This document shows, one piece after another, positions 1-64,000 of a stretch of 64,000 bases of DNA. Numbering within the stretch: position 1 is the stretch's first letter; the number at the start of each line of letters is the position of its first letter. The stretch is from Isoetes taiwanensis (Eukaryota > Streptophyta > Lycopodiopsida > Isoetales > Isoetaceae), in assembly GCA_021234155.1 (NCBI GenBank), contig JAJEKV010000011.1, forward strand, positions 6,093,132-6,157,131. Direction: 5' to 3'. The notes below the pieces were generated by a model. It worked only from the letters and a program-made list of their open reading frames with translations. It did not search any database and was not told the DNA's origin. A program made the translations under genes and the position numbers.

Positions 1-6
1 AAACAT

Positions 7-216
7 GTGGACTATGTAGTCAAACGTGAAGATAACACATACATTGTATCCATTAAGGAGGACTTCATCCACATGGAAAGGATTAGAGGATTCATAGCTT
101 GCAAGCACTTGTTGTACGTATACAATCAGGTGCTTGGAATCGATCCAGTATCAGACCCTGCAGTGATCCAGCCAATGCTAACAGAAGCTGTGTTGTTACG
201 TATGTTACCAAAGTAG
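7..216 (+). pseudogene. SWIM zinc-finger protein, C-terminal end with the CxC ligands deleted
   Basis: This is the last part of the same reading frame as 52084-52661. The frame continues beyond the left edge, so the first Met here is not a real start. Relative to copy B a 21-bp in-frame deletion after base 62 removes seven residues containing both cysteines of the SWIM CxC pair. The second half, with CKH and the downstream TEAVLLR tail, remains. A GFIG to GFIA change also sits just before the remaining Cys. SWIM fingers (CxC-xn-CxH) bind zinc and occur in FAR1/MULE-type proteins. With two of four ligands gone the finger should not fold. Whether the rest of the gene is intact cannot be seen. 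Confidence 0.75.
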
Positions 217-715
217 TTGTTACTTGTAGTGAAGTTTATGCATTGCTAAGTTCAGACGTAAAGTTCTGATGTAACAGATTCAGTAAAAATGTGATGTAAA
301 TCAGTTCATTTCAAAACAACAGATTATGACTTCGGTTTAAGGAGAACTTTTGACTATGTGAATTGCAAGAGCAATTACGAAGCCAAATAATATTTTCAGT
401 ACAGAAAGGTAACAGGTTTCGTATATACAATGAATTTGCAACAAAATTTCTTATATTCAAAATTTTTGCCCAGAGGGCTACACATTCTGCTCGAAGGCCT
501 TTCATAATTCACAAGAGCCCGAAGGCTTGAAATCTTTTCAACAAAACAGCCCGGAGGCTTGCAAGCATACAGTTTGGCAGAAGGGATGTACAACAGAAAA
601 GCCCAGAGGCATGCACAAGAAAAAAAGCAAAAAAAAAAAGGCTCCTTCAATTTCAATTTCCTTCTTCTATTTCACCATCTGCTCCAAAAGAAGAAGAAGA
701 GGAGTCCTGTTAGGT
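217..715. other. Intergenic spacer between SWIM gene and acidic gene
   Basis: No coding region is supported. Between about 460 and 615 the motif CCCGAAGGCTTG/CCCGGAGGCTTG and variants recur several times as a degenerate short repeat. The 3' ends of the SWIM gene (plus) and the acidic gene (minus) converge here. The same spacer, with small indels, is at 52662-53137. Confidence 0.5.
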
Positions 716-1090
716 TTACTCTAAAAAAAATAATGCCAGGAAGTCCTCGAAATCTGAAGACTCGTCTTCATCTTCGGCTTCTTCTTCCTCATCATCATCG
801 TCCTCCGACCACTCCTCTTCTGATGAGTCCCCACTCCATCCCTGAAGTACACCTGTAGCATATTCTTGCTCTGAAAGTTCCTCTTCTTCCTCATTCTCTG
901 ATTCCTCATCAGAGGAATCAGAGGATTTAGAGGAATCGGAGGAATTTAGAGCAAGAAACCTAGGTAGCGGAGGGAAGACCTCTTCGAGCCGTAATAAACG
1001 CCTCTTGAAGGACATCTCCGGCTCTTCAGCTGCAGATCTCTTCATAGAACAGAATGTTCTAGCACAGATTGGACGGAGAATGGGCGCCAA
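716..1090 (-). CDS. Small acidic Ser/Asp/Glu-rich protein, copy A
   Basis: The frame encodes 124 residues from an ATG at 1090. Residues 1-50 are basic to neutral (MKRSAAEEPE, then FKRRLLRLEEVFPP). Residues 50-115 are dominated by Ser, Asp and Glu, including SSDSSDEESENEEEEELSEQ and a DDDDEEEEAEDEDE run. There is no signal peptide or membrane segment. An acidic tail of this kind is typical of nuclear or chromatin-associated proteins, but I do not recognise the family. Copy B at 53138-53512 has the same length. I count 3 amino-acid and 6 silent differences, which suggests constraint. It converges with the SWIM gene. It could also be an accessory gene of an old mobile element. Confidence 0.5.
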   Translation of the reverse strand: MAPILRPICARTFCSMKRSAAEEPEMSFKRRLLRLEEVFPPLPRFLALNSSDSSKSSDSSDEESENEEEEELSEQEYATGVLQGWSGDSSEEEWSEDDDDEEEEAEDEDESSDFEDFLALFFLE

Positions 1091-1321
1091 ACTGAGCGTG
1101 AAGAGATATATGCCGGATTAGACGTAGAAATCGTAGGAATGATTCGACTTCCAATCCTATCAACCATCATTTAATGCCTTTATTTGCATGTCTCAAAATT
1201 CGAGCCATGCAATAATACCATAAATATCCAATATCTTCCTTATTTAACCTTTTTTCAAATACTATATGATTCGTATTTAACCCAAAGATCAATACCAATA
1301 TCATTCGAATTTAACATTATG

Positions 1322-1643
1322 GGGTGAAAGCATGCTATGGTGTACCACTTTTGGAACCTTCAGAAGTACCTACACTGGGTACTTTTAAAACTGGTACTTT
1401 CTACTTTTTCTTTCCATTAAAATCAATCCAAAAATTTTGAGTTGAAGGTCAATAACATATCAATCTATAGTATTAGAGGATGACAATACTATTAGAGACT
1501 AAAATGGATGAATAAACTCTCAAACTTATTGTTTATTGAGACATTAATGCAAGTTCCTAGTACCCAGTGTTGGGTACTTTTCTGGGTAGTTTCACACTCC
1601 CTAAAAAGAACTTTAGATGGTACACCCTAGCATGCTTTCACCC
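1322..1643. mobile_element. 322-bp MITE with 25-bp TIRs, present only in copy A
   Basis: Terminal inverted repeats begin GGGTGAAAGCATGCTA at 1322 and are mirrored at 1619-1643, with one mismatch over 25 bp. TATG lies directly outside both ends (1318-1321 and 1644-1647). Copy B has a single TATG at the matching site, so insertion made a 4-bp (or 3-bp TAT) duplication. The interior has no coding frame. It contains short mirrored stretches such as CTGGGTACTTTT. The family is uncertain; the short duplication fits PIF/Harbinger-like or CACTA-like non-autonomous elements better than hAT or Mutator. Confidence 0.85.
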
Positions 1644-1755
1644 TATGACGATAATTGGGATTGTAGAAGAAAACACTCCAAACACCTTTCGGAAAAACCA
1701 CGTAAGTGTCGACCTCCAGATAAATGAGAGAGGATGTGAAGTCTATAGCTAAAAT

Positions 1756-2640
1756 TTAACAATCCCACAACAAAGTAGCCATCCTCTCTACCATCCTCTC
1801 TACCTCCCAAGGATTCATAGATTCTCTAAACTTGAAAGTGGCAAACAGATGAAATAAATGTTTGGCAGAGAGCAACCTACTATGGTGAAGCAATAAATCA
1901 TGATCTCTTCTAACCATCCAGTCACGTGGTTGTAAAAATAGCAACCTTTCAGATGCTGTAACTGCAAGTCTGCAAACGTAGCTTGATATTACCATTAAAT
2001 GTAAGTTTTTCAAAAGTCACTTGCATCTAAGGAGCATTGGAGAAACAATTGGTATTCCACCATAAGATAGAAACCACATGAAATCCAAGCAAAGTCAAGT
2101 CATATACTTCCAAGAAACGAGTCTTATTATTGCAGATCCTGCGGACATAGCAGTCCCAACCCTTATCATCAACCACCCTTCCATGAACATGCAACGGTGC
2201 TGTAAGGGTTGAACCGGCATGAGCCTTAGAAGCTCGCCTCCAGTAAAGCCTCTGCAGCAAAGAAGGCAGAAGCACATGGTTGATGCAAGTCCACTCCAAC
2301 CTAACATGTTTAATCATGCTAAGAGAAATTTTCATTATTCCATAAGAATAACACCATCATGAAAATTAAAGCAGGTGTTTTACAAAATCATCTAAAACAA
2401 TCAAATGATTCTTTAACAGATCAGAGTATAGATAATCCAGATTAATCTATTTACCAGTGCACATTCAAGAGAAATAAAATACTCACTTTTAAATTTCAGA
2501 GCAGAGTCCCCAGAATAGCTCGATTTGATGCAACTTAGCGCTTCCTTCATTTGCCAGGGAAAAACCTTCAGGAAGGTGTAAGGAGGAGGCACTGCTTGAA
2601 TCTTGAACTGCAGAGTTCAAAGCCCTTACCTATTCCCCTA
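1756..2640 (-). pseudogene. Unknown multi-exon gene, copy A, start codon deleted
   Basis: The first coding exon at about 2488-2623 reads KIQAVPPPYTFLKVFPWQMK and ends at a GTGAGT donor, as in copy B. Copy A lacks about 20 bases that in copy B contain the ATG (MGRSD). Downstream frames at 2027-2335 and 1756-2013 are the likely later exons, including TASERLLFLQPRDW. Exon joins are not certain, and some frames carry stops, such as before the VSSYV block. I do not recognise the product. No transmembrane or signal segment is clear. Promoter and upstream ORF are shared with copy B, so loss of the start looks like the key lesion. Confidence 0.45.
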
Positions 2641-2824
2641 TTCCTCTGATGCGATCCAAGTTTCCTTTCGAGCAACCGGATTGAACCGGTGGCATGCTGC
2701 TTCTACCAAAGCCGGCGGCGCTCTTCTTGCAGCTGCACCGAAGCCGTCACGGATTGCTTGAAGAGCAAGAAAGGGGAAGGTCGTGCAAGAATTTTGGGAT
2801 TTTTTTTACTTTTTTTTTTTATTT

Positions 2825-2839
2825 TTTATAGTACACGTG
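2825..2839 (-). promoter_or_regulatory. TATA box plus G-box upstream of the unknown minus-strand gene, copy A
   Basis: On the minus strand CACGTG (2834-2839) is followed closely by TATAAA (2825-2830), then by a pyrimidine-rich leader. The arrangement is the same in copy B. The leader also holds a short upstream ORF beginning ATGCCACCGGTTCAATCC, about 21 codons long, in both copies. Confidence 0.5.
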
Positions 2840-3106
2840 CTGTGCTCAGGTTTTTTTTTTTTTTTTGAGACGGAAATATTAACCTCAAACAAAAAATGAA
2901 TGTGCTTTATATATGTTGTGATAAAAATAATTAAACTTTTTATATAGGATAAGATTCAGTTTTTGAATATTATTTGAATGGCTATAATATAAACCAAAAT
3001 TTAATAGCAATTGAATATTCTAATTATTCTAGTTTCAAAAGACATCGAAATCTACAGAACTTTATAAAATGGCTGAAATTTTTTGACAAATTTATAAATG
3101 ATAATG

Positions 3107-4266
3107 TAAATGTAAATGTAAATGTAAATGTATTATTCTCTCGCCGGGTTAGACCCTCAGGTCCATAGGCGGCCATGTTACATACAAAGCTATATAAAAA
3201 TATAGATACATCAAACAAGGCCATTGGCCTCGAAGTTATCTACCAACTCATTCAGCTCCAATAACTCCTTGCGCAGTTTCCACCAATCATCTAGATACCG
3301 TGCAAGAACTACAGCATCTAAGTTTAGGAGATCATGTATACTAGATACCATAATTCCATGTTGGTCCCGCAAATAAGAGAACTCCACGCATTCTAAGAAA
3401 GCATGTTGTTCGTCTTCCACAAGAGCTCTTCTACAACAAGAACAGAGACGAAGTTGTCTCGGAATATCATGAAAGCGACCCGCTTCAATTTCCAACTTAT
3501 GGCTACTAAGTCTTGCTTCCGATATCAAATTTCTCTTTCTGGTGCTAAGGCTTGCATTTAAATACCCCTGATTCTCAAAGATATAACAACATTGGATTGA
3601 TCTCACGCTTGTAGAAGTCCATTTTCACTCCCCGATTTTCCCCACGGTCTCGAGCATGTTATCATGTACTAAGCATCAATTCCAAGATCGATTCGGCATA
3701 TCATGAATGTCAATCCCCCAATTGCTTGCCCACTCACAAACTTGCTGATACCATCCTGAATGCTCTTGTAACTGAGATTCTACTAGCGCTTGAGATGTTA
3801 TTCTAGTATCATTTAATTTCCTCACTCTGCCCAGGTAAGAAAGGGTTAAATAAAGTGATTCTCCTTCAAGAGGAAGGAAGCCAACTTCCGCTAAGAGCAT
3901 TGCATATGGTGTTTGGGCTTTGACCCCCAATTCACTGAGAAGGAAACGTTTTTGAACATTCTCAACCTTGTCCCACATTTTCTTTGATAGGCCAGGCCCC
4001 CACACTTGGCACCCATAGAGCAAAACTGGTTGCACCAATGTTTTGAACATCAGCTTCCTCAAACTCCACTTGTCCACATGGTTATTCCTGCATATGCTTA
4101 TAGTACTGTAAAGTGCCCGCATGCCACCTACTATTCTTCTTTCTACCCCTACATTCCATTTGTATCCATCTGTCACCTCAATCCCCAAATACTTGTATGT
4201 ACGAGTTTGTTCCAAAGTCTCTCCTTCATACATCATATCTAAATTTTCTCTATAACCATCACTTTG
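3107..4266 (-). mobile_element. 5'-truncated LINE fragment, only in copy A
   Basis: The frame carries the end of a LINE reverse transcriptase (TYKYLGIEVTDGYKWNVG, then QPVLLYGCQVWG at about 3680-4266). It then has a C-terminal cysteine motif (LCSCCRRALVEDEQHAFLEC, about 3400-3460). Two in-frame stops lie between the two parts (near 3631 and 3676-3678), so it is dead. The 3' end at 3107 carries a (CATTTA)n tail, seen on the plus strand as repeated TAAATG. Copy B shows the uninterrupted target, ataatg followed by aacaaat. Shared bases at the junction are at most 2, so there is no normal target duplication. Confidence 0.85.
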
Positions 4267-6377
4267 AACAAATAACAAATAAATAAATGACAAAGCTTAA
4301 ATTTTTTGACAAATTTATAAATGATAAGGAATAAATAACAAATAAATAAATGACAAATAACAAATGTATAACTGATAATAAAAGATCTATTAATGATAAT
4401 TATAGCCGAGTTTAGAGAATTGTAAAAATTTTACAAATATAATTTATATAAGTGATAAATCAATGATAAACAAAAAATTTATAAATGAAAAATAATGAAG
4501 ATAAAAATATATATGAGTGATAAATGACAAATGTATGTTAGTGTATTAACGATAATTATAAACGAGTTTATAAGAATAAACATTCTAAAAATTTCACAAA
4601 TGTAATTTATATAAATAATATTATATACCTGATATTAACAATGTTCAAAACAAAAATGACAACATGAGAAGAAAATATAATGAATGTAAAAGAATAAAAT
4701 TTGTAATAAATAATAGACTTATAATGCATAAGTTACAAAGTTAAAACTAATAAAACATTGTTCAATATTTTATGATAAAGATCCGGCTAGTTTATTATAA
4801 GTAAACAATGATAAAAAAGGATATAGTAAATAACAATACCATAATTTTTTTTTCTACTTTTATAAATGCCAAATTCATTCAAACGTATTTCTACTATGTT
4901 AATAAATATAAAAGAATAAATGATACATGATAAACAGATAAAAAAAAAAATCTTAATAGTTTTTTAAGTTTAAAAAAAATCAATAAAGTTATTAGCTCCA
5001 TTTACTACATACACATTTGCACATAAATTAGTTAAAATGCATGTGTTATTCATAAAGTTTAAGATTTTACTTCAAAGATCTTTGAGAAATAAATTTTTTT
5101 CGTTTCAGAAAAGAATTTGTTGGGCAAAGATGTTATTGTATATTTCGATTAAAAGTTAATTCCTACTCTCTATTCAATTATTCTATAAGTAACATAGTCT
5201 AATAGTAGATTTTATTATAGAGTCGTGTGATCTATTTTCAGATTTTCCAACAATAGTGCTTGGGCATTGAAGGTATATAATGCATGTCTCGTATAACATT
5301 GAGTGGATTGATATTCACTTGATAGGTCATATTTGTTCTAGTTTCTTGATTTGAATTAACAATATGGATATTCACTTGATAGGTCATATCTGTTCTAGTT
5401 TCTTGATTTGAATAAACATTATGAGCAACAAACATATGACTCATATAATAATTACACTATCAAATATATAGAAAGGAATGTTTTTTTCTTGTTTTATTCG
5501 CGCTTTTGCAATAAAGATATCAATTCTCCTCTACTTCTGATTGCATATCATGCTTTAAACGAAGATGATTTTGACATAAATCACGTACATCAAAGACCAA
5601 AAATATTAGGCGATAACTTTGAAGTTTTTGTATTTTGTAATCCTTAATACTTACGATTCTTTGGGTGCATTTTACAGGTGATGCAGATGTTATAATAGTT
5701 GAGGAATTTTATATGAGGGTATCCCATTCGTTAAAGAGTAGCCTTCATATACTAAGAACACCAAAAACATCAGGTGGTAACTTTTGAATTTTTTTGTTTC
5801 GTGTTTCGTGTTTTGTGTTTCCATGGACATTCAAATCAATTCAATTAATTTTCAATATATATTTTTCAATATTTGTTATTAAAACATAAACTTTATATTT
5901 TAATTAATATTAGTGTAATACTTTTTTTAAAGTATTTTTAAAGTACTAAGAGTTTGTAAATTGTGAAATTCTCATATAATTTTAAATCACTCACTTATCA
6001 AACCATTATATTTTATTTACAAATTATCCTGATTGCCAAATTTTATATTTGTTAAGATTTAGTTGAAAATTAAAATTTTATATTCTCAAAATGTCTAATC
6101 TAAATAGATTCACGTGAAAATTAGTTTAGAAAGCAATTATTTATGTTTCTATAACAATTATACTTTAAATTTAAAGATAAAGTTATATACTTAGAACTTC
6201 TAAAAATTATAAGTATCAAGAAAAATTAAACATGACATGTAATTCTAAAATAATACCCCAGTCTATTATATCTGAATAAGTCTAGGTTTTGTTGAATATA
6301 TCATATTACCAACATATGCACTATCATCATCAAATATTCAAAGCATAAGCTGTGACTATATCAAGCCCAAAAATGGG
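4267..6377. other. AT-rich spacer
   Basis: This is very AT-rich DNA built from runs related to ACAAATAAATAAATGATAA, with no supported gene. A 57-bp tandem duplication (5310-5366 and 5367-5423) is present here and single-copy in the partner segment. The position matching the Helitron of copy B is intact between 4615 and 4616. Frames of about 70-80 codons near 5408-5647 change between the copies and show no coding signature. Confidence 0.6.
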
Positions 6378-6387
6378 GTTGCTGGCC

Positions 6388-7036
6388 AGTGCTCGAAAAG
6401 CATCTAAAGATAGATGCGTCAGATGCGTAGATCTAAAGCATTGTAAGCATCGAAACATCTATACTTTTAGATGCGCATAAGATGCATTTGTAAAATTTTA
6501 AGATGCATTTGTAAAATTAAAATTTCTTCTAAATCTACAGTAGCCTTGCCTTGATCATTATACCTATTATTACTTTACTATTATACCTATTATTGCCTGT
6601 CTGTACTGCTGCTTGAATGCCCACTCTGAGTCCGACTGATCATTAAATGCAAGTTGTTGCTCTTTTGAATGAGTTTTAGATGAGATTAAAAAGGAATTGA
6701 AGAGCAAGTTCCGTCATTAGCTGTCGAAGCAAGGCACTCCTTGAAAACTACATGTTTGTCATAAAAAAAACTCTATTTTGGCTGAATGGGCTCTGATATG
6801 GTTAAATCGGGCTGCGAGGGTCTGGATTCGAGTAGCAGAGGAAATCCATTTGAAGTGCCAAAAATCGTTTTGGAGCTGTGTGGCAATGCCTAGCAGTGCA
6901 AAACCTAAAGGAGAAAAAAGGGCTATTTTTTTTTTTTTTTTTAAGGTGTGTAAGCCTTTTACGTTAGATGCTGTACAGATGTGCAGATGCGGATCTAACA
7001 CATCTAATCTTTAGATGCGGGCATCTAACGAGCTAT
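6388..7036. mobile_element. TIR element with 10-bp target duplication, copy A
   Basis: GTTGCTGGCC occurs at 6378-6387 and again at 7037-7046. Inside, the ends read AGTGCTCG... and ...CGAGCTAT. Imperfect inverted repeats follow, built of AGATGC/GCATCT words (GCATCTAAAGAT at the left, ATCTTTAGATGC at the right). The interior has no transposase; it includes a T-run near 6927-6943. A 9-10 bp duplication fits a non-autonomous Mutator-like element, and 8 bp would fit hAT. The same element is in copy B, so it predates the duplication. Confidence 0.6.
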
Positions 7037-7149
7037 GTTGCTGGCCTACCTAGTAGAAGAAGGGAGGAGCTCGGACACCTAGATGGACCAGAATTGGATG
7101 CGTCATCAATATGTGGCACTCCAGCTAGCAATAGAGGCCCTGGGGGTTT

Positions 7150-7375
7150 GTAACATGTTGATTTATGACGCATATTAATTTGCCATGCAATTCTAGATTT
7201 GTCACATATGACAAAAAACATTAAAATTTGTAACGGGTGGCAAACATTAAATACTTATAATGCGTTACCAGAATTTTGATAGACCTGTTTGTAACCTGTG
7301 ACAAATACTAAAATTTGTCATGTGCTATAAATGACATTTGTAACGTGTGACAAATATTAAAATTTTATAATGCGT
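7150..7375. repeat. Cluster of TTTGTAAC(R)YGTGACAAAT-type words
   Basis: Imperfect words related to GTAACGTGTGAC and TTTGTAACGGGTGGCAAA recur about six times, separated by ATTAAAATTT or TTATAATGCG. Similar words (GTCACGCGTTAC, GTAACACGTTAC) cluster again at 18431-18610. They may be subterminal repeats of a DNA transposon; no gene overlaps them. Confidence 0.4.
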
Positions 7376-7379
7376 TCTT

Positions 7380-8435
7380 GCAAATTCTGAGGCTTCGAGA
7401 TTTATCCATGAAAGATGGCCAGAATTGAAAACGAACCAGAACATGTTCACTTTGGTGGTCATGCAACAGATGGTTTTAATCCTTTTTCACAATGGGCTGC
7501 CTCATGATGTACCTGGCTAGTCATGCTTGTAAATTACAATATACCCCCAGAGGAATCTATTGAATGAAAATTTACTAAACTAATTTCTTGAATTTCAATC
7601 ATATTTAAATTGAGGCTTAATGCAGGTTTAGTCGATTACATTGGTTTGGCAGGACAAGTTTCTGATTGTTGGATGTTTTTTCTTGAACAGTTTATAAATT
7701 CTTAAAGATTTTGTGAGACAATTTGCCAAACTCGAGGGGAGCATGTGTGAGGGGTGGCTTGTTGAAGATTGCAAGTTTGTCGTATCAACATATCTTAATA
7801 ATGTTGATAACGAGGCAACGATGTTTCTACAACTTGAACAAGGCTTGGATAGGTTACATAGCAAAGGGCACACTTACAAATTAGACCCCATGAGCTTAGT
7901 GCTATCAAATCGTATAGATCAGCAATTATTTTGACAACACTCACGAGCCACACATCTTCAACCTTCATGAGCTAGAGAGATTACCAGATCATACACACGA
8001 AGATTGGTTATTAACATAATCTTAACCCAACAAGAGATCACGTTGGTTCTGTGAGTGACAAGAAAAGAGCAAAATGACATTGCAACATCTATGGAATCAT
8101 ATCTTATGAGAAGAGGTCATAGAAGATATCAAAAAGAAAGTGAAGATCTATGGGCTGCTATTTTCTGCAGAGAAGTTGTGCAGGTCCATTGCTTATAGTT
8201 CTTTTTATCAGTCAACAACTTCATTCTTTCTGAAGCACAGTTGACAAGATATAGATCAATGTATTACAACCACAAGCTGCTTGCTGATCTCTATGGATCC
8301 TTGTTGATTTTTTTGGAGGACAAGGACAAATTCCGACTGTTTCACACTAACAACTGGTCCCCTGACCATTATATCTTTGGATCAACTGATGCCTTCAACA
8401 CTTACTTTAACTCTGTCTTCTTTTCTGACACATGA
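7380..8435 (+). pseudogene. CACTA (En/Spm) TnpD-like transposase relic, copy A
   Basis: Three broken blocks point to a CACTA transposase. About 7455-7560 reads GHATDGFNPFSQWAAS followed by WLVMLVNYNIPPEE. This resembles the DGFNPF...YNLPP segment of TnpD. About 7713-7870 reads RQFAKLEGSMCEGWLVEDCK, which resembles the PEGSIAEGY segment of the DUF4218 region. A poorer block runs to about 8435. Stops and frame changes separate them. The family assignment is from remembered motifs. The same relic, equally broken, is in copy B. Confidence 0.5.
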
Positions 8436-9015
8436 TCATCGACTATTCTAGCTTACGTTTTTGGTGGATTATCCTGTTGGCAGGTTAACATTTTTGGCAG
8501 ATGCTTCAGATGCTTCAAGATGCATTTAAAGAAAAATACTCTGAACATATTTTCCTATTGGCTGTTGATTACCATATTTTGTTAGTGTGCAGATCATAAA
8601 TTCTGCACCTTGAAATTCCTTGTTGGCTTTAATGTTTGTTTTGGTATGCTATTTCAGTAAAGGCATACTTTGCTTTGTACTTTGCATTTTATAGTTAATG
8701 ACAAAAATTGTCAATAACTTGAGTTGCAAACTAAATACCAAAAACTTGAGTTGCAAACTAAATACTAAACATGTTTCTTATATCTGTACAGAAAAGGATA
8801 GAAACAGTTCAGTTAACTAAAAGAACAGTGGAAACTAAGAGAATAGTTAAAGCAAAAAAAATAGTTACAACAGTTGTAGAGAAGAGAAGTTCTGTCATTA
8901 ATCAAAAAGCTTTACAAAAAAATAGTTTTGTCATTAATCAAAAAGCTTTACAATTGAAACTCGGGATTAAAAAACAAATCTAAAAACTAATCAGGGCTGG
9001 CAGCAGGCTTGATCT
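8436..9015. other. Spacer without supported gene
   Basis: AT-rich. Short direct repeats are visible: ACTTGAGTTGCAAACTAAAT twice near 8718-8765, and GTCATTAATCAAAAAGCTTT twice near 8896-8948. A 70-codon plus-strand frame at 8771-8983 is made largely of these repeats and is not a convincing gene. Confidence 0.5.
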
Positions 9016-9309
9016 TCAGGCGGGGGCCATCCTCAGCTCTATATGGAGGTCATCCTCCATGGCATACATCTTCATTTCCAGAAGATGCTCCTGATCAGGG
9101 TAATCTCGATCAACGCATTCGAGAACCCGGATTGAACAAACAACTTGTGCCTCAGTGATAAGTTTTTCAACTTGTGGTGGAGTGAACTTGGCCACCACTG
9201 TAACCGGATGCCCTCCTGATGAAGACACAGATTCTGACCGTGCTGGTGGCGAAGGAGCAGGCACAATAGCTGGAGTACTTCTGCGAACTGTAGTTTTGAA
9301 CCTGGCCAT
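9016..9309 (-). CDS. Hypothetical 97-residue protein (MARFKTT...)
   Basis: An ATG at 9309 opens MARFKTTVRRSTPAIVPAPS, followed by a Pro/Ser-rich linker and a more structured end (VVAKFTPPQVEKLITEAQVV, then MKMYAMEDDLHIELRM). The frame stays open upstream to 9558, but that part is translated from short repeats (GCATGCATACGATTT twice, CGGAATGGACGGAATGAA words), so the inner ATG is chosen. It could be a first exon, since a splice site may precede the stop. No family is recognised. Confidence 0.35.
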   Translation of the reverse strand: MARFKTTVRRSTPAIVPAPSPPARSESVSSSGGHPVTVVAKFTPPQVEKLITEAQVVCSIRVLECVDRDYPDQEHLLEMKMYAMEDDLHIELRMAPA

Positions 9310-9879
9310 TGACGGAATGAACGGAATGGACGGAATGAAGCTGACCCAAGGAAGAGGAAGATGGACGGAATGAAGCTGCAGGGCAGAATTTTGGGAATAA
9401 AAGGGATGTTTGCATGCATACGATTTTGGGAATGAGGCAGAAGAGGAAAGGGATATTTGCATGCATACGATTTCACACCTCGGGAGCCGAGCCACCCACC
9501 TCAATATTTTTGCAAATGTAAAATGTATAGGTTGATCAATTTGGTATGCAGTTAGCACAAACCTAACACAAAGTTAACAATATCCCACATGCATATATCA
9601 CAAAAATCGTGCGCATATATAAATAGTTTTTTGCTGCTTCATTGAAGAGTGTGGATAGAGATTAGATGATGAAAAGTTATGGCTCTCTGGCTTGTAATCT
9701 TCAGTGACAAGCCAGAGTGTCATGACCTTTCAAAATGTAATCCTCATCCACCCTTTTTTTTAGTAATGGGCTCAAATATCCCACATGCATTCAATGTTCC
9801 ACATGTTACCAAATCAACAATTGCCAAATCAACAAATGCCAAATGAATGGATTATGTTAAGGCATATTGTGTACCTATG

Positions 9880-10215
9880 CATATTGTGTTTGGTAAAGCG
9901 TGAGTCAACAATTTTCAAGTCAACAAGTGTGAATCACCCCCAAGCATTTGGTAAAGTATAAGTCAACAATTTTGACCTATGCTATTCTATGCATTATGTC
10001 AAGGCATAAATTGTGTAAGTCAACAACTTTCAAGTCAAGAAGTGTGAATCACCGCCAAGCAAATGTTTGACTTTCATTGACCAACATCTTTGGTAAAGCG
10101 TAAGTTAAGGCATATTGTGAATGACAACAATTTGAAAGTCAACAAGTGTGAATCACCCCCCTTTGTTACATGTTTGACTTTCATTGACCAACATGTTTGA
10201 CATAACAGGAACTGC
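9880..10215. repeat. Direct repeats rich in GTCAACA / TTGAC
   Basis: The phrase AAGTCAACAAGTGTGAATCA recurs at about 9918, 10035 and 10138 with CACCCCC or CACCGCC after it. The phrase TGTTTGACTTTCATTGACC recurs at about 10064 and 10169. The array is therefore a degenerate tandem repeat of roughly 110 bp. The TTGAC words are W-box cores, but they come with the repeat unit and no promoter is evident. Confidence 0.55.
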
Positions 10216-10274
10216 ATACCAAGAGATTGGTAAAGTTCCCTTGGTAAAATGTATATGAGATCAATATAGAGATA

Positions 10275-10456
10275 ACAAGGAATATTCCTTATTACCTTGA
10301 AAGGAATATTCTTTATTGCATTGAAAGGAATATTACTTAGTGCCTAGTTATCAGGAATATTCCTTATTACCTTCAAAAGAATATTCTTTAGTTTGTTTAA
10401 GTGCACCCATAGTTACAAGGAATATTCCTTATTACATTGAAAGGAATATTCCTCAT
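10275..10456. repeat. 24-bp periodic array of GGAATATTCC palindromes
   Basis: Seven copies of the 10-bp palindrome GGAATATTCC or a one/two-base variant start at 10279, 10303, 10327, 10354, 10378, 10419 and 10443. Most spacings are 24 bp, with one 27 and one 41. The linker resembles TTATTACATTGAAA. It is a short tandem repeat whose unit contains a perfect palindrome. Each palindrome also has the GAAnnTTC form of a heat-shock half-site pair. Confidence 0.8.
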
Positions 10457-10564
10457 TGAGTATAGCCCTTTCATTTGAGCTAGGCGTGTGGGATATATGC
10501 CAGCAACAACCATTGGCCAATTGGGTCAGGAAAAGAGGACAGTGGGAAAGATTTTGAGAAAAGG

Positions 10565-11288
10565 ATGTTGATGTATTTTGGCAGAATGTCCAATCAGGTT
10601 AAGGAACAAATTATTGGCATGGTACGAGCCATATCAGAAACAGGGGAGAAGGAAATAGACAGGGATAAAAATTCCTTTTTTACCTGTGGTGACTGGTTGA
10701 TTCCGATGGCGGGAGGAGATCAAACGACTAGATCACAATCCATATCCCCAATTCAAATGCAAACTCACCTGGCGCACCCGATTCTTGAGGAGATCAATGC
10801 CGAACAGGGAAACCAATTGAACAAAATCAAATGGAGAGGCAGTCACGAGTTCAGAGGTACTCCTATTCTTAAACATGCGTTTGTTCCTAATCTAACAATT
10901 GCTTATGATGTTCTACACAGATGCACAGAGGAGACTTAACAATGTTGGAAGCATGGATCGAGCTATGGGAGTAGCAGCGGACAAGGAGGATGAGGAATCC
11001 CAATTATCTAAAGCAGAACTAGAAAGTATTCTCATTCAACTTAAACAGGAAGTTGTGCATGCAAAAGCAATCAACAAAGTGCTGAAAAGGGCCGAGGTTT
11101 GGAGATTCAATAGCCTCAAACCATACTTTACCAATCTCTATCATAAATGGCAATGGCGAGAAAGCACATGTCTTGCTTCATTAGACTTCATCAACTTCCA
11201 AACAAATTGTCCCGGACACTCTTCTCACAATTTTCGAAACGGGACCATTGCTGATCTCACACTACAGGACCTTCTGGATGAATCTTGA
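10565..11288 (+). CDS. Hypothetical two-exon gene
   Basis: Exon 1 (10565-10856) ends ...GSHEFR, with a GT donor at 10857. A 64-bp intron with a CTAAT/CTAAC branch-like motif and TTCTACACAG acceptor ends at 10920. Exon 2 (10921-11285 plus stop) continues in frame as DAQRRLNNVGSMDRAM. The joined product is about 219 residues. It includes a charged helical part (ESQLSKAELESILIQLKQEV) and ends LTLQDLLDES. Without splicing each frame stops within a few codons. No known domain is recognised. The start is tentative: an ATG at 10565 follows stops, and another Met is at residue 3. Confidence 0.45.
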
Positions 11289-11555
11289 GTCTTGAATCTT
11301 GAATCTTGAGACCTTCTGCTTACAGTGTTTTTTACAGCTTACACTAAGTATAACAGTCTTGGAACTATATAAACAGTATATTGTTTGTGTTTTAATCTGG
11401 TTCATGGATCCATTTTATAAGGACCATGACTTTTGGACAGTATGCTTGGACATAAAAATATTTTCTGATTACATGAATATCACATTCTGATTACATTCAG
11501 TTTGCAAGTCCATGCCTTAGTGCATAGAAAACTTACTCAACAACAGGTTAACGTA

Positions 11556-14521
11556 TTACAGAGATTCTACAATCTCTGGCAAATTTCCCAGCAACATTTC
11601 ATGCCAATAGTTAGTCAGTTCATATGTATAAGATGTACCTTTAATCTTATGTTTGACTGGCTCCAATGGAAATCTCACCCCAATTACTGACTCGGGATGG
11701 ACAAGAACTTTCTTTCCTTGAATAAGCCTATACTTTTGATGGCAACCAGGAATCAATTCAAAGTAGTTACCAGCTATAACTTCATTACCACAATAAAATT
11801 CATTTCCATAGTCATCCTTGGTATCTTCTTCGAGGGCATGTTTCACTTCATGCCTTTGGATGAGATAATAAGGGACTCTTTCATAATTGTCCGGGATGTG
11901 AATGATGCAAAATAATCTCCAACCTCGCGACCGCTCCTCATCCACATAGTCCACGCCATTTGCCCACAAGTCCTCGCCTCATTACCCATCTTCTTCAACA
12001 TTGTCCCCGTTTGTAGGCTCTAGTTTTCGACTCCCCTCCCACCACAATGATCAGCATTCTCACAAGCAGGCCAATCAAAATTGAAGCATGCCTTACAAAA
12101 ACATGAAAGAGATCTACACATTAACTTTGTTGGATCATTTGGATCTATGGATGATACGCAATGAAGAGATTGCACCCCTTTTACTGGGAGCACATCAAAT
12201 CTTTGGGAACGGTCAATGTCAGACACATTCCAAAATACCCTTTCCACATCAGAAATTTTCTCTTCAAGAACCTCACGTGCAGTTTCTGCATTTTTTATCA
12301 CTTTCCCATCCTTTATTCTTTGTTCTGCCTCAAGCCATAGTTTGGCTATGGCTCCTTCTCCGTCATGTGTGCCCTTCCCATGTCCTGAGCCAAAGAAATT
12401 CCAGTGCATTCTGATCTTATGCTGTTGATGATACCTAGTTACATGATAGAAAGCTCTTCTCGACTTGAATTGGGCTGCACACCCGTCAGACCAAACTAAG
12501 TGGTATTTCATATGGCCAGCACCATTTTCTTTCAGCCAATTGAGGTGCATCTTGAACGCTTTTTGTACAAAGTGAGTATCATGTATTTTGTCATCTGAAA
12601 TAAAGAAGTGCACACATTTCCTCATTTTGCCCTGTACCTTGAACATCGTGATGTGGACCAATATGCTGATTTGTTCATTGTACCAATGTTGTGCTTGAAT
12701 CTCGTTGAATGGATTCAAAGTATAATTCTCCGAGAAATCAACAACTGATAATACGGTATCATCACGAAGACTCTTCATGGATTCCTTGAATTGTTTGCTC
12801 TGCCAATGTGCCACAAAGTTATGATATACAAACTTCGACATATGATCAAACATGTTATCCAACATATTACTGGAGCTGCCTTTCTTGTCAATTAGCTTTA
12901 GTCTTCGTGAAGTTCCTTTCTTCGAGGTCTCATTAACGTAACCATAGACTTGCCAATCAAGCGTTTGATCAATCTGCTCATTGTATTCTCTTGGACACAA
13001 CTCAATTAATTGTTTCCCACAATTTCCACAATCTTATTTGATACATTGTAGCTTATGCCACTCGTTGCCTGCTGCTCTGTCACATACCATAGCCCTCCAA
13101 AATGTGCTAACATTATCAAGTGTCTTGTTCTTGACTTGACATATCCCAGCATGAGCTTCAGATGCGCACACACTACAATTGCACGAACAATTTTCATGGA
13201 GTCTTGACCTCATCAAATTAAATGCCTGCTTGTACAGATCTGATTGCTCATGTTTCACGCAACAACGCAAGAAGATTTTAAGTATTCAAATTGCCTAAGC
13301 CCAATCCGAACCTCTGGATACTGATCCACAAAATTCTGGAATAATTCAGCCTGTAAAATTACAGTGAAATAAAATTAGTCACCTCATTACATTATATTAC
13401 ATACAAATCTTTTACATATTCAAGACCCTAGACTCCCACACATACATGTATATTCTGACATGAATTTTATTTCATTTACTATGAAGTCACATAATTTCTT
13501 GACAAGTAATACATCTCCACACTAATTTCTTCTTAGTTACTGCCTACATCTACAATACATCCAGAATATACATGTAAACAAATATACATGTACGTGTTGC
13601 CATGAAATAATTTGACATTTCCATGTAGAGCAAACTAGTGCAGACTGCATCTACGTTACATTCAAAAAGTAAAGAAATTTGTTACAAACTTTACATCAGT
13701 GTTACAAAATAAAAAACATCTTTATTCTGCAAAAAAAGATGCAATTACAGCTAAATTATAGTCGTACCTGTGTAATGTCAATATATTGAATTGGTTGTGT
13801 CCTCTTCTTCATGACATCTCTAATTTTTGGTGAAACCTTTGAGTTATCTAACCAAAACTTAGCAACCATATCCTTCATAGCCTGATCTATAGTATTTGTT
13901 CTTGGATTTCGCCCACAGATTTGTTCCACCTAGTGACATTCTTTTCCTTCTCTCCACTGCTAGTTTCATATTTCTAGGATGTATTTTCAGCAACTTAGCT
14001 GCTAGTGAAGTCTTCTATAATTCTCCTTCCTCTCCAACCACCATAGATAGTACAGAATGCTTTGCAGCAAGTTTGTCATTGCTATTTGCATGTTTGACAT
14101 CTTGGAGGCCATCCTTTAAATTCTTTACCAGATCTGTTTTCACGATAGCCTCTTGAGGCCTTCCAATGACTGGCTCAAATAGGAATTGCAATCTTTTGTC
14201 CTGCAATAATCTTCTTGCAAATATACTTTGCTGTTTTGGAGTCAAATTAGATACCTCATTCATTATGAGATTTACAGCAGCATTCACCTTTCTTCTAATT
14301 GGCTTTGTCACGTATCCACCCCTACAAACCCTCTGTTTCGATTTTCTTTGCCTACTTGTAACAGTGCTTTCCGAAACTTCATCAACAGGAGGATTGCAAT
14401 CTGAACCCGATGCTGACCTCGAAGTGCTTGCATGAGAGTCCAATCCTTCTTCCATAGTTTCTTCTTCAACTAGTGCTTTAAGACATCGATCCATTCTGCA
14501 GAAAGGGGATACAACATCCTG
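11556..14521 (-). pseudogene. Transposase-like protein (DFSENY / SDG / GHGKG family), 3' half
   Basis: Read right to left. An exon starting after a TTTTTTGTGCAG acceptor (14522) gives DVVSPFCRMDRCLK ... VTKPIRRKVNAAVN to a TAG at 14015. Then come frames near 13770-13990 (ending at a CACAG/GTAC donor), 13265-13350, 13037-13270 (Cys-rich, HENCSCNCSVC) and a TAA at 13034-13036. The core 12020-13033 has VVDFSENYT, LVWSDGCAAQFKSR and FGSGHGKGTHDGEG, then CRSLSCFCKAC. The end at 11556-11969 has EVIAGNYFELIPG. The spaced acidic residues resemble an RNase H-fold transposase, but the family has no name known to me. At least two stops and three frame breaks make it non-functional. Confidence 0.65.
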
Positions 14522-14768
14522 CACAAAAAATCAGATTATTAACCAGATAGGAGCAGCTATAATCGATTTGGGGCAAGTTTTCCTTGAGGTAGAATCCGGA
14601 GCCATGTTTGATCGATTGAGGAAAGTTCAAAATGTTTCGGGAGAATTTGGTATAATTATGGAGAATATTGTACGTCAACCACCTTTATTAATGATAGGCA
14701 ACGCCATGTAAAATTCAAAATGTACATTACAAATACTTTAACCCAGTTCAATTTTCTACATTAATATA

Positions 14769-16687
14769 CAAAAAAATTCAATCACTCTTTTATGCTTCTA
14801 CCCTATATCTCTGGCATTAAATGCATACATTCTAATGACTCTACTAAACTTCTTGGCATGCCTTTGTCCACTAATCCATCTATTAAAGGTCTTTGGTCTC
14901 CAATTATCTCTCGGATCAAAAAGAAATTGTCAAACTATGGCAGTTGTTTATCCTTAACTGGCAGAACTATTATTGCAAACTCTGTCATTGCTAGCTCCCA
15001 TATTTATTTCTCATCTGCTCTTCTTGCTCCAAAATCTATCTATCAACAACTTGAAAGGATTATTAGAAATTTTATTTGGGGCAAACATCATATGGTTAAT
15101 TGGAAATCTATTTCTAAAAGCAAAATTCATGGGGGGGCTTGGTTGTAAGAATCTTCTTCTTCAAGGATATGCTTTGGCAGACAAGTATGTTTGGAGATCT
15201 CTGTTTCAAGCTAATAATCCTGCCTCTATATTTATCAAGCATCGGCTCTCTTGCAGTTATATAAAAGGGCATCCCTCTTTGTTGCATCAACTGCCCTCAT
15301 CTGCTTTTTTCAATCTACAATCTGGCTCAAACTCTTCTCCATTGATGAGAAATATTATTCTTGCTTGAAACTTGTCTCATAAAGCTTTTAAGCACGTTGA
15401 TCTTCAAAATTGTCATCTTAGATCTTCTATTTTTTGGAATCCTGTTTTATCTAGTGACAGCTCATCTCCTCTGGCAACTATTCATCCCAGGATTTACAAA
15501 AAATGGAGTAATCTTAACTTCATGACCTTAGGTGATCTGAGAGTCAACAATAGGTGGATCACTTGGACTGCCTTCAAGCAGAAAATTAGGGAAACCATTT
15601 CTGATAGGAAATTATTCAGGCATATTATTCATAAAACCAATGGTCTGAATTTAGAGGCAAACACAATTCCTATTCATGATTGGACCTTAAATAACAAATA
15701 TGCTTACAAAGTCTCCTCAATCTACAAATTCTTGAACAAATCTGGTTCTGCCTCTAAAGCCAAAAATTTCTGGAACATCTCTGATGAGATCGAGCTCAAA
15801 CTGTTTAAAAATGTTTGGAACTCTTACTTAACTCCAAAGGTTGAATATTTCATATGGCTTCTTGCTAATGGTAGTGTTCCCAATCTTCTTTCTTTTGCCA
15901 AACATCAATCCAGAAATGCAATTCCTATTGATTCTCATTGTCCCCTGCATTGTAATGAAATTGAAGATATGACTCATATGTTTATCTGTCCCAAATTACA
16001 TTCCTTCTGGAACTGGTTCGAGCATTATTTTGCAATCTCCAAGCCTACTTGCTTGTTGAATTTTCTTCTAAATGATGATGCTTTTATTAATTCCTTATCT
16101 TTTATAGCATTATGGAACATTTGGAAGCATAGAAATAGATGTTTAAATGGACAGTATTCTGTTTCATGTACTTGGATTAAATTGCATATTATTTATGATC
16201 TGGAGCTGTCAGCCACTTGTAACAAAAATAATAAAAACATTCACTTTGAGGACAGATGGAATAATCTGGGAGTCTTTAATGGTCCTTTTATTTTATTTAG
16301 ATTACATTGTCATGATGAATTTGCTGACATTGACATCTTATCTATCAGATTACATGAACAACCTCAGGGCAGATCTCAGACATGAATATCAGATTTATGT
16401 TGAACAGCTGGTTGATTATTACATTGAACATTCAGAGGGTCTTTGGACAGGTTTAGTTAGAGGCAGAATTGATGTGGACATTCTGGATATTCCTGAAAGG
16501 GAGATTGACTGGACCATAGAGTTTTGCAGAGGCACTTACTTGATGCATGAGTTGTGGTGGTTTTTAGCAGTAATATGACAGAGCAGCAATTTGACTTCTA
16601 CAGGGGTTGTTACTACTACCACAATGAACTCTATTGTACTTTTTTTCTATAGTTAATGGAAAAAACTTCATTCTCTAAAAAAAAAAA
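14769..16687 (+). mobile_element. LINE (L1-type) 3' part inserted in the transposase-like pseudogene
   Basis: The frame carries the end of an L1-type reverse transcriptase ORF (TKLLGMPLSTNPSIKGLW; ERIIRNFIWGKHHMVNWKSI) followed by a zf-RVT domain (LTPKVEYFIWLLANGS, CPLHCNEIEDMTHMFICP, about 15820-16010). A frame break lies in a run of seven G at 15131-15137. A TGA stop (15366-15368) replaces what is probably Trp. It ends in an A-run at 16677-16687. TAATATA occurs at 14762-14768 and 16691-16697 as a candidate target duplication, three bases off the tail. The 5' end is truncated. Minus-strand pseudogene pieces lie on both sides, so it split that gene. Confidence 0.8.
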
Positions 16688-17259
16688 GGGTAATATAAGA
16701 TTCAAATTTGTCCTCCCAAATTTTCAAATCATTTGAAGAGCCCTTTCTTAAAGCTTGCTCAACCTTTATGTTAGAATTGTCAGAAGAACAAACTTCCAAT
16801 TTTTTCTCCAAAGATTGCACTTGTTTTTGTAATATTTCTTTTGTTACATCCCATTCATGACTTCTTTCCGGGCTGTGAGTCCTTTTTGCTCATGTTCTAA
16901 AAGCATTTTCTGCAAACCACTTTTCTTGCTTGACATACAATGGCCTGCATCTCTCATCCTTTGCAGTTGGTCCTTTCCATATGGCAAAGCCGCATTTATC
17001 ATACCTCGAACATTGGAAGATCTTGTGGTCACTAAATTCTCATTAGCTTCTGAATCCTTCTTCGAAAACTCTTTGGCAAGATTTCTCAACTCCATCTAGC
17101 CCACCTTCTTCCCAGCCTATTGAAAGCAAAAGCTTTAGCAAAATAATCTGGAATGATGTGATTGTTCATTGTTTTCCTATCAAACACTGACCTATACAAA
17201 TCCATAAACTCGACCTTAAATTTTGGTTGAACAAGATCCTCTATCATTCTTTCTTCCAT
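16688..17259 (-). pseudogene. 5' part of the split pseudogene (coiled-coil region)
   Basis: Three minus-strand frames follow one another without room for introns. 17086-17259 starts MEERMIEDLVQPKFKVEFMD. 16844-17095 reads MELRNLAKEFSKKDSEANEN. About 16688-16860 reads VTKEILQKQVQSLEKKLEVC. Each hand-over is a one-base frame shift. The last block is a heptad-like coiled coil and runs straight into the LINE tail at 16687. The natural reading is one gene with the 14521-11556 part before the LINE arrived. That they are one gene is an inference from strand, order and abutment. The first ATG (17259) has no stop-proof support. Confidence 0.45.
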
Positions 17260-19683
17260 CTCATAATATCAAGTCATTTCAAAGTTTTTGCATACTTAGT
17301 GTAAAAACATTCTTGGTTCTAGTGATTCACAAAGTGCAACAAATATCTAATGCAGATACTTGTGGTTTTCATATGTAAAGTGAATGCAATCTCAATTCCT
17401 GAAATGTTCAACAATACAGAAGATTTTTAAAAATAAATATACTTAATGAATTTAAAATAATAGATTTCAATTCAATTTAGTCTTTACAAATACCTATACA
17501 TGCAGGAAACTTGGTGCAAAACTAACAAATCTAATATCTATCTTCAATCTTCATCCAATATTCTACTCTTCATCTTAGAAGTACACAATTTGATCTGTCA
17601 AAGTTGGATGAAGCAACCAATTTTGCCACTGCAAAGGTCTGGATAAGTTTTTTTTTTTTTTTGTCATGGTAAATCAAGAAACAGAGCGAATCAAATCCAT
17701 TGAAAAAAGTTGGACAGCTTAAAATTGATGCCTGAAATTCGGCAAGCACCTTACAAAAAATACGATAGCTACTAACGAGTTCATGCAGACCGATGATGCG
17801 CAAGCCCGATTCCCTGCTTGATTTGGCTAGGAGAGTCCTTTCTTAATGATTCAGGTGCTCTTGAGAGCATATAAAATCGGGTAGATAGACTCTGGACATC
17901 TTTGGGTGTTCAGATTAGGAGTGGCAGCTTCATCTTCCAAATGACTACTCCTTCTAGAAGCATTGCGCTCTAACAGAAACTCATAGTCACAACTGCCAGA
18001 CAAAGAGAGCAGGATGCAAAAATCTGAGGATAACCTTGAACAAGAACTTGAGACCCGTTGCTCATGGGCCACGCATATCATTTGCGCCCAATCCACTCTT
18101 GTACTGATTTTCAACAAGATCTTAGTTCAGATTCAGAAGGACCCAAATACAAGAGTGCCTAAACAAAAAACAAAATTAAGAGTGCTTATTAAAATTATAA
18201 ATCTACTTTATATATGTTGTGATTAGTACAATTATTATAATTACTAGAGGATTAAAAAACCCATCATGGGAAAAACCTTTTGGTACTTGTTGTTATACTA
18301 AGAATAAACAGAAATTAATTTTCGTCGCTACCTGAACTGCCAGGGCCTCCAGGCAGGGCCACCACTAGAATATATTATAGTTTGTAACATTTTTTCCAAC
18401 ACAAAGTACATTAATGAGTATTTTTTTATTTGCGTCACGAAAGGTAATTTGTCACGCGTTACGAACGAAAAACCACTTGTAACACGTTACATTTGTAACA
18501 CGTTACTAACACAATATTTGTGACGAGTAACCAAATTTGGTCGTACTTGTCGCGATCACAAAGTATATTTTTTATACTACGTGAATTTGTATTTGTCACA
18601 CGTCATTTTAGTCATGCATGATTGTTAATTGTACCATAGTTCGTTATCACAGGTGTCAATCAAGGAAAAAATTAAGCACAATATATATTTTTTCATAAAA
18701 AATAGTTTGCTATTTTTTCAAAACATTACAGTATTTTATGATATATATTTGACTAAACTTATTATTATCATTACATTTATATGTATTATTAAGTATTCCT
18801 TTAAGCTTTCACTTGACTATTTTTTCTAATTAGAAAAACTAAAAAATGTAGATTTTATTTTATACTTTTAGACGTATTGTATTACAATTACAAATAATAA
18901 TCAATAATCAAGGAACATATGATGATAAAAAAAAATTTTAACAGAAGCTTATAGCATAGCTTATAACATCCATAGTCTGAACTACATTTAATGCAACGGC
19001 ATCTTTCTAGATGTGGTGATCAAATTACACTTATCTCTAACCCTTGAAGGAAGTTATACAACCAACTTGGGCATCTAGATGGATATTAGATGGATATTCT
19101 AAACGAGGTGCACCCTGGACTATCACAGTCGTCGGATCTGACGATCCTAAAGTCCAGATCGTATATTGGAGCCTCATGACACCTCTCGTTTCACTTATGG
19201 TCATTTATGATTGGGGGCACCTATGATTTTAAAGTATGAAATACGAGTTTGCCTAAGGTTCTGATGGAATATCGAGCTTCTATACCACTTTGCCTAAGGT
19301 TTTAGAATATGAAATATGGGGGCTCGAACCTCTACCAAAATAATTCAATATCCTAATAAGACTACTTTGACCAACATAACCAATGAGCTAACGTGATTAT
19401 TCTTTATTTGAAATCTATATTTTTTTTTATAACAACCCACTCAATTGTTTTTGGGATATGGTCTATCGTTTCAGGAATTGTCATTTTTACATCTATATCA
19501 AATCCCGTTGGAACCCCTGTTATTGTGCTACATATTAGCCATCGCTTACAACTCCTTTTTAAGATGCATATGTGGTATATGTAATAGAAATTCATAATTT
19601 GAAAAATGTACTATTACAGATGATGTTAGGTGGCGATCCGTAAAAATCTTTAATAAGAATTCAATTTGTTTGGCTATTAATGA
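17260..19683. other. Gene-poor spacer
   Basis: No supported gene. A T-run at 17649-17661 precedes a weak minus-strand frame (17570-17803). At 18431-18610 the words GTCACGCGTTAC and GTAACACGTTAC recur, as in 7150-7375. From 18620 to 19020 the sequence is very AT-rich. At 19220-19330 a phrase (TTTGCCTAAGGTT) is repeated. Confidence 0.5.
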
Positions 19684-19697
19684 TCTAATATATAAAT

Positions 19698-21545
19698 TTT
19701 TTTTTTTTTGAAGAACTGTGTCATCAATATATTAAAAGAATGGTAATGTTACAAAGCAAGTGAGGAGGAAGGATAACTGCCCCAAAGAGACAGCGATACC
19801 TCGACACACCACAACAAACTCACAGAAAAACTGCAACTCTACTGCTGTACAAACCAACCATCACCATCTACAACACCCAAGAAGTCCCGCCAAATGGCAA
19901 ACTTCCGCTCTAATATGTAGCATAATAACAGGGGCTTTTCTTTACGTTTTTGTACGCTTTTTACTAAGGTTTTCCTATGATTTCGTGATGTATTCAAATG
20001 GATGTACTAATGCGTACATCTAGAGTGCACCATTTATAAGCCATTGATTTTAGCCCTTTTTTTTCAATGGTCAACAACCAATGGCTCACAACAAAAGCAT
20101 TTTCTTTGTGCGTGTGGTGCATAATGGTCAACAACCAATGGCTCACAACAAAAGCCCTCTTTTTGTGTGTGTGGTGCATAATGGCTACATGAAGGGCTTG
20201 AAGGGCGCATGTAGTGCAGTTTCCCCGCCGGCAACACATTTCTTATCATAACTTTTGATCCAGAGTTCTGTTTCAGATGATTTTTATTGCTTTGGAAAGT
20301 TCTCTCCGAGATCTTTTTGATAGTGTATGATATGGATATGTTTGGTTAAGTTATCTATGCTAAAACAGCAATTTTTCGGCCGGGTTTGGTAGGCTTTCAC
20401 ATCCTACCAGCTGATTAATACAGGATTGCGCTATTGGATATTGTTTTATGGCTCATTCCGAATGAAGCTTACAAAAAATTACCATGCATTTTTAGATTTT
20501 GAGGCAGTTATTAAGCAAATTCCAAGGCTTCTAGATCCTTGTGCTAACAAGCAGAAAAGTTTCCCACTTTGGTTTCTCACCACAAGAATCCGTGGAGGCC
20601 AAAGGCTGCTGTTAAATTCCAGTTGAAAAATGTTTGTGTATAGGTGTTGCAAACTTTATGACTTTCAGAATAATGGGATCAATCTGCTCTATCTTTATAG
20701 TAACTTTTACTTATGTTCTATTTGTTTTATTGTGATGAAATTCAAAAGCTACAGGTGATGAAAACCTCAAATGAATTCTAGTTTTTTTCTGGTTTGAATT
20801 CTAAAATTTTTGTCACCTGGGTGACGTCCCTAAGGCCCCGAAGGGGCCAAAAAAATTTTTTTGCAACACAAACCATTAACATCCAACCAAACCAAAGGGG
20901 GTTTAAGGGGGATTTTAATTTAAATGTGTTAGACCCAATGGTTGTGTTTTTTTTTATTGAAGAACTGTGTCATCAATATATTAAAAGAATGGTAATGTTA
21001 CAAAGCAAGTGAGGAGGAAGGAGAACTGCCCCAAAGAGACAGCGATACCTCGACACTCCACAACAAACTCACGTAAAAAAAAGCAACTCTCATCGCCAGA
21101 CAAACCGACCATCACCATATACAACACCCAAGAAGTCCCGCCAAATGGCAAACTTCTGCTCTACTACTCCCGGAAACACCAGAAAGCTTTGAAATAGCTT
21201 GTACCTGAGTCGAGGAATCAGAGAGGTTGCAGGCTGCAAAATCCCCTGAAAGATCCACAACCGCCGCCGCTTCCAAATTAGCCACACCAGCCAAGCCACG
21301 CACAGATGCAAGGCTTGCTGCCGCAAGAGCGGCCAAGCACCAGGATACACATGAAGCAACAACTGCTGGCTAGTCAATCTGACCTGAAACAGAGCCCTAA
21401 TCCAATCCCAGGCAGCCTACAAGTGAGGGCATAAAACCAGACAATGCTCCACAGTCTCATGATGAAGGTCACAACAAGGGCAGAGAGGGCTCACACCTGG
21501 CCTAAACTGACTCAAAAGGGCATTCACCCTGATACAGCGGTGCGG
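19698..21545 (-). mobile_element. LINE with 14-bp target duplication and two 3' ends (probable 3' transduction)
   Basis: TCTAATATATAAAT lies at 19684-19697 and again at 21546-21559, exactly flanking the element. Read on the minus strand, a truncated zf-RVT domain (VSPLCPCCDLHHETVEHCL, about 21460-21510, with a TAG near 21417) is followed by a 3' UTR and an A-tract at about 20949-20960. About 1 kb of unrelated DNA (20948-19922) follows, then a second copy of the same approximately 225-bp 3' UTR (19921-19710) ending in an A-tract at the target duplication. One outer target duplication around both 3' ends suggests one insertion event. Confidence 0.75.
20066..20179. repeat. 57-bp tandem duplication in the transduced segment
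   Basis: AATGGTCAACAACCAATGG starts at 20066 and again at 20123. The two units differ mainly in the CATTTTCTTTGTGCG / CCTCTTTTTGTGTG part. It lies in the DNA between the two LINE 3' ends. No gene is affected. Confidence 0.8.
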
Positions 21546-21767
21546 TCTAATATATAAATATTGTAATATAAAAAAAGGCTAATTCCTTTTTCGTTAAGGA
21601 AAAGGGGTAAAGTAGTTTGGCTAATCCTAAAAAAATAATGGAGTACTTGTGTTAACTATAGCTATTTTTTATTTTTTTTTTAAACAAATCTCTCTTCATA
21701 AAATTCGCCGTAAAAATTGCATAGACCCCATGAAAAATTGCCATTTGGCTAATAATAGCTCTAAGTC

Positions 21768-22603
21768 AACAATACATGTTCAAAACATGTTGAGCAGGTT
21801 TGGAATGAAGGATGTAATATAGCAAGTACTCCTATTGTGCCAGGTCACAAAATTTCAAAGAGGATGAGTCCACAGACAGAAGAACAAAAACAAATGGAAC
21901 GAGTATCATATAGATCATTAATTGGATGTTTGTCATATGTTGCTAATTGTACAAGACCTGACATTGCATTTGCTGTAAATCTTCTGAGGAAATACAATCA
22001 TATTCCTGGACGAGCACACTGGATTGCAGCAAAGAGGATTCTGAGGTATTTAAAAGGCACTATGCATTTTGGCATTTTGTATAATACATGTGAGTTAAAT
22101 TTAAAAGCAGATTGTGATGTTGACTGGGGAGGGAATGTTGATTAAAGAAGATTCACATCAAGTTATATAACAGTTCTGAGAGGTGCACCAGTTGCATGGA
22201 AATGTAAAAAACAAGGTAGCATTGCATTATCAAGTGCTGAAGCAGAATACAATTCTGCCTCATTAGCAGTAAAGGAAATTCGGTGGGAGAGAAAACTCAT
22301 AAATGAACTTGGATTTAATCAGACAAATCCTATTGTGATGTGTTGTGATAGCACTAGCTGCATAGCTATGTCAAAGAATCCAGTTTTGCATGAAAGATCT
22401 AAACATATAGAAATGGAGATTCGTTTTATAAGAGATGTGGTTGAAAAAAACCAGGTTCATTTGACACATATTAGTACAAAGGAAAAGTTGGCTGATATGT
22501 TGACAAAGGCATTACTAGTTCAAAGATTTGAAGAGCTAAGAAGGAGGCTGCTAAAATGCTGCAATTCGAGAATATTACATGAAGGGGAGAATGATGAAGA
22601 TTG
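21768..22603 (+). pseudogene. Ty1/copia pol fragment (RNase H end)
   Basis: The frame carries the end of a copia polyprotein. It has YRSLIGCLSYVANCTRPDIA and LRYLKGTMHFGILYNTCELN, then the RNase H motifs SIALSSAEAEYNSASLAVKE and HERSKHIEMEIRFIRDVVEK, ending ADMLTKALLVQRFEELRRRL. A TAA at 22143-22145 interrupts it and there is a frame break near 21820. It is clearly related to, but diverged from, the complete element at 40825-46514. A purine-rich stretch after the frame (near 22711-22722, GGTTGAGGGGAGA) matches the polypurine position. No LTR copy like that of the complete element follows. Confidence 0.85.
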
Positions 22604-22752
22604 ATCATGTAATATTGCAATAATTATTAGTGACTGTAAACATTGATACATGTGTTCTTAATGTAGAAAAACAGGTTGAAGTTGGAGCAAATGCATGTTG
22701 CATTATAAGGTTGAGGGGAGATTTGCAAACATATGTTACAAGTTGAAGAAGA

Positions 22753-22782
22753 CATATAAGTCGTATTTAATTAAAGTGGGAC
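22753..22782 (+). repeat. Left arm of a perfect 30-bp inverted repeat
   Basis: These 30 bases (core GTCGTATTTAATTAAAGTG) are the exact reverse complement of 34897-34926. Together they enclose 12,174 bp. They could be the ends of a large DNA element. Alternatively both could be remnants of one LTR family in opposite orientation, because this arm lies just where an LTR would follow the copia fragment. Confidence 0.85.
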
Positions 22783-22971
22783 AAATCTTGAATTTTGGGA
22801 CTCGGACTGAAAATGGGACTCACACACCATAAAAGAAATTTCTGAATTGATTGCTTGAATAGAATTACACATGACACACATAGAATTGGGTTACTTGTTT
22901 TCCTCATAAATTTTACAAACCACTAGTTGAGAAAGTTTTCAAACTTCTCAATATTATGCACCCTCATACAA

Positions 22972-25880
22972 TGATATAGCATGGAGGTTGCTCATGGCCT
23001 TGTCCATCTCCTTTCTTGGGATCTTGTGTGTGTTGTCTTTTGCAATGTGAGAACTTGGATATGACCATACCACACACTCCACCAATTCCCTCCTTTGAGG
23101 GTCAGCATAATTTGGCCTCCACTTCTTCTCCCCCAGCCGTGTATTGCTCCTTCAAGTTGCCCTTCTTGTGCCTCCCAATGGGCTCCCAATATTGAATTTG
23201 GAATCCGGGACGCAACTCCTCTCCATCGCATAGTGGTGGTCACATCGAGAGAGTGCCACCCCTAACCATATTGGACAGTCCTCATCATCGCCTTACTAGC
23301 ACAAAGTATCCTTCCTTGATGTCCTCAAAGGGATCCCACTCGGAAGATCAAACCACTTCGCTTTGAGGCCTTACTTCCCACAAACCACTTGGGACCCAAG
23401 TGAGCATTCTTAGACGTGCTTGCACCTTTGAGAACCCTCCCATCTTGACTCGGCAAGAACCCCGCCTCTTAGCTCCCTCCCACATGGTTGTTCGGGCCCT
23501 AAGCATGTTACAACTTTCTCCCAAAGACTTGATTAGGGAGTCCATTTGATTTTTCTTAAGAGTGGAGGTGTGCTTTCCATTTCAACATCATCCCAAAGCA
23601 TGTTATGTAATCCTTGATGCCCTTCACCCAGTTGGCTAGAGTCTTTGACCGCCTTGAAGGGAGGTAGTGGTTTTGGCTGCCCTTTAGGAATGAGAACTTC
23701 ACCAGCAGCACCCCTTTGCCACAACTTCGATACCTTGTACAGGGCATCCACAACTTGTCACCTGGTCTCCACTTATATTGCATGATTGGTATTCCATCCC
23801 TAACCCAAAACTTGAATTGAAGTGGCTTTGTGTGTCCTGTCAACCGGTCCTTGCCATCTAGCAAGTATCCTTCTACAAATGATTTCCAATCAACCTCATC
23901 CATCAAGAAAGCCATTGGGTTGGGGTCAATGCAGCTCTCAAACACATCCATTAGTTCGGGGAGAGTGGTCACGTTTTCTCTCTTGAGCTTGGTGGAGAAA
24001 GTTCCAAAGAATCCATCAATATCATCATGCGTATGCCCAACCATCATGAATCCCACTTTCACAACTTTGAATACTCCCACCTTTGTCAAAGTATGACATT
24101 GCCCCAAACATCCATCTATTCTTGTTTTCTTTCCAACAGTTGTCCAACCAACACATAGCTCCTCGGTGCTGATTTCTCTAGTAAGGGGAAATCATCCCAA
24201 GTCCTCCTTGATTCACTAGGCACCTTGGATATGAGCTTTTTATCCGCCTTTGGTAACAAAGCGGTTGATCATCCATCAAAGCCTCAAAATGGGTGCTGAA
24301 GGGGAATACCTCCTCCCTTCTATCGATCCTTTCTCTAGTGTTCTCAAGCACTTGAAAATAGAGCTCACATGGAAGTTTGGATCATCTCTCCATAGATCAA
24401 GCACAAAATGACCATATGTTCCAGTTCCATGACCATGTGTTAATACACCCGCCCGGACTTACTTTCTTACGAAAAGCGTTTTGACAACGCTTGGGTAAAG
24501 GATCTAGCTTTGGCAAGAAAGTCTTGTGTTGGTCCATCTTATCATGAATTATACACAAAAATTTGTCCGCTGCATCTCGAAAAATGTTCTCCACTTTGCC
24601 AATACAACCGCCTACATGATATTTGGTCCCTTTGGTGATCTGCAAATTGCTCCCTAATTGCCATTCTTTCTTTCTCTATTGCAGTTGATGCAAGTGTATC
24701 CTTGAGTTGAATGCAAGTGTTGCACTTTGAGAATGGCATGTGTTGTAGGACACTCACGTCCGAAGTGAGTGCTCCATAACTTGCTGAAATGTGATTGAGA
24801 AAGAGGCCTACCTCCAAAAGTAGTTTCTAGGATGGAGTTGACCTCCTTAAGGCACTCCTTTTGGATATAGTGTTGTGGCAACACTCTTTGCACCACTCGC
24901 ACACCGTGCTCGTTCACCTTCGACTTGTGGGGCATAGATTGAGACATGTATCTCACAAAGCTCTCAAGACCTGCAATGGCCTTTAGAGTATTTGCTCTAG
25001 GTTTCAAAGTGAGTGCATTACCATGTTGGAACAAAGTGTGCCCTTTTCTAACCTGCTCCCAATTCTCACGTAAAATGAAGACTTGCTCACCCCAAGAATC
25101 CATCTCAATGCTCTCATACATACCTTCATTCCCCTCAATTGATATAGCAGCCGTCCCCGTGTTTTCATCATAGCCGGAATTCCTACACAAGGAGTAAATG
25201 AAATTAATCCTATCTTTTTGAAGTCGTCCAATGTATTGGGACCTTATCTCAACGAGGTCATCCACATTGTAATGCACCAATCAGGCAATCTAGGTTGCAA
25301 CACTCTTGTCCCCTAATTGCCTCCAGGTTTTCTTTGGTTGGTGCCATACTTTCCATCCTTTCTAAATATTTGTCACTTCTAGGCCTCTTGGGCACCTTTT
25401 TGGCTGCCTTTTATGAAAGACATAGCGTCTCTTCCTTGTGATCAAAGGATGCTCATCGACCACCAAATCTTCCACATGGCCTTGGGTGGGCCTTGGGGTG
25501 TGTAGTTCAAGAGGGCATTCTAGAGTATCACCATTCTTGTGTGTAATAAATCTAATTGGCCATCTCAATCGAAGCTTGGGACTCCAGCAGCCCTGAGCAC
25601 ACAATGCAATCACTAGAGCTTCCCCGGACATGATAGTATCAACTTCGATAAGAAGCTTCACAATGCCAACTCCAAGATGTTCATCTCCCACCTCTCATCA
25701 TTCACACTATCAAATGGATCAACTGCAGTTATTATGCCCTCTCTGCAAATACCGGCCAGTTGCAAGGGTGCAACAAAAGGCAACCCATCCTCCTCCATTG
25801 GAGCCTAGGGCAATGGCCTCCTTTGGACTTCCCCGGCTCCATTTTACTCATCTCACATGCTCCCCGAATGAAAAAGCTCA
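22972..25880 (-). pseudogene. Transposase-like protein with GHTHDDID motif
   Basis: Read right to left. 25362-25691 (WPIRFITHKNGDTLECPLEL) comes first, then 24654-25280, an intact 208-residue block with IGRLQKDRINFIYSLCRNSG. Next come 24542-24817 (SVLQHMPFSKCNTCIQLKD) and 24397-24645 (FLCIIHDKMDQHKTFLPKL), then a GHGTGTYGHFVLDLWRDDPN block near 24390. 23556-24107 carries VGFMMVGHTHDDIDGFFGTF, and poorer tails run to 22972. Neighbouring blocks are in different frames, so at least four frame breaks are present. The conserved Asp/His motifs resemble transposase-like proteins seen in seedless plants and other eukaryotes (possibly the DUF7869 group; not verified). It is not functional as written. 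Confidence 0.6.
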
Positions 25881-26230
25881 CATTAAAACCATATAGCCCC
25901 AAACACCACAAATATGACCATATGAACCATATAAAACCATACAAACATATTAAATATAACCATATTAAATCATACAACCATATTAACTAAAATCATATAA
26001 CCATATTAAAGCATACAACCACACTCATTCTAAACCATATGTGAACATTGTAACCATATATACCATTGATACTATTCAACCATTGAAACCTTATTAAATA
26101 CATAAGACAACATATATAAACATATAACCAACCCTTTCATATCTTGGCATGGCCACGTGGCCTCTTCGGAGGTCAAAAACCGCGGGCCCGTCAAGAATCC
26201 GCCTTTGCCACGCCATGGAGGGCATGGCCC
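25881..26230. other. Degenerate ACCATAT repeat and spacer
   Basis: Between about 25900 and 26110 the word AACCATAT/ACCATATTA recurs more than ten times as a degenerate microsatellite. From 26130 the base composition becomes GC-rich and leads into a promoter-like region. No coding frame is supported. Confidence 0.6.
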
Positions 26231-26232
26231 TA

Positions 26233-26249
26233 CACGTGATGTATATATA
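26233..26249 (+). promoter_or_regulatory. G-box and TATA box, plus strand
   Basis: CACGTG (26233-26238) is followed by TATATATA (26242-26249), then a CT-rich leader (about 26280-26360) typical of plant 5' UTRs. The nearest plausible coding start downstream is 26674. Confidence 0.45.
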
Positions 26250-26673
26250 TTATTGCACTTTTTACGAGGTTCGAGGGTGCGGCCAATTAATCGCACCCTC
26301 TTCCTCTCCCCGACCATTCTTCCTCCCCTGTTTTCTCGATCACTCTTCGAGCTCCTGTTTCCTTAGGCGCCCGCTTTCTGCCGTCAGTGATCGATCGAAC
26401 CGAAAGCGATTCCAGCGCCATCTTATGACGTTGCAGCTTGGTCGATCGGGGCGCTTCCAAAGCCCCTAGGGTTCTCGCGGGTTCATTGTTCAATGAGCGC
26501 ATTCTGCTTTGAGAAGAAAGTGAGGCCCTTTTTAGTCTTTGCTTTTTAGTTTTCTCACGTAAGTCTTTTAGTGCATTTTTTCTTATATTACATTTGTTAG
26601 AGGCTCTTATTAATCCCCGATACAATTCTGACCCACAAATCCTTATTCACGCTTTGTCAACGACTATACCCAC

Positions 26674-26721
26674 ATGGAATCGAAGTCGGAAGCCTCCTCC
26701 TCATCCAAAGAAATCTTCCGT
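26674..26721 (+). CDS. Possible first coding exon (16 codons)
   Basis: An ATG at 26674 opens MESKSEASSSSKEIFR, which runs directly into a consensus GTATGT donor at 26722. Position fits the promoter at 26233. The next exon is not certain, but the plus-strand coding pieces from 29.4 kb onward are candidates. If the hairpin array at 27.1-28.4 kb is transcribed from this promoter, it would lie in the first intron. The exon is short and its reality rests only on the start, donor and promoter order. Confidence 0.3.
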
Positions 26722-27127
26722 GTATGTTTTTGTAATATCATACCCTTTTTTAATCTCATTTTTCCTTGACCGCTCTCCACTTTTCTCCTGTATTGTTCTC
26801 CACTTTTCTCTTTTTCTCATTAATCTTAATAATCTTTGTATTGTTTTCTCGCTTTTTGTTATCTTTTTTCTTGCTTGTGGTTGAATTGAATACATTGTAC
26901 ATGGACAAGTGAGAATAGTGGTTATAGTAGCAAGCAACCGAGAGAAAATCATCGAGACCGGTGTTAGGAAGTAAGATATTGCGAGCATTAACGTAAAATA
27001 ACTAGGAATGTCTTTCTCCCAAAGAAGAATTCAGAATAGGAATTGCTTCCTGACGAATCTCCATTTCTAACTCACAAAGAAATCCAATCGCAGGAGACAT
27101 GCAGAAGGGAGTGGCGAGTTGAGAATA

Positions 27128-27246
27128 CTTCAGCTTGCCAACAGTCAAGGAAGTACAGGCCTTCTTCTCGACTCGCGAGTCGAGAACTTCTCGACTCGCG
27201 AGGCGAGAAGAGGGAGTGTACACTCTGGACTGTTGGCAGGTTGAGG
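27128..27246. repeat. Foldback hairpin H0 with two palindromes in its loop
   Basis: CTTGCCAACAGTC at 27133-27145 pairs with GACTGTTGGCAGG at 27228-27240, followed inward by AAGTACA / TGTACACT. The loop end contains two adjacent copies of the CTCGACTCGCGAGTCGAG palindrome (27165-27186 perfect; 27189-27210 with one change). Confidence 0.7.
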
Positions 27247-27372
27247 GATTCTCGACTTCATGACCGGATTGCACAGACTACCCAATGTCTTCACATTCTT
27301 TAGAACCTCGTCAAGCAGCCTTCTCGACTCGTGAGTCGAGAATGTGATACCCTGCCAATGGCTCTTTGTGCA

Positions 27373-27473
27373 GTCGCAGGTGCCTCCACCCAGTCTGAGC
27401 CACTCTCCTTCGAACCATGCTCATCGAATATTGCGAAGAGGACTGGCTCCGACTGGGTGGAGGCCTCGGCGAC
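27373..27473. repeat. Hairpin H1 of the array
   Basis: The core is 83 bp (27382-27464). The left arm has CCACCCAGTCTGAGCCA, the right arm TGGCTCCGACTGGGTGG, with 31-bp arms around a 21-base loop (AACCATGCTCATCGAATATTG without its last base). The outer base pair block GTCGC/GCGAC extends it to 101 bp. The form resembles a plant MIRNA foldback. Confidence 0.75.
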
Positions 27474-27540
27474 TAACCACTGGAGCTGGCGGCTTTCGAC
27501 TTCGTGAGTCGAGAAAACGCAGGCTCTAGTGCACTCGAGC

Positions 27541-27623
27541 TGGCCTGCAGACAGTCTCAACCACTCTCCTTCTATCTTCCTCGGACATTGCGAAGGGAAG
27601 TGGTTTTGACTGTCTGCAGGCCA
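27541..27623. repeat. Hairpin H2 of the array
   Basis: The hairpin is 83 bp. The left arm starts TGGCCTGCAGACAGTC and the right arm ends GACTGTCTGCAGGCCA. The inner stem is CCACT / AGTGG. The loop contains TATCTTCCTCGGACATTG. It lies in a segment duplicated in tandem (about 27493-27660 and 27778-27946), whose second copy carries H4. Confidence 0.75.
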
Positions 27624-27653
27624 ACTCTTAGCAACCCAATTCTCCTGTGTGTG

Positions 27654-27754
27654 GTCGCAGTGGCCTCTACCCAATCAAAGACCGTCTCCTTCGAACCATC
27701 TTCGTCGAATATTGCGAAGGGGATGGGCTCTGATTGGGTGGAGGCCTCGGCGAC
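27654..27754. repeat. Hairpin H3 of the array
   Basis: This is the same plan and total length (101 bp) as H1, with outer GTCGC/GCGAC. Arms read CTACCCAATCAAAGACC and GGGCTCTGATTGGGTGG. Relative to H1 two base pairs have changed on both sides (G-C to A-T, A-T to C-G), keeping the stem. The loop AACCATCTTCGTCGAATATT is close to that of H1. Confidence 0.75.
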
Positions 27755-27826
27755 TAACCACAGAGTTGCTGGCTGCTTTCTCGACTCGTGAGTCGAGAAA
27801 ACGCAGGCTCTAGTGCACTCTAGAGC

Positions 27827-27909
27827 TGGCCTGCAGACAGTCTTAAACACTCTCCTTCTATCTTCCTCGGACATTGCGAAGGGAAGTGTTTTTTACTGTC
27901 TGCAGGCCA
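27827..27909. repeat. Hairpin H4 of the array
   Basis: This is the tandem partner of H2, also 83 bp. Inner stem ACACT / AGTGT replaces CCACT-type pairs of H2, so one C-G pair became A-T on both arms. Another pair is lost. The loop is identical to H2. Confidence 0.7.
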
Positions 27910-28163
27910 ACTCTTAGCAACCCAATTCTCCTGTGTGTGGTCGCAGAATGCATGCATTCCACAGAGCTTGCTGTATGCATTCTCGGCTCGCGAGTCGGGA
28001 ATGCCTTACCCAACCGGCACTCCATGTGTACTAACCGGAGTTCTGGATGGCCAAGGCATTCTCGACTTGCGAGTCGAGAATGTAGACAGGAAGCCAAGCA
28101 TTCTCGACTCGCAAGTCGAGAATCCCTTAGCCAGCCAATTCTCCTCATTAATGCGGTAGCAGT

Positions 28164-28248
28164 GGCCTCGACCCAGTCAGAGTCACTCTCCTTCGAACCA
28201 TCTTCGTCGAATAGTGCGAAGGGGAGGGGCTCGGACTGGGTGGAGGCC
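28164..28248. repeat. Hairpin H5 of the array
   Basis: The core is 85 bp. Arms are GGCCTCGACCCAGTCAGAG and CTCGGACTGGGTGGAGGCC, with loop AACCATCTTCGTCGAATAGT. The flanking ACTAACCACAG matches the flank of H3. Confidence 0.7.
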
Positions 28249-28342
28249 TCTACAACTAACCACAGGGAAACCACAGAGGAAGCCAAGGCTTGCATTCTCT
28301 ACAAGTACTGCACTTTCTATTCTCCTGTTTTTAGTCCCAAGT

Positions 28343-28425
28343 GCCTCTAGCACAATGCGAGCCACTCTCCTTGAACCATCTTCCTCGAATATTGCGAAGA
28401 GGAGTGGTTCTGGACAGTGGGAGGC
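28343..28425. repeat. Hairpin H6 of the array
   Basis: The core is 83 bp. Arms GCCTCTAGCACAATGCGAGCC and GGTTCTGGACAGTGGGAGGC (last/first bases trimmed) pair less well than H1-H5. The loop AACCATCTTCCTCGAATATT and CTCTCC/GGAG inner stem are conserved. Confidence 0.6.
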
Positions 28426-29462
28426 CCTCCCGACTAACTACAAGAGGATGCATTTGAACCGCATCTCACGGGCCTTAGTCCTAGCCTCGATCTATGTACA
28501 ACATTCCAAGTAAACAGTCCATGGAAAAAAACAGGACCTAAAACGGGAATTCTTTACCCCCTCGATCCAATGTTTCCTTGCCGAGCATCTCTCAACCTAG
28601 AGAGTAAATCATCTCTCGAAGCCGAAAATCTTTGGACAAGGAAACACTCTTGAATCCGTCGAGCTTATCGCCAGTTCCATTATTTAAACACATACGGCAT
28701 GTTCTACAAGCGAAATAACATAGGCATCTCTCAAACTCACCTCTTCACGCGCGGTAATTCCTTGGGCCAGATATCGGGATCCCCGAGCCTCACCCGAGTC
28801 TTTGCTTCTTCGCCGGTCTCTTCAAGAGTGTATTCGCATCTATTACTTTCGTATCACCTGCGATTCTCGTATCCCCTTTCCATGGCCCGCGGTTGTAGAG
28901 TTCCTCCGTGTTCCGGCGGCTCCTCTCCGCTTCCTACCTTAGCTCCGTTTCATCGATCAATTCAACCGCTTGCAATAGGGGCTACGGTCGGAAAAACACA
29001 CATATGCAAGGCGGCCATAGCAGCTTACCGCGTCAGCGGCGCCATTCCTAAGTCGCTAATCTAGCCGATGATCCCCTCCGACCTCGAGTTCCCCAATGCC
29101 GCGAGGAAGATAAACTACGCCCACTCACTTAGTCCCTTGATGTGATTCAATTTCGAATAGTGTTTGGGCGGGCTAAAGCCGACCGTCTTTGTACCCTTAG
29201 CCCGCTTTTTTCATAAATGATTGCATGTCCTTAACTTCAAATTAAAGAACACGCCCGATCTTTTTACATGCAGTCCTAAAACTCACAACGCTGGAGGAAA
29301 CTTAATTTACTGAGTCGTCCAGAAGAGGATGAGAGGGCATATAGAAATGACTCCGGCCCAAGAAGCTTAGGCGCGGAGGGGATGCTTACGCCAAATGCAA
29401 AGAAGAAGAAGAAGACAAACACCCCGTGAGCTCGAGGTTTTTCTTTGTCGGAATACCTTAAC

Positions 29463-29773
29463 TGATCCATCCTTTCTTCTTGCAAAGATTCACCTCGGAC
29501 TCACCGGTGATCACCGGGTCAACTCCATTCTTCGTCATCGAGGGACTGGAGACAGAGCTTCTTGAAACAAATGCGGCAGATTCTTGGTGGTATGTCGAGG
29601 TATCGACAAGTGGGAAGGAGAAAGATCTGTTTCTACACCAAAGGGACAAGAAGAGCTCCGGAGACAAGTACAAGAAAATCGGTGTTGTGCTCTCCGCCTC
29701 TGCGCATTCGAAGCATTTAACACTACATGTCGAGGACTGCCGGAAGAGTAAGTTCTATCGCACCAAAAATTAG
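29463..29773 (+). CDS. Coding fragment of unknown protein
   Basis: An open plus-strand stretch with protein-like composition follows a TTCTTCTTGCAAAG acceptor-like sequence. It reads FTSDSPVITGSTPFFVIEGL, then NAADSWWYVEVSTSGKEKDL and LTLHVEDCRKSKFYRTKN before a stop at 29771-29773. The family is not recognised. It probably belongs to the same broken or multi-exon gene as the pieces at 29.8-30.4 kb. Confidence 0.35.
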
Positions 29774-29799
29774 CGCTTCAAATTATTCTCACTCTTCCA

Positions 29800-30436
29800 T
29801 GAGCAAGGCTAAGGGCACCAAAAAAGGCGGCGCCTTTAAATTGTCGAGAACCTTGGGTGGAAGGATCCGAAGGGATGAAGGAGGCCGGAACCCTAACATC
29901 CGGGGAGCTTGGTATGGAGATTTCAGTCGTCGGAAAACTGTTCAATACGGGAGCTTCACTTCTCTTGTCTTTGAAGACTCTACAACACTCTGCGGTGGGG
30001 GAATGTTGTGGTTCATACACAAAAAAGTCCACCAAAAACAAAGATAGGGATGATGACACCACACCTGGAGGAGTCGGATGACGAAGGAGACGAAGATATG
30101 GTCGACTCCCAAACCTCGATCCGGATGATCGATCAGGATTTCTCGAGAGGGGCACGTAAAATGGAGCCGTCTAGCTCAAGATTATCCGTTGGGAATATCA
30201 CACAAGCCGCTGCTGGACATTAGACGGCTGAAGATTTGCACGGAGATGCCGCCTTGTTCAACCATTGGAATTTAATCCAAAGACACATGCCGGAGATTCT
30301 CAACTCGATGGTGCGACATCCCCGCTGCGGATCCAATGCCCTGCGGATGTCATACCTTTTAGCGGTCGACAGTGAGTTGTTCAAATTGGAAGTCCGAGGA
30401 AGATCCGAAGGAAAAGACGCCCGGTTAAGGTTGTAG
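29800..30436 (+). pseudogene. Broken coding stretch of unknown protein
   Basis: Successive plus-strand pieces in different frames look protein-like. They are KAKGTKKGGAFKLSRTLGG (from about 29800), KEAGTLTSGELGMEISVVGK (about 29857-30080), an acidic ESDDEGDEDMVDSQTSIRMI (about 30070-30222), and FNHWNLIQRHMPEILNSMV (30236-30436, ending at a stop). The hand-overs need one-base shifts and there is a stop at 30221-30223. Either the gene is decayed or this GC-rich, palindrome-rich part contains small assembly errors. Confidence 0.35.
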
Positions 30437-30659
30437 ACGGTCAGCATTCGCTTAGGGCGCTTGCATGTATTGCGTAACGGAGAAGGAGGTGCCGCAAAGG
30501 ATCAAGGATAGATATGCCAAGCGAGAGTGCAGAGTTCTTTCTACGGAGACGCCAAAGAACCGAACCCAGCCAAAGATTAGCCACCGCTGGGAACACAATA
30601 GCGGCGAAAGTGCCGCCTACGTAAGGTAAATAACTCTCACGAATCTTTCCATTCTGACC

Positions 30660-31030
30660 GCGAAGTCGAGAAAGCCCCGCCATCCTAACATTTGCCGATT
30701 ATCATCGGGGTTTCTCGACTCGCGAAATCGAAAGCCCGAGTAAATACGTAAAAATCAAAGGATGTGGAGCTTTCACTTCGCGAGTCGAAAACCCTTAGCC
30801 AGTAAAAGAAAATTAGACATTGAATGGGACTTTCTCGACTCGCGAGTCGAGAAAGCCCTGCCATCCTAACATTTGCCGATTATCATCGGGTTTCACTTCG
30901 CGAAGTCGAGAAAGCCGTGGTAATGCGTAAAATCAAAGGATGTGAGCTTTCTCGACTTCGAAGTGAAAACCCGAAGAAAAAAAGAAAATTAGACATTCAA
31001 GGGACTTTCTCGACTCGCGAGTCGAGAAAA
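30660..31030. repeat. Two tandem units of about 180 bp carrying palindromes
   Basis: CCATCCTAACATTTGCCGAT occurs at about 30680 and 30858, and AAAGAAAATTAGACATT near 30806 and 30981. Each unit has palindrome copies at matching places, but different half-sites are damaged in each unit. One half reads TCACTTCGCGAAG where the intact form has CTCGACTCGCGAG. Confidence 0.65.
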
Positions 31031-31109
31031 CCCGGGGCTACTATTTACTGTTTATTCCTGGGTGTTTGTAGATACTTTCATGCTCTGACATTGGTACATT
31101 GTCTGAATG

Positions 31110-31756
31110 CAGCCCTTATCCTGACCAGATCATACACGCTAGGCAACAGTGGAAAGCATTGGGTTGTCCTCAGCGTCCTAAAGGAAACAGGGCTCCCTGA
31201 TAAGTGGAAGACCTTTGAGAAACTATGCGATATGTTCTCACTGGAGGGACAGAAGATGACGAGGAGAGGAAGAAGAGGAGAAGAAGAAGAGAACACCAAG
31301 GAAAGGCGGGGAGTCTCTCTCGCACCAAATACGACCTCATTCTTAGCAATCGGTCCGGGAGAAATGGACCGACATATGGGCTCAATGGACAAGAGGCAAG
31401 TCAAGGACAATGGAGAATTTCCAAGCAGGCCCGACCCCAAGTTGTTTGACAAGCAGTTCATGAAGAGGATACAGGGCCTCACGGACAAAGAAACGCTTGA
31501 CCTACAAGGCAAAATCTTGGAGGGAACAATCCTGCTGAGGAAGACCAGGAGTTCTAAATTGCAGGACGCAAAGGATTATGCCACAGTCCTAAAGCGACAG
31601 CGTGCGTTAGAAGAAGGCATCACGGAGTTCTGCAACGTTGCATCTAATGAATACCATGATTTTGATTATTACAAGGAAAAGGATGCCCTTGATGAGGAAG
31701 ACATGAAGGAATTGAACCGTCTATGTCAACCCTACATCAACACCAAGCTGAAGTAG
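31110..31756 (+). CDS. Unknown charged protein, single long exon
   Basis: The frame stays open through the palindromes upstream, but the natural start is an acceptor TGTCTGAATGCAG near 31110. From there it reads LILTRSYTLGNSGKHWVVLS, KLCDMFSLEGQKMTRRGRRG, EFPSRPDPKLFDKQFMKRIQ, LKRQRALEEGITEFCNVASN and ends EEDMKELNRLCQPYINTKLK with a stop at 31756. It is about 215 residues, strongly charged and probably helical, with no recognised domain. It is the best preserved plus-strand frame of the block. The stop is followed by non-coding sequence until about 31912. Confidence 0.45.
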
Positions 31757-31911
31757 CGTCAAAACCCTTCCTTTCCCCGAACGTGCTATGGCAATTCTGA
31801 AAGGAAGCTTGGATTCGGGGGTGGTCCCATTTAAAAGCGCATTTATAGCTCCCCCATTTCTAGTTACTTTGGGACACAAGGGGATTTGGTGGTGCGAACT
31901 GCACTGGACCC

Positions 31912-32694
31912 GTGGCACTATTTGCCATCAATATGATCGAAGACCCCACCCTTTTTTATGACAAAGCTGACATAGAGCAGTGGTACAAGACGTGTCTAGA
32001 CATGACCGACCTGGATACTTTCGGTTTCCTTGTCTTTTGCATCTTGGGGCAATCAAACAACTCTTTGTCTCCCAAATGGGCGGTGATATTAACTTCACCA
32101 ACAAGATCATGCACTCCATATACGAACTTGATCATGAGTGCGGACTTGGCTTCCCGAAGGCACCAAGCTTTGCCAACATAGTTTTGGTTTTGATTTCAAG
32201 ATCGGCCATTCGACCGGATAAGTGGTGGTCTAGCGAGCATCATTATCTCGACAAGTTCATGATCTCTCAAGAGCGGATGGAACCACGGAAGGGGGCAGGT
32301 TTATGGAGGATGTTCCATCGATGGACAAGGTCAGCAAGGATGGTGCGACCGGTCCTATACATAGAATTCCTATCCGGCCAAGAGTTATCAAGTACTTCAT
32401 AACCAGGCTTGGTGAGGAAGATCAAATTGTATCACGAGTGGTACATGAATGGCTGTTCTCTCTCGGGGGGGCTATCTTTGTTTGGAATGAAACCTATATC
32501 CGTGGTTGGAAATAAGGACATGGTTGAAACCATTCAGTCATACACGGATCTGCTTCATGAGCATTTCAAGGGGAGGAAGACAAATGGAAGCGATAAAGAC
32601 GGCGAGGGCGAGGGGAGACAAACCCGCGGAGGCGAGGATGTCGAAGGTTTGGACCGTAATCTTGCCGAAAACATTATTGAAAACCTGAGATTGA
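31912..32694 (+). pseudogene. Unknown protein exon with internal stop, ending at a GTGAGT donor
   Basis: A first piece reads NMIEDPTLFYDKADIEQWYK (31930-32020). A frame break follows, then a long frame reads GDINFTNKIMHSIYELDHEC and RPDKWWSSEHHYLDKFMISQ. A TAA at 32400-32402 interrupts it. The same frame continues as KDMVETIQSYTDLLHEHFKG to NLAENIIENLRLR, where GTGAGT gives a good donor at 32695. The next exon is probably the HAD-like one. The family of this N-terminal part is not recognised. Confidence 0.4.
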
Positions 32695-32848
32695 GGTGAG
32701 TTTACTTTTGCTCTATCGGTGTTTCTCGACTTCGCGGTCGAAAAAACTTCGTTCCTTTCAATACCTTTTTTTGTCATTCATTCTCGCGAAGTCGAGAAAA
32801 ACTCGTTCCTTTCTCGGCGGATGTCATCATTTCGGGGAATTCCAGCTC

Positions 32849-33681
32849 ATCGAGTCCGGATCATTGTCAATGGATTCCAACGGTTCCGCGTCGCGAGGAG
32901 AATGAGAATGAAAATCCGAGCAAGACACCGCTCCACGGCCGGAAAAGAACTCGAAAAGTTAATGATCCCGCATTTGGATCCCGATGAACCCGGAAATATG
33001 GTCGAGCCAAACTCCAATCGGGATCCAAATGGTCCCACCAAGCTTGTAATATTTGGCGTCAATGGAGTATTAGCTGCGGTATACCCGCGACAAAGACGTC
33101 CCCAGATTAACACCTCGCATCCCGGTGAAAACAGAGCATAAAATAGTGTATCCGGGCCTAGAGCTAAGGAAATTATTGACCGGTGCCCGCACGGGGATTC
33201 GAAGTGGGCATATGGTCTTGTATGGCAAAGAAAAATATTGTCAATGTTCTTGGTGTTCTCGGCATTTCAGTTTTGAAGTTCAAGTTCGTTTGGGGAAAAA
33301 CGAAAGGGTCGAGCATGTGAAGGACCTCGATCCAGCCATCACAAAGGGGAAGCCTATAATGGTGAAAAGGCTGGGCCGGGGTTTCTGAGCTATTCGGGAC
33401 TATGGCAAACACAACACGCTGATCATAGGCGACTCCGCCTACAAGTGCTATCATAACGCGCAAAAATACAATCATTGCTAAGCCATATCGACCGAAGAAT
33501 ATGAGACGGATAGGTGGTTGTCCTTCGGACTCGTCCTGTCTTGGCGGAATCCCTCTTCGCCCATTCTTGTCGCCCGATGTGCTTACGAACTATCCGAGCC
33601 TCCGCGGAACCCGATCCGAGAGAAACCCGATCATGAAAGCTATGGGCGACAAATACTTTGGTGAACAAGAAGAGTGACCCT
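32849..33681 (+). pseudogene. FCP1-like HAD phosphatase domain, nucleophile Asp replaced by Gly
   Basis: The order of motifs matches an FCP1/SCP-type HAD phosphatase: KLVIFGVNGVLAAV (about 33035-33080; the family has D where this has G), then IVYPGLELRKLL, GKPIMVKRLGRGF before a TGA at 33386-33388. In the same frame follows KHNTLIIGDSAYKCYHN, matching the conserved DDSPYK region. A last piece ends NPIMKAMGDKYFGEQEE at a stop near 33681. Active enzymes dephosphorylate phosphoserine on proteins such as the Pol II CTD using the first Asp, so this product should be inactive. Frame breaks at about 33120 and after 33470 also disable it. Gene capture by a mobile element is possible. Confidence 0.5.
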
Positions 33682-34136
33682 GCTTTCCGGATAGTCAAAT
33701 TGTGTGAATATTGTAATCGAGCGTGAACACATGTATTGACCATTTTGTAATGAATATACTTGTATATTGAGTTTTGATGCCTTTCTCGACTCACGAAGTG
33801 AAAAGGCATGCTTGTTGATGAAATGCTTGTACAATCTATTATGATAATGCTTGTACATTGGGTTTCACGGCCCTTTCTCGACTTCGCTGAGTCGAAAAGG
33901 CTTGAGTTTTCTCGTTGAAGAAAGCATTTGTATGCTTCCGTGTGTGATTGGATGCAACCATATTCTAATGAGTATGGTTGTACTTTGACTTTTACCGGCC
34001 TTTCTCGACTCGCGAGTCGAGAAAGACACTACTTCCCACGTCATTGGATGCAGTTGTATGGAATGAATGTTCTCCGTTGTAATTTGATTTCAACGTTCTT
34101 TTCTTCGTTTTGACTAATGACACCGTAATTGTTAAT

Positions 34137-34576
34137 CATACTCTCCTTGCTCCGTGGTTCGAGCACGTGATCCGACACCCACCTGCATCCCGCCGAGGCA
34201 TCACAGAGACCGCTCAAGGCGGAAGAAATACCGTTCTGGCACAGATCCCGGTCACGCTACACTCTTGCCCGGCCTTTGGGACAAGGTTGCTCGCGAATTC
34301 AGAGGTTGCTCGCTACACCCTAGGGATAAAGAACAGGCGAAGAACAAAGAGATAGTCCAGGAAGCTCAAGGCATCTTGCAAGCATTGCATAACATCCACG
34401 GAGGTTGGGGATGGAGCATATTCGATGAAAGGCTGCGGGAGGCGAGTGGAGAAGTCTGGGTGGGCAAAGGTCGGCCGGTAGCTCGAGGGCACCTCCACGT
34501 GAGGCATTCCACACTCTTCAGGTTGCCCCAAGGCTTACTGAGGGGCATGAAGAAGCGCCACAAGTTAATCCCCTAA
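34137..34576 (+). CDS. Unknown C-terminal exon
   Basis: The plus-strand frame ends GKGRPVARGHLHVRHSTLF, then LPQGLLRGMKKRHKLIP and a stop at 34574-34576. Upstream it reads LWDKVAREFRGCSLHPRDKE and EAQGILQALHNIHGGWGWSI. A different frame (LLAPWFEHVIRHPPASRRGI) fits the start better, so a frame break near 34200 is likely. No domain is recognised. It is followed by an AATAAA signal. Confidence 0.35.
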
Positions 34577-34673
34577 GGTGGACCACCTACCAAGATGATG
34601 TAACTGTAGTGACAGCAAGACCGCCATGGTCTCTGCGTCCGATGTAAAATACATTGTATCTGTTCAATTTATT

Positions 34674-34679
34674 AATAAA
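34674..34679 (+). terminator. Polyadenylation signal AATAAA
   Basis: AATAAA lies about 100 bases after the last coding stop of the plus-strand gene series, in a T-rich context. Placement is reasonable for a plant 3' UTR but the hexamer alone is weak evidence. Confidence 0.35.
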
Positions 34680-34896
34680 AATTCTTTTTCAACTAGATCT
34701 TTGGTTTCAATCTTTAATGAATTTCCTTTGTTTCAGTTGCATTGTTTTTGTTCTCGACTCGCGAACCTGGGAAAACTGGAGCAAAGCTCGGATTCAGAGT
34801 TTTATTCAAAAATTCGAATTTAGTATAGTTTTCGGGTCGGGGTGCTACTTTTTATGTAAATTAACCGGGTTCCGAAAAAAAATGGGAATGGAATGA

Positions 34897-34926
34897 GTCC
34901 CACTTTAATTAAATACGACTTATATG
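34897..34926 (-). repeat. Right arm of the 30-bp inverted repeat
   Basis: This is the exact reverse complement of 22753-22782. Just inside, GAATGAGTCCCAC resembles GGGACTCAC words inside the left arm, but the similarity stops soon. No clear target duplication is visible outside the arms, only TATA on each side. Confidence 0.85.
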
Positions 34927-35438
34927 CTTTCTAATGCCATGAAGATATTTGTAGAATATTCCATCTTTTATACAACAATAAAGAAACAAAAGGAAATATG
35001 CATTTTAATTAAGGCATTTGAATTTCTTAAGATGCTAAAAAGTGGACTTGCAGTCTTAGAATAGGTTACTCGGGTGCAAAAGGTATCATTTGATAGAAGA
35101 GAAGATACCCACAGATTAATGTTGTTTTCTTAAGGCTTTGACATGGAACAACGCAAATTTTGTTAGTCTTTTAATACAAGGGGAAGGACGGATTTCATTC
35201 TTGTGGTTCATGTGGATTATTTGATAGTTGAATAAGTCCCTCAAATAGTCCATGCTAAGCTGCCACCATGACAAGCTAGGGGCACTTCCATTATCTTATA
35301 GGCTAAAGGCTAAAGTATCACAAAGCTGCCGATATTTGTATATTGAAGAAGCACATCAAGGAAATTCTTTTTAAGTTTACATGCAAGATTGCTAGGCCAA
35401 TCAAAGTGCAAATAGATCTAAGCGAAAAAGTCCATGAT

Positions 35439-36214
35439 CTATGATAAGCCTCCTGAAGGGGCAATGTTCTGTATTGATGATAAAAGAAACATTACAGAAT
35501 ACTTAATGTTTTTGCGGCACTCTTTCAGCAAACACTCTTTCTGTTGGGAAGAAAGATAAGAATGGTGACCAAGTTGGGCCTCATCCTCAAAATTACTGAA
35601 CAACTCACGATCAGCTGGTAGATAGCTTACCATCCACTTAAGGACCGGATTCATATTAGATTACATGAAGAACATTGAAATATGTGAAAAGTCGCATGTG
35701 GCATGGTCAGACTTTCTTCACAAGGACTTTCTAACATCAGATATAATTCCATAAAGCCTTACAATGCACATAGATTAAACACATCTCAGTTTCAAGCTAG
35801 AAAAGCATCAACATCTTACCTCTTTTACAACGAATAAAATAAGAATTGTTGCTTGATTCAAAATGTTGCAATTGTCGAGGGAGTGACATTCCTGTGGCAT
35901 GTTAGAGATAGTTTATAACACCACCTGTTTCAAACAAAAAAAAAACAAATGCAATAGTGAGGCTTACCTACTTTCCTACTGGAACCAATGTGCTAATCAC
36001 AAATAGGCAAATTGTCTTTATTGCATCAATGACTTTGCAATCCTGTAAAGAATTGCCATAAGATCCTAATAAGAGTTGAGGAATTCTAAGCACAGAAGTA
36101 TACCTGCTTCAGAGGCAACAGGAGATAGAAATCCCATATTTTTTCCTGTGGCAGCTGCATATCCTCCTTCATTTCGACCTTCAAGCCTCTAATCCAGGGC
36201 AGCACTGCTCCAAA
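35439..36214 (-). CDS. Possible two-exon fragment of an unknown gene
   Basis: The upstream exon (about 36104-36207) reads LPWIRGLKVEMKEDMQLPQE then KIWDFYLLLPLKQ and ends at a CAG/GTATAC donor. A second piece (35439-35654) reads MVSYLPADRELFSNFEDEAQ and SYLSSQQKECLLKECRKNIK, ending QNIAPSGGLS. Both have ordinary protein composition and lie on the same strand. Their joining, and further exons, are guesses. The product is not recognised. Confidence 0.35.
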
Positions 36215-36810
36215 AATTACAAAAATGGTATGTGAAGAACTTGCTCTAAGAAATATGTTTTTAAACAATCTAATTTAGCTAGCCTATCCTCAATTTCTAC
36301 GTTCCTTATAGAGCCTCCATGGCAAAAATGTAAGATACAAAAGAATATCTAAAGGGAAGCTCTTCTCTCTCTATTTTGTTAAGATTTGAATTCAAGAATA
36401 AATGTAGAAATGCTTAATTTATGCACATTGTCGAGACACTGCTTGGTATGCTCTGTAGTTTCTACAATATAAAGAAATAAAAAAAAGCGTTCAGTTTAAA
36501 GATTTCAATCTCAAAATCTCCAAGTTAATCTTGGAAGCATGACCTTATGCTGAAAGAGCTTTGCTAAACACACCGGCCAACTGATTCCTTATGCAACGAT
36601 GATTGATGTAAGAATGCCAGATATACAAAATAAAAAGGTTTCTAATAGCAAAAACTAACCTTTTTACTCCTGCTTTAAGAATCGAAAATAATGCTTGGAG
36701 TGCTTACTGCGAGCTACGAAGAGGGCTAAATCCATTGAAAGACTAATTCAATGTCTTAGAACTCCTGAAAACGAATTACGCCAGTGTTTAAAACCAAACC
36801 TAAGATTGTA

Positions 36811-36929
36811 TAGGGGAATGGAGGTTGGGACTCCATTCCCGGTTTTGCAGGTGGGGTCCCGCGACCGGCGTTAGCCGGGAGCGGGTCACCTGCAAAACCG
36901 GGAATGGAGGACCAACCTCCATTCCCCTA
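36811..36929. repeat. Long hairpin with self-complementary arms (T-shaped fold)
   Basis: The left arm 36811-36862 pairs with 36880-36929 over about 48 bp (TTTTGCAGGTG with CACCTGCAAAA, AGGGGAATGGAGG with CCTCCATTCCCCT). Each arm also folds on itself: GGAATGGAG...CTCCATTCC on the left, GGAATGGAG...CTCCATTCC on the right. The loop contains GACCGGCGTTAGCCGG. Confidence 0.8.
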
Positions 36930-37493
36930 CAAAATAGAAATAGGGGAGGCAAAAACAGAGGTCGGATCTTGGTAGAAAGAGAGTTTTAGAAGTTGCATCT
37001 GGCGAAAATAGAGGCCGAATCTTAGCAAGAACAGAGGTTTAGAACAGATCTGGTAAAAACAGAGCTCGGATTGGCAAAAACAGAGTTTTAAAGGTCGAAT
37101 TTGGCAGAGCTTTACCTGTAAAGAAAGATTAATCCTGCTATTTACCTGTAAAGAACATTAACCCTGCGATTTACCTGTAAAGAACGATTAACCCTGCGAT
37201 TTACCTGTAAATCTAAGCCCTGCGTGAAGCACTGGCGGCGTAAACACTGTAATCTAAGCCCTGTAATCTAAGCTTGAAGAATCGTGTAATCTAAGCTTGA
37301 AGGATCGTGAAGAATCGCAGAGCTTGAAGAATCGTGAAGAACTGGCGGCGGAAGATCTGAAGAACCCTAACCTAACCTGTGCCGCCGGTCGCACGGAATG
37401 AAGAAACCCTTTCCATTCCGCAATATTTGCTAGTGCCACGTGTCACTATACGAATGGTCGCCAGAGAATAAAGCCGACCCTATTTCTATTTTG
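36930..37493. repeat. 16-bp inverted repeat bounding a 564-bp unit with tandem repeats
   Basis: CAAAATAGAAATAGGG at 36930-36945 is mirrored at 37478-37493. The interior holds degenerate repeats: CAAAAACAGAG words (36948-37095), a roughly 32-bp unit with TTTACCTGTAAAGAA (37111-37215, three and a half copies), and AATCTAAGCTTGAAGAATCG words (37250-37340). It adjoins the large hairpin, so both may be parts of one foldback element. No gene is supported. Confidence 0.5.
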
Positions 37494-38510
37494 TTTAGAA
37501 ATAGAAGCTAGCATAGAAACATATGACAGATTCATGAGGAGCGCCTCCAGATCGCCTGTACCGCCCAAACAAGATCAGTCAGGCGAGAATCAAGAAACGT
37601 AGAATTTTGCTGGCAGGGAATCAAGAAACTTGACGCATGGGCACCATTTATGATGCGTTACAAACTTTGTACTTCCGCTTTGAGTAGTAAGCTAGTTTGT
37701 GAGTATGCTTAGCCATTTCGATAATAGAAAAAAGTGTGCAATAGAGAATACTTAGTAAGAGTGAGAAGAACTTAGAATTTTAATTTAGTTCCGCTAAGCC
37801 ATAATGGATGTAGGAGGAATAATATTACGATGTAAGTCTATTTTCAAATTCCCAAGCATAGACAACTTATACATGCATCCTATAAAGTATAGAGGTCGAT
37901 ATTTGTTATAGAAGAGTCATGCTAGCTAGAAAAAGGTGCACATGCATTATGGATTGCCCCAACACCATTCATTAGTTCTCTGGCAAAACATTTGCAAGAG
38001 CGCATAAATTCTAACCTTATCCTAATACGATGTTATTACAAAGCTTGCAAAAAGAGTTAGCTAAAAACCTTACAAACGTGACTTGCTTGAAGGCGCACTT
38101 TGCTCTAATTGATAAGCACACTTCAAACAATATCTAAAATTGATCAGTTGTCCTTGTACTATATAATGCCTATGCAAGCTTATCTGACCATGATAACATT
38201 TGCTGATAACAACCCACATAGCCTATTTCACAATTCATATAATCACCCTAAATGATAATCACACTTCAAACAATATCTACAATTGATTAATTGTCCATGT
38301 ACTATACAGTACTATCCATAGCCCTATGCAAGCTTATTTGACCTCATTGAGCTATCTAACTATTTCTAGCGCAATGAAGGATGATGGCAATGTTGGTGTT
38401 GTTACCATAGCATAGACATAGGAAATATGAATAGTGTGTGACTCTATCTATGGATTGAACATCAAGTCTGCTCTTATATCGTGCATGATGGAAAAGCGGC
38501 ACCTACAAGG
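37494..38510. other. Spacer without supported gene
   Basis: AT-rich, with a repeated phrase (ACTTCAAACAATATCTA near 38115 and 38257, each followed by TTGTCC). No coding frame of note. Confidence 0.5.
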
Positions 38511-38686
38511 GGGTAGCGATTGTTTATTAAAAACACAGAACTCTGCTAAGTGATAACATGATGTATAGAGTCTGACACATGCCCGGTGCTGGAAGGTGAA
38601 ACCAAGAAGTGTAAGCTTTGCATGGAAGCCCCCGTAAACGGCGATAGTAGCTCTAACTATCCTAAGGCAGCGAAATTCCTTGTCGC
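38511..38686 (+). rRNA. Fragment of organelle-type large-subunit rRNA (23S-like, peptidyl-transferase side)
   Basis: The stretch GGTAGCGATTGTTTATTAAA, then ATGCCCGGTGCTGGAAGG, CCCGTAAACGGCG and CCTAAGG.AGCGAAATTCCTTGTC follow the order and spacing of bacterial/organelle 23S rRNA around the domain IV-V junction. The usual GGCCGT...ACGGTCC helix is here GATAGT...ACTATCC, so both strands of the helix differ but still pair. Only about 175 bp is present, so it is a non-functional transferred piece. The mitochondrial genome is the more likely source than the plastid, judging from wording such as GACTCTG-like CTCTGCTAAGTG; not verified. Confidence 0.7.
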
Positions 38687-38763
38687 TATGCTTCGCAAAA
38701 CATTAAAAGAATTAAAAGGTAAAATAGGCTATGCTCCAAAAAGACTTATGTAAAAACACATCT

Positions 38764-38812
38764 TATCTTAACTTATCTTAATCTTATCTTATCTTATCTT
38801 TTATCTACATAT
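38764..38812. repeat. (TCTTA)n / (CTTAT)n microsatellite
   Basis: About nine imperfect copies of CTTAT/CTTAAT in a row. Confidence 0.8.
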
Positions 38813-39572
38813 TCCAGTTATGCATGGATAATGTTAAGCTCGCAAAGGATAAGTTCAATAGAGTTGCACTTTCTACACTTTTAAATTAGAGGTTGACTTA
38901 AGCCATATCATTTTGAAAATGGTTTAGGAAGCCAATCATGCCTTTTAGATACATATAATTCTCAAGGCATTCCTCTTGTCAATCATTAGAAAATGTGTGT
39001 TGAAACTCAATAGGATCGAGATTCTCAGGAAGAGGAGCATGCATGTTTTGCATGCATATTTAGACCTTTAGTTTAGTTTTTTATAGCGGGAGTCTTCTTC
39101 AGCTTCTTAAATCGGCATTTCTTCTTCGTCTCAGCAGTTTCCTTTCTCTTCCTCATGAACCATGCAGAGGAGGGCTTCTTCCTGCATGGATAGATAATTC
39201 TTGACATTCTTTCATTCTCCTCTTTCTATCCTGGCCTGGTTGTCTGGATTGAAGCAATTCTATTCCCATTAGCAGGGTCATAATTAGATTAAGTTATAGT
39301 CCAAGTGGTAGAAATAATATGGTCAAAAGAAACCTTCTAGCTCAAATTGTTCATGAACGGCATTTTTCAAGTGAAAATTGAACGAGAAATCGCTCAAGGG
39401 GAAAGCCTGAAAGAAAATGGCATGAAATGACCAATATTTGGCCCAAAAGAAATGCAATGGTTCTATGGAAACATAGAACTATCATTCTTGGAAAGACGAA
39501 AATAGATCAGACCTTTTCTCTTGCACCTTTTTTCCTCTATATATTACTTGCGTTTCTAGTTCTTCACATCAA
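38813..39572. other. Spacer without supported gene
   Basis: Nothing recognisable; a frame at 39427-39621 overlaps the arm of the inverted-repeat element that follows and shows no homology. Confidence 0.4.
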
Positions 39573-39820
39573 GGCAAAAGTATGCTGGTGGGGTACAAGA
39601 AAACGTGGCCCCAGCACTTAGATCAACACCCTGGACCTACTATTCTATCATGGTATTCCACTTGCGTTCATTGGAGCTGTTACATAGTTCTGTTGATTAC
39701 CTAATTACAATGTGCTAGTACCAGTAATACCCTAAACAAGTTGCCATATGGGGTGCTATATGAGTGTTGTCAGCATATGTCCGGACGCCTGCTTTTGTAC
39801 CCCACCAGCATACTTTTGCC
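39573..39820. mobile_element. 248-bp unit with perfect 26-bp terminal inverted repeats
   Basis: GGCAAAAGTATGCTGGTGGG starts at 39573 and its exact complement ends at 39820, 26 bp in all. The interior is non-coding. I see no convincing target duplication (ATCAA left, CGTCA right). It could be a MITE or a foldback transcript. Confidence 0.55.
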
Positions 39821-40819
39821 CGTCAGCCTTCTTTTTGAGCATTTCCTTTTTTCTCTCTCTTCTGCTTCTAGTTTTCCCTCCCTCCCAACCCTTATTTGGG
39901 TTTTGTTGCTCATGTTGTAATGTTGATTTAAGAATATATTTACGTTTTCTTTTCTTTGCTTTTCTTTTCTTTTGAATGTTCAATCTAGATAGGGCGGATG
40001 TTCTTCCCCCCATATGATTATTCCGAATAGTTGGATGTTCGTCTCTAGCCCATTTTTTAGTGGTTTATTAGACATGGGCGGATGTTCTTCCCAGCACTAG
40101 TTTGCAGATAGGTTTAACTAGCTAGGCGGATGTTCTTCACGACCCATTTTAGAGAGTATTTAGTGTTTTTGTTTTCTGTGGGTTTCGTCAAATTGAGTCC
40201 TTTTTTAGAGATGCTTACCATTTTGAAAGATTTTCTTTTTGCTTGAATTTATTTTTGCCAGATCCATTACTCTTTTTACAGTTGCAGTTATTTTGGTGAA
40301 TCTTTTTTAGGGCTGCTGACAAAGATGTAACGATTTTCTTTTTGTTGGAGTCTATTTTCCAGATCGCTTGCTCTCGTTTTGCAGTTGAGATGACTTGAGA
40401 GTGTATCGACATGATTTTCAAAGAATTTTCGGGGTCTTTCCATTTTTTGGAGTTGGAGTGTTGATGCTTAGCGCGTGGAGCCTGCACATAGAGATCGTTC
40501 AACATATGCTGCTAGTCCAGAGTTTATCTTCATCGATTATATCACTCTTAGTCTATTTTTTATCTTCATGGTATTCCCTGAAAACTCGAAAGGGCGGGGT
40601 TTTTAGTCCAGTTGGTGAGAATTCAGACTTTGAGTTTGCGTGGCTTTATTTTTTCTTTTATAAGACCTTCAGTAATTGTCTAGTTCCGAGGTTTTAAAAT
40701 AAGTTTGGCTTAGATATGTTTTGGCCATTCATTGTTACTACTCTACTGTTGTACTTGTTTTTTGGAACGCTCAATAGGAAAGCCACTTCTTTTTGAGCGT
40801 TTCCTTTTTTGTCTCTCTT
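39821..40819. other. Spacer with GGCGGATGTTCTTC repeats
   Basis: GGGCGGATGTTCTTCC-type words recur at about 39990, 40077 and 40124. TTTTTGAGCATTTCCTTTTT followed by CTCTCTTCTGCTTCTAG (39833-39870) is a sister copy of the sequence into which the copia element inserted (40790-40824 joined to 46515). No gene is supported; the 100-codon frame at 40395-40697 lacks homology. Confidence 0.5.
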
Positions 40820-40824
40820 GTGCT
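40820..40824. other. Target-site duplication, left (GTGCT)
   Basis: GTGCT precedes the left LTR and is repeated at 46515-46519 after the right LTR. Five bases is the usual copia duplication. Confidence 0.95.
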
Positions 40825-41486
40825 TGTTGGAAAAATTTGGTTTTTCAAGTTCACCTTATAATGAGAAGGTTGTTTAAGTTGTACAGGTTATTTATGTTGC
40901 ACTGATGATCACAGCATTTTATCAGTGCAATGCTGAGCTTTCTAGACTCAAGGTGCAGAAAGAAAGCTCTAAAGCAAGTTAACCCATTCATTTATAATGG
41001 TTCGTTAAAGGAAGGCTTTAACACAGTTGAACCATTGGGTTAAAGTTATATTATTTCTAATGGTTAAACATTGGAAATTATTTGTATCATATCGAAGACT
41101 TCATCAAGTGTACAGATTGAAAGTTTATCTGGAGGGAAAACCTCCGGATCAAATTTAGAAGGCATCTGCGGTCGAATGGATTGGAAGAACGGATCGGTAG
41201 TCTCCATGACCGCCGGATCCCTGTAAATATAAACCTAAGAAGTATAGTCGAGAATACAGTTGAGTTATTTTGAAGATTGCATTGATTTGAGTAAAGGTAT
41301 TCATTTTCGTGACCATTTGACTTACTTGATTATGGATATGAATTTTGTAATGCTAGTATTAACTCAATGGCTACAATGAAGGATAAGAATTGTAGTGGTG
41401 AAGTTTGTCTAAGGAAATAACTTTCAGTATTGATCCACTAAAATGTTAATGGTTTACATTTGATATTTGATTTAAGATATCTAACA
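40825..41486 (+). repeat. Left LTR
   Basis: 662 bp, starts TGTTGG, ends CTAACA. A TATAAAC at about 41228-41234 could be the promoter. Two differences from the right LTR. Confidence 0.95.
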
Positions 41487-41487
41487 G

Positions 41488-41499
41488 TGGTATCAGAGC
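41488..41499 (+). other. Primer binding site
   Basis: TGGTATCAGAGC lies two bases after the left LTR and is the standard plant copia site complementary to the 3' end of initiator methionine tRNA. Confidence 0.9.
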
Positions 41500-41513
41500 A
41501 GGTTATAGTCAAT

Positions 41514-43154
41514 ATGTCAAGCAGATTTGGAGCTGGTTTGCTAACTGCTATAGAAGTATTTAAGGGTGACTCTGGTTTTCAAGTATGGAAGGAAAAAGTC
41601 AAGCATGTACTAGAAGTAGAAGATCTTTGGGATCTGATCGAGACAGTAGAGGAAGAGTCTAAGCTAAGAAGCTTAACTAGAAAAGTTGTGGCAGAAGGAA
41701 GTTCAAATACTGGAAGCAATGAAGAAGTTCAAGTTGAGGAAGTGAGTGAGGTATCAGCAAAAGGAGGTGCTGGAGACAAGGCCAGAATAAGAGAAGCTCA
41801 AGGAATTATCATGGGCAAAGTAAGTTCTAGCATTGTGCTAAAGTTGAGAGGTATGACACCTAAGCAAATGTGGAATTACATGCTAATTAATTATGAGGAA
41901 AAGACATCCTCTCAGATTGATGTGTTGGAGAATGAGCTAAGGAGATTGAAGTTTAATGAAAATGATGATGTGAATGAGTTCTTGCAAAACTTTGACAATG
42001 TGATTGCAGATCTAGAGGGAGCTGGGGTAACTTATACTCAGCAGCAGCAGGTACTAGCAATGTCTAGGGCTTGCTCAAGCCTAGGTAATATCTCCATATT
42101 CATGAGAACTATTGCTAAAACCAAAATGGAAGCAGAAAGAATGTTGAAAACTGAACTGGAGCAGAATAAAGTATTGGGAGAGAATGAAAATACTCAGGTG
42201 CTGTTTGTTAAAGGAAAGGGTGAGAACAAAAGCAAACAAGAGGGACGTGTTGGAGGAAAAATTGGACCATGTTTTAATTGTAATAAATATGGGCATCTAA
42301 AGGTTGATTGTCCTGTTGTGACAAGGGAAATATTCTGCTATCACTGTGGAGGGAGAGGACACATTGCATCTTCCTGTTCAACTCCTAAAGACAATGTAAG
42401 CACTAGGGGAAGGGGCAGAGGTAGAGGATCAAATTTCAGAGGCAGGGGAAGAGGGAGGACTGGAAAAACAAATTATGAGGCAAATGTTGCTGAGGAGGTA
42501 AGTCTGGAAGAAGACAGTCCAGAAGAAAATGAAGAGGTAAGAAATTCTGAAATTTATGATGTTTCTAGTAACAAGGTTGATGATGATTTGCTGATTATAG
42601 ATAGTGGAGCTGAAAAATCGATAACATACTCTTCCAAATATTTGAAGGAGTGCTGTGAAAGCAGAGGAGGCAATGTTCAAGTTGGAAATGGCAGCTTACA
42701 GAAAATAGAAAATGTTGGAGTATTAGAGCTATTTGACCTAGATGGAAAAATAGTGAATTTAAGAAATGTTCTTTGTGTTCCTTCATTAGTAAGGAATCTT
42801 ATTTCTATTTCCCAGTTAGTAGACATGGGATTCAGGGTTGTGTTTGAACAACTCGAATGTAAAATCTTTGAAGGAAATAAATTAAGGTTTCTTGGCAAAA
42901 GAGTTGGCAATTTGTTTGGATTGAACTCTAAATGTATTGGCAGTATAAACTTGTCTACTATTGCAAATGCACATACCTGGCATGAAAGACTAGGACATGC
43001 AGGCATAAAAAATATTCATGACATGGCTAAGAAAGGATGGATAAAATGTGAAAATGCAGAAATTGACAATGAGACATGCATGGGATGCATCTTTGGGAAA
43101 AACATAGCAGGTTACCTTTTGGCAAAGCTAAGAAAAGAGCAAAGGCACCACTAG
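41514..43154 (+). CDS. gag: Copia gag, protease and gag-pre-integrase region
   Basis: The ATG at 41514 (MSSRFGAGLLTAIEVFKGDS) is chosen; the frame is open a little upstream, but only through the LTR and primer site. Residues 1-240 are the capsid region (FNENDDVNEFLQNFDNVI). Two CCHC zinc knuckles, CFNCNKYGHLKVDC and CYHCGGRGHIASSC, lie near residues 252 and 274 and bind RNA. An RG-rich stretch follows. The aspartic protease motif IIDSGAEKS is near residue 362. The HHCC finger of the gag-pre-integrase domain (HTWHERLGHAG ... CMGC) is near residues 488-525. The frame then runs off into 20 non-homologous residues and stops at 43154, because the reading frame changes after ...IFGK. Confidence 0.93.
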   Translation: MSSRFGAGLLTAIEVFKGDSGFQVWKEKVKHVLEVEDLWDLIETVEEESKLRSLTRKVVAEGSSNTGSNEEVQVEEVSEVSAKGGAGDKARIREAQGIIMGKVSSSIVLKLRGMTPKQMWNYMLINYEEKTSSQIDVLENELRRLKFNENDDVNEFLQNFDNVIADLEGAGVTYTQQQQVLAMSRACSSLGNISIFMRTIAKTKMEAERMLKTELEQNKVLGENENTQVLFVKGKGENKSKQEGRVGGKIGPCFNCNKYGHLKVDCPVVTREIFCYHCGGRGHIASSCSTPKDNVSTRGRGRGRGSNFRGRGRGRTGKTNYEANVAEEVSLEEDSPEENEEVRNSEIYDVSSNKVDDDLLIIDSGAEKSITYSSKYLKECCESRGGNVQVGNGSLQKIENVGVLELFDLDGKIVNLRNVLCVPSLVRNLISISQLVDMGFRVVFEQLECKIFEGNKLRFLGKRVGNLFGLNSKCIGSINLSTIANAHTWHERLGHAGIKNIHDMAKKGWIKCENAEIDNETCMGCIFGKNIAGYLLAKLRKEQRHH

Positions 43155-45748
43155 ATTTAGTTCACACTGATCTATGTGGTCCATTAAACAAGACCCCGGA
43201 ATTTCGGGGGAAAAAATATTTTATAACCTTTATTGATGATTTTAGCAGGAAAACACAAGTTTATTGTCTAAGGAGTAAAGATCTTGCTTTTGAGGCATTC
43301 AAGAGATATGCTGCTGAAGTTGAGTGTACAACTGGAAGAAAAATCAAGTGTGTTCGATCTGACAGGGGAGGTGAGTACATGTCTTCCAAATTTGTCAAAT
43401 ATTGTATTGAAAAGGGGATTAAGAGACAATTCACATGTAGTTACACTCCTCAGCAGAATGGTGTGGCTGAGAGGAAAAATAAAACCATTCTAAATGCTGT
43501 TAGGGCCATGTTGAAGCATAGTGGTCTACCTAATTTTCTGTGGGAGGAGGCAGTGAAAACAGCAGTGCTCATACAAAATGGCATTCCATCTACAAGTATA
43601 AATGGACATTGTCCAGAAGAATTATGGTCTGATAGCATCCCTGACTATGATAGATATAAAACCTATGGTTGTCTAACCTATGTACATGTACCAGAGGAAC
43701 TGAGGTCTAAACTTGATGATAGATCAACAATAGGGTATCTAGTGGGATATGATGAAGGCACAAAGGGCTATAGAATCTATAACCCAGCCACTAAGAAAAT
43801 CATTATTAGCAGGGATGTGACTTTTGTAGAACACAAATTATATAAGCCAATGATGAATGACATTGAATCAGAGAAATGCAAAGGAGTTACAAATAAGACA
43901 GGAAATTCTGTGGATGATGAGCTGAAAGGATATGATACAGATGAAAGTGATGAGCATGATAGTGAACATGAAACTGTAGATGACAGAATAAATGGAAATG
44001 ATAGGGAGAAAGCACAAACAGGAAATGCTGCAGTTAAGGTAGTAAAGAAAAGAAGAACTGAAGGGGAAAGGCTTCAGGAAGAGGCTCAGATTGATCCCAG
44101 TGCATATGGAAGAATGCCAGATGGTAAAAGTGTCAGGGTTCAGTCAAGAAGGGAAAACATTGAACAAGTACTCATGGTTTTAGAAACAGGGGTACCAGAA
44201 AGTTTTGATGATGCAATGAAAGATCTAGATGGCCAAAATTGGAAGCAAGCCATGAATGATGAAATAGATTCTTTTAAAAGAACTGAAACCTACCAAGTTG
44301 TAGAGAGACCAAAAAATAAAAATGTGGTGGGAAATAAATGGGTATACAAATTGAAAGTAGGGGCAGATGGGAATCCCAAGTATAAAGCTCGTCTTGTTGC
44401 ACAGGGCTTTACCCAGAGAAGAGGAATTGACTATGATGAGACTTATTCACCTGTTGTGAAGATGACAAGTATTAGAATGATCATTTCTATGGCAAATGCT
44501 CTAGATTATGAACTACATCACATGGATGTAAATACTGCTTTTTTGAATGCAAAGTTAGATGAGGAAATATACATGGAACAGCCTCCAGGTTATGAGCAAG
44601 GGGAAAATAATGTATGGAGATTGAAAAGAGCAGTATATGGATTGAAACAATCACCTAGGGAATGGTACAAATGCATGGACTCATTCTTAATGACTCAAGG
44701 ATTCAGAAAACTAGACAATGATGGGAATGTCTACTTGTTTGAAGAAAAAGGCAACCATTGCATAATAGGTCTGTATGTTGATGATTGCATTATGGCTGGG
44801 AAGAATTTAACTATATTAAATCAGTGCAAAAATGTTCTAAAGAAAAGGTTCATGATGACAGACCTTGGAGAACTGAAGAAATTTCTAGGTATTGAAGTCT
44901 TTCGAGACAGAAAGAATAGGAAAATAACTCTATCTCAGAGGAGGTATATTGAAACAGTCCTGGAAAAATTCAATATGGAAGATTGTAACATGGTCAAAGC
45001 TCCCATTCTGCCAGGATATAAAATATCAAAGGAGATGTGTCCACAAAATGCTCAAGAAGAAAGAGAAATGGAAGACATACCCTATAGACCTTTGATTGGA
45101 AGTTTACTGTATATTTCTAACAATACCAGACCTGATATCAGTTATATTGTTAATGTTTTAAGCAGGTACAATCACAATCCAGGGAGACAACATTGGCTTG
45201 CTGCTAAGAAAGTCTTGAGATATCTACAGGGTACAAAAAATGTTGGTATTGAATATTCTAATGAAAATTTAGAGCTAGCAGGATATTGTGATGCAGATTG
45301 GTGTGGAGATCCAGATGAAAGAAGATCCACATCTGGTTACATTCTCATGCTAGGAGGAGGGCCAATTAGTTGGAGAAGCAAGAAACAATCTTCCATAGCA
45401 CTGTCTACAGCAGAAGCAGAATATGCCTCATCAACATTGGCAGCTAAGGAAATCGTGTGGACAAGGAGAATGTTGGAAGAACTAGGAGTAAAGCAAAAAG
45501 GTAACACAGTTCTTTATAGTGACAGTCAAAGTTGTATCTCTATGACTAAAAATCCTGTCATGCATGAAAGAACCAAACATATTGAAATGAAGATGCATTT
45601 CATCAGAGATATGGTGAATAAAGGAATCATAAGATTGGAGCACATAAAGTCTGAACACCAGCTGGCAGATATACTCACCAAAGCGTTGAGCAGTAAAAGG
45701 TTTGAGTTTCTTTCTGAAAGAATAAGTTGCAAAGAAGTTATAAAGTAG
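43076..45748 (+). CDS. pol: Copia integrase, reverse transcriptase and RNase H
   Basis: The frame is open for 890 codons, but homology starts near residue 8-10, so there is no true start here. It should be made as part of the polyprotein. Integrase shows HTDLCGP, SDRGGEY and PQQNGVAERK (DDE triad, residues about 31, 95 and 131). Reverse transcriptase shows KARLVAQGFTQRRGIDYDET and the catalytic LYVDDC near residue 566. RNase H shows GYCDADWCGD, SSIALSTAEAEY and SDSQSCI from about residue 735. No internal stop is present. It lies in the -1 frame relative to gag; the overlap is 79 bases at the sequence GGGAAAAAC. Confidence 0.95.
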   Translation: MHGMHLWEKHSRLPFGKAKKRAKAPLDLVHTDLCGPLNKTPEFRGKKYFITFIDDFSRKTQVYCLRSKDLAFEAFKRYAAEVECTTGRKIKCVRSDRGGEYMSSKFVKYCIEKGIKRQFTCSYTPQQNGVAERKNKTILNAVRAMLKHSGLPNFLWEEAVKTAVLIQNGIPSTSINGHCPEELWSDSIPDYDRYKTYGCLTYVHVPEELRSKLDDRSTIGYLVGYDEGTKGYRIYNPATKKIIISRDVTFVEHKLYKPMMNDIESEKCKGVTNKTGNSVDDELKGYDTDESDEHDSEHETVDDRINGNDREKAQTGNAAVKVVKKRRTEGERLQEEAQIDPSAYGRMPDGKSVRVQSRRENIEQVLMVLETGVPESFDDAMKDLDGQNWKQAMNDEIDSFKRTETYQVVERPKNKNVVGNKWVYKLKVGADGNPKYKARLVAQGFTQRRGIDYDETYSPVVKMTSIRMIISMANALDYELHHMDVNTAFLNAKLDEEIYMEQPPGYEQGENNVWRLKRAVYGLKQSPREWYKCMDSFLMTQGFRKLDNDGNVYLFEEKGNHCIIGLYVDDCIMAGKNLTILNQCKNVLKKRFMMTDLGELKKFLGIEVFRDRKNRKITLSQRRYIETVLEKFNMEDCNMVKAPILPGYKISKEMCPQNAQEEREMEDIPYRPLIGSLLYISNNTRPDISYIVNVLSRYNHNPGRQHWLAAKKVLRYLQGTKNVGIEYSNENLELAGYCDADWCGDPDERRSTSGYILMLGGGPISWRSKKQSSIALSTAEAEYASSTLAAKEIVWTRRMLEELGVKQKGNTVLYSDSQSCISMTKNPVMHERTKHIEMKMHFIRDMVNKGIIRLEHIKSEHQLADILTKALSSKRFEFLSERISCKEVIK

Positions 45749-45838
45749 CTTACAACAAATGATGGAAGTCAAATTATAGCAGACAGATTATGGAATGTCT
45801 TATGACAGGTTCAAAATATAAGAAGTAGCAGCATTATA

Positions 45839-45852
45839 AGGTGAAAGGGGAA
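45839..45852 (+). other. Polypurine tract
   Basis: AGGTGAAAGGGGAA directly precedes the right LTR and is the plus-strand primer site. Confidence 0.9.
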
Positions 45853-46514
45853 TGTTGGAAAAATTTGGTTTTTCAAGTTCACCTTATAATGAGAAGGTTG
45901 TTTAAGTTGTACAGGTTATTTATGTTGCACTGATGATCACAGCATTTTATCAGTGCAATGCTGAGCTTTCTAGACTCAAGGTGCAGAAAGAAAGCTCTAA
46001 AGCAAGTTAACCCATTCATTTATAATGGTTCGTTAAAGGAAGGTTTTAACACAGTTGAACCATTGGGTTAAAGTTATATTATTTCTAATGGTTAAACATT
46101 GGAAATTATTTGTATCATATCGAAGACTTCATCAAGTGTACAGATAGAAAGTTTATCTGGAGGGAAAACCTCCGGATCAAATTTAGAAGGCATCTGCGGT
46201 CGAATGGATTGGAAGAACGGATCGGTAGTCTCCATGACCGCCGGATCCCTGTAAATATAAACCTAAGAAGTATAGTCGAGAATACAGTTGAGTTATTTTG
46301 AAGATTGCATTGATTTGAGTAAAGGTATTCATTTTCGTGACCATTTGACTTACTTGATTATGGATATGAATTTTGTAATGCTAGTATTAACTCAATGGCT
46401 ACAATGAAGGATAAGAATTGTAGTGGTGAAGTTTGTCTAAGGAAATAACTTTCAGTATTGATCCACTAAAATGTTAATGGTTTACATTTGATATTTGATT
46501 TAAGATATCTAACA
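45853..46514 (+). repeat. Right LTR
   Basis: 662 bp, same ends as the left LTR, two substitutions. Followed by GTGCT (46515-46519). Confidence 0.95.
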
Positions 46515-46519
46515 GTGCT

Positions 46520-47250
46520 TCTAGTTTTACCTTATTTAGTTTGTTTATGGTGTTAGAGTCCTAGTTCTATTTAGGTAACATAGCTAAAATTTGGTGTGTT
46601 GTTCTTTATGACATTTGTGCTTTTAACTTTTTTTTCTACGTTAGGGTGCTAGTTAAGAAGTTTGTTCTTGTCAAAAAGTTCAATTTTTTCTCATATAACT
46701 TTCTTGTTTGTGTGCGTTTTTAATTCTCTATGTTGAGGTACAAGCCTCAAACTTTGACTTATAAAGTTTTTGATGCTTTAAATTTTCAAATTGGATAATT
46801 TAAATCTTTACATCTTAGTTGGTTCTAAACATTAGATAGCCTCCATCTTTAGTGTAGTTTATGAAGAAGCATTGGACATGTGACTAAGATCTCATGCTTT
46901 AGCCAATGGTTTTTCCTTGTAAAGCAATTCTGGATTTAGATATTACCTTTTTAGGCTAGGACCTTTTCATTTTCATACCTCTTGAGATTATAAATTTGTC
47001 CCTAATCTATCTGAATTTCCTCCGGGTTTTGCCTTTTTTGTTCTCCCTAAATTTGGACATTCAACTTGGTTTCTCCCGTTCCTGTCGACATTCAACTTGG
47101 TTTCTCCTGTTCCTCTCGACCAGTTCTTGTTCTTCTACATGATAACTCATACTCTTGATGTACTGTAGATAACTCATACTCTTGATGTACTATCTTTTTC
47201 CATTGCCTTTTTTCACAATTCAATCTTACTTTTCTTAGCCAAGACCTTTT
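46520..47250. other. Spacer right of the copia element
   Basis: T-rich, no supported gene. CTTGGTTTCTCC(C/T)GTTCCT occurs twice near 47070 and 47096, and ATAACTCATACTCTTGATGT twice near 47141 and 47169. Confidence 0.5.
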
Positions 47251-47264
47251 TCCAACAGGCATAT

Positions 47265-47700
47265 TATTAGACGTCAAGGTAAGTTGGTATCTATTCTTGT
47301 TTGTCATCCAATGGGATGTCGCCATATGGCGATCATTCAAATCAAGAATGGCAAATAGGTAGCGCATTCTTGACTTGCTACAAGAAGTTACCTGCGTTGC
47401 CTCAGTCGAGGAAGGCGGGAAACGGCGGAGCTTCAAGCCATAGCCATAGCCAGACCTCTGGCAGATTTTCAAGCATAGCCTCGGAGCTTCAAGCCATAGC
47501 CATAGCCAGACCTCCGGCAAATTTTGAAGCCGTAGCCTTAGATTTTCAAGCCATTACCTCTTCTTTACCCCTGTGCAATCGAGGAAGGCGGGAAAAGGCG
47601 GAGCTCCAAGCCACAACCATAGCCAGACCTCCAGTAGAACTCCAAGCCTGACCACACTTGAACCTAATTTCCAAGCCATAGCTTACCTAAGGGAAAATTC
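47265..47700. repeat. Degenerate tandem repeats (AAGCCATAGCCATAGCCAGA)
   Basis: GAGGAAGGCGGGAAA occurs at about 47408 and 47581. AGCCATAGCCAGACCTCnGGCA-like phrases occur at about 47441, 47496 and 47617. A 116-codon plus-strand frame here is made of these repeats and I do not accept it as a gene. The phrase ACGTCAAGGTAAG at 47271 matches the outer end of the hairpin elements that follow, so this may belong to the same family. Confidence 0.5.
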
Positions 47701-47703
47701 CTG

Positions 47704-47854
47704 CTTATCTTGACGCTGTGAAATGGTCGAGATCGTCGATTATGGTGTAGCGAGGCGGTAGGGCTCTTGCCGGCTCCCGGTTGCCGGGAGTAGCCACCGC
47801 CTCGCTACACCAGAATCGACTCCCTCTTCCCATTCCACATTACGTCAAGGTAAG
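47704..47854. repeat. Foldback element 1
   Basis: CTTATCTTGACG at 47704 pairs with CGTCAAGGTAAG ending at 47854. Further in, TGGTGTAGCGAGGCGGT (47742-) pairs with ACCGCCTCGCTACACCA. The tip is GGCTCCCGGTTGCCGGGAG. Arms are about 60 bp with small bulges. No coding content. Confidence 0.75.
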
Positions 47855-47950
47855 TGGATGAGTCTTCCGACGTTTTCTTGATTCATTCTTGTTCAGAATG
47901 ACAAATAGCTTCACGAAAACCTGCAGAATCCGGTCAAGGAGCTTACCTTT

Positions 47951-48081
47951 TGACGTAGTGCAATGGAAAGGGGTCAGGCATTCTTGCCGACCCGACCGCC
48001 CCAACGGGGTCCCGCCTCAGCGGCTCGGGATGGGCCGGGTAAGAATGCCTTCCCCCTTTCCATTCCATTCCACATAACGTC
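47951..48081. repeat. Foldback element 2, same family
   Basis: TGACGTAGTGCAATGGAAAG at 47951 pairs with CTTTCCATTCCATTCC...ACGTC ending near 48081. GGCATTCTTGCC pairs with GGGTAAGAATGCC. The outer sequence (CTTACC...GACGTA.TG.AATGG) matches element 1, while the inner arms differ. Confidence 0.7.
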
Positions 48082-49710
48082 CCTTCAAATTTGGTATTTT
48101 AAATAGGCCTATTTTCGAAACTTTGGAGCCTTAGCTTCTAAGAATAGCTCGGTTCAGGATAGTTATGGGTTTTTTATTGAACTTGATTGGGAGCCATTGT
48201 TTGGCAGCATATTCCTACTATTGTGCCACATCCATGGCTATTAACATTTTGCCAAAAAATCACCATGCCATTCCCTATGGTGTCAATTGAAAATAGCATC
48301 CGCATAATAAACCATAGCATTAACAATTTCTACAAAACCATGGTCTCTTTGCAAAACCAGCTGATTGTGCTAAACCAAACTCCCTCAATCGATCCTGCAC
48401 TGCTCCCCCTATTAATACTGCAGTCAATCCAAAATCTGGAACTGGTTGAATGAATCATGCTGCCGAAATCAATCCCGCGCAATCTCGGAATCAATCTCAC
48501 AACTGGATGTACCTGCACAACAGAGATGGCTGTTTACACCAGGGCTGAAGGATTCGAACCTCCAGGCCATCTCGGCCTCACCAGAACCCTCCATCTTACA
48601 AGCAAGCAGCAGCAAGCATCTGTCGGCTGTGAACCACACACCAAGCTAAAGCCACATATGAAATTTTAACTATCAGATTACTTAGGGTTATTTGGTGGTC
48701 GCAGATTGCCAGACAGAGACATCGCCGAACCACCAACGGACTGAAGAATTTCTGGAATATTTTAAAGAGGCCTTCTTTTCGACCACATTTCAAGCGAAAC
48801 TTTGCCCTGTTTCATCTGCATTCAGAACGGTCGCCCTAAACATTCCGGCCTAACCAATGCATTGCGCATGCCTTCCGCAGCTGCATCTCCCCTATTCAAC
48901 TCCAACAACTGGCAGCCTGAACACAGACACAAAGAATGAAGGCCAAGCCGCCGGCCATGCTCTCCCTGCACAATCCGCCCCTGCTCTGCGCTAGAAATAG
49001 ATAGCGGGGTGAAGACTTATCCACATCCTAGAAATCCGAGCTCCTAACAATGGCAAAAAAAAAAAAACCATCCAAAACAGCCCAAAATACGTGACCACTA
49101 AATGCAATTAAGCTGCTCAAACATGCCAAAATATACCTTTTTCATACAATACGACACCAAAATCATAGTCCAAACCACTGATTCCCAAATACCAAACTAA
49201 AATCGCAGAAGTTTATGGTCGAGAGAAATTTTCGAAACTTTGGAGCCTTAGCTTCTAAGAATAGCTCGGTTCAGGATAGTATGGTCGAGAGAATAGCCCC
49301 TTTTCAGCATGGCTAAGAGAATAGCATGGTTGGAGAGTATAGTTCTTTTTAGCCCTTTTTAGCATGATCAGAGGGTACAACCCTTTTTAACAGGGAGAAT
49401 AGCTTGTTCTTTTGACCATCAAAAGTTATGGGTGCCAGCTGCAACGCATTCAGGCCCCAGGGGATGCACCTATTGTAATGCACCTATTGTATATGGGGTA
49501 TGCCACCTGCGTGCAAGGGGTCGCCACCTGCGTGCAAGGGGTCGGCAAAATACGTGTTTGAATTTTTTTAGAAACCCCCTTTCCAGCCATATACAGTGCC
49601 AAAATCGCTCTAAAAACCCCAAAAAGCTACCCCTAGGTACGAGTATATGTACGGTTTAAGGGGAAAACAAACCCTTTCGGGTCACTCACGGCTAAAACTA
49701 TGTGAACCCC
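48082..49710. other. Gene-poor stretch
   Basis: No supported gene. GGTTCGAATCC on the minus strand (48550-48560) is an exact Pol III B-box. No matching tRNA fold could be found, so a SINE-like remnant is the most that can be said. AGCCTTAGCTTCTAAGAATA followed by GCTCGGTTCAGGATAGT occurs twice (about 48127 and 49245). The 21-bp phrase with CCACCTGCGTGCAAGGGGTC is repeated directly at 49503-49544, and TGCACCTATTGTA at about 49465 and 49480. Confidence 0.5.
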
Positions 49711-49876
49711 CTTGATTCAGGCTTGTTGCAGGGTATATATAGCTTAGTTGCTGGCATTCAGGCCGCCATAGCCATCTGTATTATGTCTTTCCTCTTGATT
49801 CAGGCTTGTTGCAGGGTATATATAGCTTAGTTGCTGGCATTCAGGCCGCCATAGCCATCTGTATTATGTCTTTCCT
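49711..49876. repeat. Perfect 83-bp tandem duplication
   Basis: Unit 49711-49793 (starts CTTGATTCAGGCTTGTTGCA, contains GGGTATATATAGC) is repeated without any difference at 49794-49876. The identity implies a recent event or an assembly artefact. Confidence 0.95.
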
Positions 49877-52083
49877 TTGTATTATTTATTCTTTATGCTT
49901 GTTTACATACATCTGGACTTAGATTTCACCTGTTTTGCTTCACGAAATCCACTATTGTCACCTGTTCATCTGAGCTTCTTACTGAGCAGAAATTCCAACC
50001 AATTGGGACTGTTCGATTTCACCTTCTGCTAGATAGAGAAGCAACCTTCTGAGATACATAGAGAAAAACCCGCTGCAACAATCAACTGATTATAGAGCCT
50101 AAAATTCGGCTAGAAAAGACTGTCATTGTGATCGATCGGATTGAAGCCCGCTATAAAATCGCCAGGGCTCTTCTAAATCGAGTCCTCTGTTGCTCTAAAT
50201 CATGCCTCTTAGAAAATAACTTCCCTTTTTGCCCAAAACAGGCTATCCTTATCCTCTGATTCAGATTGCTCCTTTTTTAAGAGACATTTAAACTTAGATT
50301 CTACCTATTTTTTCTGTGCATCTCCCCTCCAACTTCGCAGCTAGCACTAACAATCAAATTACAAATCCGTTTTGCTCATGTTCTTCCTGTTTAGATAGAG
50401 CTCCTGCTTCTCTGAATCCATCATCTGTCGCACTGCCTGGCAAATCCAAGTCCTTTTTTTCTGCCGAAACCCTAGAACACTGGAATGTATGGAACCCTAT
50501 AATACAAAACCTAACATTTTTGTTGCCACGTAGTCTGTCGCCATGTCATCAATCAAATTCCTATTATTCAATATTAGCTACACTTCTTGTGGGGTGGGTA
50601 TAGCAGATAGCTAAAACGGTCCCTACATTCATTTTTGTTGGTTCGGCATGGAACCGATTTCTCTGTCCAACTTCTCTTTTTAGCATATGTTATTCTATTG
50701 TAATTATGTTTACTTCATTTATTCTGAAAATCAGCTTGCGCAAGCTCCTTGCCAGATTGCTTTCATTTTCTTTTTTGGCCATGACAGACTTTGATTTTGC
50801 TTCATATAGCATGAAACCGCTTATTTTGTTGAAGTTCTTTGTCGTAAAATTTAATCGTCTCTGAGATCATCTTATTGTAGAAGCTTCTTTCTCTCTCCCC
50901 TGCCCCATCGTCCGCTGTGCCATTTTTTAAACAATATTTTTCTTACCCCCTTCTATATCAACTATGTCCAAGAGTTAGTTGCCAAAGTGGGAATTAGGAA
51001 TATGGCATTATCATTAATTCCAAACAGTCTATTAGGCCTATGTTGTTTCTTTCTAAATAATTTTTTCTCTTGCAAATGGAAAAACACAATTGTCATATCC
51101 AGTACGATCATGGGGAGGGAAATCATGTTCACTCATTCATTATTTTCCCTTTTGAATTGTTCTCCGTTAATTTATTCCCTAGATAATTTTTTAAGGGTCT
51201 AAGTTGTTTGCTTCTAGATTTGTGTGTTAGTTGTATGCTTTAGCTATGGGCTTATAGCCATGGGCTTATTGCATCAAAATAGCATTTGTATTACTTTAGC
51301 TATTGTAAACACATTTGCTTTAATGGTCTCTTATCTTAAGCTTGAAGTTATGGTCTTTTTAGTTTTCTAGAACTTTACTTTCTAGTTCATCTTTAATTAC
51401 ATAGATACCTCCTTTAGTTTTGCATCTATACCCATCCTTGCCTTAGGTCTAGTTTGTTCTTAGCCATATATACTGCCTTCATTATTTTCATGTTCTACTG
51501 CAACACTATCGGGTGTTCTCGCTTAACGAGGTTACCATATCCTGGCTATAAATAGCTAGCGCTGCAACAATGGGTACTTGTGCATGGATGCATTTCTTTG
51601 AGAGTAAGCTTTACGATACCTTGGCTATAGGGGGCTAGCACTGCAACAATGGGTACTTATGCATGGATGCATATCTTTTGGAGCAAGGCTTTGAGAAGCT
51701 GTGAAATGGTGGTAATCTTTCTTTATATTTTGATGAATTCTCTCTTTCGCTAACTTATGACCCTGGATTCTGAAATTTCTTGCTATGTTATCTTCATTAA
51801 TTTATAATACATGTAAAGCTCCCAACTCCCAAGTTTGAATTTAAATTCCATTTAATTTCACTTTTCTAGACATGTTTAGTCAAAACACTCCTTAGTTCAT
51901 TCTTCTAGCATTATTTCGTTCCGTTTATTAATCGCTCTAGTTAAAAGACTAGATTTTTTTATGCTTTTTGGCAGACAGAAGCTAGAGGACATGTTCTACC
52001 GCAATATTAGTAGGAATATTTGGCTCTCCATTTTTCTCATCATTGAGTTTGACATCAATTTCCTTTGCTCTAAAAGTTTACAG
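49877..52083. other. Gene-poor stretch left of the SWIM exon
   Basis: T-rich with no supported gene. A diverged tandem repeat at about 51541-51680 has the phrase CTGCAACAATGGGTACTT twice, each followed by GTGCATGGATGCAT or ATGCATGGATGCAT. The final part before 52084 ends in TTTACAG, a reasonable splice acceptor for the exon that follows. Confidence 0.5.
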
Positions 52084-52661
52084 ATAAGTCTTTGGTGTGT
52101 CCCCCACAAAGACCACCATTATGGCCTGTTGATAACGATACTGATTTAACCAATGAAGAGATTGAGAAACTTGGAGCAGCAGGCTTCTTATTGGGTGGTA
52201 GATCTCAATCTAGCTTGACAGCAGCCAACGCAACATCTAGTATGCAGGCACGTAGATCCACCATGGCAGGGTCTGTTAGCTCTGTAAAATGCAGAACAAA
52301 AATGACAAGGAAGGGGAAGGTTGTTAATTACAGGAAGGAAATGAATGGAGAGACGAAGGTGAGATTTGAGAAGTCAAAGAGAATGAAGGTGGATTCTGTA
52401 CAAGAAAAGACCTACTTGAAAAATAAACATGTGGACTATGTAGTCAAACGTGAAGATAATACATACATTGTATCCATTAAGGAGGAGCCAGAATGCAGTT
52501 GTCCAGACTTCATCCACATGGAAAGGATTAGAGGATTCATAGGTTGCAAGCACTTGTTGTACGTATACAATCAGGTGCTTGGAATCGATCCAGTATCAGA
52601 CCCTGCAGTGATCCAGCCAATGCTAACAGAAGCTGTGTTGTTACGTATATTACCAAAGTAG
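52084..52661 (+). CDS. SWIM-type zinc-finger protein, last exon (copy B)
   Basis: The frame reads CPPQRPPLWPVDNDTDLTNE, a Ser/Arg-rich linker (ARRSTMAGSVSSVKCRTKMT), a basic stretch, then the SWIM finger: CSC near residue 137 of the exon, followed 14 residues later by CKH (CxC-x14-CxH). It ends at a TAA/TAG after LLRILPK. There is no ATG at the left end. An acceptor-like TTTACAG before 52084 suggests an internal or last exon whose partners lie upstream and are not identified. SWIM proteins in plants include FAR1/FHY3 and MULE-derived proteins; no MULE transposase core is visible here. All four zinc ligands are present, unlike copy A. Confidence 0.65.
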
Positions 52662-53137
52662 TTGTTACTTGTAGTGAAGTTTATGCATTGCTAATTATTT
52701 ATTAAGTTCAGATGTAAAGTTCCAGATTCAGTAAAAATGTGATGTAAATCAGTTCATTTCAAAACAACAGATTATGACTTCGGTTTAAGGAGAACTTTTG
52801 ACTATGTGAATTGCAAGAGCAATTACGAAGCCAAATAATATTTTCAGTACAGAAAGGTAACAGGTTTCGTATATATAATGAATTTGCAACAAAATTTCTT
52901 ATATTCAAAATTTTTGCCCAGAGGGCTACATATTCTGCCCGAAGGCCTTTCATAATTCAGAGCCCGAAGACTTGAAATCCTTTCAATAAAACAGCCCGGA
53001 GGCTTGCAAGCATACAGTTTGGCAGCCCGGACGCATGCACAAGAAAAAAGCAAAAAAAAAGGGCCCCTTCAATTTCAATTTCCTTCTTCTATTTCACCAT
53101 CTGCGCCAAAAGAAGAAGAAGAGGAGTCCTGTTAGGT

Positions 53138-53512
53138 TTACTCTAAAAAAAATAATGCCAGGAAGTCCTCGAAATCTGAAGACTCGTCTTCATCTTCGGC
53201 TTCTTCTTCCTCATCATCATCGTCCTCCGACCACTCCTCTTCTGATGAGTCCCCAATCCATCCCTGAAGCACACCTGTAGCATATTCTTGCTCTGAAAGT
53301 TCCTCTTCTTCCTCATTCTCTGATTCCTCATCAGAGGAATCAGAGGATTCAGAGGAATCAGAGGAATTTAGAGCAAGAAACCTAGGTAGCGGAGGGAAGA
53401 CCTCTTCGAGCCGTAATAGGCGCCTCTTGGAGGACATCTCCGGCTCTTCAGCTGCGGATCTCTTCATAGAACAGAATGTTCTAGCACAGATTGGGCGGAG
53501 AATGGGCGCCAA
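53138..53512 (-). CDS. Small acidic Ser/Asp/Glu-rich protein, copy B
   Basis: 124 residues, the same length and frame as 716-1090. Differences are FKRR to SKRR, SSKSS to SSESS and GWSGD to GWIGD. The silent changes I count are six. A conserved 124-codon frame with mostly silent changes is better evidence for a gene than either copy alone. The basic N-terminal part and long acidic C-terminal part are as in copy A; the function is unknown. Confidence 0.5.
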   Translation of the reverse strand: MAPILRPICARTFCSMKRSAAEEPEMSSKRRLLRLEEVFPPLPRFLALNSSDSSESSDSSDEESENEEEEELSEQEYATGVLQGWIGDSSEEEWSEDDDDEEEEAEDEDESSDFEDFLALFFLE

Positions 53513-53730
53513 ACTGAGCGTGAAGAGATATATGCCGGATTAGACGTAGAAATTGTAGGAATAATTCGACTTCCAATCCTATCAACCATCATTTAATGCC
53601 ATTATTTGCATGTCTCAAAATTCGAGCCATGCAATAATACCATAAATATCCAATATCTTCCTTATTTAACCTTTTTTCAAATATTATATGATTCGTATTT
53701 AACCTAAAGATCAATACCAATATCATTCGA

Positions 53731-53846
53731 ATTTAACACTATGACGATAATTGGGATTGTAGAAAAAAACACTTTAAACACCTTTCGGATTTAACACTAT
53801 GACGATAATTGGGATTGTAGAAAAAAACACTCTAAACACCTTTCGA
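53731..53846. repeat. 58-bp tandem duplication private to copy B
   Basis: ATTTAACACTATGACGATAA begins both units (53731 and 53789). It includes the empty target of the copy A MITE, so the site is present twice here. Confidence 0.9.
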
Positions 53847-53917
53847 AAAAACCACGTAAGTGCCGACCTCCAGATAAATGAGAGAGGATGTGAAGTCTAT
53901 GCTAAAATTTAACAATC

Positions 53918-54784
53918 CTACAACAAAGTAGCCATCCTCTCTACCATCCTCTCTACCTCCCAAAGATTCATAGATTCTCTAAACTTGAAAGTGGCAAACA
54001 GATGAAATAAATGTTTGGCAGAGAGCAACCTACTATGGTGAAGCAATAAATCATGGTCTCTTCTAATCATCCAGTCACGTGGTTGTAAAAATAGCAACCT
54101 TTCTGATGCTGTAACTGCAAGTCTGCAAACGTAGCTTGATATTACCATTAAATGTAAGTTTTTCAAAAGCCACTTGCATCTAAGGAGCATTGGAGAAACA
54201 ATTGGTATTCCACCATAAGATAGAAACCACATGAAATCCGAGCAAAGTCAAGTCATATACTTCTAAGGAACGAGTCTTATTATTGCAAATCCTGCGGACA
54301 TAGCAGAGTCTCAACCCTTATCATCAACCACCCTTCCATGAACATGCAACGGTGCTGTAAGGGTTGAACCGGCATGAGCCTTAGAAGCTCGCCTCCCAAA
54401 GAAAAACCTCTGCGACAAAGAAAGAAGGCAGAAGCACATGGTTGATGCAAGTCCACTCCAACCTAACATGTTTAATCATGCTAAGAGAAATTTGCATTAT
54501 TCCATAAGAATAACACCATCATGAAAATTAAAGCAGGTGTTTTACAAAATCATCTAAAACAATTAAATGATTCTTTAACAGATCAGGGTATAGATAATCC
54601 AGATTAATCTATTTACCAGTGCACGTTCAAGAGAAATAAAATACTCACTTTTAAATTTCAGAGCAAAGTCCCCAGAATAGCTCGATTTGATGCAACTTAG
54701 CGCTTCCTTCATTTGCCAGGGAAAAACCTTCAGGAAGGTGCAGGGAGGAGGCACTGCTTGAATCTTGAAATCAGATCTTCCCAT
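53918..54784 (-). CDS. Unknown multi-exon gene, copy B
   Basis: The first coding exon 54649-54784 starts MGRSDFKIQAVPPPCTFLKV, continues WQMKEALSCIKSSYSGD and ends at a GTGAGT donor, leaving one base for the next codon. A G-box, TATA box and a 21-codon upstream ORF precede it. A later piece at 53918-54232 reads MLLRCKWLLKNLHLMVISSY and TASERLLFLQPRDWMIRRDH, ending VERMATLL at a stop. The middle (about 54300-54480, KAHAGSTLTAPLHVHGRVV) is present, but the exact splice joins are not resolved. I do not recognise the family. Start and promoter are intact here, unlike copy A. Confidence 0.45.
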
Positions 54785-55000
54785 CTTTGCAGAGTTCAAA
54801 GCCCTTACCTATTCCCCTATTCCTCTGATGTGATCCAAGTTTCCTTTCGAGCAACCGGATTGAACCGGTGGCATGCTGCTTCTACCAAAGCCGGCGACGC
54901 TCTTCTTGTAGCTGCACCGAAGCCGTCACGGATTGCTTGAAGAGCAAGAAAGGGGAAGGTCGTGCAAGAATTTTGGGATTTTTTTTACTTTTTGTTATTT

Positions 55001-55015
55001 TTTATAGTACACGTG
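55001..55015 (-). promoter_or_regulatory. TATA box plus G-box, copy B
   Basis: On the minus strand CACGTG (55010-55015) is followed by TATAAA (55001-55006), about 215 bases before the ATG at 54784. The leader carries a short upstream ORF (MPPVQSGCSKGN...) that ends before the main start, which could reduce translation. Confidence 0.5.
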
Positions 55016-55659
55016 CTGTGCTCAGGTTTTTTTTTAGACGGAAATATTAACCTCAAACAAAAAATGAATGTGCTTTATATATGTTGTGATAAAAATAATT
55101 AAACTTTTTATATAGGATAAGATTCAGTTTTTGAATATTATTTGAATGGCTATAATATAAACCAAAATTTAATAGCAATTGAATATTCTAATTATTCTAG
55201 TTTCAAAGGACATCGAAATCTACAGAACTTTATAAAATGGCTTAAATTGTTTGACAAATTTATAAATGATAATGAACAAATAACAAATAAATAAATGACA
55301 AAGCTTAAATTTTTTGACAAATTTATAAATGATAAGGAATAAATAACAAATAAATAAACGACAAATAACAAATGTATAACTGATAATAAAAGATCTATTA
55401 ATGATAATTATAGCCGAGTTTAGAGAATTCTAAAAATTTTATAAATATAATTTATATAAGTGATAAATCACAAATAACAAATATATAACTCATAAATGAT
55501 AAACAAAAAATTTATAAATGAAAAATAATAAAGATCAAAATATATATGAGTGATAAATGACAAATGTATGTTAGTGTATTAACGATAATTATAAACGAGT
55601 TTATAAGAATAAACATTCTAAAAATTTCACAAATGTAATTTATATAAACTAGTTATGGT

Positions 55660-55676
55660 GCCCGGCGTTGCCGGGC
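55660..55676 (-). other. Helitron 3' terminal hairpin
   Basis: GCCCGGCGTTGCCGGGC on the plus strand: a 7-bp GC stem with a 3-base loop, just inside the CTAG end. Confidence 0.9.
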
Positions 55677-56344
55677 CTAGTAACAATTTGAAAAGTGGTT
55701 GTTTATTGCTAAATAAAGATTTGGAGCATGAAAATATGCATATGAGAATTGTAGGAAGAACAATGGAGCACAAAATATGCATTCTCACGACATGTATTGC
55801 ATCTACAACAAATTGGGCATTTGTACTCCAACTATTGGCGTGAAGTCATGTATGTCCAATATGTTGGTCTCGAAGTACGATTTTGTTGGTGGGAATGATG
55901 AGGAATGATGAGAATGATGTCGAGTTGCCCTAGTATAACAATGAATTATGTTATTTTTTGATCTATGGATTTGTAGATGGCACTAATTGTAGTATGGACC
56001 TATGGCATGTTTCTCTATTTCTTAACTCAATGATAATTGTGGAAATAGCTTTCTATCTTCAAAAATATTCCATTATAATCTGACATCTGAGTGCTCACCT
56101 TCTAGATGTTGGCATGTTGACCAACCTGCAAAAACAAAACAATGTATTATAGATAAAAACAAAGAAATCATGAATGTAAGGTCACAAAACATAGCAAATG
56201 CTGATGTTACATGAGGGAGAACACATGGCCTTTCTAATGTCTAGAAGCATATAACTCTTCAAGTTTATTTGGCCTTCCCTAATGCTTGATAACTATAGAC
56301 TGATGCATGATGGCTTATAACCTTGAAAGCGATCAAGTTAACAG

Positions 56345-57372
56345 AAACCTCCTGCCAAACTTCTTTTAAGAAACTAAGAATTACAATAACATAGCACGAT
56401 AATAGAAACCTCCTGCCAAACTTCTTTTAAGAAACTAAGAATTACAATAACATAGCACGGATTGGCCATTTTCATATAAATTTAGTGATAGTTGCATCTT
56501 ATAGATAAAGAAATGGAGATTTTATGAAATAATGTATTACCCGAGAACAAAAGCTTGGCAAAACCAACAAATGCCAAATAGTAATATGTAATGTAAGGAA
56601 CAAAAAAAGTGATGTTGAACTAATTTCAGAAAAGATATGCTTAAGCATTTGATGGAGCTGCTTCCCACATCATACAGAAACATTCACTGAAGTAGATGCC
56701 CAAAGCATACAAAACAACGATCAAGCAACATACAAAATAGTGATAAAGGGATGCAGCTTTGTATTTATGCCAAAGAGCAACTTGTATTTATGCCAAAGCT
56801 CTTAAAACTGTGTATGACCACATGATGCAAGATTTATCCTCATACTTGCATCAAACTATTCTGATCTTTGAAGATAACATGCCTTGTTTGGCTTCAGATT
56901 TGATAACACAGAGCTCCATACATCTTTGCCATGGAGGCTGTTGATTCTAGTGAAGAATGATTGAAGATGCGAAGGATAAGTTCCGTCAACTTCCATCCTA
57001 CTTACTCAACCCTGCATGGTAGGTATTTATATCTACAGCTTAAGAAGAATACTCTGTTCACCCTATGCTCATGCGAAGGCCATCATATCAATAGCGTTGT
57101 TATCATTTTGCTAGGGCACATTTAGAGTCCAGATCACAACAAAAAATGTACCTCAGATAATACACAATAGCGTTGTTATCATTTTGCTAGGGCACATTTA
57201 GAGTCCAGATCACAACAAAAAATGTACCTCAGATAATACACAAAGTCCTGACCTTCACTTAAACAAACAGGTGGTTCTGTTGTCTCTTGAAACCCAGCAC
57301 AGATGCCCTTCAAGTCCTGACCTTCACTTAAACAAACAGGTGGTTCTGTCGTCTCTTGAAACCCAGCACAGA
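56345..57372. repeat. Tandem duplications inside the Helitron
   Basis: Three separate direct duplications of about 60-75 bp. AGAAACCTCCTGCCAAACTT occurs at about 56343 and 56404. ATAGCGTTGTTATCATTTTG occurs at about 57091 and 57167. CCTGACCTTCACTTAAACAA occurs at about 57246 and 57315. A fourth lies further right (GGATCTGATAGTTCTC at about 59876 and 59928). All are close to identical. Confidence 0.85.
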
Positions 57373-57412
57373 TGCCCTTCATGACGGCTCTATTATGAAG
57401 CTTACTTGACAA
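57179..57412 (-). pseudogene. Exon-like piece possibly captured by the Helitron
   Basis: The minus-strand frame reads KGICAGFQETTEPPVCLSEG twice in tandem because of the 69-bp duplication. A GAG/GTACAT donor-like site follows. The composition looks like a real exon, but I do not recognise the gene, and no neighbouring exon can be tied to it. Confidence 0.25.
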
Positions 57413-60280
57413 TATAAATCATGAGATTTTGGCACATAATCTTGCTAGTCGCAAACCTCTATATTGCCTGTTGTTGATAATGGTAACATCGCCTCGAGAA
57501 CTTACTAAAACCTCATGCTATAAGGATTTGAACTGATTTCAGTAGATGTTTAACAAATGATTGATCCTTGGTAGGCTCATGTACTATTTGCTAGTATTAC
57601 CAAGTGGTAAAACTGTTTAAAACTTGGCAGATGGTCCTGCAACATTTATAGAAGTGACAAATCTGCTTTCGTTGAGGTCTGCAACTCCAAATTCTGCATC
57701 TGATCTACAGAAATATTTGAAAATAAATACCACATGAATAGATATGTTCAAAATATAAATCAGAAATGTGGTTGTCATGCATCTACTGCACTATGGTGTT
57801 GTAGTAGGAGACAGGCCTCATATTCTTATTTTCTCTCTATTGTATAGGCAACCTATTTATAGATATTTTTACTCTAGATCTCACGGAACAATATTTGCGG
57901 TCCCCTGAATGGTCTTTAATATACCCAAATTTGGAAAACTTGTGTTCCACCTGAAGATGCAAAGCAGGCAAAAGCTACAAAAACTACATAACCTTATCAA
58001 TTAAATAACACTTACTGACAGTCAAGCTATTTGCAAAGGGTGGCAGAACTCATGATGATAAAAGTCTATATAAATTTAAACATGCATGTCCATACATTCA
58101 CGTCCAGCCAAATATATTTGTGGTTACCACATGGTTTGCTCACATCTAGAAGCCAGGTATAAGTTAGAATGAACAAAAACTGTACTTTGCATTTCCAACC
58201 ACTACATGGTTTATAATGTGCTCATATCTAAAAGGCATTCATTGCTTTTGAAACCTTATTTTGCATATCCAACCAATGCCAACTCTACAGTCTCTAAAAC
58301 TTTGTGATCAGAGAACAAAAATATACAGAATAAAAAAATAAGTTTCAACTTACAAATCTAAAGCAAAGAGCTTACTTGTGTTTGTAGATCCATAGCTTAT
58401 TCACTTCGTGCTTTTCAGCGTGGGTTGTGGGTGCTTAGACCACACTCTAAGCTAGAAACACCACTGGTGAAAAGGAGTTAATATTAGAAGAAAGGCATAA
58501 GATGTTAGACTTGCAGGCCATTGTATCTTTTTTACAAAAAGGACATCCAAGGAACTGACATACAGAAGGGACACCTTAACTTTCTACAATATATTGAGCA
58601 ATGCACAAAAAGTTTGATAGAGTGATGGTAGCACATTTGAAGTGCGTTGGTACTTAGCATATCCTATCCGATCGAAAAAGATGAAACTTAAACATTTGGA
58701 CTTCTATACTGACCATGCCATGAGTGGCAATGCTTTTCATGGCACCACTATTTACAATGTAAGCACTGCTATTTGGCAACCATTTATGAAGTTATGAAAT
58801 CAGGGATTTCCTAGCAGGGTCCTGTCCTCTACAAAGCACTGGCCTGATGAAACTCAGCAATTGCACACAGTTCCAAATCTTCTTATTAGTATGCAACACA
58901 TTGGCCATACATATATCCCTTGGAATGATCCAGATCTAAATGACAGAATACAACAATGAATATGAATGAAGAAATGGATCATAGGTTGTGTTTACCTTTG
59001 TATAAGTACTTATATGAACCTGTTAAAGCTTTTAACCGAGCAAACAATAAATTGATTCTATCTGGTAGAAAAGAAAAGCATATAATTTTAATAACCATGC
59101 AACTAACCACAAAAATAGGATGCAACAGAATTCAAGGATTTATCTGATGTAAAACTCATCATAGCCAGAAGATGACACCCATTGAAGATGAAAGCACCCG
59201 TGCAATACAAACTAAATGAAGTTGCACCATAAAGAAACTGGAAGCAAGGAGATGTTGGCCTTGAGGCCGGATTGTGCTAAAAAAGAGAGCAAAATCGAAG
59301 AACAACATACCTCATGACCAGAAGTTGATGGGACTTGGAAGATCTTCAACATCACCTGCATTAGAAGCTTGCATCAGAACCTTTGATAAAAACTTGCTCA
59401 AACCACACTAATCAATATGCCTAGAATAGACACTGTATTTTACTCACGTGTAACACCAAAGCTAATCATTCAATAGAGCTTCTAATATGAGTTTATATGC
59501 AAATTAGATTGCAAATAACACAACATCATGTCTCGTATGCAAAATAATACAACATGGCCATGAAGCATGCCAATCAAGGAAGAACTCACAGCATGCATAA
59601 CCTAGAATTCTTAAACTTGGTTGCCTTACTGATCACAACCATCAACTGAAGGGAAAAATGGTAGCCTCAAGCATGTTGAAGTCGAGAAAATTGTCGCAGC
59701 ATGCATCCGTCCACAATTCTCTGTGTTGAAGCAATCTTGTTCCTGCGAAATTTCCGTCACGAAGAGCCTTATAAAAACCTGCATGATGTGAAGAACTTTT
59801 CACGGCTAGATCAACGTAGAACTCCTACCTAAATCCAGATGAAAATGAAGCTCAAAAACATGGCGATGCAATTTTGGATCTGATAGTTCTCAAGCAGAGA
59901 AACCCTACGGCCAAATCCATGCAAATTTGGATCTGATAGTTCTCACAGCAGAGAAACCCTACGGCCAAATCCATGCAATTGCCTTGGGATATCCGATGCA
60001 ACAAATTATCAAATTAATCAAACACAAAGAATCCATCTTGTAAAAATCTAAATGCATGCCGCCTCGACAGCTGCAGGAAGGGCCGCTAAAGGCTGCGCAT
60101 GGATAAGGCAACCCCAAAATCTAAAAATTTCGAAATCACAGGAGAAGCCATAAACGATTTTTAGGATGCCGTTAAATTTTTTCAGGCGGCCAAAACCCTC
60201 CAAATCTTATGAAATCGATTAAAAAAAAATTCCAAAAATATTTTTTGCCATGCCGGAGAATTCCAAATTAACAAAGTAGA

Positions 60281-62020
60281 TAATATTATATACCTGATAT
60301 TAACAATGTTCAAAACAAAAATGACAACATGAGAAGAAAATATAATGAATGTAAAAGAATAAAATTTGTAATAAACAATAGACTTATAATGCATATTTGA
60401 TATAAAATTATAAGTTACAAAGTTAAAACTAATAAAACATTGTTCAATATTTTATGATAAAGATCCGGCTACTTTATTATAAGTAAACAATGATAAAAAA
60501 AGATATAGTAAATAACAATACCATAATTTTTTTTTCTACTTTTATAAATGCCAAATTCATTCAAACATATTTCTACTATGTTAATAAATATAAAACAATA
60601 AATGATACATGATAAACAGATAAGAAAAAAATTCTTAATAGTTTTTTAAGTTTAAAAAAAATCAATAAAGTTATTAGCTCCACTTACTATATACACATTT
60701 GCACATAAATTAGTTAAAATGCATGTGTTATTCATAAAGTTTAAGATTTTACTTCAAAGATATTTGAGAAATAAATTTTTTTTCGTTTCAGAAAAGAATT
60801 TGTTATTTGTTGGGCAAAGATGTTATTGTATATTTCGATTAAAAGTTATTTCCTACTCTCTATTCAATTATTCTATAAGTAACATAGCCTAATAGTAGAT
60901 TTTATTATAGAGTCGTGTGATCTATTTTTAGATTTTCCATTTATTGAACATACAATAGTGCTTGGGCATTGAAGGTATATAATGCATGTCTCGTATAACA
61001 TTGAGTGGATTGATATTCACTTGATAGGTCATATCTGTTCTAGTTTCTTGATTTGAATAAACATTATGAGCAACAAACATATGACTCATATAATAATTAC
61101 ACTATCAAATATATAGAAAGGAATGTTTTTTTCTTGTTTTATTCGCGCTTTTGCAATAAAGATATCAATTCTCCTCTACTTCTGATTGCATATCATGCTT
61201 CAAGCGAAGATGATTTTGACATAAATCACGTACATCAAGGACCAAAAATATTAGGTGATAACTTTGATTTTTTGTGTTTTGTAATCCTTAATACTTACGA
61301 GTCTTTGGGTGCATTTTACAGGTAATGCAGATGCTATAATAGTTGAGGAATTTTATATGAGGGTATCCCATTCGTTAAAGAGTAGCCTTCATATACTAAG
61401 AACACCAAAAACATCAGGTGGTAACTTTTGAATTTTTTTGTTTCGTGTTTCGTGTTTTGTGTTTCCATGGACATTCAAATCAATTCAATTAATTTTCAAT
61501 ATATATTTTTCAATATTTGTTATTAAAACATAAACTTTATATTTTAATTAATATTAGTGTAATACATTTTTAAAGTATTTTTAAAGTACTAAGAATTTAT
61601 AAATTGTGAAATTCTCATATAATTTTAAATCATTCACTTATCAAACAATTATATTTTATTTACAAATTATCCTGATTGCCAAATTTTATATTTGTTAAGA
61701 TTTAGTTGAAAATTAAAATTTTATATTCTCGAAATGACTAATCTAAATAGATTCACGTGAAAATTAGTTTAGAAAGCAATTATTTATGTTTCTATAACAA
61801 TTATACTTTAATTTTAAAGATAAAGTTATATACTTAGAACTTCGAAAAATTATAAGTATCAAAAAAAATTAAACATGACATGTAATTCTAAAATAATACC
61901 CCAGTCTATTATATCTGAATAAGTCTAGGTTTTGTTGAATATATCATATTACCAACATATGCACTATCATCATCAAATATTCAAAGCATAAGCTGCGACT
62001 ATATCAAGCCAAAAAATGGG
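60281..62020. other. AT-rich spacer, copy B
   Basis: This is the counterpart of 4616-6377. The 57-bp tandem duplication of copy A is single here. No gene is supported. Confidence 0.6.
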
Positions 62021-62030
62021 GTTGCTGGCT

Positions 62031-62653
62031 AGTGCTCGAAAAGCATCTAAAGATAGATGCGTCAGATGCGTAGTTCTAAAGCATCGTAAGCATCGAAACA
62101 TCTATACTTTTAGATGCGCATAAGATGCGTTTGTAAAATTAAAATTTCTTCTAAATCTACAGTAGCCTTGCCTTGATCATTATACCTATTATTACTTTAC
62201 TATTATACCTATTGCTGCCTGTACTGTTGCTTGAATGCCCTCTCTGAGTCCGACTGATCATTAAATGCAAGTTGTTGCTCTTTTGAATGAGTTTTAGATG
62301 AGATTGAAAAGGAATTGAAGAGCAAGTTCCGTCATTAGCTGTCGAAGCAAGGCACTCCTTGAAAACTATATGTTTGTCATAAAAAAAGCTCTGTTTTGAC
62401 TGAATGGGCTCTGATATGGTTAAATCGGGCTGCAAGGGTCTGGATTCGAGTAGCAGAGGAAATCCATTTGAAGTGCCAAAAATCGTTTTGGAGCTGTGTG
62501 GCAATGTCTAGCAGTGCAATACCTAAAGGAGAAAAAAGGGCTATTTTTTTTTTTTTTTAAAGGTGTGTAAGCCTTTTACGTTAGATGCGGTACAGATGTG
62601 CAGATGCGGATCTAACACATCTAATGTTTAGATGCGAGCATCTAACGAGCTAT
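62031..62653. mobile_element. TIR element, copy B
   Basis: This is the counterpart of 6388-7036, 623 bp here. The target duplication is GTTGCTGGCT (62021-62030) and GTTGCTGGCC (62654-62663), so one side has mutated since insertion. A short internal deletion near 62130 accounts for most of the length difference. Confidence 0.6.
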
Positions 62654-62999
62654 GTTGCTGGCCTACCTAGTAGAAGAAGGGAGGAGCTCGGTCACCTAGA
62701 ATTGGATGCGTCATCAATATGTGGCACTCCAGCTAGCAATAGAGGCCCTGGGGGTTTGTAACATGTTGATTTATAACGCATATTAATTTGCCATGCAATT
62801 CTAGATTTGTCACATATGACAAAAAACATTAAAATTTGTAACGGGTGACAAACATTAAATACTTATAATGCGTTACCAAAATTTTAATAAACCTGTTTGT
62901 AACCTGTGACAAATACTAAAATTTGTCATGTGCTACAACACATTTGTAACGTATGACAAATATTAAAATTTTATAATGCGTTCTTGCAAATGCTGAGGC

Positions 63000-64000
63000 T
63001 TCGAGATTTATCCATGAAAGATGGCCAGAATTGAAAACGAACCAGAACATGTTCACTTTGGTCATGCAACAGATGGTTTTAATCCTTTTTCACAATGGGC
63101 TGCCTCATGATGTACCTGGCTAGTCATGCTTGTAAATTACAATATACCCCCAGAGGAATCTATTGAACGAAAATTTACTAAACTAATTTCTTGAATTTCA
63201 ATCATATTTATATTGAGGCTTAATGCAGGTTTAGTCGATTACATTGGTTTGGCAGGACAAGTTTCTGATTGTTGGATGTTTTTTTTTTTGAACAGTTTAT
63301 AAATTCTTAAAGATTTTGTGAGACAATTTGCCAAACTCGAGGGGAGCATGTGTGAGGGGTGGCTTGTTGAAGATTGCAAGTTTGTCGTATCAATATATCT
63401 TAATAATGTTGATAACGAGGCAATGATGTTTCTACAACTTGAACAAGGCTTCGATATGTTACATAGCAAAGGGCACACTTACAAATTAGAATGAGCTTAG
63501 TGCTATCAAATCGTATAGATCAGCAATTATTTTGACAACACTCACGAGCCACACATCTTCAATCTTCATGAGCTAGAGAGATTACCAGATCATACACACG
63601 AAGATTGGTTATTAACACAATCTTAACCCCAACAAGAGATCACGTTGGTTCTGTGAGTGACAAGAAAAGAGCAAAATGACATTGCGACATCTATGGAATC
63701 ATATCTTATGAGAAGAGGTCATAGAAGATATCAAAAAGAAAGTGAAGATCTATGGGCTGCTATTTTCTGCAGAGAAGTTGCGCAGGTCCATTGCTTATGG
63801 TTCTTTTTATCAGTCAACAACTTCATTCTTTCTGAAGCACAGTTGACAAGACATAGATCAATGTATTACAACCACAAGCTGCTTGCTGATCTCGGATCCT
63901 TGTTGATTCTTTTGGAGGACAAGGACAAATTCCGACTGTTTCACACTAACAACTGGTCCCCTGACCATTATATCTTTGGATCAACTGATGCCTTCAACAC
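63000..64000 (+). pseudogene. CACTA TnpD-like relic, copy B
   Basis: The same broken blocks as 7380-8400 are present: a DGFNPF segment near 63070 and an AKLEGSMCEGWLVEDCK segment near 63330-63380. The frame is interrupted at the same places as copy A, so it was dead before the duplication. It continues beyond the right edge. Confidence 0.5.

What the first reader, a model, noticed from the sequence alone, without database searches (positions are those of the whole stretch)
27128..28425. Tandem array of about 83-bp hairpins with conserved loops and co-varying arms
Six hairpins (27373, 27541, 27654, 27827, 28164, 28343) share length, phase and loop (AACCATCTTCGTCGAATATT or a relative), while the arm sequences differ. 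Between H1 and H3 two base pairs changed on both sides; between H2 and H4 one did. Stem pairing therefore seems to have been maintained while sequence drifted. A plant MIRNA or siRNA-foldback cluster is the simplest explanation. Conserved loops with variable arms are the reverse of the usual MIRNA pattern, so an unusual foldback family is also possible. The array lies between a promoter/first exon (26233-26721) and coding pieces.
Basis: partly seen in the sequence, partly recalled or inferred. Interest (0 to 1): 0.75.

Follow-up and report, generated by a model that had tools for sequence, protein, structure and literature searches.

The report
Hairpin cluster inside a quillwort transposon
The hairpins are real, but they are an untranslated part of a 12-kilobase jumping gene present in many copies in what looks like a quillwort genome; their stems tend to stay paired, which hints that they work as folded RNA, although no RNA has been seen yet.

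Summary
In detail: six related foldbacks (27369-28446) fold far better than shuffles (z -2.6 to -10.4), and the stated base-pair changes are correct. The setting was missed. The cluster is the noncoding middle of a 12,164-bp DNA transposon (22758-34921) with 25-bp terminal inverted repeats and a 4-bp target duplication, in a 1.658-Gb genome whose size fits Isoetes taiwanensis. The exact terminal repeat occurs 2,217 times. The array lies between two genes under purifying selection. I read 254 hairpins in 43 copies, 4-7 each. Pairing exceeds column-wise controls; tree-based compensation is enriched but weak (8 v 1.9, five of the eight on poorly aligned branches). Four short relatives with the same ends lack this hairpin family but keep a 22-bp palindrome. 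Best reading: a foldback-RNA cluster of the full-length element, possibly a Dicer substrate. MIRNA identity is unproven: no Rfam match at cut-off, the invariant part is the upper stem, and a target scan equalled shuffles. A new variant of a known kind; small-RNA reads would decide.

The parts
22758..34921 (.). 12,164-bp DNA transposon that contains the array
   Evidence: TIRs, edges shared by other copies, 4-bp TSD
22758..22782 (+). left terminal inverted repeat, 25 bp
   Evidence: exact 25-mer 1,102 + 1,115 times in the genome, reversed-pattern control 0
34897..34921 (-). right terminal inverted repeat
22754..22757 (.). target site duplication ATAT, left copy
34922..34925 (.). target site duplication ATAT, right copy
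23688..25547 (-). first gene: windows with purifying selection in different frames; DUF7869 domain in ORF 23556-24191
   Evidence: PF25273, E 1.3e-23; dN/dS-like 0.16-0.41; the opposite strand also scores low in places
29510..33438 (+). second gene: windows with purifying selection in different frames; no Pfam match above cut-off
   Evidence: 0.22-0.41; the opposite strand also scores low in places
27369..27485 (+). H1, class-1 hairpin
27530..27640 (+). H2, class-2 hairpin
27650..27766 (+). H3, class-1 hairpin
27816..27926 (+). H4, class-2 hairpin
28152..28268 (+). H5, class-1 hairpin
28331..28446 (+). H6, class-1 hairpin, weakest
27117..27257 (.). long foldback with two 22-bp palindromes at its tip
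   Evidence: I1; most stable 150-nt window of the element
27966..28094 (.). palindrome-containing foldback
   Evidence: I2
28037..28144 (.). palindrome-containing foldback, shares an arm with the previous one
   Evidence: I3
27165..27186 (.). 22-bp palindrome TTCTCGACTCGCGAGTCGAGAA; further copies, some with 1-2 changes, start at 27188, 27321, 27778, 27980, 28059, 28101, 30832, 31007, 34002
   Evidence: chance expectation 0.00; 3,678 exact sites in the genome, control 0

Best explanation
The array is an internal noncoding region of a 12.2-kb TIR DNA transposon that is abundant in the genome. It grew at least partly by tandem duplication of foldbacks and was present in each full-length copy that I read. 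Shown: position between two divergent genes under purifying selection; 4-7 family hairpins per sampled copy; pairing above column-wise controls; less change on internal relative to terminal branches than in spacers and flanks; absence of this hairpin family from four short relatives that carry the same ends. Inferred: the region is transcribed, perhaps as leader or first intron of the second gene, and the selected unit is the folded RNA. Most likely use, not shown: a cluster of Dicer substrates whose small RNAs tune host silencing or the element itself. The 22-bp palindromes are a second layer, shared with the short relatives, and more likely a DNA binding site.
For: Transposon: TIRs, edges and TSD; 15 of 16 elements with both ends read have identical 4-bp duplications (7 of 7, the window included; 8 of 9). 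Array inside it: 19 of 19 other loci align on both sides of the array. Structure kept: 92.0% of cells paired against 84.2% in column shuffles and at most 51.1% in slid registers; 215 two-sided cells against 73.9; 18 pairs against 9.9; 0 of 500 shuffles reach any of these (150 units, 104 distinct). On trees: compensatory double changes 8 against a mean of 1.9 in class 1 (largest of 500 re-pairings 7; slid registers at most 4) and 2 against 0.3 in class 2 (largest re-pairing 2). Internal/terminal change ratio on 39 arrays: loop 0.20, palindrome 0.22, stem 0.28, spacer 0.37, flank 0.44; Fisher tests on counts back-calculated from the rounded rates: stem v spacer p 0.003, stem v flank 2e-5, loop v spacer 0.02, loop v flank 0.003. 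Structure-restoring changes 51 of 209 internal v 72 of 458 terminal, p 0.01. Noncoding: the eight best windows of 26.7-28.6 kb have dN/dS-like values of 0.51-0.58 and 0-1 of 6 copies without a stop. Not needed by short relatives: 0 matches in 4 of 4.
Against: No transcript or small RNA was available. Column-wise covariation counts shared ancestry. On trees, 10 compensatory events stand beside 667 one-sided changes; 9 of 10 are on terminal branches, where decay after insertion dominates, and 5 of the 8 in class 1 lie on three branches with 15-26 differences, which look shifted by indels. All co-changes, compensatory or not, are hardly above re-pairing (16 v 11.8; 3 v 2.9). Strand: majority wobble states favour + strand RNA 15:5 (p 0.04) only because of the palindrome foldbacks, two of which share an arm; the six-hairpin family alone gives 4:3 (p), and G-U v A-C on internal against terminal branches gives p 0.25. 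In unit trees the class-1 loop ratio (0.55) is not below that of the stems (0.23-0.50). 39 of 43 arrays were found by a hairpin query, so they do not test retention; of the other four, C35 and C33 were already listed with an exact loop match, and only C60 and C134 were picked without one (both have hairpins). The target scan is negative.
Confidence: 0.42

Rival explanations
1. Mutational by-product: foldbacks arise and stay symmetric because replication slippage, template switching or gene conversion copies one arm onto the other; no function in RNA.
For: 9 of 10 tree-level compensatory changes are on terminal branches; stems change more than flanks even on terminal branches (1.62 v 0.84 per site, where imperfectly matched array slots also add changes); part of the array is a 286-bp tandem duplication.
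Against: Internal/terminal ratios of stems, loops and palindromes are lower than those of spacers, which mutation alone does not predict; structure-restoring changes are relatively more frequent on internal branches (51 of 209 v 72 of 458, p 0.01).
Confidence: 0.3
2. DNA-level cis element: hairpins and palindromes are sites where an element-encoded protein binds to keep the region open or to assemble transposition, as VANC proteins do on noncoding repeats of Arabidopsis VANDAL elements.
For: The 22-bp palindrome is found in four of four short relatives that otherwise share little but the ends and is clustered in two more diverged loci; 3,678 exact sites; noncoding, fast-changing middle of the element.
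Against: The arms of the six hairpins change together in part, which does not fit a fixed binding sequence, and the short relatives lack them; no DNA-binding domain was recognised above cut-off. It fits the palindromes better than the hairpins.
Confidence: 0.2
3. True MIRNA cluster: one mature 21-22-nt species per hairpin with host targets, a lycophyte counterpart of miR820.
For: Long stems of pre-miRNA size with few mismatches; precedent of miR820 within rice CACTA elements (PMC3459959 abstract).
Against: No Rfam family at its cut-off; the most invariant stem part is the upper end, while the rest of both arms varies more than the loop in class 1 and, for the lower stem, in class 2; best complement in 16 methyltransferase/Argonaute loci, 18 of 21 in an exon that I read by eye as MET1, scores 3.0, reached by 4 of 5 shuffled sets, though not by the reversed sequences (4.0).
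Confidence: 0.15

Closest known systems
miR820 in rice CACTA DNA transposons (PMC3459959, abstract and outline seen)
   Same: pre-miRNA-like foldback carried inside a TIR DNA transposon
   Different: here 4-7 foldbacks of two classes per copy, in an element with other ends and genes; no small RNA or target shown
miRNA-like regions in maize transposons (PMC10760457, abstract, opening and outline seen)
   Same: strong local foldbacks within elements, which there correlate with small RNAs
   Different: those regions were found by folding in general; here one homologous hairpin family at one place of one element
VANDAL noncoding tandem repeats bound by VANC (PMC10398659, abstract and outline seen)
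   Same: repeats in a fast-diverging noncoding region of a DNA transposon
   Different: VANC targets are protein-bound; here palindromes plus long foldbacks, no binding protein identified
Sirevirus palindromic repeats (recalled; one search gave only a listing)
   Same: clusters of palindromic foldbacks in an element's noncoding part
   Different: retrotransposons, not TIR elements
Sola2 DNA transposons (PMC3627910, passages seen)
   Same: short TIRs and AT-rich 4-bp target duplications
   Different: no Sola transposase was tested here; the only domain found is DUF7869, for which one search found no paper in the library

Membership tests
plant MIRNA locus | stem-loop with few mismatches and no large bulge | tested here: met
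   for H1-H5; H6 is weak
plant MIRNA locus | precise small-RNA duplex in sequencing | not testable with these tools
   no reads held; PMC5569507 describes a small-RNA library of Isoetes sinensis (passages)
plant MIRNA locus | member of a described family | tested here: not met
   Rfam: nothing in the array at cut-off; below cut-off 18 miRNA-precursor matches by shape, the best 34.4 of the 90 bits required (mir-3179)
plant MIRNA locus | arm block more conserved than the loop | tested here: not met
   only the upper 7-8 stem pairs are more conserved than the loop
plant MIRNA locus | complementary target | tested here: inconclusive
   16 loci only; best score equalled by 4 of 5 shuffled sets
MITE (hairpins as independent mobile units) | copies dispersed on their own | tested here: not met
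   19 of 19 other loci cut out by a hairpin query align on both sides of the array; 20 of 40 scored matches were not read in that call
TIR DNA transposon (the host element) | terminal inverted repeats and target site duplication | tested here: met
TIR DNA transposon (the host element) | recognised transposase superfamily | tested here: inconclusive
   DUF7869 only; no PDB sequence at E below 0.1, best 0.17; no structure was predicted
VANDAL/VANC-type motif array | element protein binds the repeats | not testable with these tools
   needs binding data; no DNA-binding domain above cut-off

The most novel reading that the evidence does not exclude
A lycophyte DNA transposon carries its own multi-hairpin small-RNA cluster, whose arms evolve quickly while pairing is kept, as a weapon against host silencing, next to a second, palindrome-based layer that is bound by an element protein.
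Probability: 0.12. Interest if true: 0.8.

Novelty: new variant of a known kind. Interest (0 to 1): 0.5.

Why it matters
Few transposons are known to carry regulatory foldbacks as a fixed module. Many copies of one array in a single genome make the evolution of a hairpin family directly readable, and the split between sampled full-length elements (hairpins and palindromes) and short ones (palindromes without this hairpin family) separates two possible functions that can be tested one by one.

Tried and rejected
Arms as derived from, or aimed at, the element's own genes or the rest of the window: best hits 13 exact nt (E 0.079), and 11 nt (E 0.36) in four short elements; no shuffle control was run. 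Host targets: 8 of 12 DNA methyltransferase matches and 8 of 65 Piwi matches were cut out; the best complement, 18 of 21 in an exon read as MET1 by eye (recalled motif; two genes, one of them present in two loci), scores 3.0; five mononucleotide-shuffled sets reached 3.0, 3.0, 3.0, 3.0 and 3.5, the reversed sequences 4.0. I treat it as negative. Strand by wobble type: 15 G-U v 5 A-C in majority states, but 4 v 3 in the hairpin family alone, and the branch test is not significant. Coding function of the array: no signal. Element superfamily: left open; no structure prediction was run. A first unit extraction by text pattern took some loci in the wrong orientation and was replaced by profile extraction. 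Rows dropped before counts: L005 (the window itself), L069 (the same copy as L008), and, before trees, identical units and units with more than 12 gaps (185 to 146 and 69 to 54).

For the last two, I lowered the best explanation from 0.45 to 0.42 and raised the mutational rival from 0.27 to 0.30.

Full report
What is there. The six foldbacks exist at the stated coordinates and fold well on both strands. They fall into two classes: H1, H3, H5, H6 (about 117 nt as modelled) and H2, H4 (111 nt, shorter loop). The two claimed double changes H1/H3 and the one H2/H4 are correct, beside 7 and 3 one-sided changes. Spacing is irregular, and part of the array is a 286-bp tandem duplication. Three more foldbacks in the same stretch carry a 22-bp palindrome. 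Taking the better strand, 25 windows of 150 nt in the array average -65.6 kcal/mol against -38.2 for 212 windows elsewhere in the element, of which the lowest is -60.2.

Where it lies. A genome search with H3 gave 40 scored matches out of 2,037 candidates. Of the 20 loci cut out, one (L005) is the window itself; the other 19 align with the window on both sides of the array. An inverted pair at 22758-22782 and 34897-34921 coincides with the edges of other copies and is flanked by ATAT on both sides; six other copies with both ends read have their own identical 4-bp duplications, as do 8 of 9 further elements (in the ninth one base differs). The element is thus a TIR DNA transposon of 12,164 bp. 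The exact 25-bp end occurs 2,217 times, the palindrome 3,678 times and one form of the hairpin loop 832 times, with 0 in the reversed-pattern controls. The assembly (1,658,258,908 bases, 1,110 contigs) fits Isoetes taiwanensis (1658.30 Mb; 204 scaffolds plus 909 contigs; PMC8566536 passages). That identity is inferred from size and contig number alone.

Genes. On the left the - strand carries DUF7869 (E 1.3e-23). Comparing six copies, windows with low nonsynonymous change lie between about 23.7 and 25.5 kb on - and between 29.5 and 33.4 kb on +; in a few places the opposite strand scores as low, so frames are provisional. In 26.7-28.6 kb the best values are 0.51-0.58 with stops in 5 or 6 of 6 copies. 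Identity of five copies to the window is 92-98% per 200 bp over the left gene and 63-91% from 26.0 to 28.5 kb. The second gene has no Pfam match above cut-off in the six pieces scanned.

Copies. Profile extraction gave 260 sense units in 44 arrays. After dropping the duplicate L069, 254 units in 43 arrays remain, 4-7 each, 185 of class 1 and 69 of class 2. 39 of these arrays were found by a hairpin query or are the window, and are no test of retention. Among the first 100 listed ends I paired 31 elements by hand: 12 of 3.5-5.8 kb, 14 of 11-15 kb and 5 wider than 23 kb. The exact loop pattern occurs in 0 of 12, 5 of 14 and 3 of 5. I then fetched four short and five long ones: 5 of 5 long ones carry family hairpins, also C60 and C134, which lack the exact loop; 4 of 4 short ones have none. 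The short ones share 65-104 bp on the left and 169-239 bp on the right with the window's element and short pieces around palindromes; they keep at least one to three palindromes with up to 3 mismatches, in foldback-rich stretches of their own. Two other palindrome clusters appear to be diverged relatives: L091 holds a terminal-repeat match, and L090 matches L091 at 87% over 526 bp. So the palindrome belongs to the wider group, and the hairpin family, as far as sampled, to the long element.

Is pairing maintained? On 150 aligned units (the best 150 of 447 model matches on both strands; 104 distinct) the structure exceeds column shuffles and slid registers on every measure. That counts ancestry. 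On trees of distinct units (146 and 54) I found 8 compensatory double changes on 6 branches in class 1 and 2 on 2 branches in class 2, against re-paired means of 1.9 and 0.3. 0 of 500 re-pairings reach 8 in class 1 (largest 7; slid registers up to 4); in class 2 re-pairings and one slid register also reach 2. Nine of the ten are terminal, and five of the class-1 changes lie on three branches with 15-26 differences that look shifted by indels. So tree-level support is real in number but weak in quality. Internal against terminal change is lowest for loops, palindromes and stems and highest for flanks, as constraint in moving lineages would give. Array slots are not perfectly orthologous in that alignment, and the tests used counts back-calculated from rounded rates, so these values are rough. 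In unit trees the upper stem is nearly invariant and the rest of the arms varies; the class-1 loop shows no lower ratio than the stems.

Function. Shown: noncoding, structured, present in the full-length copies sampled, absent from four short relatives that have nonetheless moved (perfect duplications in three of the four). Inferred: transcription, selection on folded RNA, Dicer use. The strand is open: the wobble count of 15:5 for + strand RNA comes from the palindrome foldbacks (11:2), while the hairpin family gives 4:3. RNA is favoured over a fixed DNA site because arms change together in part; a mutational origin of symmetry is the strongest rival. A direct test of the miR820-like idea on 16 silencing-gene loci gave a best complement of 18 of 21 in an exon that reads as MET1, but 4 of 5 shuffled sets reached the same score: a negative result.

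Known relatives. Precedents are miR820 in rice CACTA elements, miRNA-like regions of maize elements and VANC-bound repeats of VANDALs (abstracts seen). My searches for Isoetes genome and transposon papers, Isoetes small RNAs, transposon palindromes and DUF7869 listed nothing that describes this element (listings only, apart from the papers named here); the library holds open-licence papers only. I file it as a new variant of a known kind.

Noticed in passing
window 40825-46517: Copia-type retrotransposon (type recalled from the frames) with 665-bp ends 99.7% alike and long open polyprotein frames: a recent insertion.
   Followed up: partly
window 1-8401 and 52425-64000: Direct repeats 92-96% alike in five blocks flank the middle of the window; nature unknown.
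   Followed up: no
window 38519-38753: Piece of a bacterial-type large-subunit rRNA (124.9 bits), probably organelle DNA moved to the nucleus.
   Followed up: no
window 36805-36935: 49-bp inverted repeat, 92% complementary, 33-nt loop, outside the element.
   Followed up: no
L090:677-1200, L091:720-1215: Clusters of the 22-bp CG-rich palindrome in apparent diverged relatives of the element; a likely binding motif that deserves its own study.
   Followed up: partly
L076:2387-2407: 18 of 21 complementarity between a class-2 hairpin arm and an exon that reads as MET1 DNA methyltransferase; not above shuffled controls.
   Followed up: yes
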